From NCBI GenBank assembly GCA_013298025.1, contig JAAFJE010000004.1, positions 62,001 through 126,000 of the forward strand: DNA of 64,000 bases, written 5' to 3'. The stretch comes from Cytophagales bacterium. GTDB taxonomy: Bacteria > Bacteroidota > Bacteroidia > Cytophagales > Spirosomataceae. The notes beneath the pieces are model-generated. The model was given only the letters and a program-made list of their open reading frames with translations. It was not told where the DNA came from and ran no database searches. Position numbers and translations under genes: made by a program. Positions 1 through 64,000 of this stretch are shown here, piece by piece (the stretch's first letter is position 1; each line of letters opens with the position of its first letter).

Positions 1-85
1 CACCAATAATATCATTGAACCATGATATTTCAGCGACACGCTGGGTGGTTCGGATGTCGGCTGTTTTGATGCGTTGAAGAGTCAT
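1..85 (-). CDS. N-terminal fragment, possible LLM-class flavin oxidoreductase
   Basis: Only the first 28 codons are inside the window; the gene runs off the left edge. It starts with MTLQRIKTADIRTT and continues with an AEISWFNDIIGG stretch. The ISWF motif a little after the start resembles the first beta strand of LLM-class (luciferase-like) flavin-dependent monooxygenases. That assignment rests on one short motif and is tentative. The gene lies on the same strand as the DoxX-like gene upstream, about 110 bases away, and an AT-rich palindrome (CACAATTG/CAATTGTG) lies between them. Confidence 0.4.
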   Translation of the reverse strand, partial: MTLQRIKTADIRTTQRVAEISWFNDIIG

Positions 86-197
86 TTATTATTAAGTATC
101 AATGCACAATTGTGAATTTTCAATTGTGTATTAGTGTTTTGATTTTCAGTAATTTACAATTCGTTTTAATCGAAATTAAATTTGCTTAATTACTTGT

Positions 198-1523
198 CTA
201 TTTTTTACCGAAAAAACTTACTTTTTTCTCTACTAATGGATACTTCTTTTCGATTTTTTTGAGAACCACATACACAGAATCCTTATTTTCGAGTACACCT
301 TTTAATACAAAAGTTTGAGCATTGGGATGTTCATAATTCAGCCAAATTTTTCGGGTAGTATCTGCTCGGTTTTTGAGCAAAAAGGTATGTTTTACGGTAT
401 CGGCTTCATAGCCATAATACAAGCGTCCAACGTTTCCGTAATATTCGGTTGTTCTTACTTTATTGTCGGTATTCAGGTTGGTTTCGCTGGCTACTTTGAT
501 ACTGAATGTATTGAATTTTTCAAAAACCACATTTTGCCAACGAGTAGTGTCGATAGGACTGTAAGGAATAAGCTGATGATTTAGTCGAAATTCTGCTACA
601 TCATACAAGCCTTTAAATTCGGCAATACCATCGGTTAGCGGGAGTTTAAAGGTTTTTTCTGCTGCATACACTTTGCCATATTCAACGCCACGATAAACCA
701 AGAAAACCAAAATAAAAGCCGACTTTAGAACGATGCGAGTTGATGTCAACCACTTTGCCGAAAAGGTGGGTGCCGAAAAAGTAGGAATCACCGAAGGCTT
801 ATGCAAAATCAGCAAATCCCAAAAATGGGTCACATCTTTTGCCAATAAGATGAGGGCAAAAGTAAGAATATGCAAACTGGTGAGCTCTACGCCAGCATCG
901 TAACCAATGTTGACAAACCAGATTGGTACTAAAATCGCCACCATCATCAATGCCCCAAGCGTGGTAGTTCTTCTAAAAAGAATCAATACCGTTGCGATTA
1001 GCTCAAACACTCCTGCAAACACCTCAAATAAGGGCGATACGCCTGTAGTAAGCCAATAGAGCTTTCCGGGTGTAAACTCTCCCAAATTGGTATTGAGTTG
1101 GCTAATGGTTGGGAAAGGCATTTGTACGGGAAATACCTTGGCAATAGCAAACCACGACATCCGCAAAGCCAACCCGTAACGTACTATCACGTAAAACCAA
1201 TAAGATAGCGTACTGTCATCTCGGTTCTTTTTGTCTAATACGTTCCAAATAAAGCCAATAACCAAACTTATCAATAGGGTAATTAACCAACCGAGGTAGT
1301 TTTTGCCGTTGGCATTATTGAAAAACCAAGGACTATTTTGGCTAACTACATCTATAATCCTGAACGGATGCGATTTCGTTTGGAAACTTTCGCTATAATC
1401 TCTCAGGTAAAAATCGGGTAAAAAGGGGACTGTGGTAATCAATGCAAATAAAAAGAATCCCCTTAGTAGGATACGTTGTAAACGTACCCTATTTTCTGGT
1501 ATATGAGCAGATTCGTCCGACAT
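198..1523 (-). CDS. DoxX-like membrane protein with conserved C-terminal domain (paralogue 1)
   Basis: A 441-residue integral membrane protein. About seven hydrophobic segments lie between residues 18 and 280, laid out as in DoxX/HTTM-like proteins (for example YLGWLITLLISLVIGF and TLGALMMVAILVPIWF). A soluble domain follows from about residue 285. It carries YDVAEFRLN, PYSPIDTTRWQNVVFEKFNT and a final DSVYVVLKKIEKKYPL segment. Two paralogues with the same domain lie 26-29 kb away in the window. It is the last gene of the SusC-SusD-amidohydrolase operon, 12 bases after the amidohydrolase. DoxX proteins are often tied to respiratory or thiol redox functions, but no function is known for this form. 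Its place with outer-membrane transporters suggests an inner-membrane step in handling the imported compound; that is inference. Confidence 0.75.
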   Translation of the reverse strand: MSDESAHIPENRVRLQRILLRGFFLFALITTVPFLPDFYLRDYSESFQTKSHPFRIIDVVSQNSPWFFNNANGKNYLGWLITLLISLVIGFIWNVLDKKNRDDSTLSYWFYVIVRYGLALRMSWFAIAKVFPVQMPFPTISQLNTNLGEFTPGKLYWLTTGVSPLFEVFAGVFELIATVLILFRRTTTLGALMMVAILVPIWFVNIGYDAGVELTSLHILTFALILLAKDVTHFWDLLILHKPSVIPTFSAPTFSAKWLTSTRIVLKSAFILVFLVYRGVEYGKVYAAEKTFKLPLTDGIAEFKGLYDVAEFRLNHQLIPYSPIDTTRWQNVVFEKFNTFSIKVASETNLNTDNKVRTTEYYGNVGRLYYGYEADTVKHTFLLKNRADTTRKIWLNYEHPNAQTFVLKGVLENKDSVYVVLKKIEKKYPLVEKKVSFFGKK

Positions 1524-1535
1524 TTTTAATGCTAT

Positions 1536-3242
1536 TTAGAGCTTTTTATACACTGTTTTTCCTTCTTTGATAGTCTCTAACACTTCTACTTCTTTGATTT
1601 TTGAAGGTTCAATCGTGAGAATATCGTCGGAGAGTATGACCAAATCAGCCAGTTTACCATTTTCGATAGAACCCTTTGTTTTTTCTTCAAAGTACTCATA
1701 AGCACCGTTGATAGTAATAGCTTTAAGCCCTTCCAAAGGTGTTAGGCGTTCTTCGGGACCAATCACTTTGCCTGAACGAGATTTGCGTTCTACCGATGTC
1801 CACAACAAGAATAACTGATTGATAGGCGTTACCCCAAAGTCGGTATGGTTGGTAGCAATAACGCCTTTTTTGATAGCCGTTTTTAGGGGACTCAAAAATC
1901 TCGCACGGTCATAACCTAAGTTTGTTTCATGAACATCTCCCCAAAAGAAAGCGTGATTACTGAATAATGAGGGTAAAAAGCCTAAGACTTTGTATTTATC
2001 CAATTGGTCTGGACGAACAAACTGTGAGTGAATGACCACTGGACGGCGGTTGAGGCTAGTCGTGCCTAACACTTTATTCGCATTTTCAACGGCAGTGATG
2101 TACATATCAATAGCCGCATCGCCATTGCAGTGTACATAAGGCTGAATATTATGTTTAAATGCTTTGATGATAGCCTCGTTAAATTGCTCTTGTGTAACTA
2201 CAGGAAAGCCTCTACACAAAGAATCGTTACAACCCGGTACTTTTGTTAAATAGGCTTTTCCAAAAAATGCCGTTTTACCTTGTGGAGAGCCATCAGCCAT
2301 GAACTTGAAGCCATTCAACTTGAAGTGCTTGTCAAGTACGCCATGTTTGAAATCGGGGTTTCCAATTACTTTATCGACAATAGCGTAAGAAGGTAAGGTT
2401 TCAATGTCGATTAAAAGTTCGTTTCTTTTGGAAGCTTCGTTCAATAATTTAAGGTTCTCGAAACTGGTACTTCCGTCTTGTGCGGTAGTAATACCAAAAC
2501 TGGCGTAGTAAAGTTGCTGTTCTTTTAGTTGTGCCAACTGTGCTTCAAAAGTCTTGGGTTGATTATCAAAAGCACCTCTTACCACATAAGCTGCCTTTTC
2601 TTGTAAAAGCCCTGTGGGTTCATTAGACCCTTCTTTGCGTTCTATTACACCTCCTGCGGGGTCTTTTGTTGTGCTATCTACTTTGCTAATTCTCAAAGCA
2701 TAAGAGTTCACAACAGACATGTGTCCCGAAACGTGGGTAACGGCAACTGGATTATTGGGAAAAGCGGCATCCAAATCCCATTTGGTTGGATGTCTTTTTT
2801 CTTCTAACTGGTCAAAATCATAGCCAAACCCTTGAATCCACTCGCCATCTTTAATCCCTTTTTGAGCTTTAAATTTCTGTAATTCGGCTACTATATCGGC
2901 TATTTTACGAATATTTCCGACTGGAGGCGGGTTGAGGTTGGCCAAATTGGCTCTTCCAAAACTCATAAAATGGCTATGTCCATCTATAAACCCGGGTGTT
3001 ACCGTTTTTCCACCTAAGTCTATTACTTGGGTATTTTTGCCCTTGAGTTTTTCGATTTGTTTGTTGTTGCCAACTGCCAAAATTTTACCATTTTGCACGG
3101 CTACCGCCTGAGCAATGGTATTTTTGGCATCGACCGTAATGATTTTTCCATTGATAAAAATCTTATCAGCTTGCTTATTACTTTGTGCAAAAACAGTAGT
3201 TCCTGCACAAAGTAATGATAATATCAAAAGTGTTTTTTTCAT
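1536..3242 (-). CDS. Secreted YtcJ-like amidohydrolase
   Basis: A metal-dependent hydrolase of the amidohydrolase superfamily, YtcJ/NfdA-like group, 568 residues. The start MKKTLLILSLLCAGTTVFAQ gives a clear signal peptide; an upstream in-frame ATG would bury it and was rejected. Visible metal-site motifs are GFIDGHSH (His89 and His91), HCNGDAAID, VIHSQFV and NHTDFGV, in family order, with the beta-sandwich strands typical of the family at both ends. It should act in the periplasm or on the cell surface. Substrates in this group are amides, formamides or cyclic amides and cannot be predicted here. It is cotranscribed with SusC1/SusD1 (22 bases after susD) and with the DoxX-like gene, so it probably processes the ligand that pair imports. 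Confidence 0.85.
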   Translation of the reverse strand: MKKTLLILSLLCAGTTVFAQSNKQADKIFINGKIITVDAKNTIAQAVAVQNGKILAVGNNKQIEKLKGKNTQVIDLGGKTVTPGFIDGHSHFMSFGRANLANLNPPPVGNIRKIADIVAELQKFKAQKGIKDGEWIQGFGYDFDQLEEKRHPTKWDLDAAFPNNPVAVTHVSGHMSVVNSYALRISKVDSTTKDPAGGVIERKEGSNEPTGLLQEKAAYVVRGAFDNQPKTFEAQLAQLKEQQLYYASFGITTAQDGSTSFENLKLLNEASKRNELLIDIETLPSYAIVDKVIGNPDFKHGVLDKHFKLNGFKFMADGSPQGKTAFFGKAYLTKVPGCNDSLCRGFPVVTQEQFNEAIIKAFKHNIQPYVHCNGDAAIDMYITAVENANKVLGTTSLNRRPVVIHSQFVRPDQLDKYKVLGFLPSLFSNHAFFWGDVHETNLGYDRARFLSPLKTAIKKGVIATNHTDFGVTPINQLFLLWTSVERKSRSGKVIGPEERLTPLEGLKAITINGAYEYFEEKTKGSIENGKLADLVILSDDILTIEPSKIKEVEVLETIKEGKTVYKKL

Positions 3243-3264
3243 GATAATTAGATAGAATACGATG

Positions 3265-4734
3265 TTATTTTGGAGCAAGTTTATTATAAGCCAATTCATT
3301 ACTTGGAATTGCCCAAACATAGTTGGCTGCCGTTGGTAAAACCTCTGGTGCAACACCTGCATTACCTATTTTAGAAGGAAGCTTTTGTACTCTTCTCAAT
3401 AAATCTGGCGTTCTTAGTCCTTCTCCCAATAATTCTATTCTACGTTCATTAAGAATGGTAGCGACTAAATCGGCTTTGGTTGAAATGCCTGTGGTGAAGA
3501 CATAGCTTGCATCAGAACGGTTACGAACAGCCTTGAGAAGCTCGGTGGCGGTAGCTAAATTTCCTGTTTCGGCAGCCGCTTCGGCATAGTTCAACAACAC
3601 TTCTGCGTAGCGAATAATAGGTACATAGTCGCTAAACGGGGCTGTGTTTTTGGGGAATTTCTTCAACAATTTCTGACCTGTCGCATTCGTAGTTATCAAC
3701 GTTTTACGGGCATCAGCAGAGGTAGCCGAAGCGAAGGTTGGTTCAGCAACAATTCCTGATGGATTTAGGTAAATAACTGGTGTCAAATAGTTTGATGCCA
3801 AAGATGCCTGTAAACCCGGTGCTTCGGTAGCATTGATATAAGGAATCGTCAATAAAATTTCATTTCCTACATAAGAACCACCAAAAACAGTAGCAATATT
3901 TGCCTCTAATTTGTGGGTCAATGTACCTGAAACATACTGGAATGGGGCTGTATCAGAAACTATTTTTTTGGCTTCGGTGACAACGGCAGCGTAGTCGCCT
4001 TTTACCAAATTCACTCTTGTTTTGAGGGCAATAGCTGTTGCTTTGTGAGCCCTTGAGGCAACCAATAAGGAACTTGCGTAAGTGACAGGTAAATCTGCTT
4101 CTGCCTCGTTCAAATCCTTCAAAATCTGGGTATAAACCTCTGCTACAGTGCTGAAAGCAAAGTCGTTGTTTCCACCCGATGTTTCAGGTTTTAATCTCAA
4201 TGGCAACGCTGTTGCGGCACTATTTTGTTGATAAGGTTTTGCATACGTTTGTACCAAACTGAAATAAGCAAAGGCTCTTAAAAACTTGGCTTCGGCAATA
4301 TAATTTTTGCGTACTTCATCGGATAAAACTGTAGATGTACTCAAATTATCAATGAGAATATTCGCAGAATTGATGGTAGTATAAGCTGCTCCCCAAACGG
4401 CATTGACGAAATCGCCCGATGAGGTAATCGACTGATTCCAGACGTTTGCCCCTGTAGAGTTATTGCCATCGTTTTGGCTAAATTCGTCGCCACGTTGTTC
4501 ATTGAAGATGATATGACGACCGCCAAAATAGGCTTGACTACCCAATTGAGCATAAAGGCCGTTGACTTGTGCCAAAATCTTGGCAGGCGTACTATAAGCC
4601 GCATCTGTTGAGATACTGGTGATTGGTACGGTGTCCAGAATATTATCTCGGCAGCTTGAAAGCAAGCCAAGAAGGCCTACTGAAACAAGCAAGGAATGGC
4701 GAAATCTATTTTTATGACTAATGATATTTTTCAT
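3265..4734 (-). CDS. SusD/RagB-family outer-membrane lipoprotein (SusD1)
   Basis: The surface ligand-binding lid of a SusCD transporter, 489 residues. The N-terminus is a lipoprotein signal ending LLGLLSSC (Cys28). TPR-like helices follow (AKFLRAFAYFSLVQTYAKPY, KATAIALKTRVNLVKGDY). The C-terminal RagB/SusD hallmarks are PIIRYAEVLLNYAEAAAETG and NERRIELLGEGLR. It lies directly downstream of its SusC partner with an 18-base gap. It is closely similar to SusD2 elsewhere in the window, with the same order of motifs and almost the same length. That suggests duplication of the pair and related ligands. Confidence 0.95.
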   Translation of the reverse strand: MKNIISHKNRFRHSLLVSVGLLGLLSSCRDNILDTVPITSISTDAAYSTPAKILAQVNGLYAQLGSQAYFGGRHIIFNEQRGDEFSQNDGNNSTGANVWNQSITSSGDFVNAVWGAAYTTINSANILIDNLSTSTVLSDEVRKNYIAEAKFLRAFAYFSLVQTYAKPYQQNSAATALPLRLKPETSGGNNDFAFSTVAEVYTQILKDLNEAEADLPVTYASSLLVASRAHKATAIALKTRVNLVKGDYAAVVTEAKKIVSDTAPFQYVSGTLTHKLEANIATVFGGSYVGNEILLTIPYINATEAPGLQASLASNYLTPVIYLNPSGIVAEPTFASATSADARKTLITTNATGQKLLKKFPKNTAPFSDYVPIIRYAEVLLNYAEAAAETGNLATATELLKAVRNRSDASYVFTTGISTKADLVATILNERRIELLGEGLRTPDLLRRVQKLPSKIGNAGVAPEVLPTAANYVWAIPSNELAYNKLAPK

Positions 4735-4752
4735 TTTCAGATGATTATTTTT

Positions 4753-7700
4753 TTAAAAACCTACATTTAAGCCCAAAGTAAATACCGAAGCATTGGCTGG
4801 CACATTTTGGTCTTTACCCGAATTGACAGAGTTACCGTTGATTGAAACCTCTGGGTCGGCTCCTGTATATGAGGTGAAAGTCAGGATGTTAGAGGCTTGT
4901 GCATAAACCTTGGCCGACGAAATGTATTGTGATAATCCGCCTTTTTTGATAGGAATATTGTAGCTCAAAGCAATGTTTTTTAGCTTAATAAAAGAGCCAT
5001 CTTCCACAAAAGCAGTATTGGTTGAAGAAAAACCGCCACTAAAGCTATCGCCCCAAACAAGTTTGGGTACATCTGTAATTTGCCCTGGAGTTGTCCAGCG
5101 GTCTTTTATCCAAGTTCCGTTGTTGAAATAGCGTTGGTCAGAAAGTGTACCTTTTGTACCGTTGTACAATTTGTTGCCACCAGAGAAGATAAAACCAATG
5201 GTAAGGTCAAAATTGCCATAGGTAAAATTATTGTTCAATCCACCATAATAAGTAGGCAACGAAGGCCCTTGGATACGTCCATCACGGTAGTTGTCGATAG
5301 CTGGGGCTGCTGCTCCGTCGAGTGTCGTAAAGGTCTTTTTCAGGGCATCATATTGTACTTGTTGGTCGTTGGCATTGAGGTAAATTCTATTGCCGTTGGC
5401 TGGATTGATACCTAACGTAGGCACAGCAAAAATAGAACCCACAGAATAGCCTTCACGGGTGATATTTTGAATACCAAAAGTACTTAATACCGTAGGGTAA
5501 ATATCGCCTCCTGTACCCAACGATGTTACACGGTTTTTGAGGGTTGCGATGTTGAAATTAGCATTCCATTGAAACTTTTGGGTATTGATAATATTGGCAG
5601 TTAAGCCCAATTCGATACCTTCATTGTACAACGAGCCAACGTTTGCTGAAATAGAGTTGTTCGGAATACCTTGTGAAAGTGCTTGCGGTGCCGACAAAAT
5701 CAAGTCGTCAATGGTGTTTTTATAATAATCGGCTTCAAGCGTAAAGCGGTTGTTGAGTATTCCAACGCTTAGACCAATATCTGTTTTCTTGCTCGATTCC
5801 CAACGCAAAGCAGCGTTGCCTGCCTGACCAAAAAACAACGTTGGAACACCAGCATAAGTGCCTGAACTATATTGTGATAGGGCAGCGTAGTCGCTCAAAC
5901 TGCTATTCCCTACTACGCCATAACTTGCCTTGATTTTGAGAGCGTTGATGTATTTATACAAAGAAGATTGTTGGAAAAATGATTCTTCCGAAATGTTCCA
6001 ACCTGCCGAACCACCGCCAAAATTCCCCCATTTGTTTCCTGCGGCTAAAGCAGAAAGTCCATCACGACGGAAATTGAAGCTTATCAAATATTTGCGGTTG
6101 AAATCGTAACTAACGCTACTGAAAAATGAAAGTAAGCCGTTTTCAGACTGAACAGTAGATGATGGTGTAATATTGGTAAAACCGCCTTGATAACTGGTAA
6201 AGAATGGGTCGGATAAACCCGTGCGGCTTGCTCCCCAGCCATCTACTTTCCGATAGATTTCTTCGTGTCCTAACAATACTTTTAAGTTATGTACATCCGA
6301 AAAAGTCGTATTAAACGTAAGCGTATTTGTCCAGTTTGAACGGAAATAAGTAGTATTTGAGTTCGTCGCAGTTCCTTTGGTTGCAAAACCGTCACCGCTT
6401 TGTAAATTTCGGAATTCCTTGTTTTCAACAACAAAATTATTGATACCATAGACAGTTTTGAACTTTAATCCTTTTACAAGTTCAATTTCTCCAAAAACAC
6501 TGCTCAATAAAGTATTGTTTTCTGAAGTGTTTTTGTCGAGGTCTAAAACTGTTTGTAAGTTATACGCATTAAAAACCCCTAATGCCGAACTGTTGGGCCC
6601 ATAGCCAATATTGCCATTGGCAAGGTTGATATTGTATGTGCCATCGGCATTATATACAGGTACGTTAGGAGGTAAAATGTAGGTCATACGGGCCAAAGGT
6701 TGTAACCCAATGTATTGGGTATTGACACTATTACCCGACGACGCACCAACCGAGTTGGGTCCAATAGCTCCTGAGTTCGGCCCTGCGTTGAGAGAGTTAC
6801 TAAACGAGAAGTTTGTTCCGATGACAATTGCATTAGTAAGCTTATGTTCGATATTCAAACGAGCGGTTTTACGCTCAAAAGTATTGGTTTTTAAAATGCC
6901 ATTTTGTTTTGAATAGTTGACCGAAACGTAATAGTTTGTAGCATCATTTGCTCCCGAAATATTCAACGTATGGTTTTGAGAAACGCCAGTTTGATAAGCC
7001 ACATCGTACCAATTGGTTTCTATGTTTGAACCGTCGGCATTTTTACCAAGAACAAAACCGGGAGTAAGTCCTGCGTTTACTCTTGCTTCATTTTTGATAG
7101 TTACATAGTCCTGAGCATTCAAAATTTGCGGTAAATTGAACGGTTTGCTCCAGCTTACCCAAGTGTCATAATTTACTTTCGTTTTGCCTTTTTTACCCTT
7201 TTTTGTAGTAATAACAACCACACCATTGGCGGCTCTTGAACCATAAATAGCTGCGGCTGAGGCATCTTTTAATACATCTATTGATTCTATATCACTGGGA
7301 TTGATGTCGGCAAGAGGATTGTTTCCAACCGAGCCACCTGCCGAACCCGTAAATACCGTAACGCCATCTACAAGAATAAGTGGATATACCGACGAAGTAA
7401 TAGAGTTGATTCCTCGAATCCGAAAAACAGGCGTGTTGTTCAATGCCCCACTTGGCTGAACAATGTTCACACCTGCGGCTTGTCCGCCCAATAATTGGTC
7501 TAAACTCTGTGCTGGGCGATTTTCTAATTGCGAGGCCGAAACTTTTACAGCCGAACCTGTAAAGGCTTTTTTGCTTTCGTTGCCATAGCCCGTTACGACT
7601 ACCTCTGAAAGTTGTTTGGCATCTTCTGCGAGGGTAATCAAAATTGGACTTGAACTAACGGTTATTTCCTTGGATGTAAATCCAATAGAACTTACCACCA

Positions 7701-7938
7701 GAAAGAAGGGAAATTTTTGACCCGTTTGAATATAAAAAGCCCCTTCTTGGTTTGTTGTTGTGCCATTGGTAGTACCCTTTATCTGAACCGATGCACCTAC
7801 AAGGGGTTCGTTGGTTCGTTGGTCGAGTATTCTACCATTTAGTTTGGCATTGATAATGGCTTGTGTACTTTGGGCGTAGGATGCCAAGGGGAATAACAAA
7901 ATACATATCCAAATAAACAGGTAGTTGTTTTTTTTCAT
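4753..7938 (-). CDS. SusC/RagA-family TonB-dependent outer-membrane transporter (SusC1)
   Basis: About 1061 residues. A signal peptide (MKKNNYLFIWICILLFPLAS) is followed by a carboxypeptidase-regulatory-like beta domain (LNGRILDQRTNEPLVGASV), a TonB box region (LSEVVVTGYG), a plug domain with VFRIRGINSI and ILVDGV, and a 22-strand-type barrel ending FTLGLNVGF. The ATG chosen begins the signal peptide; the longer in-frame extension was rejected. There is no STN domain, so signalling to an anti-sigma factor is not expected. It heads the operon with SusD1, an amidohydrolase and a DoxX-like protein. Plug motifs are nearly the same as in SusC2, so they are paralogues. Its 5' leader contains a terminator-like hairpin in antisense orientation. 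Confidence 0.95.
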   Translation of the reverse strand: MKKNNYLFIWICILLFPLASYAQSTQAIINAKLNGRILDQRTNEPLVGASVQIKGTTNGTTTNQEGAFYIQTGQKFPFFLVVSSIGFTSKEITVSSSPILITLAEDAKQLSEVVVTGYGNESKKAFTGSAVKVSASQLENRPAQSLDQLLGGQAAGVNIVQPSGALNNTPVFRIRGINSITSSVYPLILVDGVTVFTGSAGGSVGNNPLADINPSDIESIDVLKDASAAAIYGSRAANGVVVITTKKGKKGKTKVNYDTWVSWSKPFNLPQILNAQDYVTIKNEARVNAGLTPGFVLGKNADGSNIETNWYDVAYQTGVSQNHTLNISGANDATNYYVSVNYSKQNGILKTNTFERKTARLNIEHKLTNAIVIGTNFSFSNSLNAGPNSGAIGPNSVGASSGNSVNTQYIGLQPLARMTYILPPNVPVYNADGTYNINLANGNIGYGPNSSALGVFNAYNLQTVLDLDKNTSENNTLLSSVFGEIELVKGLKFKTVYGINNFVVENKEFRNLQSGDGFATKGTATNSNTTYFRSNWTNTLTFNTTFSDVHNLKVLLGHEEIYRKVDGWGASRTGLSDPFFTSYQGGFTNITPSSTVQSENGLLSFFSSVSYDFNRKYLISFNFRRDGLSALAAGNKWGNFGGGSAGWNISEESFFQQSSLYKYINALKIKASYGVVGNSSLSDYAALSQYSSGTYAGVPTLFFGQAGNAALRWESSKKTDIGLSVGILNNRFTLEADYYKNTIDDLILSAPQALSQGIPNNSISANVGSLYNEGIELGLTANIINTQKFQWNANFNIATLKNRVTSLGTGGDIYPTVLSTFGIQNITREGYSVGSIFAVPTLGINPANGNRIYLNANDQQVQYDALKKTFTTLDGAAAPAIDNYRDGRIQGPSLPTYYGGLNNNFTYGNFDLTIGFIFSGGNKLYNGTKGTLSDQRYFNNGTWIKDRWTTPGQITDVPKLVWGDSFSGGFSSTNTAFVEDGSFIKLKNIALSYNIPIKKGGLSQYISSAKVYAQASNILTFTSYTGADPEVSINGNSVNSGKDQNVPANASVFTLGLNVGF

Positions 7939-8035
7939 TACTTTGTAATGGTTTAATGTAAAATAGTAAATCTGAACAGGTAAAACCTTACCTGCCGGAG
8001 TCATTTAGCGATGAACGTTTTTTTGTTAGACTTTT

Positions 8036-8066
8036 GCCAATTTGGTTGCAGCCAAATTGGCTTTTG
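8036..8066 (+). terminator. Terminator-like hairpin, plus-strand orientation, in the susC1 leader
   Basis: A perfect 10-bp stem, GCCAATTTGG/CCAAATTGGC, with the loop TTGCAG, is followed by TTTTG on the plus strand. On the minus strand, where susC1 is read, the flanks are A-rich, so it would not end susC1 transcription. It lies between the predicted susC1 promoter and the start codon. It may end a short antisense transcript, or it may be a structured leader element. Confidence 0.45.
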
Positions 8067-8124
8067 TCATTCAATAAGGCACTACAAACAAGTATTACTA
8101 ATCATTCGTAGGGCTTTGACGAGG

Positions 8125-8158
8125 CAAATATAATTGATAAATTTATAAATATATCAAA
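8125..8158 (-). promoter_or_regulatory. Predicted promoter of the SusC1-SusD1-amidohydrolase-DoxX operon
   Basis: Read on the minus strand there is a TTTG (-33-like) and a TATATTTG (-7-like, matching TAnnTTTG), 22 bases apart. That is slightly longer than the usual Bacteroidota spacing of about 19-21. It would give a leader of roughly 180 bases before the SusC1 start. Confidence 0.45.
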
Positions 8159-8274
8159 CCTATAGATTAAATATGTTTACTGGGGTCGATTGCTGTATAT
8201 GACTTGATGATAGAATTATGCGTTAAATAAAGTTGATGTTGAGCTAAAAACTCCTTCGTACAGAACTAATTATC

Positions 8275-8343
8275 GCTTTCGGAGCTATTAAAAACACCTT
8301 CATTTTTAAAAGATACTTTAAACCTCCGAAAGCAATGATTTTT
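8275..8343 (-). terminator. Inverted repeat downstream of the dioxygenase gene
   Basis: A 10-bp inverted repeat (GCTTTCGGAG/CTCCGAAAGC) with a 49-base loop lies just after the stop codon of the LigB-type gene. The loop carries a run of T when read on the minus strand. It is probably a 3'-end structure for the M19-dioxygenase operon. Confidence 0.4.
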
Positions 8344-8364
8344 ATCATCCTTTGTACAGCAGGG

Positions 8365-9234
8365 CTACTTTTGAATATGAAGCGAAGTCATAGAAAGGCT
8401 ACCCGACAATATATCGTCGTTGAAAATTTTTACATTTTCATCTTTTTCTTGTAATCCTAAAACATAGAGCAAAGGGAAAAAATGGTCGGGCGTTGGAATG
8501 GCATTATTGGCATATTCGCCCAAAGACTGATATTTCAACAAGGGTTTATGGTTTTTATCAACGATAAATTGGTTGAATTTTTCCTTTGCTTCTAATGCCC
8601 AATCATACGGTTTTCCATTGGCTGTGGTGGTGTATAGGTTGTGAATAATGTTGCCACTACTCAAAATCAACACGCCTTTTTTTCTAAGAGCCGAAAGCTG
8701 TTTCCCTAAATTATAATGGTGTTCTGCGGATTTTGAATAATCGACACTCAACTGAATTACAGGAATATTGGCTTCTGGATACAAGCGTCTGATGACCGTC
8801 CAAGCTCCGTGGTCTAAACCCCAATCGTGACTTAAACCCACCTGCGTCGTTTTTATCAAATCACGGGTTTCTTTAGCCAATGGCACATTACCTTTGGGAT
8901 TGTACTGTACATCGAAAAGCTCTTTTGGAAAATTACTGAAAGAATGAATCGTTCTTTGTTCTTCCAATGCTGTTACAAAAGTTCCTTTGGTAAGCCAATG
9001 AGCCGACACACAAATAATTGCTTTGGGTGCTTCTAATTGTTGCCCTAATTCTTTCCAAGCATTGCTGTAAACATTGTCGTTGATGCCATTCATTGGGCTA
9101 CCATGACCCAAAAACAACAATGGAGTGCGGTCGGATGATGGAGCATCATTCAATTTTTTCAATACACTTGCCTCTGCGGCATAGCCTGCAAATGGCAAAA
9201 GCGAAAGGGTTTTGAGAAAATCACTTCTTTTCAT
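8365..9234 (-). CDS. LigB/DODA-type class III extradiol dioxygenase-like protein
   Basis: 289 residues, starting at MKRSDFLKTLSLLPFAGYAA. This is a signal-like N-terminus, unusual because YgiD-type 4,5-DOPA dioxygenases are cytoplasmic. The metal and active-site histidines of the family are all visible: FLGHGSPMNG (His44), VSAHW (His79), LDHGAW (His142), SSGNIIHNL (His198) and TPDHFFPLLY (His251). Known members cleave catechol rings such as L-DOPA. It starts 14 bases after the M19 gene, in the same operon. An exported, DODA-like enzyme beside a dipeptidase-like protein suggests processing of an aromatic or catechol-containing compound; the pairing is seen, the substrate is inference. Confidence 0.85.
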   Translation of the reverse strand: MKRSDFLKTLSLLPFAGYAAEASVLKKLNDAPSSDRTPLLFLGHGSPMNGINDNVYSNAWKELGQQLEAPKAIICVSAHWLTKGTFVTALEEQRTIHSFSNFPKELFDVQYNPKGNVPLAKETRDLIKTTQVGLSHDWGLDHGAWTVIRRLYPEANIPVIQLSVDYSKSAEHHYNLGKQLSALRKKGVLILSSGNIIHNLYTTTANGKPYDWALEAKEKFNQFIVDKNHKPLLKYQSLGEYANNAIPTPDHFFPLLYVLGLQEKDENVKIFNDDILSGSLSMTSLHIQK

Positions 9235-9248
9235 AACACATTGGATTT

Positions 9249-10448
9249 TTATTTTGATACTCCCCAAGGACTATTTTTTGAATCTCTTTCTACTTTATCC
9301 AGCAGAAAATAGAAATTTCTGCCCCACAGTTTTCTGATGTCAGCTTCTGAATAACCACGTTTCAGTAATTCTCTGGTGATGTTTTCGGCTTCTCCTACAT
9401 TTGAATAGCCTGCTACTCCGCCGCCATGATTAAAGTCGGAACTTAGCCCAACGTGGTCGATGCCTATGAGTTTTACAGCATAATCTACTGCGTCCAGATA
9501 GTCGTCGAGGCTGGCATATTTCCATGCACTTTTCGAGAATTTTTGGTACGCTTCATTAAATTTCTGGTAATCCTCTTTGCTGAGTTTATCAATTGGATTG
9601 CCGTCTTCTGGTTTTAGTCCAAAAGGTTTATATACTTGCTGATACGAATCTTCTTTTTGTTGAGGATTATTATTCAAATAAGCGGCAAAAGCTACAATGT
9701 GTACAATACCGCCCTTATTGGCAATCGCTTTTAGTTCTTCATCGCTCAGGTTTCGGCTATTGTTTACTTTGCCTTTTACGGCAGAATTGGAGGCAATCAC
9801 AGGATGGCGACTGGCTTCTATGATTTGTAAAGTTGCTTTCTTGGAAGATTGCGAAACATCAATAATTACGCCTAAATCATTGAGTTTTTTTACGGCTTCA
9901 TAACCAAGTGGCGTAAGTCCAAGTTCTTCATTGGGGTTGTCGCCATGTGCAGGAACAGGACGAGAAGAACCTGCAAAAGCGTTGTTTCCGACATGGTTAA
10001 AAGCAAAAATCCTTACACCTTCTTGGTATAATTTATCAATCACTTTCAGGTCGTTGAACCAGTAAGCATTTTGAAAACTCAAAAGAATACCATGACGTTT
10101 GCTAAAGCCAGCTCTTTCAAAATCGGGAGAATTATAGACAAATTCCAGTTTTTCTGGATTGTCTTTCACCCATTTTTTAATCGCTTTTAGTTTTTGGTCA
10201 ACAATCCTTTCGGCTTTTGCAAAATTGGCTTTGGTCGGCGGTAAGGTTCTGGCATAAAGCGTAAGATTGACAATATCAAGATTCCCCTTTTCGAGTTTGG
10301 GTAAGTCTATTTGGTCGGCTGTGTCCAGATTGGGATTATTCTCTTGGGTATTAAAATTATCCCGAACGTCTGCATGAGCGTCAAACGTAATCACAACGTC
10401 ATGGAGTGTTTTGTAGTCAAGCTTGTTGGTTAAGTTATAATCAGCCAT
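9249..10448 (-). CDS. M19 (renal dipeptidase-like) protein with altered metal ligands (copy A)
   Basis: About 399 residues from MADYNL; an in-frame GTG 51 bases upstream is a weaker start. Family features include DAHADVRD (His25, Asp27), DQIDLPKL, SRNLSDEELKAI and IGIDHVGLSSDFNHGGG (Asp338). Compared from memory with active M19 enzymes, the bridging Glu of the IEGG/IEN motif is Gln126 (LLSFQNAY), the DVSH histidine is Gln200 (IIDVSQ), and the SHS histidine is Asn221 (VIASNSA). So most of the binuclear zinc site appears lost, and standard dipeptidase activity is doubtful. No signal peptide is evident, unlike copy B. It precedes the LigB-type gene in a two-gene operon with an unusual structured leader. 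Confidence 0.85.
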   Translation of the reverse strand: MADYNLTNKLDYKTLHDVVITFDAHADVRDNFNTQENNPNLDTADQIDLPKLEKGNLDIVNLTLYARTLPPTKANFAKAERIVDQKLKAIKKWVKDNPEKLEFVYNSPDFERAGFSKRHGILLSFQNAYWFNDLKVIDKLYQEGVRIFAFNHVGNNAFAGSSRPVPAHGDNPNEELGLTPLGYEAVKKLNDLGVIIDVSQSSKKATLQIIEASRHPVIASNSAVKGKVNNSRNLSDEELKAIANKGGIVHIVAFAAYLNNNPQQKEDSYQQVYKPFGLKPEDGNPIDKLSKEDYQKFNEAYQKFSKSAWKYASLDDYLDAVDYAVKLIGIDHVGLSSDFNHGGGVAGYSNVGEAENITRELLKRGYSEADIRKLWGRNFYFLLDKVERDSKNSPWGVSK

Positions 10449-10554
10449 CTGAATTTTTAATTGTTGAAAAAATACATTTTGTAATGAAATCCAACCCACG
10501 TTTGGATGAAGTGTTTATTCGTTAAGGCAGGCAACCACCGATAAAGAATGGGTT

Positions 10555-10623
10555 GTCGTGAATGGATTCGAACCACTTAGGCGATTTTTGCAAAATCCCT
10601 GTCAACCAGCATTGACACACGAC
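10555..10623 (-). ncRNA. tRNA-Cys-like cloverleaf in the leader of the M19-dioxygenase operon
   Basis: Read on the minus strand, 69 bases fold as a cloverleaf. The outer stem is GTCGTG/CACGAC. A D-arm-like hairpin GTCAA-TGCTGG-TTGAC follows. An anticodon-like arm AGGGATT/AATC(G)CCT carries the loop TTGCAAA, whose middle triplet GCA would read Cys codons. A T-arm AGTGG-TTCGAAT-CCATT completes it. The T loop is canonical. The D loop is short, the anticodon arm is long with one bulge, and the outer stem is 6 bp with no proper CCA end. It is therefore probably a degenerate tRNA gene or a tRNA-mimicking leader rather than a working tRNA. Confidence 0.45.
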
Positions 10624-10630
10624 CTTTTAT

Positions 10631-10671
10631 ATATACTGGGGGTTGCCTTTCGACAAACCCCAACAGTATAT
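10631..10671 (-). terminator. Strong hairpin between the TonB receptor and the tRNA-like element
   Basis: A two-part stem, ATATACTG/CAGTATAT outside and GGGGTT/AACCCC inside, with two unpaired bases between them and an 11-base loop. On the minus strand it lies about 90 bases after the stop codon of the TonB-dependent receptor and directly before the tRNA-like element. It has no U-tract. It may be the receptor mRNA 3' end or part of the following leader. Confidence 0.4.
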
Positions 10672-10764
10672 GGATAGGTTTGAGGCTATGTTTTATCACT
10701 AAATATTGCTTAAAATTTTCATGATAATGCGACGTTTTAAGCAACATTTCGCTAGGATAAATTC

Positions 10765-13608
10765 TTAAAATGAAAAATTCAATCTACCGTAATAAAACGA
10801 ACCATTAAAGCCAAATTGTTGCCCGCCACTTGTTCCCCAAGGCACAGTACCCGTTTGGTTATTTTCCTTCGATAATTCGTCTGGATAGACATCTCCTACA
10901 TTATTTACTCCCAAGGTGAATGTCACCGATTTATTGATTAAATAGTTGAGTGTTATATCGGTGATTGTCTTAGGGCTAAATGTTTGGTCACGGTTGCCTG
11001 TTGCACTATTCAATTGGCTTTGGCTTGCCGCAATGGTATATTCTCCGAAACGAGTCACCACGATATTAGGTGTAAAGCGACCAATCGTATAACCTCCCGA
11101 GAAAATGATTTTACTTTGTGGCGTACCTCGTTCGTAGCGTGTGCGTTGCAAGCGGTCAAAGAAAATACGTTCTTGTAGGTATTGTTGTACATCTGGGGTT
11201 GCGGAGGCCGTAAGGCCACTTGGTACGTGTACATCAGTAACGTTGGTATTGGTAAAGTTAGCCGAAAGCGATAGGTTCAATAAGCCTTTGTTGATACGGT
11301 TACGGTAATTTAGAACGACATCCAAGCCTCTTGTGCGGGTATCAATTGCATTAGCGAAAAACTGCACCGAGTTGACATCTGGATAATTGGTCAAAAGTCC
11401 TTTTACCAATGTTGCCGCTCCTTTGATAACAGGGTCGGAGCTTCCGATTGAGTTGAAATCAAAGAATCCTGTGAGTGTTACACGGTCTTTAATATCAATT
11501 TGATAGGCATCAATCGTAGCCGTGAAATTACGTAAGAAACGAGAAGTTAGTCCCAAACTAAAGTTCTTAGAGGTTTCTGCTTTTAACTGTGGCACACCAA
11601 AAGCTCTTGTAACAGGATTGGCATTGTTTGAAACTAGCGACAAAATTAAACTTCCATCGCCTTGTGGAATAGAAGTTGTGGCTGAATAATATTGTTGCTG
11701 CAAAGATGGGGCTCTAAAGCCAGTACTAACGGCACCACGAAGTGATAAGGCTTCAAAATTACTATTGGGAGCATCTATAACTTTTACGATTCCCGAAGTT
11801 TTCCATGTAAGCTGGTCGCCAAAATCGCTATAATTTTCATAACGAGCTGCTCCTGTGAGTAATAAACGACGAGTGAGTTCAAACTCAACATCAGTATATA
11901 AACCTATATTATGGCGTGATTGGTCTTGGGCATCACTTGGTTGATAGCCTGGAAATGCCTGAGCACCAGCAGGACGAGTGCCTTTGGTAGTGCCACCTAC
12001 GGTTGTGATATAGGTTTTATCGCCGTAATTTTTATATGATTCTTCTTCTCCAGCTAAAATTTGATAGTTTTCTAAACGATACTCTGCTCCGAAGGCTAGG
12101 TTGATGGCTTGTAATTTTCCAACTTCGGCAAATCGGCGAGAAAGACCTAAGTTGCTGGTATTTTGTTGGAAAGACAACCCACCACTGTAAAACTTATTGC
12201 CGCTTGCTGTTCCTTGCGATACATTTAATGTATTTTGCACTGTGTAGCTCACCTTGTTACTACCCGTCGTATTACTAAAGTCAATATCCCAATTATTTTT
12301 CTTTCCTCTTAGACCAATGCTCAAAGATTTATCGTCAACACGTGCCACATTTTCGGGTAAAAAACCATTCGGGAAAAGTTCAGGAATGTATCGGCTTGAT
12401 ATATTGCTGATTGAGGTTGTGCCGTTTGGAAAGCGATAAGCGTTATTGGGGCTGACGCTATATTTGCTCGCAATACCACCAAAGGCATACAACTCGAAGT
12501 TGTCTTCTAAAGGTAAAACGGCGTTGACAAATAGCCCTGCATTATCTTGTCTTCCGTTTCCACTTTTAGAAGAGCTATATCTATCTACTGAATTTTCTTT
12601 GGCTTGAATCACAGACTCACTTTCGCCAGTTGGATATGAAAACCAATATTGGTTTTGTCCAGTCAAGCGGTTTTTATATTCATAGAAACCTCCTCTATCA
12701 GTGGCTTGGCGGTTATTGAGTTGACCAGTCAAGCTGATGAATCCTTTTTTACCAAGTTTGAATCCATAATTCAAATCAGTTTGAAAGGTAAAACCATCAC
12801 GCTTGTTGCGGTATTTTGTAATATATCCGCCCGTTGTTGTTGTTAAACTAACCCTTTCTACATCTGATTTTAACACAATATTGATAACCCCTGCAATGGC
12901 ATCCGAACCATATTGAGCGGCGGCGCCATCACGCAAAACTTCTATTCGCTCAATTGCTCCAATCGGAATAGCATTAAAATCAACTGCCCCAGATGCCTGC
13001 GAAGGTGTTCCTAGTACATTCAGTAAAGCACTGCTATGGCGGCGTTTACCGTTTACCAATACCAGCGTTTGGTCGGGAGCAACACCTCTCAACGCCACTG
13101 GGTCGATGTGGGCCGTGCCATCGCCCCCTGGTTGGCGATTTGATACCAACGAAGGTGCTACAAAGTTCAACACCTGCGTTAAATCTACACGCCCCGTTGC
13201 AGTGATTTCTTTTGATGTAATAACATCAATTGGTACGGGTGTCTGAATATTTGACCGAGCCTGCCCAGCCCTCGTGCCTATGACTACCACTTCACTCAGA
13301 GAAATCTTATCTGGCGATAACTTAACATCGTATGAGCTTTGACTTCCTATTTTTATTTCATGTGATTTATAACTCACAAATGAAAAAACAAGGACATCTC
13401 CTGATTTTGCTTCAATTTTAAAACTGCCTTCAGCATTGGTTACTGTACCGATTTTACTATTTTTTATTCGCACAGAAACGCCCGGTAAAGGACTATTCTC
13501 CTCTGAATCAGTGACAACGCCCGAAACGATTTGTTGTGCAAAAGCAACTTGACTTATCCAAATGAAGACGATGGTCAATAGTTTAATAAAAGTAAATTTA
13601 TGTTTCAT
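10765..13608 (-). CDS. TonB-dependent outer-membrane receptor without a SusD partner
   Basis: 947 residues. The signal peptide is MKHKFTFIKLLTIVFIWISQ. A carboxypeptidase-like regulatory domain follows (SGVVTDSEENSPLPGVSV), then a TonB-box-like region (LSEVVVIGTRAGQ), a plug (PVALRGVAPDQTLVLVNGKRR, IERIEVLRDGAAAQYGSDAI) and a beta-barrel ending YYGRLNFSF. The plug resembles siderophore/vitamin-type receptors rather than SusC, and no susD follows it. Genes on either side are M19 homologues, redox proteins and a dioxygenase. It probably imports a small molecule handled by these enzymes. The leader upstream holds a long inverted repeat. No Fur-like site was recognised. Confidence 0.9.
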   Translation of the reverse strand: MKHKFTFIKLLTIVFIWISQVAFAQQIVSGVVTDSEENSPLPGVSVRIKNSKIGTVTNAEGSFKIEAKSGDVLVFSFVSYKSHEIKIGSQSSYDVKLSPDKISLSEVVVIGTRAGQARSNIQTPVPIDVITSKEITATGRVDLTQVLNFVAPSLVSNRQPGGDGTAHIDPVALRGVAPDQTLVLVNGKRRHSSALLNVLGTPSQASGAVDFNAIPIGAIERIEVLRDGAAAQYGSDAIAGVINIVLKSDVERVSLTTTTGGYITKYRNKRDGFTFQTDLNYGFKLGKKGFISLTGQLNNRQATDRGGFYEYKNRLTGQNQYWFSYPTGESESVIQAKENSVDRYSSSKSGNGRQDNAGLFVNAVLPLEDNFELYAFGGIASKYSVSPNNAYRFPNGTTSISNISSRYIPELFPNGFLPENVARVDDKSLSIGLRGKKNNWDIDFSNTTGSNKVSYTVQNTLNVSQGTASGNKFYSGGLSFQQNTSNLGLSRRFAEVGKLQAINLAFGAEYRLENYQILAGEEESYKNYGDKTYITTVGGTTKGTRPAGAQAFPGYQPSDAQDQSRHNIGLYTDVEFELTRRLLLTGAARYENYSDFGDQLTWKTSGIVKVIDAPNSNFEALSLRGAVSTGFRAPSLQQQYYSATTSIPQGDGSLILSLVSNNANPVTRAFGVPQLKAETSKNFSLGLTSRFLRNFTATIDAYQIDIKDRVTLTGFFDFNSIGSSDPVIKGAATLVKGLLTNYPDVNSVQFFANAIDTRTRGLDVVLNYRNRINKGLLNLSLSANFTNTNVTDVHVPSGLTASATPDVQQYLQERIFFDRLQRTRYERGTPQSKIIFSGGYTIGRFTPNIVVTRFGEYTIAASQSQLNSATGNRDQTFSPKTITDITLNYLINKSVTFTLGVNNVGDVYPDELSKENNQTGTVPWGTSGGQQFGFNGSFYYGRLNFSF

Positions 13609-13690
13609 TATGCTATTTGTTTAGTAGATAGTTAGATATAGTATATATAATCTATGGAATTAGTATTTTAATAAGGTGAAATAATAAAGA

Positions 13691-13801
13691 TGTGTAAAAA
13701 GTGTCGAGTTGAATGATTAAAGCATCCTGTTCAAAATAAAATGGCTGCTTTTAGCATTAATCTGAGCGACGATTGCTCATACACTTTTAACTTTTTACAC
13801 A
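13691..13801. repeat. 12-bp inverted repeat spanning the receptor leader
   Basis: TGTGTAAAAAGT and its complement ACTTTTTACACA are separated by 87 bases, so the whole intergenic segment can fold. A smaller GAGC/GCTC hairpin lies inside. It lies between the stop of the thioredoxin-like gene and the start of the TonB receptor, and could be a terminator-attenuator structure. Confidence 0.5.
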
Positions 13802-13822
13802 CCCCTTTATTTTATCTATGAA

Positions 13823-15142
13823 TTATCTGCCAACACTTACCTGCCCCAATTCTTTTCCTTCAAACGGATTAGGTTCAGCAATAAGTTCATCTAATACTTT
13901 ATTGAATTTTTTGACATAATTTTTGTAATATTTATCTGTAATTTCACCCGTATAACCTGTATAAATCTCACGAACTTTGCCCGAACGGTCGTAGATAATA
14001 GTGGTTGGAAACGCTGCCATGCGGTTTAAGCCGGGGAATTTCTCGGTAGCTACTTTTTTATCAGCAATACCGCCAAAAAGTATGTCATACTCAATTTTGT
14101 AGAAATCTTTGAGCTTTCCGAGGGTATATTTTGCGTATTCAAGGTCATCTTTTTGCTCAAAACCAACTGCAATCGCTTCTACGCCACGGTGTTTGTTTTG
14201 GCTAAACCAAGGCGACAAGAAACGAGTTTGGTCGGTGCAATTGGGACACCAAGTACCAATAATTTCAACGATTACTACTTTTCCTTTGTACTTTTCATCC
14301 TTGATTGAAACGGTTTTTCCGTTCAAATCGGGAAATGAAAAATCAACTCGGTCATAGCCTTCTTTTAGGAAAGTGAGCTTATAAGGGTCTGGTAATTCCA
14401 CATTTTTCTCTTTCGCACCTTCATATTTTTGGGAAAAATAAACGCCAATATTGTATTCTCCTTCCACAATGGTCTTTTTATCTTCGCCCAATTTTCCTTG
14501 AATTAAATACGGACTTGGCCCAGAGAATCCTGAGAGAAAAAATTCATTTCCAACTACATTCCCTTCTAATTCACGGGTATCGCCCACAACGGTCATCAAA
14601 ACGCCCGTCAATTTGTTTCCTTTTTGTTCTAATAAAGCGACAGAGTTGGCTGCGTTGGGGTCTTTGCTAATGATTTTGATATTCCATTTTCCCGAAATAT
14701 CACCAGCAGGTTTTACGGCGTGATTGTCTTGCACGAAACGATACGACTTACCATATTCTGCCACAAAAGATAGGCGATTGCCATTGAAACGTGGGTTTGG
14801 CACAAGGCTTTTATAAACCCCACTGAATGTGCCATCTTCTTGTATTTTGCCCACTAATGCAGCATCATACGTATTCATTTTTACATAAATACTATCGCCT
14901 TCGATGACTTTTACCTTAAAATGGTCACGGCGACTACCATTTATGAGTGAAAAGGTAGCGGTTTCAGCAGTTTTGCCTTTTACCTCAAAATTGAAAGGCA
15001 GTACTTTTTCATTTAATTTGAATTCTCCACGCCATTTGCCTTCTTTCAAGAACGGTTTGGGCTCAGAAGCCAACGTGGGCGATGCCAAGGAAAGCGATAA
15101 AATAAAGGCTTTCGAGAGAGATTGAAACGGTATTTTTCTCAT
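13823..15142 (-). CDS. TlpA-like thioredoxin-fold lipoprotein or periplasmic protein with an N-terminal beta domain
   Basis: 439 residues, starting at MRKIPFQSLSKAFILSLSLA, a signal peptide; the longer in-frame start was rejected. Residues about 30-260 are a beta-rich region with repeated GKW/GEF-type strands, common in Bacteroidota redoxins. A C-terminal TlpA/AlkyI-hydroperoxide-reductase-type domain has the redox motif GTWCPNC near residue 297 and a cis-proline segment MAAFPTTIIYDRSG. It is expected to reduce disulfides or peroxides in the periplasm. It follows the M19 copy B by 55 bases in an operon with a DsbD-alpha-like protein and a di-heme peroxidase. The operon is thus rich in thiol and haem redox functions. 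Confidence 0.85.
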   Translation of the reverse strand: MRKIPFQSLSKAFILSLSLASPTLASEPKPFLKEGKWRGEFKLNEKVLPFNFEVKGKTAETATFSLINGSRRDHFKVKVIEGDSIYVKMNTYDAALVGKIQEDGTFSGVYKSLVPNPRFNGNRLSFVAEYGKSYRFVQDNHAVKPAGDISGKWNIKIISKDPNAANSVALLEQKGNKLTGVLMTVVGDTRELEGNVVGNEFFLSGFSGPSPYLIQGKLGEDKKTIVEGEYNIGVYFSQKYEGAKEKNVELPDPYKLTFLKEGYDRVDFSFPDLNGKTVSIKDEKYKGKVVIVEIIGTWCPNCTDQTRFLSPWFSQNKHRGVEAIAVGFEQKDDLEYAKYTLGKLKDFYKIEYDILFGGIADKKVATEKFPGLNRMAAFPTTIIYDRSGKVREIYTGYTGEITDKYYKNYVKKFNKVLDELIAEPNPFEGKELGQVSVGR

Positions 15143-15197
15143 TGAATTACTAAGTTGAAAATGTTGATAAAATTTATTTAAGCTAACGTTAATCAGA

Positions 15198-16421
15198 CTA
15201 TCTTTTCGCAAGCTTCTCTACTTCTTTGAAAACTCTCAAAAAGTTTCCTCCCCAAAGTTTGGCAATATCTTGCGTTGAATAATTTCTCTTCAATAATTCG
15301 GCTGTTACATTGGGTGCATCGGCTACACTGGCAAAGCCAATTACACCACCTCCATGATTAAAATCAGAACTTATACCCACATGGTCTATTCCAACGATTT
15401 TAACTGCGGCATCAATCGCATCAATGTAATCTGAAAGCGTAGCGTACCGCCATTCATTGCGTGAAAAATTAAGATACGCCGCTTGATATTTTTTGTAGTC
15501 TTCGGCACTTAATTTAGCTTTTGGGTCGTCTTTGAGTGGCGTAAGTCCAAATGGCTTTGCTACCGCATTTAGATACGCCTCTGTAAACGTAGGGTCTTTT
15601 TTGAGATAGCCAGCAAAGGCAACAACCTGTATAACGCCGCCTTTATCGGCAATGGCTTTCAGTTCGCTACTGCTCAAATTTCTGGTCACATCTACTCTAT
15701 CTTTTAGTCCCGAATGTGAAGCAACTACTGGTGCTTTGCTCAATTCGACGGCTTTTAATAAGGCAGGAGTTGATAATTGCGATACGTCTAAAACGATGCC
15801 TAATTGGTTAATTTTAGCAATTGCTTTTTCACCTAGTGCTGAAAGTCCGACGTTGGCTTTATCGCCATAAGCTTCAATGGGGCGGGAAGAACCCGAAAAA
15901 TCGGTATTTCCAGCGTGATTAAACCCAAAAACTCTAACACCATCTTTGTAAAATTTATCAATAGTTGATAAATCTTTGAACCAAAAAGCATTCAAAAAAC
16001 TGAGTAAAATACCATGTTTGCCACTTTTTTCAAGCCTGCCAATGTCGCTTGTGCTTTTCACGAACGTCAGTTTATCAGGATGTGCTTTGACCCATCGTTG
16101 AATAGCCGTAAATTTATTTTCCACTTTTTTACGAGCAATTTCATTATTCTCGGGCGAAGGCCTATCTGGGTCGGCAAAAAGAGCAATTGTAGCAACGTCT
16201 AAATCGCCTCGCTTCAATTTTGGTAAATCAATTTGGTCGAGTGTTTCTTTTCCAGCATCGTTGTTGGCTGTATTAAAATCATCTCGAATATCAATGTGCG
16301 AATCGAGTGTAATTGCTTTTTTGTGAATACTCTTCGCTGTTGCATCGTCATTTTTTGATGCCACAAACGAAAACAAGAGTACAGAAGCGGCAATGCCGAG
16401 AGAGATAGAAATTTTCTTCAT
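15198..16421 (-). CDS. Secreted M19 (renal dipeptidase-like) protein with altered metal ligands (copy B)
   Basis: 407 residues with an N-terminal signal sequence (MKKISISLGIAASVLLFSFV). It is clearly paralogous to copy A throughout. Conserved parts include LDSHIDIRDDF (His42, Asp44), DQIDLPKLKRGDLD, VTRNLSSSELKAIADKGG and VGIDHVGISSDFNHGGG. The expected bridging Glu is Leu143 (LLSFLNAF) and the DVSH histidine is Gln215 (LDVSQ), while the SHS histidine is kept (His236). The binuclear zinc site therefore looks incomplete here too. The gene lies between a di-heme peroxidase and a thioredoxin-fold gene. It may be a mononuclear hydrolase, a binding protein or an enzyme with changed chemistry. Confidence 0.85.
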   Translation of the reverse strand: MKKISISLGIAASVLLFSFVASKNDDATAKSIHKKAITLDSHIDIRDDFNTANNDAGKETLDQIDLPKLKRGDLDVATIALFADPDRPSPENNEIARKKVENKFTAIQRWVKAHPDKLTFVKSTSDIGRLEKSGKHGILLSFLNAFWFKDLSTIDKFYKDGVRVFGFNHAGNTDFSGSSRPIEAYGDKANVGLSALGEKAIAKINQLGIVLDVSQLSTPALLKAVELSKAPVVASHSGLKDRVDVTRNLSSSELKAIADKGGVIQVVAFAGYLKKDPTFTEAYLNAVAKPFGLTPLKDDPKAKLSAEDYKKYQAAYLNFSRNEWRYATLSDYIDAIDAAVKIVGIDHVGISSDFNHGGGVIGFASVADAPNVTAELLKRNYSTQDIAKLWGGNFLRVFKEVEKLAKR

Positions 16422-16460
16422 TTTATGACTATTTTGTTTCAGTTTATTGATGATGTGTAC

Positions 16461-17405
16461 TTATTTTTTTGTAAACCTATCGTCCGTTAAGCTATGCAAA
16501 AACGCTTCTAAATCGCTGATTTCTTGCTCAGTAAGCCCAATAGGCGTGTTTAGTGATAAATCTCTATTGGGTGCGTTTTTCACCACCGCATCAGGTTTGT
16601 TGTAATACTCAATCACTTCACGCAGTGTTTTGAATGAACCATCGTGCATATACGGAGCAGTAACGGCTATATTTCTAAGACCAGGAACTTTAAAATGGCC
16701 GATATGCGAACTGTCTTTGGTGATGTTAAATCGACCCGCATCTTTAAATTTCTTTCCATCAAACAAGCCAATGTTTTTAAATCTGTCAGCCGTAAAATCT
16801 TCTCCTGAATGGCAATTTGCACAGTTTGCTTTTCCAATAAAGACTAAACGCCCTCTGATTGCCTCCGCCGAAAGTGCTTGGTCATCGCCATTAATATACC
16901 TATCGTAGGGGGTATTGGCGGTTTCGAGGGTACGTTCATAAGCGGCTAATGCTTCGGCTAATGTTTTTTCATTGGGGGCAACTTTAAAAATTCGCTTGAA
17001 TGTTTTAACATAAAAAGCATCGGCATTGAGTCGAGCAACAGCCTCGGTAATGGGTAAGTTCATTTCGTTTACAGCGGCAATCGGTTGTAGGGCCTGTTCC
17101 TCTAACGTTGCGGCTCTACCATCCCAAAACAGTTGTAAACGCCCTGCCAAATTCATTGCCGATGGTGTATTGCGGTCGGTAGGGACACCATCTACACCCA
17201 AACTAAACTGAGAGGTATCGGCAAAAGCAAATTCAGGTTTATGGCAAGACGCACAACTGAGCGTGCGTTTCGACGATAAAATCGGATCAAAAAATAACTT
17301 TTCACCCAACTGAGCCTTTGTTTGTATCTCATTGTCGGTCGTTTTTATTTGAAAATTCATCAAAAAGACACCAGAAAAGAGAAATACCAATGATAATTTT
17401 TTCAT
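16461..17405 (-). CDS. Di-heme cytochrome c peroxidase (CcpA/MauG family)
   Basis: 314 residues with an N-terminal export signal. Two haem c attachment motifs are present: CASCH (Cys51, Cys54, His55) and CANCH (Cys195, Cys198, His199). Other family landmarks are LGEKLFFDPILSS, RNTPSAMNLAGR, LFWDGRAATLEEQA and APYMHDGSFKTLREV, the last including the likely axial Met and active-site loop. It should act in the periplasm, either reducing hydrogen peroxide with electrons from cytochrome c or, as in MauG-like members, oxidising a protein or substrate. It is second in an operon of redox and M19 genes, 16 bases after the DsbD-alpha-like gene. Confidence 0.92.
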   Translation of the reverse strand: MKKLSLVFLFSGVFLMNFQIKTTDNEIQTKAQLGEKLFFDPILSSKRTLSCASCHKPEFAFADTSQFSLGVDGVPTDRNTPSAMNLAGRLQLFWDGRAATLEEQALQPIAAVNEMNLPITEAVARLNADAFYVKTFKRIFKVAPNEKTLAEALAAYERTLETANTPYDRYINGDDQALSAEAIRGRLVFIGKANCANCHSGEDFTADRFKNIGLFDGKKFKDAGRFNITKDSSHIGHFKVPGLRNIAVTAPYMHDGSFKTLREVIEYYNKPDAVVKNAPNRDLSLNTPIGLTEQEISDLEAFLHSLTDDRFTKK

Positions 17406-17421
17406 GTGAAATGCTAATCAA

Positions 17422-17880
17422 TCAAAATTGAAATGTCTTCTGAAATGGGATGCAAATACCTTTTTTATCATGACAGAGTTGTCCCGTAATTTTTCCCTCT
17501 ACCACATAAACAGGCTCTTTTATTTTGATTTTCGCCCGAAATACTGCTTTTTTAGTGAAGTAGCTCAAGGCTGTTCCCCAGTTTTTATCAATTTTTTTCA
17601 AGGGTAAAATCGGTGAGATGCTTCCTATAATCGAATAGGAGCTATTTTTTACAAGCTCAATATTGGTAGGCTGAGGACCAATATCACCTTTGAAATCTGT
17701 CGAATACAATATCCATCCACTACTGAGTGTCGCTGAAAAGATAAGCTCAACTTCGTCACCAACTTTCAAATTGTCTTTGGCATACTTAAACTGCCATTTT
17801 ACGATTTCATCAGGCTCTTGTGTAAAACCGACACTAATACTTGTGACGATTATTACGAACAGGCAAAAAATGTTTTTCAT
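17422..17880 (-). CDS. DsbD-alpha-like periplasmic thiol-disulfide protein
   Basis: About 152 residues from MKNIFCLFVIIVTSISVGFT, a signal peptide; an upstream ATG adding seven residues was rejected. The immunoglobulin-like fold of the DsbD N-terminal domain is suggested by VKWQFKYAKDNLKVGDEVEL and GWILYSTDF. The C-terminal GQLCHDKKGICIPF has a cysteine pair placed as in DsbD-alpha. The membrane part of DsbD is absent, so it would work as a free thiol exchanger or receive electrons from a DsbD encoded elsewhere. It is first in an operon with a c-type cytochrome and a TlpA-like protein, which is consistent with haem or cysteine redox upkeep. Confidence 0.75.
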   Translation of the reverse strand: MKNIFCLFVIIVTSISVGFTQEPDEIVKWQFKYAKDNLKVGDEVELIFSATLSSGWILYSTDFKGDIGPQPTNIELVKNSSYSIIGSISPILPLKKIDKNWGTALSYFTKKAVFRAKIKIKEPVYVVEGKITGQLCHDKKGICIPFQKTFQF

Positions 17881-17988
17881 GCTTGTGTGAGGAAATATCA
17901 TATAATGTTGGTAAATAGACTTTTAGCAAATGTATTTATCAAGTACAATGACTAAAATATGACTCTGTGAGTCTGAGTATTATGCTAA

Positions 17989-18016
17989 GAATCGAACCAG
18001 TCAACAGCAATTGACT
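17989..18016 (-). promoter_or_regulatory. Leader motif similar to part of the tRNA-like element
   Basis: On the minus strand GTCAA-TTGCTG-TTGAC is followed directly by TGGTTCGATTC. The D-arm-like and T-arm-like parts match the element before the other M19 operon, but everything between them is missing. It lies about 110 bases upstream of the DsbD-alpha-like start. Confidence 0.35.
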
Positions 18017-18031
18017 TGATTGTTTTAATTG

Positions 18032-18136
18032 TTATGAAAAAGATAGAGTATCGTAACAACCATTGCAAGAAAGACAACAGGTTGTAAGAGCATAGCCGAA
18101 CGCCACCCCAGAAGGGATTGAATTGATAACTTTCAT
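18032..18136 (-). CDS. Possible 34-codon Cys-rich upstream reading frame
   Basis: ATG to TAA, beginning MKVINSIPSG and containing a cluster CCLSCNGC near residues 20-27. It is followed by the M19/DsbD leader motif and, about 150 bases on, by the DsbD-alpha-like gene. No similarity to a known protein was recognised. An overlapping second frame gives a hydrophobic peptide, MLLQPVVFLAMVVTILYL, so coding is not certain. If translated it could be a cysteine-sensing leader peptide; that is inference only. Confidence 0.25.
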   Translation of the reverse strand: MKVINSIPSGVAFGYALTTCCLSCNGCYDTLSFS

Positions 18137-18152
18137 TCTACAAATATTATGT

Positions 18153-18173
18153 CACTGTTGGTGGCTAACAGTG
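18153..18173. repeat. Short hairpin CACTGTT/AACAGTG
   Basis: A 7-bp stem with a 7-base loop, followed by GGTTTTTA on the plus strand. It lies just upstream of the Cys-rich frame and may mark the start of the leader or end a short plus-strand transcript. Confidence 0.35.
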
Positions 18174-18496
18174 GTTTTTATTAATCTATTAAGTATATAG
18201 ACAAAGTAAACTATTAAAAATCATAAATGCAACTAAATAGAAGTTTTTTTTTATTGAAAAAAATGTTTTAAGGCTAAAAACGACTTACTTACAAAGCATC
18301 TGGCATGAGAAAAACACGTCTAGTGCCATGAATAAACAAATAAAGTTCGAGATAGGAGAGGGCGTACTTTAATTGATAAGCTAGAGTGATTTTTGAAATT
18401 AACCTTTTTATTATCAATAACTTATGGCTTTTGGTGATTCATGATTCTACATGAGTACTTAGAAAAACGAAAACAGTTTGATAGCTAATGTTGTAA

Positions 18497-18526
18497 AAAG
18501 CCTTACGAGATTCCTCGTAAGGCTTT
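18497..18526 (-). terminator. Intrinsic terminator after the DUF1684 gene
   Basis: A perfect 13-bp stem (AAAGCCTTACGAG/CTCGTAAGGCTTT) with the loop ATTC is followed by TTTTACAA when read on the minus strand. It lies 40 bases after the DUF1684 stop codon and closes the SusCD/DoxX/TPR block. Confidence 0.85.
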
Positions 18527-18565
18527 GGGGCTTATCATCATGGTACTCTGTCTATCATATACAAA

Positions 18566-19447
18566 TCAGTGGTCGCCATAGCGTTTTTCGCCTGCGGTAA
18601 TGGCTACGGCTAATTTGTTTTCTTGCGTAGGCAAAGGACAAGTAGCAAAAGGCGTAAAAGCACAAGGCGGATTATAAGATTTGTTGAAATCTATGTACGT
18701 TACACCTTCGGCATCTGGGCCTGGCACGTCCAAAAATCTGCCACCACCGTAGCTTTCGTGTTTATTGGTCAAATCGCCAAATACAAAATGTAATCTTTCT
18801 TTTGTGCCAACGGCTTCTAAACTGTACTCTTTGCCATTTACTTTGAATACTAATTTGCCTGGAGATTCTTGCTCATAAGTACGACCCGTAATGTCTGTAA
18901 TTTTTAGTTTTTTACCCACAGTAGGAACAAACTGAGCTTTGATTTTCCAGTCTTCGCTGATAGGAAAGGTTTCGATTCCGTGAAAGTTTTTTACAGAAGG
19001 ACTTTCTAAATCACGTAAGCGAATGGCATATCTATCTCCTCGCTGAATGATAAACCATCTCAAAGATTTGTGCTTCAAAACGGTAGGTTTGCCTGTATAT
19101 GGAAATAATTCGACACGGCTAACCAATTCTTCTCCTTGGTAAACAGAAGCGTTTTTTTCTGCTTCAAATGTTACTTTGCCTTTGTTCAAAATTACTTTCC
19201 CAAGTACGGCATCGCTGTGGTCTGAAGGAAAAGCAATAGCATTTTTGGCATCGCCACCGATGGTGTTTACGCCTTCTTCAAGCCATAGTAAACCAACTAA
19301 ATTGAGCCAACCTTCTTCTTTTTTAAGGTCTTCTATGCGTTTTTGGTGCCAATTTTTGATTTCTTCCTGATAAGGAGTATCGCTTCTAAAAGCGAATCCC
19401 ACTATTGTCATCAATAGTGAAGCGAGGTAAATGATGTTTTTTTTCAT
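18566..19447 (-). CDS. DUF1684 family protein, exported
   Basis: 293 residues with an N-terminal signal (MKKNIIYLASLLMTIVGFAF). The DUF1684 signatures are strong: EEGWLNLVGLLWLEEGVNTIGG near the N-terminus, GGGRFLDVPGPDAEGVTYIDFNK in the last third, and YNPPCAFTPFATCPLPTQENKLAVAI near the end. The family is widespread, has no known activity, and usually keeps these two cysteine-containing segments. It is the last gene of a long operon that begins with SusC3/SusD3, 75 bases after the TPR gene, and is followed by a strong terminator. It likely acts in the periplasm on whatever this operon imports. Confidence 0.88.
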   Translation of the reverse strand: MKKNIIYLASLLMTIVGFAFRSDTPYQEEIKNWHQKRIEDLKKEEGWLNLVGLLWLEEGVNTIGGDAKNAIAFPSDHSDAVLGKVILNKGKVTFEAEKNASVYQGEELVSRVELFPYTGKPTVLKHKSLRWFIIQRGDRYAIRLRDLESPSVKNFHGIETFPISEDWKIKAQFVPTVGKKLKITDITGRTYEQESPGKLVFKVNGKEYSLEAVGTKERLHFVFGDLTNKHESYGGGRFLDVPGPDAEGVTYIDFNKSYNPPCAFTPFATCPLPTQENKLAVAITAGEKRYGDH

Positions 19448-19522
19448 GGTTATTGATAATTAGATTTCAGTTGCTGATTAATGCGATTCAAAAAAACGTA
19501 TTGATGAAGAGTGTTTGTTGTT

Positions 19523-21262
19523 TTAGAGTGGAAAGAGCGATTTGTCGCCAAATGCTATCACCTCTGCAAGATGTTTGGCGTTTTCTTCTGCTTTTGCAGT
19601 ATCGCCTTTTTGCTTATATACTTTATAAAGTCCCCAGTAGGCATTGGCTGTATGAGGGTGTCGTTTGAGTAAAGCCTGATAGGTTTCTATGGCTTTGGTA
19701 AAATTGCCTGCTTTCAGATACGTTTCGCCCAAGCTGATTAAGACAGGTCTAGCATAAGTTGGTGGCTCGCTGTAGCCTAAATCTTCCTCTTTTTGATGAG
19801 CTTTTTCCAATATCGAAATGGCTTCTTGATACTTCTTTTCGGCGGTTTTGATATTACCTTGTAATTCTAAAGAAGCCACATTCAAGTCGGCAAGTCTTTT
19901 GGCTGAAACAACATCCTGAGCGTTGTTTTGATTACTGTTTCGCCAAAGTGAAGCATCCAGTGCATCGGCATATTGCTTGGCTTCGTCGATTCGGTTGTTT
20001 TTGGCGGCATCCATTCCTAATGCAAAAAACCTAAGCCCTTCTTTGTAAGCAATGGCTTTTGGCGTAAACAAGCTATCATCATCAATTTTGATGGCAGCTA
20101 ACTTGTCGGCTGCTTTTTTATAAAAACCAAAACAAAGCTCCATTTTAGCCGGAGCAATTACGCCTTGATAAAAGAAACGTCCTTCGTATTTACGTTTTCT
20201 TTCCTTGCTTGCTGGCATATTTTGTAACTTTTCAGCATAGTATAAAGCCGTTGAATAGCGTCCGTCTTCGGCACAATTTGACAGTAAGTAATTGATATTG
20301 TGGATATAATTCCAAGTATCTACTTCTGGCATTTTGAATTGCTTCATGTAAATAGAATCTACTTTCACCGCCGCTACAAAAGCATCGAATGCTTTACGAT
20401 AGTCGCCCAATTTGTAATACACATGGCCCGGCATGTGTACCATGTGTCCTGAATTATTAGCCAACTTTGGTAGCTTTTCCGAACTTTCAAGGGCTTGTTC
20501 TGGACAACAATTTTCTTTCAAGTGAATCCAATAATGATGTGCTGCCGCATTGTCGGGATGTGTTCTTAGAATATCTTTTAGTAAATATTCGGCATATAAT
20601 TGTCCCTCACGAGGCACCATTTTGGCATCATAACCGCCCATTTTACTGAGGGCTAAAAACAATTTAGTATCAAGGTCATCAGGGTACTTGTCGATGATTT
20701 GCTCTAATTTTTTCTGATACAAAGCTTTTCCTCCGTCAGCTTCTGAATCTCTGGCTAAAATGGCTTCGGCATAATTGCGTTCACGGTCATCGGCTTTTTC
20801 TTTGAGTTGCTTCAATTTTTTCAAAGCAAGCTTTTGGTCGTACTTAAATTCATCTCCTTCGATAGCTCCGATGGCACTGTACAAACCATAATAAGGCATT
20901 ATTGCCGTAGAATCGTAACGAATCGCTTCTTTGAAAGCTCGGTATGCTTCAAAATCCCAAAAACAATGCAAGAGAGCAATGCCTTGATTGAAAAACTCCT
21001 GTGTTTTTGCCGACTTCGTGTTTATCTTGAAATCCGCTTTGCCGATGCCTTGTAAAATTTGGGCAGGTGGCAAATTAGGCACATAAGCCGTTTCTTTCCG
21101 ATAATCTAAAATATGTTCAAGATGGCTATGGTTATCATGGCTTTCTCCATCATGTACTTCGTGTTGATGCTGGCTGTGTTTGTCGGTACTTTCGGTTTGT
21201 CGCACTCTTTGCGACGACGCTCCGAAACTTAGCAAACACAAAAGAAAAATTAGATACTTCAT
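19523..21262 (-). CDS. Exported TPR protein with a His-rich N-terminus
   Basis: About 579 residues from MKYLIFLLCLLSFGASSQ (signal peptide). Straight after it is a His/Glu/Asp-rich stretch with at least nine histidines, for example HSQHQHEVHDGESHDNHSH, a possible metal-binding tail. The rest is tetratricopeptide-like and belongs to a common uncharacterised family recognised by AIMPYYGLYSAIG, HHYWIHLKENCCPEQA and GHMVHMPGHVYYKLGDYRKA. The conserved histidines in the last motif suggest more than protein binding. Classical TPRs lie near the C-terminus (LGETYLKAGNFTKAIETYQA). It follows SusD2 in the operon and precedes DUF1684, suggesting a periplasmic role. Confidence 0.8.
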   Translation of the reverse strand: MKYLIFLLCLLSFGASSQRVRQTESTDKHSQHQHEVHDGESHDNHSHLEHILDYRKETAYVPNLPPAQILQGIGKADFKINTKSAKTQEFFNQGIALLHCFWDFEAYRAFKEAIRYDSTAIMPYYGLYSAIGAIEGDEFKYDQKLALKKLKQLKEKADDRERNYAEAILARDSEADGGKALYQKKLEQIIDKYPDDLDTKLFLALSKMGGYDAKMVPREGQLYAEYLLKDILRTHPDNAAAHHYWIHLKENCCPEQALESSEKLPKLANNSGHMVHMPGHVYYKLGDYRKAFDAFVAAVKVDSIYMKQFKMPEVDTWNYIHNINYLLSNCAEDGRYSTALYYAEKLQNMPASKERKRKYEGRFFYQGVIAPAKMELCFGFYKKAADKLAAIKIDDDSLFTPKAIAYKEGLRFFALGMDAAKNNRIDEAKQYADALDASLWRNSNQNNAQDVVSAKRLADLNVASLELQGNIKTAEKKYQEAISILEKAHQKEEDLGYSEPPTYARPVLISLGETYLKAGNFTKAIETYQALLKRHPHTANAYWGLYKVYKQKGDTAKAEENAKHLAEVIAFGDKSLFPL

Positions 21263-21319
21263 TCGATGGTTTTGTTGAGTAAACCCAAGTATCAATTGAT
21301 ACTTGGGTAAATGAACTGC

Positions 21320-22780
21320 TTATTGAAGCAATAATTTATTCGTAACAATTTCTACGTTTGGTAACGGGAAAATGTAATTTGTTTGCGATGGCTCTACGGC
21401 TGGAGCTGTCAACGAGCTACTGGCTTTGGCAGGAATGGTCAATAAATTGCGTAGTAAATCGTTCGAGCGGAAGCCTTCGCCCAATAATTCGATACGTCTT
21501 TCTTTCAAAATGGTATTGACCAAAGCGGTTTGTGTACTGATACTGCTTTCTGGGAAAGTATAAGTAGCATCCGAGCGATTGCGAACTGCCTTTAATAACT
21601 CCACAGCTTTGGCTAAATCGCCTGTACGAGCCGCCGCTTCTGCGTAATTTAGTAATACTTCCGAGTAACGAATGATAGGCAAATAATCCAAGAAAGGCGA
21701 AGGTTTGCTGTACTTCGTCAAGAATTGAACGCCCGAAGCTGTACGAGCAAAGGTTCTTCTTAAATCGGTTGATTTCCATTCGGTATCTCCCCAAATACCT
21801 GTTGGGTTCAAGTTGTACTCTGAATTGGCATTGAATACATAAGGAAAAGAAGACTGCCCCGTTACGTTGTCTAATTCAGTCATTGGCACTGATAAAATAG
21901 ATTCTGTACTGGTATAATTGGTCGTGAAAATTTCCACAATGTTTTGTAATTTATGGTTCACACCCGTTGATGCTGAGAACGGAGCTGATGTTGAAACAAT
22001 CTTTTTCGCTTCTTCGATTACTTTTGCATAATTGCCAGAATTGAGGTAAACTCTTGTTTTTAAGGCAATTGCCGTGTTTTTGTGAGCTCTTGTAGTATTC
22101 AACAAACTTGAGGAATAAGTACTTGGCAAGTCTGCTTCGGCTTCGTCTAAATCTTTGATGATTTGGGCATATACTTCTGCTACTGTACTTCTTTTCAAAT
22201 CATTATTGGCTGTACTTGTTTCAGCCTGTAATCGCAAGGGCAAGCCCGGAGAAGCACCTTTGTTTTCGTTATAAGGACGAGCATACAAAGTCACTAAGCT
22301 GAAATAGCTCAAGGCTCTTAAAAACTTGGCTTCTGCAATATATTGCTTGGTAAGTGTTGCACTTACTTTGGTCGGATTATCATTTAATCCTTTGATAACA
22401 ATATTGGCATTATTAATGGCTGTATAGGCCGCTCCCCAAAAACCTGCCACAAAGTTTGAACCTGAGTTTAACGTCTGGTTCCATGCTTCATAAGCCGTAA
22501 AAGTATTGCTGGTACGGTTGATAAATTCTTCGCCACGGGCTTCGCTATAGATGAAATAATTACCGCCATAGAAATTACCACTTTTGACAGATTTATAAAT
22601 CCCGTTGACTAAGCCTAAAATTCTATCAGGCGTATCAAAAGCATTTTCACCAGAAATAGCCGTAGCAGGCGAAGGGTTCAAGTATTCCTTATCGTTGCAA
22701 GCCGTTGTTAATAATAATAAACCTAAGCAAAGTGTGCTACCGAAGCGAGTGATTTTTGTATGTTTTATTGATTTTTTCAT
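21320..22780 (-). CDS. SusD/RagB-family outer-membrane lipoprotein (SusD2)
   Basis: About 486 residues from MKKSIKHTKI; a start nine codons earlier is also possible. The lipoprotein signal ends LLLLTTAC (Cys28). SusD features are AKFLRALSYFSLVTLYARPY, TAIALKTRVYLNSGNYAKVI, LPIIRYSEVLLNYAEAAARTG and KERRIELLGEGFRSNDLLR. It is closely related to SusD1 (shared EARGEEF/EQRGDEF segment, shared C-terminal motifs), more than to SusD3. It lies 44 bases after SusC2. Confidence 0.95.
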   Translation of the reverse strand: MKKSIKHTKITRFGSTLCLGLLLLTTACNDKEYLNPSPATAISGENAFDTPDRILGLVNGIYKSVKSGNFYGGNYFIYSEARGEEFINRTSNTFTAYEAWNQTLNSGSNFVAGFWGAAYTAINNANIVIKGLNDNPTKVSATLTKQYIAEAKFLRALSYFSLVTLYARPYNENKGASPGLPLRLQAETSTANNDLKRSTVAEVYAQIIKDLDEAEADLPSTYSSSLLNTTRAHKNTAIALKTRVYLNSGNYAKVIEEAKKIVSTSAPFSASTGVNHKLQNIVEIFTTNYTSTESILSVPMTELDNVTGQSSFPYVFNANSEYNLNPTGIWGDTEWKSTDLRRTFARTASGVQFLTKYSKPSPFLDYLPIIRYSEVLLNYAEAAARTGDLAKAVELLKAVRNRSDATYTFPESSISTQTALVNTILKERRIELLGEGFRSNDLLRNLLTIPAKASSSLTAPAVEPSQTNYIFPLPNVEIVTNKLLLQ

Positions 22781-22824
22781 GCCCAATTTGTTTTTGTTGA
22801 TGTTCATTTACACGTTGTGTTTAA

Positions 22825-25800
22825 TTAAAATCCGATGTTTACGCCCAATGTAAAGGTTCTTGCTTGTCCAACAGAGTTTTTCTCAACACCCGGTGTTGTG
22901 TTCGAGTTACCGTTTACAGATGATTCTGGGTCTGTTCCTGTATAGCCTGTCAACAAGAACAAGTTTGAACCTTGTCCATACACACGAATAGAGCTTGCAC
23001 CGATTTTGCTAACCAATGCCGCAGGTAATCTATACCCAAGCGATAGGTTTTGTAAACGCAAGAAGTCACCTTTTTCGGCATTGGTAGAAACAGGGAATGA
23101 AGAGCCACTTGATAATTGGTCATTGTAAACCAATCTTGGAATATCAGTGATGTCTCCTGGTTTTTGCCAGCGATTCAAAATCTCAGTTGAGTTATTATAA
23201 GCACGTTGGTCAAGAAGCGTAGCACGAGTACCGTTCATGATATAATTACCGCCAGAGAAAGATAAATTGATACCTAAATCAAAATTGCCATATTTGAAAT
23301 TATTAGAAAAACCACCGTACCAAGTAGGAAGAGCGTTACCAATCAAGTAATAATCTGCCCCTGTAATGGCTGGTGCTTTTGTTCCGTCTAAATACGTCCA
23401 TTGGCTTTGTCCCGGCAATACAACTTGGCTGTATTGTACTTGTTCGCCTTTGGCATTGATAAAAATTCTTTGCCCATTAGCAGGGTTTACGCCAGCCGTT
23501 TTTGCTCCGTACAAACTTCCCACAGAGTAACCCACTCTTGTAATATTGGTGGTTTCATACGATACGTGCGTTGTACCGATAATGTCGGTATTTCCTTCGG
23601 CTAAAGCAGTTACTTTGTTTGATAATTTGGTGAAATTCAATGAAGTATTCCACGAGAAAGCTCCTTTGTTAATTACATTCGCTGTAATGCCCAATTCAAT
23701 ACCACGGTTGTACATTGAACCTACGTTTCCAAGAATGGCATTGCCCGGAATACCTTTTGATACCGCTTGCGGAGCACTCAAAATCAAACCGTTTACATCG
23801 TTATTGAAGTAGGTTAGTTCTATTTGAATACGATTGTTTAATAAAGCTAAATCTGCTCCGATGTTGGTTTGGTCACTGGTTTCCCAACCTAAGTTGGCGT
23901 TGCCTGCCTGAGAAATGGCCCAAGTAGCGGCACTTCCGTACAATGAACCACTGTATAGCTCAAGCGAACTGTAAGCATCACTTAAATTTCCATTTCCTAC
24001 ACGACCCCAGCTTGCTCTTAATTTTACATTGTTCAAGACATTTGAAATTGAGGATTCTTTGAAGAATGGTTCTTCTGAAACAGCCCAACCACCAGAAACA
24101 CCACCAAAGTTTCCGTACTTTTTACCAGTACCCAAAGCAGAGTTTCCATCACGACGGAAGTTGAAAGTAAGGAAGTATTTTTTGTTGTAATCGTAAGTCA
24201 AACGAGAGAAAAACGAAAGGAAAGCTCTTTCGCTAAGGTCATTGTTGCTGGCAGCAATTGCACCCCAGTTTCCTTGATAATTTTCAAAGAATGGGTCAGC
24301 ACTTTGGGTTCTTGATGCCCCCCATGAATTATAATTAAATTTCTGAATATCATATCCCAACAATGCCGACACATTGTGTTTATCTGCAAAAGTTGTGTTA
24401 TAATTCAGCGTACTTGTCCAGTTCCAGTTATCTCTTACCGCCGAAACGTTGGTAGCATTTCCTCTGCTTGAAAAACCATTGCCTTGAATTGGGCTATCAT
24501 AGCTATAAGTATCTGTTCTGAGGCGGTCGATGGCGTAAGTAGTAGTAAAGTCTAAATTTTTGTACAATTTAGCTACTGCGGCAAAGCTGGCAATCACACG
24601 GTCGTTTTCAGAAGTATAGCGGTTTTCGTTGAGCAAGGCTACTGGATTTCCCCAGTTACTTACAAATTTATTGTTGCCAACACCAATCGTATTAGGGCTT
24701 GCAGGATTCACATTATAAGTCCCATCAGCATTGTACGCCGCAACGTTGGGTGGCAAAGCAATAGCCAAACGGGCTGCACCTACCAAGAAAAAGTTAGAGT
24801 TTTGTAATGACCCTGAGTACGGAGATTGGTTGAAACTTGTGTTATAAGAAAGGCTACCTTTCAATTTCAACCAACTTGTAATTTCTTGGTCAATATTAAA
24901 ACGAGCAGATTTTCTCTTAAATTCGTTGGTTACTAAAAAGCCTTTTTGGTCGGTATAATTGGCTGAAAAGTAATACGAAGTACTTGGCGTTCCGCCCGAA
25001 ACACTCACATTGTGGTTTTGTGAAGTACCTGTTTGGTAGATATAATCATACCAACGGGTATCTATTGGATTGTTGTTGGCATCATAATTAGGAAAAAATA
25101 GTGCTGATGCTACGTTATCGTTATTGGCATTTCCACCCAAAATTTTAGCATTCAAAACAGCCTCATTTTTAATAGCGATAAATTGTTCAGCATTCAATAC
25201 TTTGGGCAAACGCACTACGTCTGAAACACCTGTCCAGCTTTCAATATTTACTCTTGGTTTTCCTGCTTTTCCTCTTTTTGTAGTAATTAACAATACACCT
25301 GCTGCCGCTCTTGAACCGTAAATTGCCGTAGATGCTGCATCTTTTAATACGTCAATTGATTCAATATCAGCAGGGTTAATATCGCCAAGTGGGTTGTTAG
25401 GTACAGCCGTACTGGTAGAAACGTTTCCTGTATTAATCGGAATACCATCTACTACTACCAAAGGATATGAACTTAATGAAATAGAGTTTACCCCACGAAT
25501 CCGAATTACTGGGGGGTTGTTCAATACACCATTGGGCGAGGCAACACTTACCCCAGCCGCACGACCAGACAAGGCTTGGTCGAAACTTTGGATAGGCTGT
25601 TCTTTGATGGCTTCGCCCGAAACCCTTGCTGCCGAACCTGTAAACTCTGCTTTGGTTTGTGTTCCATAGCCTACTACTCTTACTTCTGCCAATTCTTTAT
25701 TTGATTGAACTAAATCTATGGAAATAATAGACTGATTGCCCACGGCTTTTTCAATACTGCCATAACCAATAAAAGAAAAGACTAAAGTAGCTTTTTCAGA

Positions 25801-25998
25801 GGCATTGATTTTATAAAAGCCTTTTTGGTCAGTTACTGTACCCGTATTTGTGCCTTTGACCAAAACCGTTACACCGGGCAGTACATCGCCAGTTTCTTTG
25901 TCTTTCACTGTCCCTGTAACGCTTTTTATTTGAGCAAACAAGGAGGTTGATAAACTCAATAAAAAGTAAGTGATGATGTGTAATTTTTTGTTCTTCAT
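22825..25998 (-). CDS. SusC/RagA-family TonB-dependent transporter (SusC2)
   Basis: 1057 residues: signal peptide (MKNKKLHIITYFLLSLSTSL), carboxypeptidase-like domain (VTGTVKDKETGDVLPGVTV), TonB-box-like LAEVRVVGYGTQ, plug (VIRIRGVNSISL, LVVVDGIPI, IESIDVLKDAASTAIYGSRA) and a barrel ending FTLGVNIGF. There is no STN domain. The plug and many barrel segments parallel SusC1, so the two SusCD pairs look like duplicates now in different operons. It is fifth in the operon, 82 bases after the second DoxX-like gene; no convincing promoter was seen in that gap. Confidence 0.95.
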   Translation of the reverse strand: MKNKKLHIITYFLLSLSTSLFAQIKSVTGTVKDKETGDVLPGVTVLVKGTNTGTVTDQKGFYKINASEKATLVFSFIGYGSIEKAVGNQSIISIDLVQSNKELAEVRVVGYGTQTKAEFTGSAARVSGEAIKEQPIQSFDQALSGRAAGVSVASPNGVLNNPPVIRIRGVNSISLSSYPLVVVDGIPINTGNVSTSTAVPNNPLGDINPADIESIDVLKDAASTAIYGSRAAAGVLLITTKRGKAGKPRVNIESWTGVSDVVRLPKVLNAEQFIAIKNEAVLNAKILGGNANNDNVASALFFPNYDANNNPIDTRWYDYIYQTGTSQNHNVSVSGGTPSTSYYFSANYTDQKGFLVTNEFKRKSARFNIDQEITSWLKLKGSLSYNTSFNQSPYSGSLQNSNFFLVGAARLAIALPPNVAAYNADGTYNVNPASPNTIGVGNNKFVSNWGNPVALLNENRYTSENDRVIASFAAVAKLYKNLDFTTTYAIDRLRTDTYSYDSPIQGNGFSSRGNATNVSAVRDNWNWTSTLNYNTTFADKHNVSALLGYDIQKFNYNSWGASRTQSADPFFENYQGNWGAIAASNNDLSERAFLSFFSRLTYDYNKKYFLTFNFRRDGNSALGTGKKYGNFGGVSGGWAVSEEPFFKESSISNVLNNVKLRASWGRVGNGNLSDAYSSLELYSGSLYGSAATWAISQAGNANLGWETSDQTNIGADLALLNNRIQIELTYFNNDVNGLILSAPQAVSKGIPGNAILGNVGSMYNRGIELGITANVINKGAFSWNTSLNFTKLSNKVTALAEGNTDIIGTTHVSYETTNITRVGYSVGSLYGAKTAGVNPANGQRIFINAKGEQVQYSQVVLPGQSQWTYLDGTKAPAITGADYYLIGNALPTWYGGFSNNFKYGNFDLGINLSFSGGNYIMNGTRATLLDQRAYNNSTEILNRWQKPGDITDIPRLVYNDQLSSGSSFPVSTNAEKGDFLRLQNLSLGYRLPAALVSKIGASSIRVYGQGSNLFLLTGYTGTDPESSVNGNSNTTPGVEKNSVGQARTFTLGVNIGF

Positions 25999-26080
25999 GC
26001 GATTTTGTTATAAGAAGTGTTAAATAAATAAGGGATTTGAACTTGCTGAAATACAGCAAGCTCAAATCAAAAAATATAAT

Positions 26081-27748
26081 TTAGTTGTACTTACCCGCTT
26101 CCAAAGTACTTCTTGAAAGTGCGTATTTTTTGGTATATCTGTCTAAAGTAACATGGATAGAATCTTTGTTTTCGTCGATACCCGAAAGCAAAATTCTATT
26201 GCCGCCATTCAGTACAGTATATTTTAAAATCAAACGCTTGCGTTCGACTGGTTTGCTTTCAGCTTTGATACCTTTGGTTCTTCGTGCCGAGCGTGCAATT
26301 GGCTCTATTTTAGCATCTTCATCGCCAATGACAGCCAACGATTCTTTCGGAATCCAGTTGTCTGTTGCCTTTTCTGCTTTTGCTTTCTTTTTAGCCAATA
26401 CTTCTGGTGCATTTCCTTTCAAATTGAAATCCCCTCTGTTGCCTAAAAACTCACGGTTTTCGGCATTTCTTGCACCTCGGTTTTTATCTTGCAAATACAA
26501 AATCTTGCGTACTGTATCGGCTTCGTAATAAAATACCCTTTGTCCGCCTGCTACGCCTGTTAGCTCAAACGTTCGGTTGATGTCACGCATGGGTGCTCCG
26601 CCTCCGTTTGATAAATCCAGTTCCACAGGTTTATTTACTTTGAAGGTTAAGGTTGTCCATTTTTCAAACGTAGCCTGTTGCCAACGTGTGGTATCCAAAG
26701 GATTATAAGGCAAAACCTGTCCGTTTAATTTGAATTCCGTTACATGATAATTGCCACGCAAAGCAGCAATGCCTTTCTGAGCAGGTTGTTTGTAAGGGTC
26801 ATACAAGAAATTGACAACTGCCAAATACGTAAACACGGGCAAAAACAAGATGATAACAAAGCTTTTTAGACTGATGCGAGCAATGCGTTGCCAAGCTTTG
26901 TCAAAAGTTGGGTAAAAATGGAAAGGGATTGTCAGCTTTTCTTGAATTAAAAGTCTATACAAATCTGGAATATAGTCAATTAATAAAAAGGCTGAAAACA
27001 ACACAAAATAAGAGCTATACACGTGTACGCCACCATCATAGGCAAAGTTTACATACACAATGTCGGCTAACGCACCGAAGAGTAATACAGCTCCCCAAAA
27101 TGTAGTTACTCGGAAAAACAATAATGCTCCAGCAGCTACTTCAACCACACCCGTAAATACTTCGTACCAAGGCACAATACCGATAGAAAGCCAGTAAATT
27201 TTCTGCAAAGTCAAATCTCCAAAATTGGTATTCAGAACGCCCCATGACGGATAAGGTAATTGTGTGGGTGTGAGTTTGGTAAACCCAAAACCAATAATAC
27301 CGATACCAGCACGATAGCGTACCAATACTCTTAGCCAATAATTCAAAAGGTTGTATTCACGGGCTTCTTTTTTGGTAAAATAGGCAATCGCCGACCAGAT
27401 TCCCCCAACCACTACGGAAAAAATGAAGGTAATAATCCACACTGCATAGCCGTTGAGCGATGAGCCAAAAATTTTGTTACCAAAGAAATTTAAACCCGAA
27501 CCAAAACGAGCAATATCGTACAAATCTCGATAATGCAAATGCAACCAGTCGAAAGAGAAAATCTCTGTGTACCAGTCTAAAGTATTAGGAAAAGACATGG
27601 CAATAAAAAATACAAAAGCTATCCTAAAAAGGATTTTTTGCCACGGCTTCCATGCCTTTGGCGAAGCGATTTGAGACGCTTCTGATGAGTTTTCGGGCAA
27701 TTCAGTACCCAAATTCTCTTGTATTATGTTTAGATTTGAATTAGACAT
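26081..27748 (-). CDS. DoxX-like membrane protein with C-terminal domain and basic insertion (paralogue 2)
   Basis: 555 residues. The membrane part (residues about 30-330) parallels the other two DoxX-like proteins, including LNYWLRVLVRYRAGIGIIGF and NFGDLTLQKIYWLSIGIVPWYEV. The soluble domain has YHVTEFKLNGQVLPYNPLD and TTRWQQATFEKWTTLTFK. Unlike its paralogues, it carries an insertion of about 85 residues rich in Lys, Ala and Arg (KKKAKAEKATDNW, ARSARRTKGIKAESK) before the last strands (DSIHVTLDRYTKKYALS). It lies between the third DoxX-like gene and SusC2 in one operon. Function unknown. Confidence 0.75.
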   Translation of the reverse strand: MSNSNLNIIQENLGTELPENSSEASQIASPKAWKPWQKILFRIAFVFFIAMSFPNTLDWYTEIFSFDWLHLHYRDLYDIARFGSGLNFFGNKIFGSSLNGYAVWIITFIFSVVVGGIWSAIAYFTKKEAREYNLLNYWLRVLVRYRAGIGIIGFGFTKLTPTQLPYPSWGVLNTNFGDLTLQKIYWLSIGIVPWYEVFTGVVEVAAGALLFFRVTTFWGAVLLFGALADIVYVNFAYDGGVHVYSSYFVLFSAFLLIDYIPDLYRLLIQEKLTIPFHFYPTFDKAWQRIARISLKSFVIILFLPVFTYLAVVNFLYDPYKQPAQKGIAALRGNYHVTEFKLNGQVLPYNPLDTTRWQQATFEKWTTLTFKVNKPVELDLSNGGGAPMRDINRTFELTGVAGGQRVFYYEADTVRKILYLQDKNRGARNAENREFLGNRGDFNLKGNAPEVLAKKKAKAEKATDNWIPKESLAVIGDEDAKIEPIARSARRTKGIKAESKPVERKRLILKYTVLNGGNRILLSGIDENKDSIHVTLDRYTKKYALSRSTLEAGKYN

Positions 27749-27772
27749 CTTGATTAGAATTTATGGGATGAA

Positions 27773-29116
27773 TTACAATTTTAGCACACTTCTTCTACCC
27801 AATTTCTTGGCTTCAAAAGTCAAGTATTTTTTATTGATTTTATTCAAAACGGCATATACAGAATCACTTTGGGCATTTACACCCGACAAGACGATGGTTG
27901 AATCGTTAAGTTGTTTGAAGGATAAAATAAATTGGTCGTTTCGATGATTGACGTTCCGATTTTTTAGCGAAAGTATCGCTCGTGCGGTGTCTATCTTATA
28001 TTCATAATAATGACGACCCTGCGACCCTGCCAATTCGTAAATACGAGCGGAATCCTTTTCAAAGAGTTCTTCGCTTGGCAAATGCACCAGTTGTACAGGC
28101 TGATTGGATTTAATACTTATCGTATTCCATTTTTCAAAAACCACATTTTGCCAGCGTAAAGTATCTGTTTTAGAATAAGGAATGGTTTGGTTATTCCACT
28201 TAAATTCACTTACATTGTAAAGTCCTGCGGTATTGGCTAAACCCTTTTGGGCAGGGAAATGATAGCCTCCATCTTGGTAAGCTCCGTAGGTTTTTAGGCC
28301 ATACACTACCACAAAAAAGAGGATAAATACAGATTTTACTGCCAGCCGAATTTGTTTCCAATTGCCCTCAAAAACAGGTTGGAAAGTATTCGGAAGTGTG
28401 GGTTTTTCTAAAGAAAGTACATTGAAAAGCCGTATGGCATCAAAGGCAAAAAGGTAAAGAGCCAAAGCAACCAAATAAAAAGCATAGACGTATTCGCCGC
28501 CTTCGTAAGCAATGTTTGAAATGGCTACGTTTCCAGCAAAAGGTAAAATTATCAAAGTTGCAATGGTTGTGGTTTTTCGGTTGAGTAACAACAAACCGCC
28601 TACAATTTCGACCAACCCTAAAAAGGATTGATAACTTGGCACAACGCCCAAACCCAAAGAAAAGAGTTTCCAAGCCGTAAAATCACCATATTCTGTATTC
28701 AAATTGCTGATAGAAGGAATTGGCGACTGAATCGGGAAGAATTTCAAAAAACCATAAGCAATCACGCCTATCGCTAAACGATAACGCACCAATACTCTTA
28801 ACCAATAATATAACTTATCGTAATCAAGCTCTTTTTTGTAAAAAGTTTTGCCTAAAATCGTCCCGATAAGTGCCAATACCGCTATGATAAGCCAGTTAAT
28901 AAAACTACTTTCTCCGATAAAATCAGGGGCATATTTCGAGAGATAAAAAATATCTCGATAAGTCACCCCCAACCAATTGATAGAGAAAAGATGTTTGAAA
29001 AAAGAAATATCTAAAGGGAGTATTTGAAAAAAGAAATAAATACCAAAAAACTTAAATACCAGTTGTTCGGTTTTGGTCCATTCCCCTTGTGTTTCAATCG
29101 TTGGTACTTGTGCCAT
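27773..29116 (-). CDS. DoxX-like membrane protein with conserved C-terminal domain (paralogue 3)
   Basis: About 447 residues from MAQVPTIETQGEW; a start ten codons earlier is possible. Hydrophobic segments alternate as in paralogues 1 and 2 (FFGIYFFFQILPLDISFF, LYYWLRVLVRYRLAIGVIAYGFLKF). The soluble domain has YNVSEFKWNNQTIPYSKTD, RWQNVVFEKWNTISIK and DSVYAVLNKINKKYL. It lies 62 bases after SusD3 and 24 bases before paralogue 2, so two copies stand in tandem. This supports a role tied to the SusCD systems, perhaps as a pair. Confidence 0.75.
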   Translation of the reverse strand: MAQVPTIETQGEWTKTEQLVFKFFGIYFFFQILPLDISFFKHLFSINWLGVTYRDIFYLSKYAPDFIGESSFINWLIIAVLALIGTILGKTFYKKELDYDKLYYWLRVLVRYRLAIGVIAYGFLKFFPIQSPIPSISNLNTEYGDFTAWKLFSLGLGVVPSYQSFLGLVEIVGGLLLLNRKTTTIATLIILPFAGNVAISNIAYEGGEYVYAFYLVALALYLFAFDAIRLFNVLSLEKPTLPNTFQPVFEGNWKQIRLAVKSVFILFFVVVYGLKTYGAYQDGGYHFPAQKGLANTAGLYNVSEFKWNNQTIPYSKTDTLRWQNVVFEKWNTISIKSNQPVQLVHLPSEELFEKDSARIYELAGSQGRHYYEYKIDTARAILSLKNRNVNHRNDQFILSFKQLNDSTIVLSGVNAQSDSVYAVLNKINKKYLTFEAKKLGRRSVLKL

Positions 29117-29178
29117 TGTATTCGTTGATTTAAAGGTTTTATACAAGGCTATCTATTTGATAACCTTGTATATAAGAA

Positions 29179-30516
29179 TTAATATCCTTGATTTTGAACC
29201 AATGATTTATCAATCAATAATTCACCTGCTGGAATAGGCAACACCAATCTATTGGCATCAGTCAAGTTGAAAACCTGTGCCGCCCGTCCCGTTCTTACAA
29301 TATCGTACCAGCGATGTGGTTCTAAGGCAAACTCTACTCTTCTTTCGTTTTCAATCGCCAATAGTACTGCCGAAGTACTTGCGGCAGTGCTTGCAGCAAC
29401 ACCAGCACGGTCACGCACGGCATTCAAATCAGCCAAAGCGTCTGTTAGTTTATCTTGGTTGGCTCTGGCTTCGGCACGAATCAAGTACAATTCTGCAATA
29501 CGAATAATGTAACTTGGGTCTGAAGCAGGAGTACGATAATAGAGGTTTCCATACCAACGGTTTTGATTGTCTTTGGCTACCAACGTACTGCGAGTACCAC
29601 CAATCGTTGGGTCGTTCAACAAGGCTACGATAGCATCGTTAGGAGCCCATTGGCGAGTACCTCCGTTGGTTTGTGGTTGCCATTGGTTGCGGTGTGTGTT
29701 GGGTTCGTTGGCACTATAAAATATTTCAAAAACAGATTCTTGTGTACCTCTGGCATCGTTGGCAAAGAAAGTATTGAAAGGTTTCAAAAGGCGGTAGTTG
29801 GTGTCTGTCAATAACTTAGTAGCATATTCTTCGGCTTTTGCCCATTCTTTTTGATACAAATGATAACGAGCACGCAAAGCCCAAACCGTTTTGCGTGTGG
29901 CTCTATAACGGTCGGTTGTTAAAGGCAAAAGAGGTTCGGCCGCATCCAAGTCTTTCAATACTTGTGCATACGTTTCAGCCTGTGTACTTCTGCCAATGCC
30001 TCTATTTTCTGTTGGACTTGCCGTTGGTTTTGTAACAATTGGTACACCTCCCCAAGTACGAGCTAAATCAAAATACGCCAAAGCTCTAATAAAATAAGCC
30101 TCACCAATGATTTGATTTTTAAGCGTTTCTGTCAATAATGGGTCTGTTACGGTTGGCACTTTGGCTAATACATTGTTGGCTCTATTGATGGTGACATAAA
30201 TCGCCGTCCAAGCACCTGCAATGGTCGAATTATCAGCATTTACTTTTTTATTGATAAACTCCTGTACTTGCGACTGCGAGCCTGTCCACTGAATATTATC
30301 ACCCGATAAATAGCCAATCGACTGGAAGGTTGTACCATAGTAATTACCACTGGCAAGTGCCGAATATACCCCTCTGATAGCTGTTTCAGAAGAAGCTTTA
30401 TCGTAAATCGTTTGTGTGTCGGAGATAGATTCTAAAGGCTTCACATCCAGATAATCTGCACATGAAGACAATAAAGCTACTATTCCTATTGAATATATAT
30501 ATTTTAATGCTCTCAT
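29179..30516 (-). CDS. SusD/RagB-family outer-membrane lipoprotein (SusD3)
   Basis: 445 residues from MRALKYIYSIGIVALLSSC, with the lipidated Cys at 19; the longer in-frame start was rejected. SusD features are AYFIRALAYFDLARTWGGVPIV, YAQVLKDLDAAEPLLP, AYIIRIAELYLIRAEA-type helices near the C-terminus, NERRVEFALEPHRWYDIVRTG and a final VLPIPAGEL segment. It is of the standard RagB/SusD type and less similar to SusD1 and SusD2 than they are to each other. It follows SusC3 by 51 bases. Confidence 0.95.
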   Translation of the reverse strand: MRALKYIYSIGIVALLSSCADYLDVKPLESISDTQTIYDKASSETAIRGVYSALASGNYYGTTFQSIGYLSGDNIQWTGSQSQVQEFINKKVNADNSTIAGAWTAIYVTINRANNVLAKVPTVTDPLLTETLKNQIIGEAYFIRALAYFDLARTWGGVPIVTKPTASPTENRGIGRSTQAETYAQVLKDLDAAEPLLPLTTDRYRATRKTVWALRARYHLYQKEWAKAEEYATKLLTDTNYRLLKPFNTFFANDARGTQESVFEIFYSANEPNTHRNQWQPQTNGGTRQWAPNDAIVALLNDPTIGGTRSTLVAKDNQNRWYGNLYYRTPASDPSYIIRIAELYLIRAEARANQDKLTDALADLNAVRDRAGVAASTAASTSAVLLAIENERRVEFALEPHRWYDIVRTGRAAQVFNLTDANRLVLPIPAGELLIDKSLVQNQGY

Positions 30517-30567
30517 TTTCCTAAATTTTAAATGATTCTTTTCCAAATAATCTTTATACGGTTTGCT

Positions 30568-33500
30568 TTAGAAAGTAATATTAAAGCCTGCTTGGAAACT
30601 ACGTGGCTGAGGTGGAGTTCCTAAATCAATCCCTTGTGCGTTTTGGTCGCTACTTGCACTTGATTCAGGGTCAAGACCCGTGTAGTTGGTAATTAGGAAT
30701 AAATTTGTGCCATTTACATATACCTTGAAGGCTTCTGCTCCCAATTTTTTCGCAAATGCTTTGGGTAAATTATAGGCTATGTTCAACGAACGAAGACGTA
30801 GAAACGAACCATCTTCCAACCATCTGCTGCCACCGTCACGATAGTTATTGACATTCACGCCATCGGGACGAGGAACGTCGGTAATATCGCCTGGTTTTTG
30901 CCATCTTGCCAAATTACTGGCTAAAATGACACGAGCCGCATCTCTTGCTCCGCCACCTTCACCAAAGAATCTGTTGTGGTTATAAATTTTGTTTCCGTAT
31001 TGAAATGCCAAAAATGCTGATACTTCAAAGCCTTTATAACTAAAATTATTGGTGAGTCCTCCGAAGAATTTGGGCCAAATACTGCCTACAATCTGGCGGT
31101 CGGCAACGGTAATTTGTCCGTCTTTGTTGACATCTTCATACACAGCATTGCCCGTTTGTGGGTCAACGTACAATTGTTTATACACCCAGAAAGAATACAA
31201 GGGCGTGCCTTGTTGCTGTAAAATCAAATCACGGCTTCCGTATTTAAGCGGAGCTTCTAATTTTTCAATATTATTGATGTTCTGAGCAAGATTGAAACTT
31301 GAAGTCCAAACAAAATTTCTTCCTTGAATATTTGTCGTATTGATGTTTAGTTCAAAACCTTTGTTACTGATTTCAGCGGCATTACTCCAATAATTCGCAA
31401 AACCAGTTGTGCTTGGTAAAGCCAATTGTAATAGCCCATCACGAGTATATTTCGTATAGTAATTCAATTCAAACGCTACTCTTCCATTCCACAGAGCAGC
31501 ATCTACACCCACATTAAATTGATTGGTTCTTTCCCATTTTAAGTCAGGGTTTGCCAATTGTTGTGGAGCAATGCCTGCACTTCCTTGGTAAGACGCTCCG
31601 CCTGTCCAAAGCCCTTGTGCGGCAAAGTTTCCAATGCCATTTTGGTTTCCTACAATACCATAACTTGCTTTGAGTTTGAGGTCTGATAAAACAGCAACAT
31701 CTCTTAAAAAGCTTTCTTGTTTCACTCTCCAGGCCGCACCTACTGCGGGGAAATACCCCCATTTTCTATCAGAACCAAAGCGAGAAGAGCCATCAGCACG
31801 TACACTTACATTGAATAAGTATTTGTTATCGTAGCTATAATCTGCTTTGGCAAAAAATGAAGCTAAATTACTTTTACTCCAGCTTTGTGTACTGGTGGTC
31901 GTAGCTGCCGAAGAAATAATCGTAAATGAATTATTAGCAAAACCTCTACCTTCTGCGTAAGTTCTTGTTAGAACATCACTTTGTAAAGTATTACCAACTA
32001 CCGCTCCAAAGGAATGCTTTTCTCCAATTTTTTGACGATAAGTAAGCGTCTGTTCATTTAATAAAGAAGAAAACTGCGTAATGGAAGAAGTAGCCAAACC
32101 ACCTTGAGCACCCAACAACAAGAAAGTATTCCAGTACTCCGATTCGTTGTAATTGTTGTAGTCAACGCCCCAACTTGAACGAAATTTCAGATTTGGTAAT
32201 AAATAAGCCTCGGCGTAAAGATTACCAATGTAACGTAAACTGGTTGAGTGAACATCGTAATTTTCTAACAAAAGTGTTAGGTTATCAAAACCTGCACGTC
32301 CTACTAAAACGCCTTGTTCGTTATAAGGCGATAAATACGTAGGTGTATGCAAGGCAGCCTGTAATAAACCTCCTTGCGGGCCATCGCCTGCACGTGCCTG
32401 ATTACGATACGTTCTTGTGAAAGAATTGCTTACGCCTATTTGTACTTTATCGTTGATTTTTTGGTCAAGATTTACTTTGAAGCTTGCTCTATTGAATGTA
32501 ATCGGTTTCAGAATGGCTTCTTGTGAATTAAACCCGCCACCAATATAATATTTCGTTGTTTTCGTACCGCCCGTCAGCGATACATCATAGCTTTGAAGCG
32601 TAGCTGTACGGAAAGCTTCGCTGAGGCGGTCGTAGGTTTTTTGTTCTTCTGGCAAGCCTCTACCACCTTCTGAAACAGGTCTGAAAGGACGATTGGCAAC
32701 AGTTCTGTTCAACGAAGGCGTGTCTTTTCCTGTATTAATCCACCATTCGTTTACTAATTGAGCGTGTTCTGGTCCAGTGGTCAACTCCCACAATTTTGCG
32801 GCTTTTGCTTGTCCGAAACTGGCGTTGATGTTTACTTTGGGTGCTTGTTCAAAATTCCCCCTTTTGGTCGAAATCAAAATAACACCATTCGCCCCTCTTG
32901 AACCATATAGTGCTGTGGCTTCGGCATCTTTCAATACTTCAATACTCTGAATGTCAGCAGGATTTAAGTCGGCAATTGGTGAAGTAGCCTTTCCGCCTGT
33001 ACCAATGGTTTGAAGACTGTTGCTGTTGATAAATACGCCATCTATCACATAAAGCGGGTCGTTATCGGCGTTGATAGAAGTAGCCCCACGTACCCTTACA
33101 TTAACAGCCTCGCCCGGAACACCCGTAGCCGAAGAAATTTGTACACCAGCTACTTTGCCTTGTAACTGTGCATCAATACTTCCTACTGGAATACTACTTA
33201 CTTCGCTTGGATTTACCTTTGTGATTGAACCAATCAGATTTTTACGTTCTTGCGTGCCATAACCTACTACGACAATCTCACTTAATTCTTTGTTGTTAGC
33301 TCTAAGTTGAATGTCAATGTTATTCGTTTTTGCTACTACTTCTTTGGTATCATAACCAACCGAACTAATGATTAAAGTATAAGGCAATTTTTGCCCTGTT
33401 TTAAAATAAAACCTACCTTCTGAGTCAGACAAAACACCGTGAGTAGTTCCTTTAATTTTGATAGAAGCACCTATGATGGGTTCTCTCGAACTTTCATCTA

Positions 33501-33612
33501 CTATTGTTCCTGAAAGATTTGAGTTAATTGTTGCATTCGTATTTTGAGCCAAAACCCCATAAGGAATCAGCAAAATACCAAGCAAAAATTGCATTAGTAA
33601 TTTTTTTTTCAT
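30568..33612 (-). CDS. SusC/RagA-family TonB-dependent transporter (SusC3)
   Basis: 1014 residues: signal peptide (MKKKLLMQFLLGILLIPYGV), carboxypeptidase-like domain (LSGTIVDESSREPIIGASI), TonB-box-like LSEIVVVGYGTQ, plug (NVRVRGATSINADNDPLYVI, IQSIEVLKDAEATALYGSRG) and a barrel ending FQAGFNITF. There is no STN domain. It is the first gene of the eight-gene block that ends at the DUF1684 terminator. The leader is about 170 bases, with a good promoter, a repeated operator-like sequence at the start site and an antisense terminator-like hairpin. Confidence 0.95.
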   Translation of the reverse strand: MKKKLLMQFLLGILLIPYGVLAQNTNATINSNLSGTIVDESSREPIIGASIKIKGTTHGVLSDSEGRFYFKTGQKLPYTLIISSVGYDTKEVVAKTNNIDIQLRANNKELSEIVVVGYGTQERKNLIGSITKVNPSEVSSIPVGSIDAQLQGKVAGVQISSATGVPGEAVNVRVRGATSINADNDPLYVIDGVFINSNSLQTIGTGGKATSPIADLNPADIQSIEVLKDAEATALYGSRGANGVILISTKRGNFEQAPKVNINASFGQAKAAKLWELTTGPEHAQLVNEWWINTGKDTPSLNRTVANRPFRPVSEGGRGLPEEQKTYDRLSEAFRTATLQSYDVSLTGGTKTTKYYIGGGFNSQEAILKPITFNRASFKVNLDQKINDKVQIGVSNSFTRTYRNQARAGDGPQGGLLQAALHTPTYLSPYNEQGVLVGRAGFDNLTLLLENYDVHSTSLRYIGNLYAEAYLLPNLKFRSSWGVDYNNYNESEYWNTFLLLGAQGGLATSSITQFSSLLNEQTLTYRQKIGEKHSFGAVVGNTLQSDVLTRTYAEGRGFANNSFTIISSAATTTSTQSWSKSNLASFFAKADYSYDNKYLFNVSVRADGSSRFGSDRKWGYFPAVGAAWRVKQESFLRDVAVLSDLKLKASYGIVGNQNGIGNFAAQGLWTGGASYQGSAGIAPQQLANPDLKWERTNQFNVGVDAALWNGRVAFELNYYTKYTRDGLLQLALPSTTGFANYWSNAAEISNKGFELNINTTNIQGRNFVWTSSFNLAQNINNIEKLEAPLKYGSRDLILQQQGTPLYSFWVYKQLYVDPQTGNAVYEDVNKDGQITVADRQIVGSIWPKFFGGLTNNFSYKGFEVSAFLAFQYGNKIYNHNRFFGEGGGARDAARVILASNLARWQKPGDITDVPRPDGVNVNNYRDGGSRWLEDGSFLRLRSLNIAYNLPKAFAKKLGAEAFKVYVNGTNLFLITNYTGLDPESSASSDQNAQGIDLGTPPQPRSFQAGFNITF

Positions 33613-33706
33613 TTACTTTGTGTTGGTTTTAAATTAACAATAAGGTCTTGGGCGTATTGCACTGCATACACCTAAATCATTCCACAATGAGCCTTTTTTA
33701 TAACCA

Positions 33707-33739
33707 GCCATTCCTGTTCCAGCAAGAATGGCCTTTTTT
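33707..33739 (+). terminator. Intrinsic terminator, plus-strand orientation, in the susC3 leader
   Basis: The stem GCCATTC/GAATGGC, extended inside by CTG/CAG, is followed by CTTTTTT on the plus strand. No plus-strand gene precedes it: upstream on that strand are the susC3 start codon and leader. It therefore fits the end of a short RNA antisense to the susC3 ribosome-binding region. Confidence 0.6.
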
Positions 33740-33758
33740 GATAGTTTTATTTCTATAA

Positions 33759-33785
33759 AGACTATATAGTATATAGACTATATAG
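33759..33785. repeat. Tandem operator-like repeat at the susC3 transcription start
   Basis: AGACTATATAG occurs twice, 16 bases apart (start to start), and the spacer continues the TATA-rich pattern. It overlaps the expected start of transcription just downstream of the -7 element, where a repressor could act. Confidence 0.5.
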
Positions 33786-33787
33786 GG

Positions 33788-33819
33788 CAAATTTAAGATT
33801 GAATTTTGGTACTAACAAA
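33788..33819 (-). promoter_or_regulatory. Promoter of the SusC3-to-DUF1684 operon
   Basis: On the minus strand TTTG and TAAATTTG (TAnnTTTG) are separated by 20 bases, a full match to the Bacteroidota sigma-ABfr consensus. The predicted transcription start is about 170 bases before the SusC3 ATG. Confidence 0.65.
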
Positions 33820-33981
33820 TTTTTTGGTAAAATCCATAGATTATTATAAAAAATCATTGGAATAGTATAAAATACTTATATAAAAAGGTTGTTATAATTA
33901 GTTCTAAACTTAGGTTTAAATGCTACGTAAACCATTCATATTCATTTAGTCTTGTATGAAAGTTTTCGAGTTATGTTAGTT

Positions 33982-34025
33982 GCCAACGCCTCATGTCATC
34001 AAAAGCTAGAACATGAGGCGTTGGC
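33982..34025 (-). terminator. Hairpin after metH
   Basis: A perfect 15-bp stem (GCCAACGCCTCATGT/ACATGAGGCGTTGGC) with a 14-base loop begins 5 bases after the metH stop. It lacks a U-run, like several other hairpins in this window, but its place fits a 3'-end structure. Confidence 0.65.
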
Positions 34026-34030
34026 GGGTG

Positions 34031-37000
34031 TTACGCATCATAATTCAACACAGGGGCAAGCCATTTTTCGGCGGTTGCCAAGTCCATGCCTTTGCGTTGG
34101 GCGTAATCTTCTACTTGGTCTTTGGCGATTTTGCCTAGTCCGAAATACTTCGCTGCTGGGTTTGAAAAATACCATCCCGAAACCGAACTTGCTGGGTACA
34201 TGGCAAAGCTTTCCGTAAGCGTAATGCCGATTTGTTCGGCTTGAAGTAATTGGAATAAGGTTGCTTTTTCGGTATGGTCTGGACAAGCCGGATAGCCCGG
34301 TGCTGGACGAATCCCTTGATATACCTCGTCGATTAGCTCTTCGTTGCTGTAAGTTTCGTTGGCGGCATAACCCCAATATTCTTTTCTCACTTTTTCGTGC
34401 ATCAATTCGGCAAATGCCTCCGCCAAACGGTCGGCGATGGCTTTAAGCATGATGCTGTTGTAGTCGTCGTGGTCTTTTTCGTATTGTTCCAACAACGCTT
34501 CGATGCCAATACCTGCGGTTACGGCAAACGCTCCGATATAGTCTTCCTTTCCTGTGCTTTCGGGTGCAACAAAGTCGGACAAACACAAATTGGGCAAATG
34601 GGCCGCTTTTTGTCCTTGTTGACGCAAGTGGTGCAGCACCGTAGGCGTACTTTCTACCAATTGACCTTCGCTATCGACAGCCGTATGGCTCAATATGCGG
34701 TAGCCTTCACCTTTGAGCGAGCCTTGGCCTGCTTTGTCGTATTGGTATTTCTCAAAAGGATGCAATACGATGTCGTCTTCTACCGAATTGGCAGGGTAAA
34801 AGCCAATGACGGCACGGGCTTTGAGCGTTTTCTCTTTGATAACTTTTGCCAACATGGCTTGGGCATCGGCATATAATTTGCGTGCTTCCGAGCCAATGAT
34901 TTCGTTGTCGAAAATCTTTGGATATTTACCCGATAACTGCCAAGTAGAAAAGAAGGGTGTCCAGTCGATGTATTTTGCAATTTCTGCCAAATCGTACTCT
35001 TCAAAAATCTTCGTTCCTAAGAAACTTGGTTTATGTGCCTGAAAAATAGTCCAATCAATAGGTGCTTTTTTGTTGCGAGCCTCCTTGATGCTGAGGTAGT
35101 TTTTATCTCGTTTGCGTCCAGCGTGTTCTTCTCTCAGGCGTGCATATTCGGTTTTGATTTCTTGGTAAATCTCTTCGTGTGTTTGCTCATTTTGCATCAA
35201 TCTGCCTGCCACAGGCACAGAGCGAGAAGCATCTAAAACGTGGATAACCGGCCCCGAATAATGGGGGTCGATTTTTACGGCTGTATGGATGCGTGAAGTG
35301 GTAGCACCGCCAATCAACAACGGCACGGTAAAGCCTTGTCGCTCCATTTCTTTGGCTACGCCCACCATTTCATCTAACGAAGGTGTAATCAGACCCGAAA
35401 GCCCAATAATATCTACTTGGTGTTCTTTGGCGGCGGCCAAGATTTTATCGGTAGCCACCATTACGCCCAAGTCCACCACTTCGTAGTTGTTGCAACCCAA
35501 TACTACGCCTACAATATTTTTACCGATGTCATGCACATCGCCTTTAACGGTAGCCAACAAGATTTTACCTGCACTCGAACTTTCGCCGCCTGCTTTTTCG
35601 GCTTCGATGTAGGGCAATAAATAGGCTACTGCTTTTTTCATCACACGAGCCGATTTTACTACTTGTGGTAAAAACATTTTGCCTTCGCCAAACAAATCGC
35701 CCACAACGTTCATGCCGTCCATCAATGGCCCTTCTATGACGTGCAATGGCTTCGCTACTTGCTGGCGTGCTTCTTCTACGTCTTGGTCGATAAACTCGGT
35801 AAGACCTTTGATAAGGGCGTGTTCGAGGCGTTTGTTTACGGGCAATTGTCGCCACGCATTATCTACGACTTGTTCTTTGCCTTTCGATTTTACGGTTTCG
35901 GCAAACGTAACAAGGCGTTCGGTTGAGTCGGCACGGCGGTTGAGTAGTACATCTTCGCATAGCTCTAGCATATCTTTGGGAATATCGTTGTAAACTCCAA
36001 GCTGACTGGCGTTTACAATGCCCATGTCCATACCTGCCTTGATGGCGTGGTACAAAAACACCGTGTGCATGGCTTCACGCACGGGTTCGTTTCCTCTGAA
36101 AGAAAAGGAGATATTCGACACCCCACCCGAAACTTTGGCATGAGGCAAGTTTTCTTTTATCCAGCGTGTAGCATTGATAAAGTCGATGGCGTAATTGTTG
36201 TGTTCTTCAATCCCTGTAGCGACCGTCAAGATATTGGGGTCGAAAATGATGTCTTGCGGAGGAAAATGAACTTCGTCCACCAAAATACGGTAGGCTCTGG
36301 TACAAATCTCAACCCTGCGTTCATACGAATCGGCTTGGCCTTTTTCGTCGAAAGCCATTACTACAGCCGCCGCACCGTAGCGTTTTACTTTCTCGGCTGT
36401 TTCTTTAAATTTTTCTTCTCCTTCTTTTAATGAAATAGAGTTGACAATAGATTTTCCTTGCACACATTTCAAACCTGCTTCAATCACTTCCCATTTCGAC
36501 GAGTCTATCATAATAGGCAAACGGGCAATGTCAGGCTCGGCCATCAACAGATTCAAAAAGGTAGTCATGGCTTGCACGCCATCAATCATTCCTTCGTCCA
36601 TGTTTACGTCTATCACCTGTGCACCGCCATCTACTTGCTCACGTGCCACGGCAATGGCTTCATCGTATTTGTTTTCACGAATCAATCGGGCAAATTTTTT
36701 CGAGCCTGTTACATTACAACGCTCACCCACATTGACGAAGTTGGTGGCTTGGGTAATTTTCAAAGGTTCTAATCCCGAAAGCTTTTGAATAGGTTCTATG
36801 GCTGGAATTTCCCTTGGTTTGTATCGGGCGGCTACGTCGGCAATGGCTTTGATGTGTGCTGGCGTAGTTCCGCAACAGCCCCCGATGATATTGATAAAAC
36901 TATGGGTTAAAAAGTCTTCTACAATCACCGCCATTTGTTCGGGTGTTTGGTCGTATTCGCCCATTTCGTTGGGCAAACCAGCATTGGGGTGAGCCGACAC

Positions 37001-37801
37001 CATGAAGGGCGCTTCTTCTGCCAAAATTTTTACATACGGACGCATCAAGTCTGCCCCTAAAGCACAGTTTAAGCCAATCGAAAGCAAGGGCAAATGCGAA
37101 ACCGAGGTCAAAAAGGCTTCGGTGGTTTGTCCCGAAAGGGTACGCCCCGAAGCGTCGGTGATTGTACCCGAAACCATGATAGGCAAATAGGGCTTTTCGG
37201 GATTGTTTTTATAGAATAAATCAATCGCAAACAACGCTGCTTTGGCATTGAGCGTATCGAAAATGGTTTCTACTAAAAAGGCATCTACACCGCCATCGAC
37301 CAACCCCCTGATTTGTTCGGTGTAGGCTTCTACCAATTCATCAAACGTCACTGCCCTAAAACCGGGGTCGTTTACGTCGGGTGAAAGTGAAAGGGTACGG
37401 TTGGTTGGGCCAATAGAGCCTGCCACAAAGCGGGGTCTTTCAGGATTTTGGGCTGTAAATTCGTCGGCAACTTCTCTGGCGATTTTGGCAGCATAGTAGT
37501 TCAAATCATACACATATTCTTCCATGTGGTAATCGGCCATTGCAATAGAAGTGGACGAAAAAGTATTGGTTTCGGCAATGTCGGCACCTGCTTCAAAATA
37601 TTTGGCATGAATCTCTTTGATTACATCGGGACGAGTAATCGAAAGCATATCGTTGTTGCCTTTTACTTCGTGCGGAAAATCTTTGAATTGTTCGCCTCGA
37701 TAATCGGCATCGGTCAATTTATATTGCTGAATCAATGAACCCATTGCTCCATCTAGTACAAGGATTCTTTCTTTTAAAATTTCACGAATATTCGGACGCA
37801 T
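34031..37801 (-). CDS. metH: Cobalamin-dependent methionine synthase
   Basis: 1256 residues, the full-length MetH form. The order of domains is: homocysteine S-methyltransferase (about 1-330; zinc cysteines in GLNCALG and GGCCGTTP), pterin-binding domain (about 350-620; [18 protein letters not shown]), B12 cap and binding domains (about 650-900; [14 protein letters not shown] gives the lower-ligand His, then GLSGLITPS and LLIGGATTS), and the AdoMet-dependent reactivation domain (about 930-1250; YYFGYPA-type region and ending near [21 protein letters not shown]). It transfers methyl from methyltetrahydrofolate to homocysteine in the cytoplasm. It is a single-gene unit, divergent from an Lrp/AsnC regulator. 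No cobalamin riboswitch is visible in the roughly 60-base leader. Confidence 0.98.
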
Positions 37802-37865
37802 CAGTTTCTTGGTTATGTTTTATCGTGGTAAGTGGAGGTGCTACTGCGTAGCAAAATTCCGCCTG

Positions 37866-37873
37866 CAAAGTTA
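37866..37873 (-). promoter_or_regulatory. Predicted -7 element of metH
   Basis: TAACTTTG on the minus strand matches TAnnTTTG. A spaced TTTG is not evident upstream. It lies in the divergent region shared with the Lrp/AsnC gene, so that regulator may control it. Confidence 0.4.
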
Positions 37874-38003
37874 CAAGCAAAAGATAATATTTATTATGTC
37901 TATTGATTAAATTAGATGTATTATCTTTATAAATATATATTTTAGATTTTTTATCTTAAATATGGTATATTTGAATAAATATTTTGATGAAACACTGCTA
38001 TTT

Positions 38004-38462
38004 ATGAAACTCGATTCGATAGACAAAGCCATTTTAAGACATTTGCAAGCCGATGCGCATCTTACCACCAAGGAGTTATCTAGTCGCTTGAATTTATCGC
38101 CTACGCCTGTATATGAGCGTGTGCGTCGTTTAGAAAAAGAGGGCGTTATCAAAGGCTATGTAGCCTTGATAGACCGAGAAAAAGTAGAGAAAGATTTGAT
38201 GGTTTTTTGTAATATTCGCTTGAAAGAACACGCCCAAGAAGCAGGAGCGAGGTTTGTGCATGAGGTGGTAAAATTAGATGAAGTAATGGAGTGCTTCAAT
38301 ATTTCGGGCGAATATGACTTTATGCTAAAGATTGTCGTAAAAGATATGCGTGAATACCAAGCTTTTTTGATGAACAAACTCGCCTCGCTTGCCAATATCG
38401 GTAGTACGCATAGCACTTTTGTGATGAGTGAAATAAAGGTAAAAACAGCGTTGGAGATTTAA
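38004..38462 (+). CDS. Lrp/AsnC-family transcriptional regulator
   Basis: 152 residues from MKLDSIDKAILRHLQADAHL; the preceding in-frame ATG would add 14 residues of no family character. A winged helix-turn-helix occupies residues about 5-55 (TTKELSSRLNLSPTPVYERVRRLEKEGVI gives the recognition helix). An effector/oligomerisation (RAM) domain follows (SGEYDFMLKIVVKDMREYQ). Such proteins sense amino acids, often Leu or Met-related compounds. It is transcribed away from metH and the two share an AT-rich control region, so it may regulate itself and metH. The pairing is seen; the regulation is inference. Confidence 0.92.
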   Translation: MKLDSIDKAILRHLQADAHLTTKELSSRLNLSPTPVYERVRRLEKEGVIKGYVALIDREKVEKDLMVFCNIRLKEHAQEAGARFVHEVVKLDEVMECFNISGEYDFMLKIVVKDMREYQAFLMNKLASLANIGSTHSTFVMSEIKVKTALEI

Positions 38463-38466
38463 GGGG

Positions 38467-38539
38467 ATTTGAAGATTTGGTAATTTGAAGATTTGGTAAT
38501 TTGAAGATTTGAAAATTTGAAGATGTGGAGATTTGAAAA
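38467..38539 (+). repeat. 16-bp tandem repeat, about 4.5 copies
   Basis: ATTTGAAGATTTGGTA is repeated head to tail. Copies 1 and 2 are identical, copies 3 and 4 vary at their ends, and a 9-base remnant follows. It starts 4 bases after the stop codon of the Lrp/AsnC gene and is noncoding. Confidence 0.85.
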
Positions 38540-38593
38540 TGGGTGATGAAAACTCACTCACTAATTCACAACTCATTAACTCACAATTTTTTA

Positions 38594-38631
38594 ATTGCGG
38601 AGCTAGGGTAAACGCCTCTTTGCTCCGCAAT
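38594..38631. terminator. Convergent hairpin between the regulator and the YpdA-like gene
   Basis: A 10-bp stem (ATTGCGGAGC/GCTCCGCAAT) with an 18-base loop lies between two convergent genes, 20 bases from the stop of the YpdA-like gene. No long U-tract is present on either strand. Confidence 0.55.
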
Positions 38632-38650
38632 CAATATTTGTACTTGTGTT

Positions 38651-39616
38651 TTATGAAATAGATTTGATTTTAGCCATGATTTTTTTAGCATGAATCCTTG
38701 AATTTTCGATAAAAAGTGAGTGCGTATTCATGCCTCCACAAATGACTCCTGCCAAATACATATTCTTCAAATTGGTTTCCTGTGTCGATTCGTCGTATTG
38801 TGGCTTGCGTTGGGCATCTGGCGATAATTGTACGCCAATTTTCTCTAAAAAAGCAAGGTTAGGTTGGTAGCCTGTCATGGCAATTACATAATCGTTTGGT
38901 ATGGTTACGATGCCTTCTGGCGTTTGAATATCAACTTCATACAGACGAATCGCTGCTACTTCGCTTTGAAAAAAGGCTTTTATCGACCCCTCGGCAATGC
39001 GGTTTTCGATGTCGGGTTTGGCCCAATATTTTACCCGATGCCCGATACCTTCGCCTCTAATCACCATCGTAACTTCTGCTCCTTTACGCCACGTTTCTAA
39101 AGCGGCATCAACGGCAGAGTTGTTTGCCCCTACGACCAATACTTTTTGCATGGCATAAAAATGGGGTTCTTGGTAATAGTGCGTTACTTTGGGTAAATTT
39201 TCACCCGTAACATTCATGTTGAAAGGAATGTCATAAAAGCCCGTCGCTATCACGATATGCGTAGCCGTATATTGGGCTTTGTTGGTTTGTACCACATATT
39301 GCTCTTCTTGAGGGTAAATATGTTCGACGGCTTCAAACAACTGAATATTGAGTTTTCGGTGTAAAGCGACACGCCGATAATACTCTAGTGCCTCACTGCG
39401 TGTAGGTTTGGCATTGTTTGAAACAAAAGGCACATCGCCAATTTCTAAGCGTTCGGAAGTGCTAAAAAAAGTCATGTTGGCAGGGTAGTGGTACAAAGAG
39501 TTGACCAAACAGCCCTTTTCAAGAATGAGATAAGACAAGCCCGCCTCTTGTGCTTCTAAGCCACAGGCCAATCCGATAGGGCCAGCGCCCACAATAATAC
39601 TATCGTAATGCTTCAT
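38651..39616 (-). CDS. ypdA: YpdA-family FAD-dependent pyridine nucleotide-disulfide reductase
   Basis: 321 residues with the YpdA/Bdr pattern: FAD-binding GAGPIGLACGLEA at residues 10-22, LILEKGCLVNSLYHYPANMTFFS, NAD(P)H-binding VLVVGANNSAVDAALE, then an ATG segment (VIAMTGYQPN) and NMYLAGVICGGMNTHSLFIEN. In Firmicutes YpdA reduces bacillithiol disulfide; many Bacteroidota also make bacillithiol, so that role is likely but not shown here. It overlaps the preceding transglutaminase-like gene by 4 bases (ATGA type), so the two are probably translationally coupled. Confidence 0.88.
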   Translation of the reverse strand: MKHYDSIIVGAGPIGLACGLEAQEAGLSYLILEKGCLVNSLYHYPANMTFFSTSERLEIGDVPFVSNNAKPTRSEALEYYRRVALHRKLNIQLFEAVEHIYPQEEQYVVQTNKAQYTATHIVIATGFYDIPFNMNVTGENLPKVTHYYQEPHFYAMQKVLVVGANNSAVDAALETWRKGAEVTMVIRGEGIGHRVKYWAKPDIENRIAEGSIKAFFQSEVAAIRLYEVDIQTPEGIVTIPNDYVIAMTGYQPNLAFLEKIGVQLSPDAQRKPQYDESTQETNLKNMYLAGVICGGMNTHSLFIENSRIHAKKIMAKIKSIS

Positions 39617-40665
39617 TTTTTTGCTTTACTGAGTGCCGTATAATATTGGTTCATTCTCGCACGGTCTTTTTGAATCCCTTCGAGATTTAAGAAAATAACC
39701 CGTTTGTTTTCTTCTACACCCTTGACAGGTGCTTCGGGGGCTATACGATTATAATAAGTGAGAGCAATATTTAGTTCCTCTTCGGCTTGTTTTAATAAGT
39801 CATATAGCTTGTCACGGTAAGTTAAGGCTACTTTTTGTTGGGCTGTCATGACTTTTTCTGTGCGTATAACGTGCAACAATCGGGTGTATTGTTGCAACAA
39901 CTGCGTAGAACGCATGGCATAATGAAAGCCCAGTGTATTATTGGCGGTATAATTTTGGGCATCATACTGTAAAATACGGCGTTGGGTATTGAGCAACCTG
40001 CCTACAGAATCGAGCTGCTCGAATGCCTGCAAGAGGCTATCTTTGGCAAATTTGGTACGAGTTGTAAAAGGAGGACCTTGTACAAAGTCTTTTGCCGTAA
40101 TAATAGCATCGCTCAATTGCCAAAGGGGGTCATACGGATAATGGTATTGTAAAAATGTACTAGGTTTCGACAAAAAAAAGAAACGATTGGGTTTCTGATA
40201 AAATTGGTCGTGCAGTACTATGCCTGCACTCCAAGTGAGGTCGGCAAGGTACCATGTTTGATGAATTTTCACGGCATTCCAAGCGTGGTCTTCTATTTTG
40301 GTGCGGGTATCTTGTGGGAACTCGTTGGCTTGTACTTTTCCTAGTCCTTCTACAATACACACTTCTATGCCAGCAGCCCTACATAAATCATAAAACAAAT
40401 TGGCATAACCACCGCATATTGCTTTTCTTTCTTGTAAAACAACGGCACTTGTTTGCGAGTTGCCCAAGGTAGCTGTGGGCAACCGTTCGTTGTAGGCGTT
40501 TACATCGTAATAAATATGTTGGGTAATCCAGTCGAAAATGGCTATTACTTTAAGCGAGTCATTCGACTGGTGAGCCGTCAGTTGCCTAGCTAAAACCTCA
40601 ACAGGGGTTTGGGTATAAGCAGGCATCCATCCAAACATACAGAAGTAAAAGAAAAGTGATTTCAT
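39613..40665 (-). CDS. Exported transglutaminase-like (kyphoscoliosis-type) protein
   Basis: 350 residues from MKSLFFYFCMFGWMPAYTQ, a signal peptide; the start seven codons upstream was rejected. The papain-like triad is visible: Cys84 in KAICGGYANLFYDLC, His127 in IEDHAWNAVK and Asp142 in YLADLTWSAG. The C-terminal 150 residues are helical (HVIRTEKVMTAQQKVALTYR). Such domains cleave or crosslink peptides and proteins, or act on cell-wall peptides. It overlaps the YpdA-like gene, but no functional link is evident. Confidence 0.82.
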   Translation of the reverse strand: MKSLFFYFCMFGWMPAYTQTPVEVLARQLTAHQSNDSLKVIAIFDWITQHIYYDVNAYNERLPTATLGNSQTSAVVLQERKAICGGYANLFYDLCRAAGIEVCIVEGLGKVQANEFPQDTRTKIEDHAWNAVKIHQTWYLADLTWSAGIVLHDQFYQKPNRFFFLSKPSTFLQYHYPYDPLWQLSDAIITAKDFVQGPPFTTRTKFAKDSLLQAFEQLDSVGRLLNTQRRILQYDAQNYTANNTLGFHYAMRSTQLLQQYTRLLHVIRTEKVMTAQQKVALTYRDKLYDLLKQAEEELNIALTYYNRIAPEAPVKGVEENKRVIFLNLEGIQKDRARMNQYYTALSKAKK

Positions 40666-40726
40666 CCACAATTGATTATTGGTCAAAGTTCATTGGTTGC
40701 GTATGAGGCTGATTATATAACTAAGT

Positions 40727-40758
40727 TTTGACTGTTTACGAAAATCATGATATATTTA
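40727..40758 (+). promoter_or_regulatory. Predicted promoter of the exported hypothetical gene
   Basis: TTTG, 20 bases, TATATTTA: seven of eight -7 positions match TAnnTTTG. The leader would be about 40 bases. Confidence 0.45.
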
Positions 40759-40801
40759 GTATAGACTTTATATTTTCACTAGCATATACCTCAAATAAAT
40801 C

Positions 40802-41554
40802 ATGAAAAAGAACATTTTTGCCATTGTATTGTTGCTGTTCATCGTCAAACAGCCTTATTTGTTTGCTCAAGCCGTCATGCAAGAAAGCCTAAAAGACCGT
40901 TTCAGAGAAGCGGGAGGACTGAACGTCAATACCAGTGCTATAGGCACAATATATGGCTTTGATAATTCTACCTCAGAAGTATTAGGCTCAACTTATTTAA
41001 CCGAAGAGTGGACCAAAGCCAATATTAAGTTTTATCCTCGTGTTATCCAAACACTCAAAGGAAGTGTTAAACTAGATTCGGTTGTAGGCGTGATGAGCCG
41101 TATCAATCTTAAACAGCACTTTGTAGAGATTAAAGTAGATAACCAAAATAAGTACATTGATGCCGATTGGATTCAAAGTGTTTCTTTTCCTCAGAAAACA
41201 TTTGTAAATGTACGAGATTTTACCTTTGAAAAACTCAACAAAGGCTTTATTGAAGTAATCACTACAGGCAAATATGGCTTATATCTCTGGCATCAAATCT
41301 CTATCAAGAAACCCGATTATTCTCCCGCCTTGAATACTGGCTCAAAAGATGCCAAGGTAATTCATGACATCAGAACATTGCTTGCTTTTGATAAGCAGCT
41401 TTACATACTTTCAGGAAAAAAGACTTTTGAAGAGATTTTAGGTAGCAAAATAGAGGCTGTGGCAAAATATGTAAAAGAAAATGATTTGTCATTTAAAGAT
41501 AAAGAACTTGATAAACTTATATTGCTTGTTTCATACCTTAATCAAAATTATTGA
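40802..41554 (+). CDS. Exported protein of unknown function
   Basis: 250 residues with a clear signal peptide (MKKNIFAIVLLLFIVKQPYLF, cleavage after FAQ). The mature part has alternating beta strands (GLYLWHQISIKKPDYSP) and a helical C-terminus rich in Lys and Asp (KIEAVAKYVKENDLSFKDKE). No domain was recognised. The strand pattern, with a YIDADWIQSVSF segment, is like small uncharacterised secreted proteins frequent in Bacteroidota. It is monocistronic, with its own predicted promoter. Confidence 0.7.
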   Translation: MKKNIFAIVLLLFIVKQPYLFAQAVMQESLKDRFREAGGLNVNTSAIGTIYGFDNSTSEVLGSTYLTEEWTKANIKFYPRVIQTLKGSVKLDSVVGVMSRINLKQHFVEIKVDNQNKYIDADWIQSVSFPQKTFVNVRDFTFEKLNKGFIEVITTGKYGLYLWHQISIKKPDYSPALNTGSKDAKVIHDIRTLLAFDKQLYILSGKKTFEEILGSKIEAVAKYVKENDLSFKDKELDKLILLVSYLNQNY

Positions 41555-41645
41555 TTGTAAGGTCTATGGAATGTAAAATAGTGTGAGTTTTTGTAGTTTA
41601 CACCTATAAATCTACACTTTTAGTAGAAAACCTTAGTAAGGTCAT

Positions 41646-41675
41646 TTTGTGATGCAAACAGATTTCTTACCTTTG
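41646..41675 (+). promoter_or_regulatory. Promoter of the VOC-family gene
   Basis: TTTG, 18 bases, TACCTTTG, an exact TAnnTTTG match. The start codon follows 29 bases after the -7 element. Confidence 0.6.
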
Positions 41676-41704
41676 TTTTTCACATTATTCGTCCAATACT
41701 ATCT

Positions 41705-42169
41705 ATGAAAATTACTTACAAAAGTGCCTTGACCTTGCTGGCTCTGACTGGTTTGTGGTACAATGCCCAAGCACAAAATGCACCCAAAGGCATCAATATT
41801 GTATCGTACAACCATGTGGGTTTAGCGGTGAAAGATTTGAAAGAAAGTGCTACTTTTTACCGAGAAATCTTGGGGTTAAGTCCTGTAAATGTGCCAGATA
41901 ACCTCTTGGCTATTCGCCGTTGGTTTCAAATTGCACCGGGGCAAGAACTGCATTTGTTGCTTGGTCGCAAAGACCCCGTGAGTAATAACGACAAAAATGC
42001 TGCACATTTTTCACTCAGTATTCCTAGCAACTCAGCCGACCAAGTGGAGGCTTTTCTTAAAAGTAAAGGTGTGCCATATCATCGGCAACAACGCTTTGAT
42101 GGGGCGTATCAGATTTATGTTACCGACCCCGATGGCTATGTCATAGAACTCAACGAGCCTAAAAAATAA
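41705..42169 (+). CDS. Exported VOC (glyoxalase-like) family protein
   Basis: 154 residues with a signal peptide (MKITYKSALTLLALTGLWYN, cleavage near AQAQ) and one vicinal-oxygen-chelate module pair. Likely metal ligands are His37 (YNHVGLAV), His83 (ELHLLL), His101 (AAHFSLSIP) and Glu148 (YVIELNEP). The glyoxalase/dioxygenase fold is convincing. Export is unusual, because most glyoxalase-like proteins are cytoplasmic. The reaction cannot be predicted. It stands alone under its own promoter, followed by a perfect hairpin. Confidence 0.85.
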   Translation: MKITYKSALTLLALTGLWYNAQAQNAPKGINIVSYNHVGLAVKDLKESATFYREILGLSPVNVPDNLLAIRRWFQIAPGQELHLLLGRKDPVSNNDKNAAHFSLSIPSNSADQVEAFLKSKGVPYHRQQRFDGAYQIYVTDPDGYVIELNEPKK

Positions 42170-42190
42170 AGGTATAGAAGAGAAACTTTT

Positions 42191-42215
42191 GCTATCGGGT
42201 TTAAAACCCGATAGC
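42191..42215. terminator. Perfect hairpin between convergent genes
   Basis: A 10-bp stem (GCTATCGGGT/ACCCGATAGC) with the loop TTAAA lies just after the VOC-family stop codon and before the convergent small gene. It has no U-run. Confidence 0.6.
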
Positions 42216-42240
42216 GTGAAAGATAACCAGCAATGTACGT

Positions 42241-42582
42241 TTAGGTTGTTGCTACAGGTCTTACCTTATCGGGCGTAGGGTATAATAATAATTTTGAAAA
42301 ATCTACTTTCCAAAAGTCTAAATCCAATAATTGATTGTGTTTGTCTTTTGTGAGGGTGATGATTACTTCTGTGCCGTCGATGTCTTCGTATTGTACTTGC
42401 ATGAGGTCGCCATCATACAAATTGGGGTCGTTGCCCATGCTAATGCTTCCCATTTTTCCGTCTTCGTATTCGTCAACCTCCTCTCTAATAGGATATTGTT
42501 CGGTTGTATAACCAGCCAATTGTAATAAATGAGTTACTAAAAGTTTCTCTTCTGCTCGTATTTTTCTCAATGCTTTACTCAT
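42241..42582 (-). CDS. Small acidic protein of unknown function
   Basis: 113 residues from MSKALRKIRAEEKLLVTHLL; the 22-residue in-frame extension upstream crosses a hairpin and was rejected. A basic helical N-terminus is followed by an acidic central region (EEVDEYEDGKMGSISMG, YDGDLMQVQYEDIDG) and beta strands (TEVIITLTKDKHNQLLDLDF). No signal peptide, so probably cytoplasmic. It resembles small uncharacterised proteins starting with KLR-EEK-type helices (possibly DUF6984-like), but this is uncertain. Confidence 0.7.
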   Translation of the reverse strand: MSKALRKIRAEEKLLVTHLLQLAGYTTEQYPIREEVDEYEDGKMGSISMGNDPNLYDGDLMQVQYEDIDGTEVIITLTKDKHNQLLDLDFWKVDFSKLLLYPTPDKVRPVATT

Positions 42583-42607
42583 AATGCTATTGCAGAGATA
42601 GAATGAA

Positions 42608-42638
42608 GGTACTGTACAAAAGCGTTTCGTACAGTACC
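42608..42638 (-). terminator. Perfect hairpin after the outer-membrane protein gene
   Basis: A 10-bp palindromic stem (GGTACTGTAC/GTACAGTACC) with an 11-base loop lies 16 bases after the stop of the beta-barrel gene and before the small acidic gene. Confidence 0.5.
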
Positions 42639-42654
42639 AGCGTGTCATGCTTGC

Positions 42655-43698
42655 CTAGCGTGTAGGCGGACATTTGATTTTTGGAGGAATATTATAAATT
42701 AGCTTAATCGAGGTAAGCATATAAGAATCCTTTAATTTGCTATTTCCTCTTGGGTCTGTTCTATCGACAAAGCCAGGGATATAGCCTAAAAAGAAAGGGT
42801 CGCCGTTGGCAGGTACCGAAATATTGTTGCTAACCAAATAGTTTAATACGCCTTGTGTACGACTTTTAAGCGAACGAGCCGCTATTTTTTCCATAGTACG
42901 GTTGCCCATTGCTACGGCCAACGCACCGCCACTGGCTTGTAAATCGGCAGGGTCGGCATAATTGCCACCTACGTCGTCGAGGTAGTCGGTGAAAGTAACT
43001 CTGTAGCCTACTTCTACACCCAAATCGAATTTTTGGTTGAGCTTATAACGCAAGCCCAGTCCCAACGGAATACCTACGCCAATCAACGAATAAGGCTTTG
43101 CATACCCCGGCAAGCCTTGTCCTTCGGTATGCAAAGGTTGCAGGCGTACCCATTCGTTAGAGAAACCATTCCCGACGGGTGTTTTTGCCATAGGGTCGTG
43201 TGCAAATATCGAAATCCCTCCGAATAAGTAAGGGACAACTTTAGGGCGACGAGTAATGCCTTTCGAGGTCGGAACTAAGTCGAGTTGGCCCAATATCGAC
43301 AATTCTTTCACGTCGTTTCTAAAATGCAGGTTTCGGATAAAATACGTATCGTAGCCAGTTACGCCTTCCATGTAATTGTCGTCGCCAGCAATTCTAGCCC
43401 ACGTTAGCCCAAAACGCAAGCCAAAGCTTGGCGAGAATTGGCGTGTGTAGTTAAAAGCCAAGTTCCATTGCATTCCTTTGAAGGTAGAAGGAATAAAACG
43501 GCTGTAGGGCGACAAATCTCCGTAATAACTTGATGTTCCAACACCAAAGCTTACCGAAGAATAAGGTTGGAAGTTGGTTCTTTTTTTCCAAGACTTGCGT
43601 CCAAACAAGTTGCCAAATCCCGATTGTGCATCTACATCAAAGACCGACGAACATAAAACAGTGGTGATAAGTGCGGTAAATAAAAAAAGTTTTTTCAT
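42655..43698 (-). CDS. Outer-membrane beta-barrel protein (DUF6089-like)
   Basis: 347 residues with a signal peptide (MKKLFLFTALITTVLCSSVF, cleavage near VDAQ). The mature part has the amphipathic strands and Gly/aromatic pattern of an outer-membrane barrel. It includes VSFGVGTSSYYGDLSPYS, FGLRFGLTWARIAGDDNYMEG and LGLRYKLNQKFDLGVEVGYRVTFTDYLDD, features typical of the DUF6089 group. The last residues, KCPPTR, are not a classical barrel end. Function unknown; possibly an envelope structural or gliding-related protein, by analogy only. Confidence 0.8.
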   Translation of the reverse strand: MKKLFLFTALITTVLCSSVFDVDAQSGFGNLFGRKSWKKRTNFQPYSSVSFGVGTSSYYGDLSPYSRFIPSTFKGMQWNLAFNYTRQFSPSFGLRFGLTWARIAGDDNYMEGVTGYDTYFIRNLHFRNDVKELSILGQLDLVPTSKGITRRPKVVPYLFGGISIFAHDPMAKTPVGNGFSNEWVRLQPLHTEGQGLPGYAKPYSLIGVGIPLGLGLRYKLNQKFDLGVEVGYRVTFTDYLDDVGGNYADPADLQASGGALAVAMGNRTMEKIAARSLKSRTQGVLNYLVSNNISVPANGDPFFLGYIPGFVDRTDPRGNSKLKDSYMLTSIKLIYNIPPKIKCPPTR

Positions 43699-43912
43699 AC
43701 ATTCAGAAAATAACAGTTTATGAAGGCGTTAGGCAGGTTCAAAGAAGGGTTCTATTTCCTCAATAAACCGCTATAACGACCGATTTTACTTAGTTGTTTT
43801 ATATGAATACTTCAATAAAAATCAAATCAGCAACCTTGGAAAAGGATTCGTGCTGTGTACCTTTTGTTTAATTATTTTAAATTATTGAGTGAAGGCAATA
43901 TCATCGTTTTAC

Positions 43913-45772
43913 TCACTCGGTAAAATTATTACGCTCTTGGTTATCTTCGCTTTCAATGATTACATCATCTTTTTCTAAAACTATATCCTCTATAGCTGTA
44001 ACACTAATGGAGGTATCTTCCAAATTATCATTTATTTTTTGATAATGCGATAGCGTAAATAGAAATTTAAACATTCTTTCGGTAGTTTTTCGCTCATTAT
44101 CAACTATCTCTACTTGTTTTTCAACAAACTGACTAAGAAACTTAAATGTTTTGATGATTATTGTTTTATCGCCTTGTTCATAAATCTTAATAATCTGTTT
44201 GTTTACATTGATACCCTCTCCATATTTGGCTTTCAGGTACTTTGTGAAAGCTGTTTTAAACAAAGCCAGTAAATGATAAAGGTTTGTTTTAAAAGTATCT
44301 TGATAAGAGAAAGGTGTATTATCATCGATTATATCAAAAACATAAAAGGCACACAACATATCTTCAAACGATGTATTAGGATTAAATATTTTTTCGTATA
44401 AGCCATCTTTATGCTCTCGGTGCGAAATAAAATTAAAATCCTTGTGTGTCTTTATTCGCTGGGTATGGTTTTTCAACACACTTACTGGGTCTTGTAAATG
44501 ATACGCTAAATAAACATTGGCAAATACAAAATTAGGTACTTTCACCACATCTTTAGGCGTTTCTCTAAACTCGTCCCTTCTTTTTTCATACCAGACCTTT
44601 GTTTGATAAGAGGCATTTTGAAGTTTGATTTGTATATCATCATTGGCACAAAAATCTCTATCCTGCACGGGGTTTTGAGAATTAGTATATCGGGTCACAT
44701 TGAGGTCAAAATCTTTTCCTCCTGATTTGAGCAAACGAAGCGTAACCATCGCTTCATTATCCATCTGAATCCGCTTGGTAGGGGAAGCATTTTCATAGGC
44801 ACGATAAATGGCATATACCGTTTGTGCCCCATTAATGATTTGAAGGCCTGTCAATGCAACTTGTTCTGCCTTTTTCCCTATTTCAGGAAGCAAATAGGTT
44901 ATGGCAGTGATGCCGTTATTGTAATACCAAAAATAGGAAGGATTATCAATCGCCGTTTTTTCTATGTCGCTATTAAACTGAGATTGCAATAATGGATTAC
45001 GAACATTTTTATAAAACAAGGCAAAGCCATAGGTTTTGAATAGCTCCCAAATGGCTCTTGGACGCAACAGGAACATATAAGCTTCAAACGGTCTGTCGAT
45101 TTTTACACTTCCACTTTTTTGAACTATGTTGATTGTTACAGGACTTTCTTCTGGATTTTGATAGGTTTCAAGAGGGTTAATAGGGTCTATTTTTTTATAT
45201 TTCCTATCTATATAATCTATTTTTATTCGGTTAATATCAATAACCTCAAATTTTGTTTTGACATCGTTGTTGCGAAAAGCTTCAATGTTTTCGTCTGCTC
45301 CGCCTTTGTATTGAGATAATGATAAAAAAATAAACTTTACTTCACCATTGGCTTTCAAGTGTAAATCAAGTTCGTCTAATTTAGTTTTTAGTTTATCATT
45401 AACTTGTTTCTTTTCGCCACGTAAAATGGTTTCAAAATCATTTAAGGCTTTTAAAATTTCATCTTTGTTTGTTTCCTTTACGGCATTATCTTCATTATTC
45501 CACTTTGATTGTACAACATAAAAAACCTTATCTCCTTGGTTATTCAAACTGTCGAATATAATGTCACAAGAACTATCATTATCTCCATCTGTGATAAAAT
45601 TAGAGTAATTAGATATTCTACCGTAAAAATCAAGAAACCAAATCAACAAAGCATACGATTTTTGATTGTTGATAGCACTTTTATGTTTTTTAATAAGTTT
45701 ATCATCTTTAAACTTAACAATCAACTCGTTAAGTTCAGTATCAATGATGCTATAAAAATCTTTCGTAAGCAT
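43913..45772 (-). CDS. AIPR-family protein with nuclease-like N-terminus (candidate phage defence)
   Basis: 619 residues, cytoplasmic. The AIPR (abortive infection phage resistance) core is clear: NVRNPL (256-261), FWYYNNGIT (281-289), IINGAQTV (312-319) and the downstream RDFCANDDIQIKLQ segment. The N-terminal part has Asp70 in SCDIIFD and Gln88-Ser-Lys90 in VFYVVQSKW, the spacing of a PD-(D/E)xK-type nuclease with Gln in place of Glu. The C-terminus is acidic. It stands alone, AT-rich compared with its neighbours, which suggests acquisition. No methylase, helicase or toxin gene adjoins it. Members are linked with phage resistance, but the mechanism here is not known. Confidence 0.88.
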   Translation of the reverse strand: MLTKDFYSIIDTELNELIVKFKDDKLIKKHKSAINNQKSYALLIWFLDFYGRISNYSNFITDGDNDSSCDIIFDSLNNQGDKVFYVVQSKWNNEDNAVKETNKDEILKALNDFETILRGEKKQVNDKLKTKLDELDLHLKANGEVKFIFLSLSQYKGGADENIEAFRNNDVKTKFEVIDINRIKIDYIDRKYKKIDPINPLETYQNPEESPVTINIVQKSGSVKIDRPFEAYMFLLRPRAIWELFKTYGFALFYKNVRNPLLQSQFNSDIEKTAIDNPSYFWYYNNGITAITYLLPEIGKKAEQVALTGLQIINGAQTVYAIYRAYENASPTKRIQMDNEAMVTLRLLKSGGKDFDLNVTRYTNSQNPVQDRDFCANDDIQIKLQNASYQTKVWYEKRRDEFRETPKDVVKVPNFVFANVYLAYHLQDPVSVLKNHTQRIKTHKDFNFISHREHKDGLYEKIFNPNTSFEDMLCAFYVFDIIDDNTPFSYQDTFKTNLYHLLALFKTAFTKYLKAKYGEGINVNKQIIKIYEQGDKTIIIKTFKFLSQFVEKQVEIVDNERKTTERMFKFLFTLSHYQKINDNLEDTSISVTAIEDIVLEKDDVIIESEDNQERNNFTE

Positions 45773-45894
45773 TTTTTATCGTTTTAATTCACCTTAAAAT
45801 CATGCACAAAATATGGAATTGACGAATAGGCAGCCTTGTTTTAAAATACTATTTCGATAATTCATGAGCAATCAACAGCCAATCACTTTCCAAG

Positions 45895-46785
45895 CTAATT
45901 ACGAATATCCAAGCCCCAGTTGAGTTTACTGCGTAAGGTATTCAAAAAGTTGTTTTCAGCAAGTTTTACCAAATGAGCTTTAAATTTACTTCTTTCCATC
46001 CGAATTTTTACATTTCCGTCCACAACTTTTGAGCGGGCATCTAAAGAAACCAAATAATTGGCACTGCGGCTCTCTACCTCAAAATCTAGCACCGAATCAG
46101 TTGTAATGACCAACGGACGCACATTGAGGTTATGCGGACTCATCGGGGCAATCACGAAGATGTCGGAAGTAGGCATCACCAAGGGCCCACCTACACTCAG
46201 GTTGTAGCCCGTAGAACCCGTTGGCGTAGAGATAATAAGGCCATCGGCCCAGTAAGCATTGAGGTACTCGCCGTTGAGATAAGCTTTTACCACAATCATC
46301 GACGAAGTATCGGTTTTCATAATCCCCAGTTCGTTGAGTCCAAAATTGAGCCCATCAAACAAATCTAAAGGTTGTCCATTAAGGGTTGCCTGAATACTCA
46401 CCAAGGTTCGTTTGTCGATGCTGTAGCGTTGGGCAAAAACTTCGTTCAAACTTTCTTGAATACAATCAGGAGAAATCGTTGCTAAAAAGCCCAAACGCCC
46501 CGTATTGATACCCAAAATAGGCACTTCTTTTGCACCAATGTACGTCACAGCGTCGAGTAAAGTACCATCGCCGCCTAGGCTTAATACCAAATCGGCTTCT
46601 TGCAAATTACTTGGAGAAGAATAACACGTTTGTGCATGATGCACAACCCCCATTTCGGATAAAAATTGGTGATATGTTTCAGATATTTGTATAGAAGCTT
46701 GCCTTGCCGCCAGCGAATCGAACATGGCTTGTACAAAGGGTTTTACTGCTTCACTAAAATTTCGCCCATGAATGGCTATTTTCAT
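45895..46785 (-). CDS. nadK: NAD kinase
   Basis: 296 residues. Diagnostic motifs are LSLGGDGTLLDAV (GGDGT at 71-75), LGINTGRLGFLA (94-102), NELGIMKTDTSSMIVVKAYL, the loop AYWADGLIISTPTGSTGYNLSVGGPL, and PMSPHNLNVRPLVI. It phosphorylates NAD to NADP in the cytoplasm. The size fits bacterial NadK. It lies alone between the AIPR gene and the three-gene unknown cassette, a typical core gene flanked by accessory insertions. Confidence 0.97.
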   Translation of the reverse strand: MKIAIHGRNFSEAVKPFVQAMFDSLAARQASIQISETYHQFLSEMGVVHHAQTCYSSPSNLQEADLVLSLGGDGTLLDAVTYIGAKEVPILGINTGRLGFLATISPDCIQESLNEVFAQRYSIDKRTLVSIQATLNGQPLDLFDGLNFGLNELGIMKTDTSSMIVVKAYLNGEYLNAYWADGLIISTPTGSTGYNLSVGGPLVMPTSDIFVIAPMSPHNLNVRPLVITTDSVLDFEVESRSANYLVSLDARSKVVDGNVKIRMERSKFKAHLVKLAENNFLNTLRSKLNWGLDIRN

Positions 46786-46938
46786 TGTGATGTGTGCTTA
46801 GTTAGAAAATAGAGTTGCTTTTGCGTAGTAGTGCTATTTTATTAAGACAAAAGAAGAGATAACTCTTGGAAAAGACAAATTTTAGGGTGTTTTTCCTAGA
46901 AAAATCCTATATTAATTTTCTAGTAGTCTTTAAATAAA

Positions 46939-46982
46939 AAGCCATTCAAGCGAGGTTTTGTATAAAACTGCTTGAATGGCTT
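46939..46982 (-). terminator. Intrinsic terminator of the three-gene cassette
   Basis: A perfect 13-bp stem (AAGCCATTCAAGC/GCTTGAATGGCTT) with an 18-base loop is followed by TTTTTATTT on the minus strand. It lies about 110 bases after the last gene of the cassette. The rest of the interval up to nadK is AT-rich with nothing recognised. Confidence 0.8.
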
Positions 46983-47094
46983 ATGTTTGAAGATTTTCGT
47001 AGTATATATTTTGGCAACAAGTCGAATATTCATAACTGTTTTTAAATTTGCAAAAAATAACAATTGTGGCGTATTGTCGTTGTGCCTAGATAGG

Positions 47095-47490
47095 CTAAAT
47101 TTCTATTTCCCATTGGCAAATTCTCCTCAAATTAATTCGTATTTCGGGGTTATTTGCATTGGGAAGCACATCAAAAATGATTGAATGTGCTTGATTCAAT
47201 GTGGGTCTATGTTCAACTTTTAGTAATGTTGGCTGGCTTCGTACTTCGCCAACAACAAACGAAACTACCCCAACTCTTTCAGGTTTTCTTGCTCTATTTT
47301 GGGTCTCAATCGAAGTGGAATACTTACTCCAATCAACCGACATCTCTGTTCCGTCTGGTTTAGGGATTGGGTCGAATGCACCTGGTTTTATTTTCTTTTT
47401 GGCATCTGATTCAGTGTAATCTATATATTGGGTGTGTATTCTATAAAATAACTTATCTGTATCAGGTATGAGCTCTATTGGAAATGACAT
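47095..47490 (-). CDS. Unknown protein, third gene of a small operon
   Basis: 131 residues, no signal peptide or membrane segment. It contains basic, polar and beta-like segments: KLFYRIHTQYIDYTESDAKK, GAFDPIPKPDGTEMSVDW, VGVVSFVVGEVR and HSIIFDVLPNANNPEIRINL. No domain was recognised. Its start is 8 bases from the stop of the preceding gene, so the three genes must be cotranscribed. It is followed by a strong terminator. Confidence 0.65.
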   Translation of the reverse strand: MSFPIELIPDTDKLFYRIHTQYIDYTESDAKKKIKPGAFDPIPKPDGTEMSVDWSKYSTSIETQNRARKPERVGVVSFVVGEVRSQPTLLKVEHRPTLNQAHSIIFDVLPNANNPEIRINLRRICQWEIEI

Positions 47491-47498
47491 AACTTAAA

Positions 47499-48074
47499 TC
47501 AGAGTTGAACAGCAAAAGGAATGAGTGTTTTTTTAAAATTATCAAGTGTAAATTCACCTCTTATTCTTTGTGTATTAGTTGCGTTGTCAGCGTAAAAAGA
47601 CGCATTTAATCCATTTTTCTCTATATTTACTAAAAAAGTATAAGAAGCATAATCCCATAGAATGTCAATACTACCTCTTGGACCATTATAGATTTTAGGC
47701 TTGTCTATGATTCTATTAAAGTCATGCAAAAGTGTCACAGCATAATCTATTAAAAAATGTATGGCTGCTTTCCACGTTTGAATATCATACGTTGGGCTAC
47801 CGTTGTCATCCCAATCATTTTCAAGGTTTAATATTGATTCAGATTCCTTAAATACAGCGAGCAGAAACTCAAGCTGAAATGGAATGACACCAAGCCGTTC
47901 ACCTTTATAAAAGTAGTTTAATGCTGTTTTGCCGTAGGAGTTATCAGTAAAAAGCGGTGAAGATTCATGCCACTTCATCTCTATTATATGACTTTTGGAT
48001 TTTTCAAAGTCAACCAAAAGAAGGGTATCGTTTCTTTCAAATAGGTTTCTCGATATACGGTCTATGGTTTTCAT
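47499..48074 (-). CDS. Unknown protein, second gene of a small operon
   Basis: 191 residues, cytoplasmic. A central segment ENDWDDNGSPTYDIQTWKAA and a later PRGSIDILWDYASYTFLVNI resemble a widespread group of uncharacterised proteins with a WD-G-GAP-type motif followed by a helix and then a beta sheet. No catalytic motif is apparent. It lies 5 bases after the first gene and 8 before the third. Confidence 0.65.
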   Translation of the reverse strand: MKTIDRISRNLFERNDTLLLVDFEKSKSHIIEMKWHESSPLFTDNSYGKTALNYFYKGERLGVIPFQLEFLLAVFKESESILNLENDWDDNGSPTYDIQTWKAAIHFLIDYAVTLLHDFNRIIDKPKIYNGPRGSIDILWDYASYTFLVNIEKNGLNASFYADNATNTQRIRGEFTLDNFKKTLIPFAVQL

Positions 48075-48079
48075 GCCAG

Positions 48080-48733
48080 TTACTTGATTTCTATAATGGA
48101 ATCAACATTGAAGTCACTTTTTATTTTTGCAATTCTTTCTTGCGATTTTTTTAGTGTTGTGATGAAGGTTTCCAAATCATCACTATCCAACGCAAAGTAA
48201 ATATCTTTTGTATTGCCGTTTTCCGAAAAACGTATTTTTAAGTTATGTATAATTACACTTCCTAAATAGTTTTCATCGCTGTCAAAAGCAGTTCTAATAT
48301 CTTCAGTTATGGTGGCTTTTAAAAAATTCTTTTGATTTTCGGTCATTGCATCTAGCAACTTTGCTGTGACAGAGGTATTTGAATCGTTCGACAACAACTT
48401 TCTGAAATCATGTAAAGCCAATTGAGTATCTTCCACTGATAAAATTTCTGACTTTTTTAAAGCTCTTTCTAAAACTGGTAGAAATTCTTCAATGCTGAGA
48501 TGTAAGTTTTCTTTAACATGTGCAAGATTTAAAAAAATCAAAATAATGTCTTCTATTCTCTCTCTCGTCAGATTAGGTAAATTCTTAGTACCTAGTTCAA
48601 TAATTTTGTTAGGAGAAGTCCCTATTTGTATTTTGCTTAAAAAATCTTCAACTGCATTTTTTAATTCCTTGGGTAGTTTAATGTAAAACTTGAATTTTTC
48701 AATATATTCAGTTGGTATGTTTATCTCTTTCAT
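48080..48733 (-). CDS. Unknown helical protein, first gene of a small operon
   Basis: 217 residues, no signal or membrane segment. The N-terminal 130 residues look all-helical (IIELGTKNLPNLTRERIEDI, ENLHLSIEEFLPVLERALKK). The last 60 contain beta strands and a final amphipathic helix (IYFALDSDDLETFITTLKKS). No family was recognised. It begins the tight three-gene unit inserted between nadK and a CBS-domain gene; the unit may be a toxin-antitoxin or defence module, which is inference from its setting. Confidence 0.65.
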   Translation of the reverse strand: MKEINIPTEYIEKFKFYIKLPKELKNAVEDFLSKIQIGTSPNKIIELGTKNLPNLTRERIEDIILIFLNLAHVKENLHLSIEEFLPVLERALKKSEILSVEDTQLALHDFRKLLSNDSNTSVTAKLLDAMTENQKNFLKATITEDIRTAFDSDENYLGSVIIHNLKIRFSENGNTKDIYFALDSDDLETFITTLKKSQERIAKIKSDFNVDSIIEIK

Positions 48734-48785
48734 TGTGTATGCTTTGCAATGTTAGTAATACCTTGTGATGTATCATAGGTCATTA

Positions 48786-49451
48786 TCACAAATCTAAATA
48801 TCTCATCAATAAATCAAAACGCTCTTTGTCGGGTGTTTCAACGGGTTCAAACGCATAAGCCCCCACAATGTCGTACCCGAATCGTTCGAGGGTAGCAATC
48901 ACGGGCGTGATACTTCTGCGGTTGAGTTTGAGGGTGAGTATATCCCTGAAATTGCCGTTGTCATCGCCCGTGCTGTAAAAGCTACTGATGATTTTGGTAT
49001 CATTCGATTCGACCAAGCGGCTGATTTCGGACAAAGAGTAGTTGCGGTTTTCAACATAAATTTCGATGATAGCCCCTACTTCTTGCGAACCCAAACGTTT
49101 CGATAGCTCGTTTAAAATATCTATATGTTGTATAGTGCCTTGGTATTGATGCTGTTCGTTGAGTACCGCTATCACTTCTAATTCGTGTCGTTGGGCAGTA
49201 GCAAGCACCTCGTACAAATGCTGTTGTTCGTTTACAAACACATCGGCATACAAAGGCGGTAAAGCTCTTACGGGCTGCTGCTCGTCGGCTTCAAACAAAA
49301 TATCTTGTGTAGTTAGCCCTCTGTAATCGGTGTTTTCCACTATAGCTAGTTGACCGACCTTAAACTCTTCCATCCAATCGAGTGCTTTGCCAACCGTATC
49401 AGTTGTTTTGAGGACGGGTAAATCATGGTTGATTAAATCTTTTGCAAGCAT
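48786..49451 (-). CDS. CBS-domain protein
   Basis: 221 residues. Two CBS motifs occupy about residues 5-120 (LKTTDTVGKALDWMEEFKVGQLAIVENTDYRGL and LYEVLATAQRHELEVIAVLNEQHQYQGTI). A C-terminal ACT-like region follows (GAIIEIYVENRNYSLSEISRLV, FRDILTLKLNRRSITPVIATL). CBS pairs bind adenosine nucleotides and act as regulatory modules. The ACT-like tail suggests ligand sensing. It is cytoplasmic and monocistronic. In related Bacteroidota this gene is often found next to nadK; here the three-gene cassette separates them. Confidence 0.88.
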   Translation of the reverse strand: MLAKDLINHDLPVLKTTDTVGKALDWMEEFKVGQLAIVENTDYRGLTTQDILFEADEQQPVRALPPLYADVFVNEQQHLYEVLATAQRHELEVIAVLNEQHQYQGTIQHIDILNELSKRLGSQEVGAIIEIYVENRNYSLSEISRLVESNDTKIISSFYSTGDDNGNFRDILTLKLNRRSITPVIATLERFGYDIVGAYAFEPVETPDKERFDLLMRYLDL

Positions 49452-49476
49452 TGGTCACAAAGTGGTAAGTTGTTTA

Positions 49477-49521
49477 TGATAGCAGAACAGCAAACAAACC
49501 CAGTTTATTGTTCTGCTATCA
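49477..49521. terminator. Long hairpin between the hydrolase and CBS genes
   Basis: A perfect 13-bp stem (TGATAGCAGAACA/TGTTCTGCTATCA) with a 19-base loop. No U-run on either strand. Confidence 0.5.
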
Positions 49522-49574
49522 CCTAAATTAGTAATTTATCAGCAACTTCCCAACGAATACTAAAGAATTACTTG

Positions 49575-50357
49575 CTAATACGCCATTTCTGGTACGCCAA
49601 TAGGAGTACGCTCAAGCCAATTGCTTAATATCTGGTTGAATTGCGCTGGTCTTTCCATCATGGGGGCGTGGCAGCATTTATCAATAAAATGTAGCTCCGA
49701 CCCTTTGATAAGTTTATTAAATTCGTGCCCAACTTGTGGTGGCGTAATGGTGTCGTTGAGGCCCCAAACCAATAAAGTTGGTACATTTATTCTAACAACA
49801 TCTTTGGCCATATTGTTTCGTTGTGCCGATTTTGCAATGGCAATAATCCGAATAACTTTTTGGGCACTGTTGGTAATATCAAATACTTCGTCAACCAATT
49901 CTTTTGTGGCAGTGCGAGGGTCATAAAATGTGTATTCTACACGTTCTTTGATGTACTCGTAGCTGCCTCGTTTGGGGTACGAGCCGCCCATGCCATTTTC
50001 AAATAAACCCGAACTGCCCGTGAGCACCAATCTTTTTACCTTCGAGGGGTTTCGTAAGGTATAAATCAACGCTACATGGCCGCCCAAAGAATTGCCCAGT
50101 AAGGTGAGGTTGTCTAGTCCTTTCCACTCAACAAATCCTTCAATAAACTCTGCGAGTCCTTCACAACCAGCCTTGGTAATGGGCATGGTGTAAATAGGCA
50201 TCATCGGAATAATTACACGGTAATCTTCCTTAAAACCTTCTATCACGCCTTCCCAATTGCTCAATGCGCCAAAAAGCCCATGAAGCAAGAGTAATGTTTC
50301 GCCTTTGCCTTCATCAATGTACTTATATCCGTCGGCTTCGTGAATTGCATAGTTCAT
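49575..50357 (-). CDS. Alpha/beta-hydrolase
   Basis: 260 residues. It has the canonical fold and triad: oxyanion HGLFG (26-30), nucleophile Ser90 in LLGNSLGGHVA, Asp202 in VWGLNDTITP and His230 in CCHAPMMERP. No signal peptide, so cytoplasmic. Ester- or ring-cleaving members of this group (for example meta-cleavage hydrolases) look similar, but the substrate cannot be read from sequence. It is a single gene. Confidence 0.88.
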   Translation of the reverse strand: MNYAIHEADGYKYIDEGKGETLLLLHGLFGALSNWEGVIEGFKEDYRVIIPMMPIYTMPITKAGCEGLAEFIEGFVEWKGLDNLTLLGNSLGGHVALIYTLRNPSKVKRLVLTGSSGLFENGMGGSYPKRGSYEYIKERVEYTFYDPRTATKELVDEVFDITNSAQKVIRIIAIAKSAQRNNMAKDVVRINVPTLLVWGLNDTITPPQVGHEFNKLIKGSELHFIDKCCHAPMMERPAQFNQILSNWLERTPIGVPEMAY

Positions 50358-51058
50358 AGTACTAAAAAGATTAAAATGCTAAATTGAATGAACGCTAAAA
50401 TTAAATAGATAAATCTTCTATTCAAAAGAATTATCTATAAAATCTATATTTTTTATAGACTTTCCCTTCTTGACTGGAAAATTTGCTTTCGTTAAGAAAT
50501 TCGTTTTTACTATAATATTGTACAATTCCACTTTTTTTCTGGATTAATAAAATTTGTATTGCTGGTATTCTTAGCTAACTTGAAGCTGTTGATATACAAG
50601 ACGAAAACCATTATTGGGTTTATAGAATACAAAATAAAAAATGGTTTTGTTCAATTTTTGTTTTTTTTATTTGTCCATGCAAAGTAACAAAATTTATCTA
50701 AAAAATTCATATTTTAAAAAACTAGGATACTATTTTTTTTACTTTATTATCTCATAAAAATGAGATAATTTTTTATTAAATGTCTTTTATTCAATTACTT
50801 AAATATAAAAATCAAGAAAGCTTGTTTTCGTAAATTTTATATTCATTTAACAAATAGATTTTATATCAATAGCTTAGGTGATTTTATAAATATAAAAATA
50901 ATACAATTTTCCTTTATTTTATCATACATCTTTTTTTAGAAAGATAAAGGAGCATTGGGTATATTATGGGGAATGTTTTTAATTTTGTTGAAGTTTTGTT
51001 AAACAAAACGCTTATATTCGTAATAATAGTGAAGATTCACGACTAAAATGACAATACA
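50358..51058. other. 700-base AT-rich intergenic region
   Basis: No protein gene was found. It contains several T- and A-runs, a palindrome around TCTATAAAA/TTTTATAGA, and a terminator-like hairpin on the plus strand. It separates two divergent genes and likely contains both their promoters, although none matches the consensus well. Confidence 0.55.
50746..50774 (+). terminator. AT-rich terminator-like hairpin
   Basis: A 9-bp stem (ATTATCTCA/TGAGATAAT) with the loop TAAAAA is followed by TTTTTATT on the plus strand. No plus-strand gene precedes it within 390 bases. Confidence 0.35.
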
Positions 51059-52282
51059 ATGATAGTGATAATAGGAGCTGGTATAGCTGGCTTGACATGT
51101 GCCAAAAAACTCAAAGAGCAAGGCATTGAGGCGTTGATATTGGAGGCTTCTGACGGCATTGGCGGGCGGGTTCGTACCGACTACGAAAATGGATTTATTT
51201 TAGATAGAGGTTTTCAAATTTTATTGACGGCGTACCCCGAGGCACAGCGTATGCTTACGTATCCTTCGCTCGAATTGAAGGCTTTTCAGTCGGGGGCACT
51301 TATTCGCAATAGCCACAACAATGGCTGGGAGGTACTGGCCAACCCTTTCAAAGAACTGAGTACGTTCATTGATACGCTTTCGGCTAATGTAGGTACATTG
51401 AGTGATAAATTGAGAATTTTGCGTTTGGTAATGGATACCCAATCGCTCGACGAGCAAGTACTTACCGAAAAAGGGGCTACTACTATCCATTTTTTACGTA
51501 ACTATGGTTTTTCCGAGCGTTTTATACATCAGTTTTTAGTGCCTTTTTTTGGCGGTGTTTTTCTGGAAAACAATTTAGATACTTCTGCTACTTTTTTTCA
51601 ATATATTTTCGAGAAATTTTACAAAGGAGATGCCGTTATTCCCGCCAACGGGATGCAAGAAATACCCAAACAATTGGCTAGTGGCTTGTCGCCTTCGAAA
51701 ATCCGTTTGGGGGCAAAGGTCAGTAGCATCAAACCTACGCAAGTGGTGCTAGAAGATGGCGAGTGCATTGATGCCGAAGCAATTGTGATTGCTACCGACA
51801 GCCATAATGCTGCTAGGCTTTTAGGCAAAACGCCACCAGCACGCTACAACGCTACCACTTGTACGTATTTTGAAGCGCCGGCTTCGCCTTTGAGCCACAA
51901 AATGTTGGCATTAAATCCCAACCGTCGAGGACTTATCCATAATTTATGTGTGCCAAGCGACATCGCACCAAGCTACGCACCAACAGGCAAAGCGTTGGTG
52001 TCGGTATCGACGCAGGGACAACACCATTATACCAACGAAGAACTAGCCTCGCATTTGCAAAAAGAATTAGCTGCTTGGTTTGGTCCTGTGGTGCAAGATT
52101 GGCAGTTGCTCAAACAATACCATATTCCTCATGCCTTGAATCCGTTTTTGGCAGGAGAAGTGCTGCAAGGACAGTACAAGTTGAGTGCTACGTTGTATTG
52201 TTGTGGCGATTATACGACTTATCCTTCGTTGAATGGAGCGATGCTTTCAGGGAGAAAAGTAGCCGAATTACTCACCAAATAA
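51059..52282 (+). CDS. FAD-dependent amine-oxidase/desaturase-like oxidoreductase
   Basis: 407 residues. A Rossmann FAD motif, VIIGAGIAGLTCAKKL, opens the protein. A GGRVRTDYENGFILDRGFQI motif, typical of the protoporphyrinogen oxidase/phytoene desaturase superfamily, follows near residue 37. The C-terminal YCCGDYTTYPSLNGAMLSGRKVAELL closes the FAD site. It is soluble with no signal peptide. The substrate could be a carotenoid, amine or other compound; no carotenoid genes are nearby. Confidence 0.88.
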   Translation: MIVIIGAGIAGLTCAKKLKEQGIEALILEASDGIGGRVRTDYENGFILDRGFQILLTAYPEAQRMLTYPSLELKAFQSGALIRNSHNNGWEVLANPFKELSTFIDTLSANVGTLSDKLRILRLVMDTQSLDEQVLTEKGATTIHFLRNYGFSERFIHQFLVPFFGGVFLENNLDTSATFFQYIFEKFYKGDAVIPANGMQEIPKQLASGLSPSKIRLGAKVSSIKPTQVVLEDGECIDAEAIVIATDSHNAARLLGKTPPARYNATTCTYFEAPASPLSHKMLALNPNRRGLIHNLCVPSDIAPSYAPTGKALVSVSTQGQHHYTNEELASHLQKELAAWFGPVVQDWQLLKQYHIPHALNPFLAGEVLQGQYKLSATLYCCGDYTTYPSLNGAMLSGRKVAELLTK

Positions 52283-52321
52283 GTTTAGTACAAAAACGCT
52301 TGTGCTATGAGAAATTTTTGC

Positions 52322-52356
52322 TTTCGGATTTATGAAAATATGTTATAAATCCGAAA
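52322..52356. repeat. Intergenic palindrome with TTTCGGATTTAT arms
   Basis: A perfect 12-bp stem (TTTCGGATTTAT/ATAAATCCGAAA) with an 11-base loop lies between convergent genes. A further ATCCGAAAG copy follows. It probably serves as a bidirectional 3' structure, and its core resembles the CGGATT palindrome after the DUF4249 gene. Confidence 0.6.
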
Positions 52357-52380
52357 TCAAAAATCTAATATCCGAAAGGG

Positions 52381-53316
52381 CTATTTCACGGTTTCAAAGA
52401 CATCTACAGGTAAAATATTGCCTTCTTTATCGAAACGCATCGGCGAAATACAGGTTTCACGGTTGTAACCATTGCCATCTGGAATCTTGAAACGGTGATA
52501 AGCAATGTACCACTCGTCTTTTTTCGGAGCTTTGACAACCGAGTGATGCCCAGCACCTTTTACCAAGCCAGCACCTTTGAGTATAGGGTTCTGACTAGCC
52601 TTGACAAAAGGCCCCATTGGTGAATCGGCAACGGCATAAGCCACCGAGTAGCGTGGGTCACGGGTATCGTATTCCGACCACATCAAATAATATTTTCCGT
52701 TTCTTTTAAACACAAAAGAGCCTTCGTTATAGCCTTCTGGCTTGTACGAAATTACATCGGCAGGGTCGAACGAAACCATATCGGGGTTCAGTTTGACAAT
52801 ATAACAACGGCCTTGTCCGAAGTACAAATAGGCTTGTCCGTCGTCATCTACCAATACCATTGGGTCGATAATTTGGGCTTGGTATTGTCCTTTGCTTATC
52901 AGTGGTTTGCCTAAAGCATCTTTAAATGGCCCAGTTGGTTTGTCGGCAACCGCTACGCCAATATTGGTATTGGCAGAAAAATAGAAGTAATATTTCCCAT
53001 TTTTGAAGGCAATCGCTGGTGCCCAAGCCCGATTACTTGCCCAAGTAAGGTCTTTTTTAAGGTCTAAAATTGTGCCTTCGAGCTTCCATTTTTTTAAATC
53101 TTTCGACGACCAACAAGTAAAATGGTCAGAGAGCCACCCTTCCGAACCGTCGGTAGTAGGATAGAGGTAATATTTTTTTCCGAAAACGGCAATGTGAGGG
53201 TCGGCATACACGCCAGGCAACACGGGTGCTGGAGGCGTTGGCGTTGACTGTGCAGCGAGTTGCCACGAAAGGCCTAATGCAACCGCAGTGGTTGCCATAA
53301 GTTTGAGGATTGACAT
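52381..53316 (-). CDS. Glycoside hydrolase family 43 protein, exported
   Basis: 311 residues from MSILKLMATTAVALGLSWQL (signal peptide). An upstream in-frame start overlaps the predicted -7 promoter element and was rejected. GH43 five-bladed propeller landmarks are GVYADPHIAVFGKKYYLYP (catalytic base Asp39), IIDPMVLVDDDGQAYLYFG (Asp151) and YNEGSFVFKRNGKYYLMWS (catalytic acid Glu198). Blade repeats of the GKYYFYFS type are visible. It likely removes arabinose or xylose residues in the periplasm or outside. It is not next to any SusCD pair, so it is isolated from the transporter locus. Confidence 0.92.
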   Translation of the reverse strand: MSILKLMATTAVALGLSWQLAAQSTPTPPAPVLPGVYADPHIAVFGKKYYLYPTTDGSEGWLSDHFTCWSSKDLKKWKLEGTILDLKKDLTWASNRAWAPAIAFKNGKYYFYFSANTNIGVAVADKPTGPFKDALGKPLISKGQYQAQIIDPMVLVDDDGQAYLYFGQGRCYIVKLNPDMVSFDPADVISYKPEGYNEGSFVFKRNGKYYLMWSEYDTRDPRYSVAYAVADSPMGPFVKASQNPILKGAGLVKGAGHHSVVKAPKKDEWYIAYHRFKIPDGNGYNRETCISPMRFDKEGNILPVDVFETVK

Positions 53317-53349
53317 ACAAATTACTTGGATTAAATTTAAGAACGAAAA

Positions 53350-53357
53350 CAAATATA
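53350..53357 (-). promoter_or_regulatory. Predicted -7 element of the GH43 gene
   Basis: TATATTTG on the minus strand is an exact TAnnTTTG match 34 bases before the chosen start. A spaced TTTG is not clear. Confidence 0.4.
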
Positions 53358-53477
53358 AGGCAGAGCCATGCCATCTTTCATCTTTTTTATGGGGTAAAAT
53401 ACCTTTATTCGAGCTTTATTCGTTATGCTTGAACAAAATGAATCAGCTTCTCGTTTTACAACAAAATCACATTCATT

Positions 53478-53624
53478 ATGAAACCCATGCACAACTATAA
53501 AGACAAAATATTGGCTTGGATTAAAAGACTAGGCTGGGCGGGTTTTTTCTTTTTTCTCATCAAAGGCATTACGTTGTATATTATCATTCCGTATTTGATA
53601 ACCAAAGGTTTTTTGTCTAAATAA
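53478..53624 (+). CDS. Small membrane protein, 48 residues
   Basis: ATG to TAA, MKPMHNYKDKILAWIKRLGW followed by a hydrophobic stretch (AGFFFFLIKGITLYIIIPYL) and a short tail ending GFLSK. The basic amphipathic N-terminus, one transmembrane helix and the WIKRLGWAGF...FFLIKG pattern match small membrane proteins I associate with Bacteroidota genomes; the family has no known role. A minus-strand hairpin for the nagB-like gene follows. Confidence 0.7.
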   Translation: MKPMHNYKDKILAWIKRLGWAGFFFFLIKGITLYIIIPYLITKGFLSK

Positions 53625-53662
53625 GCCACAAAAGGCACGCCAGAGAGCTACCAAAAACAAAG

Positions 53663-53690
53663 TAGCCGTCAAACAAGGGTCTGGCGGCTA
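53663..53690 (-). terminator. Terminator-like hairpin after the NagB/PIG-L gene
   Basis: A 9-bp stem with one G-U pair (core TAGCCG/CGGCTA) is followed by CTTTGTTTTTGG on the minus strand, 57 bases beyond the stop codon. Confidence 0.5.
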
Positions 53691-53747
53691 ACTGATAATC
53701 AAACACTATAATCAATTCCTTTTATATTTTCTTTCCTTAATCAAATC

Positions 53748-55649
53748 TTAGAATTTCCAGCGTACAAAAGCTTCCATTGCTTCGTATTCGGCCAAGCCCA
53801 ATTGGTTGTATAGTTGTGCCGTGTTGCTGTTGCGGTCTTCGGCTCGTTGCCAAAACTCTCTTGAGTCTGTTCCTTGGAAAGGCACGCCGTCTTTTTGCGA
53901 TTGGTGTTTGAAAATACCATAGCGTTTTTTGAGTACTTGGTCGGGCGACATTGGCACAGCCATTTCGATTTGGTCGATGTCCCATTCTTGCCAAGCACCT
54001 TTATACAACCACACCCAGCAGCTACTCATGTATTCACGGTGTTTGAGGCGTTGAACCGCCTCCATGATGGCATCCAAGCACACCTTGTGCGTACCGTGTG
54101 GGTCGGCCAAATCGCCTGCGGCATAAATTTGATGCGGTTTGATTTCGTCAATCAAATTCATTACAATTTGCACATCTTCTTCGCCGATAGGTTTTTTCTG
54201 TACCATGCCTGTTTCGTAGAAAGGCATATCTAAGAAATGTACATTTTCTTTCGGAAGACCAACATAACGACAAGTATTTTTGGCTTCACCTCTACGAATC
54301 AACCCTTTGATATGACGCACTTCGGGAGTGTCCATTTCTGAATCTTTTTTATTTTTCAAAAACTTCACCGCCTCACGATAAATGCGATTGGCTTTAGGAT
54401 TGTTGGCTTCAAATTTTTCGTTGAAATCAACCACAAATTCGGCAAAACGAAGGGCTTCGTCATCGGCTACGGCAATATTGCCAGAAGTTTGATAAGCCAC
54501 GTGTACATCATGCCCTTGGTCGTGTAAGCGTTGGAACGTACCACCCATCGAAATAATATCGTCGTCGGGGTGCGGGCTGAAAATAATTACCCGTTTTTTG
54601 GCAGGATAAGCCCGTTCTGGACGGTTGGTATCGTCGGCATTGGGTTTGCCGCCGGGCCAGCCCGTAATGGTATGTTGTAAATAATTGAAAACCTCTATAT
54701 TGATGTCGTAGGCTTGTCCGTACAAAGCTAACAAATCAGACAAACCATTTTCGTTGTAATCGGCATTGGTGAGCTTCAACACGGGTTTTTTCACTTGTAG
54801 AGCCAAGTGCGTAACGGCTTTTTTCACCATGGCTTTGTCCCATGTTACGGCATCAACCAACCAAGGCGTGCTGATGCGTGTCAGTTGCGAAGCCGCCGAA
54901 TGGTCTAAGACAAAACAGGCGTTGCTATGCAATTGGAGGTACGAAGCGGGTACATCTGCCGATACCGAGCCTTCTACGGCACGGGCTACGTTGGCGGCTT
55001 TATGTTCGCCCCAAGCCAGCAGTACCACTCTTTTGGCTTCCATGATTTTCTGGATACCCATGGTGATAGCTTTTTTAGAAACTTTTGCTAATCCTCCAAA
55101 GTCGCCAGTGGCATCGATGCGTGTGGTAAGGTCGAGGGTCATGATACGGGTTCTGGAATTGACCAAAGAACCTGGCTCATTGAAACCAATGTGACCGTTT
55201 CGTCCGATACCTAGTAATTGAAAATCGAGGCCGCCGTAGCGTTCGATTTGTTCTTCATAATTTTTACAAAACTCGGCTACTTTTTCTAAAGGAAGCGTAC
55301 CGTCTGGAACATGCCAATTGCCCGAAGGAATATCAACGTGGTCGAAGAGTTGCTCACGCATAAAACGTACATAGCTTTGCATAGCGTCGGGCTCCATCGG
55401 ATAGTATTCGTCGAGGTTGTATGTCACCACATTTTGAAAGCTAAGGCCTTCTTCACGGTGCATTCTGATAAGCTCGGCATATACTTTTTTAGGAGAAGAG
55501 CCTGTAGCCAAACCCAATATTGCTGGTTTGTCTTCGTGGGCTTTTTGACGAATAATGGCTGCAATTTCTTGTGCGACCGCTCTGGATGCCTCGTCTGAAT
55601 TGGCGTAAATTTTCGCAGGGATACGTTCGTAGCTGATGGCTTGTTCCAT
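53748..55649 (-). CDS. nagB: Glucosamine-6-phosphate deaminase fused to a PIG-L-type deacetylase domain
   Basis: About 633 residues from MEQAISYERI; the longer in-frame start was rejected. Residues 1-270 are NagB: LGLATGSSPKKVYAELI, VVTYNLDEYYPM, LLGIGRNGHIGFNEPGS. The region after about 345 is a LmbE/PIG-L deacetylase: VIIFSPHPDDDIISMGGT (zinc motif HPDD at 360-363) and DPHGTHKVCLDA. The first half converts glucosamine-6-phosphate to fructose-6-phosphate; the second is predicted to remove an acetyl group from a GlcNAc-type substrate. This fusion is common in Bacteroidota and not a truncation artefact. It is followed upstream by a small HTH gene on the same strand. Confidence 0.93.
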   Translation of the reverse strand: MEQAISYERIPAKIYANSDEASRAVAQEIAAIIRQKAHEDKPAILGLATGSSPKKVYAELIRMHREEGLSFQNVVTYNLDEYYPMEPDAMQSYVRFMREQLFDHVDIPSGNWHVPDGTLPLEKVAEFCKNYEEQIERYGGLDFQLLGIGRNGHIGFNEPGSLVNSRTRIMTLDLTTRIDATGDFGGLAKVSKKAITMGIQKIMEAKRVVLLAWGEHKAANVARAVEGSVSADVPASYLQLHSNACFVLDHSAASQLTRISTPWLVDAVTWDKAMVKKAVTHLALQVKKPVLKLTNADYNENGLSDLLALYGQAYDINIEVFNYLQHTITGWPGGKPNADDTNRPERAYPAKKRVIIFSPHPDDDIISMGGTFQRLHDQGHDVHVAYQTSGNIAVADDEALRFAEFVVDFNEKFEANNPKANRIYREAVKFLKNKKDSEMDTPEVRHIKGLIRRGEAKNTCRYVGLPKENVHFLDMPFYETGMVQKKPIGEEDVQIVMNLIDEIKPHQIYAAGDLADPHGTHKVCLDAIMEAVQRLKHREYMSSCWVWLYKGAWQEWDIDQIEMAVPMSPDQVLKKRYGIFKHQSQKDGVPFQGTDSREFWQRAEDRNSNTAQLYNQLGLAEYEAMEAFVRWKF

Positions 55650-55698
55650 AGTTTTTATAGACAACCCCAATGGTTGTAGTTATAATGAATACGACTGA

Positions 55699-55905
55699 TT
55701 ATGCTTTTTTGCTTACTACTATGAGTTCTAAACCCAATACATCTAAAATTTTATCCAAGGTTTTCAAGGAAGGATTGGCTTTTCCCAATTCTATCGAATG
55801 AATGGTTTTGATAGCCACATCACTTTTTTCACTTAATACTTCTTGGCTGTAGGCCAGTTCGTTTCTTCTTTCTCTGATGATATGTCCTAATTGTTCAAAA
55901 TTCAT
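55699..55905 (-). CDS. Small XRE-family HTH protein
   Basis: 68 residues, nearly all helix-turn-helix: LGHIIRERRNELAYSQEVLS, then EKSDVAIKTIHSIELGKANP and SLKTLDKILDVLGLELIVV. This is the HipB/HigA-like layout. No HipA- or toxin-like gene adjoins it; the neighbour is the NagB/PIG-L gene 49 bases downstream, so they may be cotranscribed. It may be an orphan regulator of this locus or of itself. Confidence 0.85.
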   Translation of the reverse strand: MNFEQLGHIIRERRNELAYSQEVLSEKSDVAIKTIHSIELGKANPSLKTLDKILDVLGLELIVVSKKA

Positions 55906-55939
55906 CGTTTGTATTGGAGTTATATTGCTTATTATGATA

Positions 55940-55947
55940 CAAATGTA
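55940..55947 (-). promoter_or_regulatory. Predicted -7 element of the HTH gene
   Basis: TACATTTG on the minus strand, an exact TAnnTTTG match, 34 bases before the start codon. Confidence 0.45.
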
Positions 55948-55977
55948 GGGATTTAAAATTAAATAAAAAATTTTAAA

Positions 55978-56174
55978 AAGTAATATATTTCCGATTTGTG
56001 AAAATTTTTAAAAATATTTTTAAAAATTTAAAAAATGGCTACTTTGGTTGATTGTTTAAGTTAAAATAAACATAAAAAAAATACTAATTATAGTAAATCA
56101 ACACAATGATATGGGCTTTTGAAAATATTGAAAAAAATAGTTAAAAATGTATAAGTAATATATTGCCGATTTGT
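55978..56174. repeat. Direct repeat flanking the divergent control region
   Basis: AAGTAATATATTTCCGATTTGT (truncated here to its first 20 bases: AAGTAATATATTTCCGATTT) occurs at 55978-55999, and a copy with one base changed (TTGCC for TTTCC) at 56153-56174. This is a 22-bp near-identical pair 175 bases apart. Confidence 0.75.
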
Positions 56175-56410
56175 TGGTGTGTGAATTGATTATTAAAAAT
56201 ACACTGTTTTTTCCTTGAACGTAGGGGAAATAGCCGAGTGGTTTGTCAGTTTTATGAGCTTATAAAGACCTTAAAATTTTATATAAAACTACTATAAAGA
56301 AATTTTTTATAAAAAAATACAACTTTTTAGTAACAAAAAAGAGGCTTTATGAGTTAAACAGAAAACAACATACCCAAGAATTTATATAAACCAATTTTAC
56401 TTTTTACATA

Positions 56411-58789
56411 ATGAAAACATTTTTCAAAAGTATGATGGCAGTGTTGCTGCTATTTCCTCTAGGCTTGCTCGGTCAGAATGCCAAACAAACGATTAGCGGT
56501 TATGTGAAAGATGCCAAAAATGGAGAAGGGCTTATCGGAGCTTCTATTTTTGTAAAAGAACTACTCACCGGGACAACCACCAATACCTACGGTTTCTATT
56601 CGTTGACCTTGCCTAAAGGCGATTATACCCTCGTGATTTCGTCGGTTGGCTACCGCAAAAGCATCAAAGACCTCAAACTAGCAGATAAGCCCCTGAGCAT
56701 CAATGTTGAGCTACAAGAAGATGGACAAGAGCTAGAAGAAGTAGTGGTAAAAGCCCAAAAAGAAGATGATAATATCAAGTCGCTTGAGATGTCGGTCAAT
56801 AAGGTAGAAATGAAAACCATCAAAAAGATTCCAGCCTTGCTTGGTGAAGTAGATTTGGTGCGGGCCATTCAGTTTTTACCAGGCGTAACCACCGTAGGAG
56901 AGGGAGCGTCGGGCTTCAATGTGCGTGGTGGTGGTGTGGACCAAAACCTTATCTTGCTCGACGATGCCCCCGTGTATAACTCTTCGCACTTATTTGGGTT
57001 TTTCTCGGTGTTCAATCCCGATGCCGTGAAAGACGTAAAACTCATCAAGGGTGGTATTCCTGCTCAATATGGAGGTAGAGCTTCGTCTATTTTAGATGTA
57101 AAAATGAAAGAAGGAAACGCCAAAAAATTAGAAATCAATGGCGGTATTGGGGCTATTTTTAGCCGCTTGTCTATCGAAGCTCCTATCGTCAAAGACAAAG
57201 CTTCGTTTATCGTAGCCGCCCGTCGTTCGTATATCGACGTGCTGGCAAAACCTTTCTTAACAGGCAATAACGCTAATTCTCAATTCAATTTCTACGATTT
57301 AACGGCAAAAGTTAATTACAAAATTGACAACAAAAATACTGTCTTTTTATCAGGCTATTTCGGACGAGATGTATTCGGACAGGACTTTGGCTTTAACTGG
57401 GGCAACAGCACGCTATCGGCACGCTGGAACCATGTATTCAGTGACAAACTATTCTTGAATGCTACGGCTTTTTATAGCAATTATGATTATGCCCTTGATT
57501 CGGACTTGAACAACAAGCGGCCAAACAACGCTTTTAAGTGGACTTCTAATATTGAAAACTACAGTTTTAAGCCCGACTTTACCTACTATATTTCGCCCAA
57601 CAATACCCTTACTTTTGGTGGACAAATCTTGACGTATCATTTCAAACCGGGTTCAGCAACGGCAACTTCGCAAGGAGAAAAAAGAGAATTTGGGCAAGAA
57701 CGCAAAAATAGTATCGAGTACTCGGCCTATATTGGCGAAGAGTTGAAACTGTCGTCGGCGGTATCAATGCAAATCGGTTTACGTTTCTCACAATACGATT
57801 ATTCAAGCCAAGAAGATTCGTACTATGTACGCCAATACGCAGGCGTTTCGGCCGAAAATCCTTCGGGTTATACCTTGCAAGTATTGCCTAATACCCAAGG
57901 TAAAACGTTGGCAAGTTACAACAACTTTGAGCCACGCTTTGCCTTGAATGTCAATACTGGAGAAAGTAGCTCTTTTAAAGCCAGTTACAACCGACTTACG
58001 CAGTACATTCACTTGATGTCGAATACGGCGGCATCGACTCCGTTGGATGTGTGGACCTCAAGCACCAACAACATCAAGCCTCAGATTGTTGACCAAGTGG
58101 CGTTGGGATATTTCAAAAATTTCAATGACAATACCTACGAAGCTTCGGCAGAAGTGTATTACAAAGAAATGCAAAACCAAATTGATTACGCCGACCGCTC
58201 TAATCTTTTCTTGAATCCACTTTTTGAAAAAGATTTGTTGTTTGGCAAAGGTCGAGCGTATGGTTTAGAGCTTTTTGCCAAAAAGAATAAAGGAAAATTG
58301 ACAGGTTGGGTAAGCTATACACTTCAACGCTCAGAACGCAAAGTAGAGCCACTGAATAATGGCGAATGGTACGTCAATCGCTACGACCGCACGCATACAT
58401 TGAACGTCATTGCACAATATGAATTAAACAAAAAGTGGTCGTTTGGAGCAAACTTTGCTTATATCACAGGCGTACCTTACACCCTTCCAGAGCAAAAATT
58501 CGAGATAGAAGGCACGGCGTATCCTTATATCCCTTTAGGCACAAGAGGCAATTTGCGTGTACCAGCGTATCATCGACTAGATGTTTCGGCTACGAAGAAA
58601 AACAAAAAAGCCCTTTTTGGCAAAGGAACATCTGAATGGGTGTTTTCGGTATATAACCTGTATAATAGAAGAAATCCGTTCTCTATCTACACTCGTCCGA
58701 ACGAAGACAATCCGACTCAAACAGAAGCAGTACGCTTGTCGATAATTGGCTCGTTTGTACCAGCCGTAACCTATAACTTCACGTTTTAG
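56411..58789 (+). CDS. TonB-dependent receptor (DUF4249-partner type)
   Basis: 792 residues. A signal peptide (MKTFFKSMMAVLLLFPLGLL) is followed by a carboxypeptidase-like domain (SGYVKDAKNGEGLIGASIF), a long TonB-box linker (ELEEVVVKAQKEDDN), a plug with GFNVRGGGVDQNLILLDDAP and VKLIKGGIPAQYGGRASS, and a barrel ending FVPAVTYNFTF. This is the smaller receptor type that in Bacteroidota is paired with a DUF4249 lipoprotein, as here. The ligand is not known. Confidence 0.92.
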   Translation: MKTFFKSMMAVLLLFPLGLLGQNAKQTISGYVKDAKNGEGLIGASIFVKELLTGTTTNTYGFYSLTLPKGDYTLVISSVGYRKSIKDLKLADKPLSINVELQEDGQELEEVVVKAQKEDDNIKSLEMSVNKVEMKTIKKIPALLGEVDLVRAIQFLPGVTTVGEGASGFNVRGGGVDQNLILLDDAPVYNSSHLFGFFSVFNPDAVKDVKLIKGGIPAQYGGRASSILDVKMKEGNAKKLEINGGIGAIFSRLSIEAPIVKDKASFIVAARRSYIDVLAKPFLTGNNANSQFNFYDLTAKVNYKIDNKNTVFLSGYFGRDVFGQDFGFNWGNSTLSARWNHVFSDKLFLNATAFYSNYDYALDSDLNNKRPNNAFKWTSNIENYSFKPDFTYYISPNNTLTFGGQILTYHFKPGSATATSQGEKREFGQERKNSIEYSAYIGEELKLSSAVSMQIGLRFSQYDYSSQEDSYYVRQYAGVSAENPSGYTLQVLPNTQGKTLASYNNFEPRFALNVNTGESSSFKASYNRLTQYIHLMSNTAASTPLDVWTSSTNNIKPQIVDQVALGYFKNFNDNTYEASAEVYYKEMQNQIDYADRSNLFLNPLFEKDLLFGKGRAYGLELFAKKNKGKLTGWVSYTLQRSERKVEPLNNGEWYVNRYDRTHTLNVIAQYELNKKWSFGANFAYITGVPYTLPEQKFEIEGTAYPYIPLGTRGNLRVPAYHRLDVSATKKNKKALFGKGTSEWVFSVYNLYNRRNPFSIYTRPNEDNPTQTEAVRLSIIGSFVPAVTYNFTF

Positions 58790-58902
58790 AAAATAGATAA
58801 ATATTTAGTTAATAACTTGTAAAACAAATGTTTATTCTTTGGGTTGTCTAAAGCTGATTGAAGCATCAGATACACACAATCATTAAAAATTAGGTTTTTA
58901 TC

Positions 58903-59832
58903 ATGAAAAAATATATCAAAATCATCGTATTATTTTTAGGCGTTATCAGCCTAACAAGTTGCGAAGACGTAATTAATCTTGAAGATAGCATTACCGTTAC
59001 CAGTATGTTGGTGGTAGATGGCAGTGTGACAAATCTTTCAGAAAATCAGGTTATCAAACTCACGAAGTCGCAAAATTATTTCAATAATTCAACTATCCAA
59101 CCTGTACTTGGGGCAAGCGTGACCGTCACTGATAGCGATGGTAAAATATTTCAATTCAAAGATTTGAAAGGCGACGGTGTGTATGTGTGGCAGCCAACCG
59201 CCCAAGTGCCTGTGATAGGTGTGGTGGGTAAAACTTATACCTTGAAAATCAGTGCCGATGGCGAAAACTATCAGGCTGTTTCACCACTCAAGCGAGTACC
59301 TGTGATAGACTCGATTGCCTATCAATTTGACGAAGCGAGAGTTAATCAACGGGACGATGCAAAAGGAAAGCCAAAAGAGGGGTACGATGCCCAGTTTTAT
59401 GCCCGTGATTTTGAAGGCATAGGCGACTGCTACCGAATCATTGCTTACAAAAATGGCAAAGCCTTAGAAATGAACAATACCGTTTCGATAGCTTATGACG
59501 CAGCCATTCAAAAAAGTAGTGGTGCTGCCGATGGTATTGTATTTACCTTGCCTGTTCGCTCGTCGATTTCGCCAGAATTATACCTCGAAAAAGATGTCAT
59601 CAAAGTGGAGCTACGTTCTATCACCGAAGGGCATTATGATTTTTGGAGTCAGGCAAGACAAGAAATTAACAATGGAGGGCTATTTGCTCGTCCTGCGGCC
59701 AATATTCCCACCAACGTTGTCAATACCAATGCCAATTCTACGAAAAAAGCGGCGGGTTGGTTTGGTACATCCGCTGTGAGCATCAGTCAAACTACTGTTG
59801 ATGCCGCCAAAGCACAAAAAGGACTCAGATAG
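58903..59832 (+). CDS. DUF4249 family lipoprotein
   Basis: 309 residues. The lipoprotein signal ends VISLTSC (Cys20). Beta-rich mature part with the DUF4249 opening pattern SMLVVDGSVTNLSENQVIKL and later KTYTLKISADGENYQAVSPL, and a YRIIAYKNGKALEM segment. The position 113 bases after its TonB receptor is the usual arrangement, so it probably binds ligand at the cell surface with that receptor. The C-terminus ends shortly after an Asn/Ala-rich stretch. Confidence 0.92.
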   Translation: MKKYIKIIVLFLGVISLTSCEDVINLEDSITVTSMLVVDGSVTNLSENQVIKLTKSQNYFNNSTIQPVLGASVTVTDSDGKIFQFKDLKGDGVYVWQPTAQVPVIGVVGKTYTLKISADGENYQAVSPLKRVPVIDSIAYQFDEARVNQRDDAKGKPKEGYDAQFYARDFEGIGDCYRIIAYKNGKALEMNNTVSIAYDAAIQKSSGAADGIVFTLPVRSSISPELYLEKDVIKVELRSITEGHYDFWSQARQEINNGGLFARPAANIPTNVVNTNANSTKKAAGWFGTSAVSISQTTVDAAKAQKGLR

Positions 59833-59851
59833 ACACGGGGTGCTATGCTAT

Positions 59852-59917
59852 CGGATTGCGGATTATGCCAAAAACATTTGGGTAAAACAAAGTTTTTTAT
59901 TTAAAATCCGCAATCCG
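59852..59917. repeat. Inverted repeat CGGATTGCGGATT / AATCCGCAATCCG
   Basis: 13-bp perfect arms with a 40-base AT-rich loop lie just after the DUF4249 stop codon. The same CGGATT core is found in the palindrome at 52322. Possibly a 3'-end structure of the receptor operon. Confidence 0.65.
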
Positions 59918-59972
59918 AATGTTACATTCATGCGTAAAAATATACAGCAATAGCACGATAAGCACAAAACAA

Positions 59973-60644
59973 ATGGCACAAAAACAAGTCAATCCTGTCG
60001 TAACATTAGTGAAAGCTTGGGAGGTTTTTGAAGAAGAAAATCCTGAAGGAGATATAGAAAGTTTTTGTCAAGATTATTTAAAGAAACAACAAATCAAGCG
60101 TTTCCAGCAGGCCGACGAAAGGTATATTTCACATCCGGCGTTACCCCAACCCAGGCCTTCCGACGGTTTAGGCAAAGCCTTGGTGCGGGTGCATAAATTT
60201 TTACATTTTTACGCAAAAAAGACCATGCAAAATTTGCCTGTTGTGGATAATTTTGAAGATTTTGCGTATTTAGCTGAACTGCATATTGTTGGAGCGATGC
60301 GTAAAAGTGAGTTGATTCAACGCAACATTTCGGAGTTTACATCGGGGACAAACGTTATCAATCGTTTGTTGAAAAATAACCTTATAGAAGAATTTAACGA
60401 CCCTGATGACGCACGTTCAAAGCAAGTGAAAATTACACAAGCAGGCATCGAGTGGATAATGAGTTGTTTGCCAGCTATGGTCAAAGTAGATATGCTTTTG
60501 TTGGGGCATTTACCTTCTGATGAACGAGAAGTACTATTTCATATTTTAAGTAAAATAGACCACTATCATACACGCCTCTACCATGACCTAAAGGGAATGA
60601 GTATCGAAGAAATTTTGAAAATATATAAGCAAATAAAAGGATAA
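59973..60644 (+). CDS. MarR-like winged-helix regulator
   Basis: About 223 residues from MAQKQVNPVV; the preceding in-frame ATG would add 18 residues. The N-terminal 80 residues are a hydrophilic extension. The C-terminal part is a MarR-type winged helix: ELHIVGAMRKSELIQRNISE, then TNVINRLLKNNLIEEFNDPD and wing DARSKQVKITQAGI. It is followed 73 bases later by a LuxR-type gene. The pair may control the receptor block upstream or the barrel/lipoprotein genes downstream. Confidence 0.82.
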   Translation: MAQKQVNPVVTLVKAWEVFEEENPEGDIESFCQDYLKKQQIKRFQQADERYISHPALPQPRPSDGLGKALVRVHKFLHFYAKKTMQNLPVVDNFEDFAYLAELHIVGAMRKSELIQRNISEFTSGTNVINRLLKNNLIEEFNDPDDARSKQVKITQAGIEWIMSCLPAMVKVDMLLLGHLPSDEREVLFHILSKIDHYHTRLYHDLKGMSIEEILKIYKQIKG

Positions 60645-60691
60645 ATACCGAATACAAGATAGACACCAACAAAAAACAAAACCCCAATGTG

Positions 60692-60699
60692 TATATTTG
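60692..60699 (+). promoter_or_regulatory. Possible -7 element of the LuxR-type gene
   Basis: TATATTTG on the plus strand, exact TAnnTTTG, 18 bases before the ATG; no spaced TTTG was seen. Confidence 0.3.
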
Positions 60700-60717
60700 A
60701 GTACAAAAATATAGGCA

Positions 60718-61515
60718 ATGGAAATAAAAATCTTCAAAGAATTAGTACGAGCATTTCAGCATTTTAGTCTTTTTTCACAAAAAGGACGAGGAAAAATTAG
60801 TACAAAACACTCAATTGAAGCATTTCAACTCGATGAGTTTTTAAAAATATATCAAGCCTTCGACACCTATTGTTATGTATTAGCCGATGCTTCCAGCATG
60901 AAGATAGAACGCATTGGAGGAGCTTTTAAAAGTATGTTTGGCATAGAACCTTCAACCATTGTTGGCAAAAGATACAACGTCATATTAAAGTATCATCGCT
61001 TGCAAGACATATTGAAATTGGTACGAGCAGGCACCTATTATTTTGATTATCTATACCAGCAAGACCCCAGCAAAAGACCCTACATTAAAGCCAATTATAC
61101 CATCGATCTATTGGTTACGCCAGAACCACTTCATGTTTTAGTACAAAGCATTCCTGTGTTGTTTAACGACAACATGGAAGCCATTTATTATTTAAACATC
61201 CTAACAGACATCAGCGAGCTAAAGTCCAGTCGTAATTTTACGCATTATATTTTAGACACGAGCGATGCCAATCACATCAAAAAAATCAAAACCCCATTCG
61301 ATACCAAGCTTCCTGTTCCAGAAATTCCCATTTCTTTGGCCGAAAAAAGGGTATTAGTGTTGATGGCCGAAGGCAAAAGTAGCAAACAAATTGCCGATGA
61401 ATTATTTTTAAGTGAACATACTATCAAAAATCATAGAAAAAATATGTTAAAAAAGCTACATTGCAGTTCTTCTGCTGAAATGGTCAAGAAGGGGCTTATG
61501 AATGGCTGGATTTAA
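60718..61515 (+). CDS. LuxR-type regulator with a PAS-like sensor region
   Basis: 265 residues. The C-terminal LuxR/GerE helix-turn-helix is clear (EKRVLVLMAEGKSSKQIADE, then LFLSEHTIKNHRKNMLKKLH). The region from about 45 to 165 resembles a PAS domain (YVLADASSMKIERIGGAFKS, MFGIEPSTIVGKRYNVILK). No receiver domain is present, so it senses a ligand or partner directly. It is a probable cytoplasmic transcription factor. Confidence 0.85.
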   Translation: MEIKIFKELVRAFQHFSLFSQKGRGKISTKHSIEAFQLDEFLKIYQAFDTYCYVLADASSMKIERIGGAFKSMFGIEPSTIVGKRYNVILKYHRLQDILKLVRAGTYYFDYLYQQDPSKRPYIKANYTIDLLVTPEPLHVLVQSIPVLFNDNMEAIYYLNILTDISELKSSRNFTHYILDTSDANHIKKIKTPFDTKLPVPEIPISLAEKRVLVLMAEGKSSKQIADELFLSEHTIKNHRKNMLKKLHCSSSAEMVKKGLMNGWI

Positions 61516-61879
61516 TACCTAAAAATGACTACAAATAGCTATTGTATGCCTTGAGGCTTAGGATGTATTTTTGTAGCACCTTGATTTTATCAACAGGCGT
61601 ACTAATTTACCTAATACATTTTTATTTGTTAGAATGAAAAGTTGTTTAGAATCAGTCTATTATAAAATTGTACCAAATTTTAATATTGCAATATTTATAT
61701 TTTTTATTTTAAAAATTATATAATTATGCCGTTTAATAATTTATTACATTAATTTTATGGCAATATAATTTCTTGTACAAGTCTTTTTTGTTTATTTGAG
61801 GAGAAATTGAATAATACACACAAATAGGCACTTCTGTAAAATCCAAATTAATCATAATTTTATCTTAAAACTAATCGGT
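61516..61879. other. AT-rich intergenic region
   Basis: No gene recognised. It carries several runs of T and A and probably the promoter of the outer-membrane protein gene; no element matches the consensus fully. Confidence 0.4.
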
Positions 61880-62629
61880 ATGATATGTAAAAATTTACTT
61901 CTGCTATGCTGTACTATGTTCTTGGGAAGCTCATTAGTACAAGCGCAAGACAGTACCTCTGCAAAAATTGACACAGCAGGTATTACAATGAAAACCTCCG
62001 TAAAAAAAATTGATTTAAAGCCTAAAAGTAATGTGGGTAAATTGGCTATTGGAGGTAGTTTTGGTACAACAATTGGCGTTGATTTAGCTTTTCAATTCTC
62101 CAAGCATTTTGCTGTAAGAGCTGGCTATATTACTTTCAATTACAACGCCAACAATCAAAAAGTAACAAGTTCAGGAGAAGAACTCAGTGCTAACGTAGAT
62201 TTAAAAATGGAGGCATACAGTTTTGCAGTTGATTTTTATCCTTCTGTAAAAAGTAGCTTCAAAGTTTTTGCAGGGGTTTCTAGTATCCAAAAAGGAGTAA
62301 TGAATTTAGTTGCGGCTCCTACCAAAAACTATTCTGTTGGTTCTATTGTGATAAAACCAGAGGATATAGGAACATTTAATTTTGGCGTAGATTATAGCAA
62401 ATCAACAGCTCCATTTGCAGGTATCGGATTCGGCAGGGCTGTTCCTAAGAAAAGAGTTGGTTTTGGTTTTGAAGGAGGAATATATTATCTAAATTCCCCT
62501 AACGTAACATTGGCTGGTACTAAAAGATTGGTGTCAATGTCTGATCAGCAACCTCAAGTGCAGTCTAATATGAATGATTGGAGATATTACCCTATAGTGA
62601 ACTTTAGATTAGCTGTTAGGCTAAATTAA
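61880..62629 (+). CDS. Outer-membrane beta-barrel protein
   Basis: 249 residues with a signal peptide (MICKNLLLLCCTMFLGSSLV, cleavage near VQAQ). Amphipathic strands typical of an eight-stranded OmpA/OmpW-like barrel follow, with VDLAFQFSKHFAVRAGYITF, PFAGIGFGRAVPKKRVGFGF and a final NFRLAVRLN. It is followed 34 bases later by a lipoprotein gene, so both may be cotranscribed. Confidence 0.82.
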   Translation: MICKNLLLLCCTMFLGSSLVQAQDSTSAKIDTAGITMKTSVKKIDLKPKSNVGKLAIGGSFGTTIGVDLAFQFSKHFAVRAGYITFNYNANNQKVTSSGEELSANVDLKMEAYSFAVDFYPSVKSSFKVFAGVSSIQKGVMNLVAAPTKNYSVGSIVIKPEDIGTFNFGVDYSKSTAPFAGIGFGRAVPKKRVGFGFEGGIYYLNSPNVTLAGTKRLVSMSDQQPQVQSNMNDWRYYPIVNFRLAVRLN

Positions 62630-62663
62630 TTATCGTATTTAAACGCTTAAAGTAAAAAAAAAT

Positions 62664-64000
62664 ATGAAAACACAACTTTCTTCTCTAGTTAAATTTTTAG
62701 CACTCGCTGTAATCTTGGTCAGCGTAGTGTTTGCCTGTCAGAAACTTAACCCCCTAGAGGGTATTGATGTAACAGTTACTGATGACGTAGCTGTATCGCC
62801 AATGTTGATACGTTTTTCAAATGCAAATCCATCAGGTACTACTTTACCTGATTTTGATGTTACTATTTCTGGACCAAATGCAGCCTTAGTTAAATCAGAT
62901 GGTGGTGCAACTACATTCAAAGCACAAGCGGGTTATCTACCTTTGTATTTAACTACAGATGCACACCCTACGACTGCCAATCCTGTGAAGTTTAATATTT
63001 ACGCAGCGATTTCAGGTTTTGCTCCAGTTTCACAATTAATTACAGTTACAGCAGATAGCGTTAAAGTTATTGATATTACTGTGGTTGAATTGGCTAAACC
63101 TGCGAGTGGTACAGGTGTAACGACATCTCAGGCAAGTTTGTCATCAGGAACGGTTACAACACCGCAAGTGATTAAAACGGAAACAAACACAGATATGGCT
63201 CAATCTACAACTGTGACTTTGCCAACGGGTACGAAAATACAAGATGCTAGTGGTAATAATATTTCTGCCAGCCAGATAACAGCAACAGTCGTACATATCA
63301 ATCCTAATAACCCTACTTCGTACAGTGCGTTCCCCGGAGGATATGAGCCGTCTAATATCGTTGATCAAAGTGGTGCTGCTTTACCAGCAGGTAAGTTTGT
63401 TTCAGCGGGACTTGTTGCGATTAATATGGATGCAGGAGGAACGGCAGTGAAGAAATTTTCAAGTCCAATCAATGTATCTATGGATGTAGATCCTAATACT
63501 TCCAATCCATTAACAGGAGATAATTTGAAAGCAGGCGATGTAGTGCCTCTCTGGAGTTTAGATGAGCAAACTGGTCAGTGGAAGAGCGAAGGTACTGTGA
63601 CGTTGAAAAATACGAATGGTAAACTCACTGCAGATTTTACAACAACACACTTGTCATGCTTCAACTTAGACTGGTTTTTCTATCCTTCAGACAAGATAGG
63701 TACTTGTAGTGCTCCTTTAACTGTAACACTTAATATAGGTGCAGGAAAAAGAGGGACTTACGATGTGGCATTGGTTACACCAACTAACCAGTATTTAGCA
63801 GCAGCCCACTGGGTCGATATCAATGCGGAGAGAGTTATAACTTTTCCTAATGTACCTAAACTGGCCAAAGTTAAAATTGTTATGAGCGACTTTAACCTGT
63901 GGTTAAATCCTCGTTTACCTATTTTGGCTTCGACACCAATTTTTGATCCATGTGCTACAAATGCCGTAACACTTTCGTATGGTAACGCACCTACGCCAGC
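62664..64000 (+). CDS. Large lipoprotein, 3' end cut by the window
   Basis: 446 residues are visible, open to the right edge with no stop. The N-terminus MKTQLSSLVKFLALAVILVS and the lipobox VFAC (Cys25) indicate a lipoprotein. The body is Thr/Ser/Asn-rich and beta-like, with an early DVTVTDDVAVSP segment, then KKFSSPINVSMDVDPNTSNP and PLWSLDEQTGQWKSEGTVTL. The last motif resembles a domain found in surface proteins with carboxypeptidase-like or ZU5-like folds. No enzyme motif was seen. It probably stands on the outer surface. Confidence 0.75.
   Translation, partial: MKTQLSSLVKFLALAVILVSVVFACQKLNPLEGIDVTVTDDVAVSPMLIRFSNANPSGTTLPDFDVTISGPNAALVKSDGGATTFKAQAGYLPLYLTTDAHPTTANPVKFNIYAAISGFAPVSQLITVTADSVKVIDITVVELAKPASGTGVTTSQASLSSGTVTTPQVIKTETNTDMAQSTTVTLPTGTKIQDASGNNISASQITATVVHINPNNPTSYSAFPGGYEPSNIVDQSGAALPAGKFVSAGLVAINMDAGGTAVKKFSSPINVSMDVDPNTSNPLTGDNLKAGDVVPLWSLDEQTGQWKSEGTVTLKNTNGKLTADFTTTHLSCFNLDWFFYPSDKIGTCSAPLTVTLNIGAGKRGTYDVALVTPTNQYLAAAHWVDINAERVITFPNVPKLAKVKIVMSDFNLWLNPRLPILASTPIFDPCATNAVTLSYGNAPTP

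Follow-up and report, generated by a model that had tools for sequence, protein, structure and literature searches.

The window analysed here, a stretch of 64,000 nucleotides from a bacterium of the Cytophagales, carries the gene susC3 (positions 30568-33612, minus strand), which encodes a TonB-dependent receptor of the SusC/RagA type (TIGR04056, 821 bits) and whose start codon is the complement of positions 33610-33612. The next gene is susD3 (29179-30546, minus strand), followed at 26081-29146 by two proteins of 457 and 555 amino acids that match nothing in Pfam or NCBIfam; the same collections revealed no glycan enzyme among the four genes with which the operon begins. The order susC3-susD3 plus the same two proteins was kept in all 13 loci examined out of 76 loci of susC3 relatives, Chitinophaga and Mucilaginibacter included. 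A candidate promoter of susC3 itself, of the form TTTG-20-TAAATTTG, was located at 33788-33819 on the minus strand. This pattern has 2 matches in the window against 2.35 expected by chance; a looser form was found upstream of the antisense terminator in 14 of 77 relatives, compared with 1 of 77 for the opposite strand, seven doubtful loci being left out. A leader transcribed from this candidate promoter would measure about 170 nt and would include, in full, the sequence complementary to the antisense RNA described below. Two copies of ACTATATAG lie at 33761-33785, with the antisense terminator on one side and the candidate -7 element of susC3 on the other, and are a possible operator; TATAGA-type AT-rich stretches occur in the corresponding region of some relatives.

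On the plus strand of the susC3 leader, an antisense RNA is predicted at 33624-33739, its 5' end being placed from a -7-like promoter element and the covariance model spanning 33621-33739. The predicted length of 116-119 nt, including the RNA's own terminator, is within the range of DonS-type RNAs (78-128 nt). The predicted fold consists of a three-way junction (33642-33695, closing stem 33642-33646/33691-33695) with a variable hairpin at about 33648-33675 and a constant hairpin at 33677-33690, and of an intrinsic terminator (33707-33739) made of a hairpin (33707-33732) with one internal mismatch, a C and six T (33734-33739). The initial annotation had already placed a plus-strand intrinsic terminator in this leader, and folding of 33622-33740 indeed shows the hairpin, with a z of -2.45 and 2 of 200 shuffles as good; the body of the RNA without the terminator reaches a z of -1.33 only. 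A strict scan for consensus terminators missed the hairpin 33707-33732, and a general scan of 24000-43900 returned 26 terminators against 19.1 in shuffles (sd 4.0), little above chance.

The main sigma factor of the Bacteroidota uses TAnnTTTG and TTG as its -7 and -33 elements. The -7-like element TTACTTTG (33613-33620, plus strand) adjoins the susC3 start codon and differs from TAnnTTTG at one base, and ATTG (33588-33591, plus strand) precedes it with 21 bases between them, exactly as first annotated. As a functional -33 part, the ATTG did not survive the comparison: no conserved -33 element was found among 76 distinct sequences, of which 2 have a TTG as far from the start codon as in the window, 8 have one at 19-21 nt and 6 have one at -19. 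Seven doubtful loci were left out of this count, and the base after the start codon is constant in it because only starts followed by T (CATT) were taken. At the receptors of the same genome, T[AT]nnTTTG lies at the start codon in 11 of the 16 with an antisense terminator and in 4 of the 65 without (P 3.7e-7); when the two members of the RNA family are excluded, exact TAnnTTTG is present in 8 of 14 versus 1 of 65. With a start 4-6 bases past the -7 element, the RNA would overlap the leader from about -12 upward and would not reach the start codon. A transcript of about 110 bases over the ribosome-binding region had been proposed; the length stands, with about 115 nt predicted, but the start codon would be left uncovered.

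Comparison of the leader by BLASTN with 59 genomes (the own genome and 58 relatives) gave strong matches at four places outside the own genome, in G003, G030 (two) and G001. The window and these four places have in common CATTTAnTTTG at a susC-type start, a body that branches and a hairpin with five or more T behind it, and the five sequences were used to build a covariance model, R1. Searched through the family, R1 had matches in 54 of 222 genomes and 13 of 36 genera at E<=0.1; at E<=1e-4 there were 31 genomes from 9 genera, a count that includes the four seed genomes. Since the other 191 family genomes have no R1 match at E<=1e-4, and 38 of 73 leaders of susC3 relatives have no antisense terminator, the RNA is not universal for the susC3 operon.

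The place of the RNA is rather constant where it does occur. At E<=1e-5, R1 revealed 28 further places in the family. In 26 of them an in-frame ATG of a SusC gene lies 7-9 nt away, the identity of the SusC proteins to that of the window being as low as 30%; the other two are L106, where the SusC start is 411 nt away, and L082, close to the end of a contig. From the first base of the model to the nearest in-frame SusC ATG we counted 6-9 nt in 74 of the 97 locus entries with SusC nearby (five places being entered twice), compared with 4.6% for random positions. A SusC homologue on the opposite strand lies near the RNA at 57 of 69 loci in the R1 set and 40 of 42 in the R2 set described below; the 12 loci of the R1 set without one are L082, the model seed L107 and ten weak matches (22-32 bits). 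As the SusC proteins are 29-100% identical to that of the window, conservation of the RNA is more than that of a conserved flank. In Emticicia, the copies L107 (G030) and L106 (G155) stand at short ORFs (82 and 63 codons) instead of susC, with similar starts (MKKSVK.. and MKKNVK..), and in G155 a gene similar to susC2 begins 411 nt from the RNA copy.

A second covariance model, R2, was built from 44 sequences. Within the order it gave matches at E<=0.01 in 30 of 390 genomes, 29 of them in the family of the window and the remaining one without SusC; across the phylum it matched in 17 of 395 genomes, 12 of which belong to genus g151 of another family and carry 1-3 copies each. A search of the 948,550 bases that make up the 76 named loci of susC3 relatives gave 25 matches at E<=0.003, every one of them antisense at a susC start, and they come from Emticicia, Aquirufa, Runella, Flectobacillus, Rudanella, Spirosoma, Chitinophaga and two further records; seven matches are from Chitinophaga, of the Chitinophagales, one is from an unassigned Cytophagaceae MAG and one is from a record labelled Flavobacterium. 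This last label (L182, Flavobacterium sp. SUN052, an 8.1-Mb genome) may be wrong, as its susC3 and RNA are Spirosoma-like. In the Bacteroidales, R2 matched in 2 of 295 genomes at E<=0.1, both weakly, over about 60 nt with about 36 bits; the one Bacteroidales genome considered as a positive control has only 17 plug domains. Some copies are doubtful, namely the g149 loci L252 and L254 (offset 13) and the g32 loci L122, L123, L129, L130, L236, L237 and L239 (offsets 15, 22-23 and 89), and L238 and L253 were rejected as terminator-like only. A search of the window against Rfam 15 gave no match at the gathering score, and the RNA region of 16 loci did not reach it either; the best of four sub-gathering matches in the window (E<=5), SprX at 33685-33807 (25.1 bits against a gathering score of 80, E 0.0041), was taken as chance. 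A SAM riboswitch (50.2 bits) was observed at L096:2285-2381, downstream of the RNA on the same strand.

The window itself holds a second copy of the RNA, on the plus strand at the start of susC1 (7946-8068; E 4.4e-5 with a model built without that copy). The longest ORF of susC1 begins at 8004; within the region 7936-8004, the usual distance of the RNA puts the start codon at 7938, such that the gene is given as 4753-7938 on the minus strand. An amidohydrolase is encoded in the susC1 operon. Two further matches in the own genome, C4:138168 (29.5 bits) and C52:165383 (22.3 bits), were discarded as false, with no adjacent SusC.

We then asked whether the fold is conserved and on which strand. 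In the model-fitted alignment of the 44 sequences, 92.0% of the cells pair compared with 74.4% in shuffles, 290 cells are double-changed compared with 85 (sd 9), and 31 of the 37 pairs changed on both sides compared with 23.5. The same helices are possible on both strands, so the fold could in principle belong to the leader of the susC3 mRNA, as a riboswitch, an attenuator or a protein site, with the antisense features as its mirror image. The strand test was made on a structure-free MAFFT alignment, with the 44 sequences thinned to 27 non-redundant ones (<85% identity); pairs were predicted separately for each strand, and the base combinations in them were counted. There were 32 G-U and 2 A-C on the antisense strand, and 2 G-U and 23 A-C on the sense strand. 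Folding energy was lower on the antisense strand in 26 of the 27; the sense strand also beats its shuffles, with a mean z of -3.05 against -4.87 for the antisense strand. In the antisense direction, 43 of the 44 sequences have a T-run where the RNA ends, with four or more T among six bases. Further loci of the family (12 non-redundant of 15, L221 among the 15 duplicating a place already in the strand test) agree, with 20 G-U and 0 A-C on the antisense strand and 0 G-U and 8 A-C on the sense strand. The loop of the terminator stays near UUGCCGC or UUCCAGC across genera while its stem varies.

Genus g151 taken alone (14 non-redundant) gives a mixed picture: its consensus fold is better there (-17.8 versus -14.7 antisense), and the helix in the body of the RNA is predicted on the sense strand only. 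That sense fold, including the extra helix, has 14 G-U, 11 A-C and 10 other combinations, and the antisense fold, which is the terminator only, has 5 G-U and 0 A-C; for g151 there is no clear answer as to the strand of the body. For the family as a whole, the fold is assigned to the antisense strand because of the G-U and A-C counts and the T-run. The same asymmetry and T-run counter a sense-strand riboswitch, which three conserved hairpins in the leader had suggested. Together with the 35:1 ratio of antisense to sense terminators in 73 relatives and the T[AT]nnTTTG that accompanies antisense terminators at start codons, they make an element of the mRNA leader an unlikely reading. A small protein on the plus strand was also rejected, as the reading frames vary in length and sequence among the 27 relatives. 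The comparison indicates that a folded RNA on the antisense strand is kept by selection. At the level of aligned sequences, we consider it demonstrated that a conserved, covarying fold, with base changes that fit the antisense strand, is fixed at susC starts.

Antisense terminators are also present at receptors beyond this family. The own genome has 82 receptor genes with a plug domain, 81 of them with an assignable start (L274 being the one without), and 16 of the 81 have an antisense terminator within 220 nt, compared with 4 for sense terminators and 0.4 in shuffles. In the leaders of susC3 relatives the counts are 35 of 73 for antisense, 1 for sense and 0.0 in shuffles, the 73 being the 76 loci minus L178, L216 and L220, which are cut off at the start. 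Both counts use shuffles that keep base content only and start codons set by a signal-peptide rule, some of which may be wrong; that of L271 looks misplaced. The RNA family described here covers only two of the 16 receptors. In the fourteen others (L047, L050, L058, L063, L065, L265, L266, L270, L271, L272, L280, L284, L286 and L299) the terminator lies 46-186 nt before the assigned start; eight have exact TAnnTTTG at the start codon, and eight are receptors starting MKK...IMRIT. Single-sequence folds of these leaders show hairpins and a terminator in each, and the z of the body is lower on the antisense strand in 10 of the 13 folded receptors and on the sense strand in L047, L058 and L280. 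The fourteen leaders are possibly a second antisense RNA family. Leaders of Mucilaginibacter (Sphingobacteriales) and Pedobacter also contain antisense terminators and have no R2 match at E<=0.1; the plan of an antisense terminator seems to outlast the sequence.

The reading of the locus as an antisense RNA, made in the initial annotation, is thus supported: position, predicted length, terminator and -7 element fit, and covariation and strand asymmetry were added to them. We regard it as likely that the plus strand at about 33624-33739 specifies a structured cis-antisense RNA, about 115 nt long, which acts as a repressor of the susC operon in the manner of DonS; its transcription, pairing, repressive effect and inducing condition are what we infer. 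RNA polymerase would start at TTACTTTG beside the susC3 start codon, transcribe the leader with the gene behind it and halt at the hairpin with its T-run. The RNA would fold into the three-way junction and the terminator and, given its complete complementarity to the stretch from about -12 to -127 of the susC3 leader, would most likely pair there, such that translation initiation would be blocked or the susC3-susD3 mRNA destabilised. It would be made when SusC3 is unwanted, and the transporter would stay low until wanted. That the fold is kept suggests a role that goes beyond complementarity, for instance in loops for the first contact, in stability or in binding a protein.

Alternatively, the act of transcription could be what matters, with the antisense polymerase colliding with the incoming one and the RNA as a by-product; the -7 element does sit at the start codon, and the candidate promoters of the two strands would point towards one another across about 160 bp. 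A by-product, however, would need neither covarying helices nor a terminator loop near-constant across genera, and we hold this interference to be improbable. That a terminator and a promoter-like string came together by chance and without function, as the z values of the window alone and the general terminator scan would allow, is very hard to reconcile with a place and fold conserved across genera and with the family matches, covariation, strand counts, leader terminators and susC offset.

Returning to the structured antisense RNA, we propose tentatively that it represents a class that guards TonB-dependent transporters across the Bacteroidota, in which about a fifth of the receptors here (16 of 81) may carry an RNA of their own. 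Because its three-way junction and terminator loop are kept, such an RNA would do more than supply a complementary strand. A protein may hold it, or it may have several susC mRNAs as targets in trans, as hinted by the Emticicia copies L106 and L107 without an adjoining susC.

DonS and the cis-antisense RNAs associated with polysaccharide utilisation loci (PULs) of Bacteroides were reportedly described by Cao et al. in 2016. Like these, the present RNA is encoded opposite the 5' end of a susC homologue, and it is predicted from sequence to have a length in their range and its own terminator. In Bacteroides, divergently encoded RNAs of 78-128 nt that are antisense to susC homologues lower the expression of the locus (PMC7366714), 32 PUL-associated antisense RNAs have been counted in B. 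thetaiotaomicron (PMC10994844), and DonS of B. fragilis represses its own PUL (PMC7366714, PMC10994844). Unlike them, the RNA described here is found in the Cytophagales, the Chitinophagales and one further family, and is one recognisable family of sequence and structure with a three-way junction. Compared with a DonS-type PUL, the susC3 operon has susC and susD and lacks a recognised glycan enzyme among its first four genes. The comparison with DonS that had been drawn for this locus is apt as an analogy; as for kinship, the search with R2 did not reveal it, giving the two weak matches in the 295 Bacteroidales genomes.

FopS of Bacteroides pairs near the start codon of susC mRNAs, blocks translation and ends in a rho-independent terminator (PMC11697453). 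It shares with the present RNA the small size, the tie to the susC start region and the type of terminator; it differs in its length of about 65-70 nt, its action in trans on several targets and its single-stranded 5' seed (PMC11697453). The present RNA is longer, branched and encoded opposite its presumed target, and does not fit that description. Flavobacterium psychrophilum also makes antisense RNAs (PMC9723704), and the part of that report covered does not describe among them a conserved family at susC starts. Searches of the open-access literature turned up, outside Bacteroides, no account of a conserved family of antisense RNAs at susC starts; the reports of antisense control at susC in the literature covered all concern Bacteroides. 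The family described here, its fold kept across genera and orders and its members lying mostly 6-9 nt from susC starts, is on this ground probably old and functional, and its distribution suggests a widespread, undescribed switch for nutrient uptake. The covariance model lets such RNAs be annotated elsewhere, and it opens to test the way in which environmental Bacteroidota select from their large sets of transporters, of which the 82 plug-domain receptors in the own genome are an example.
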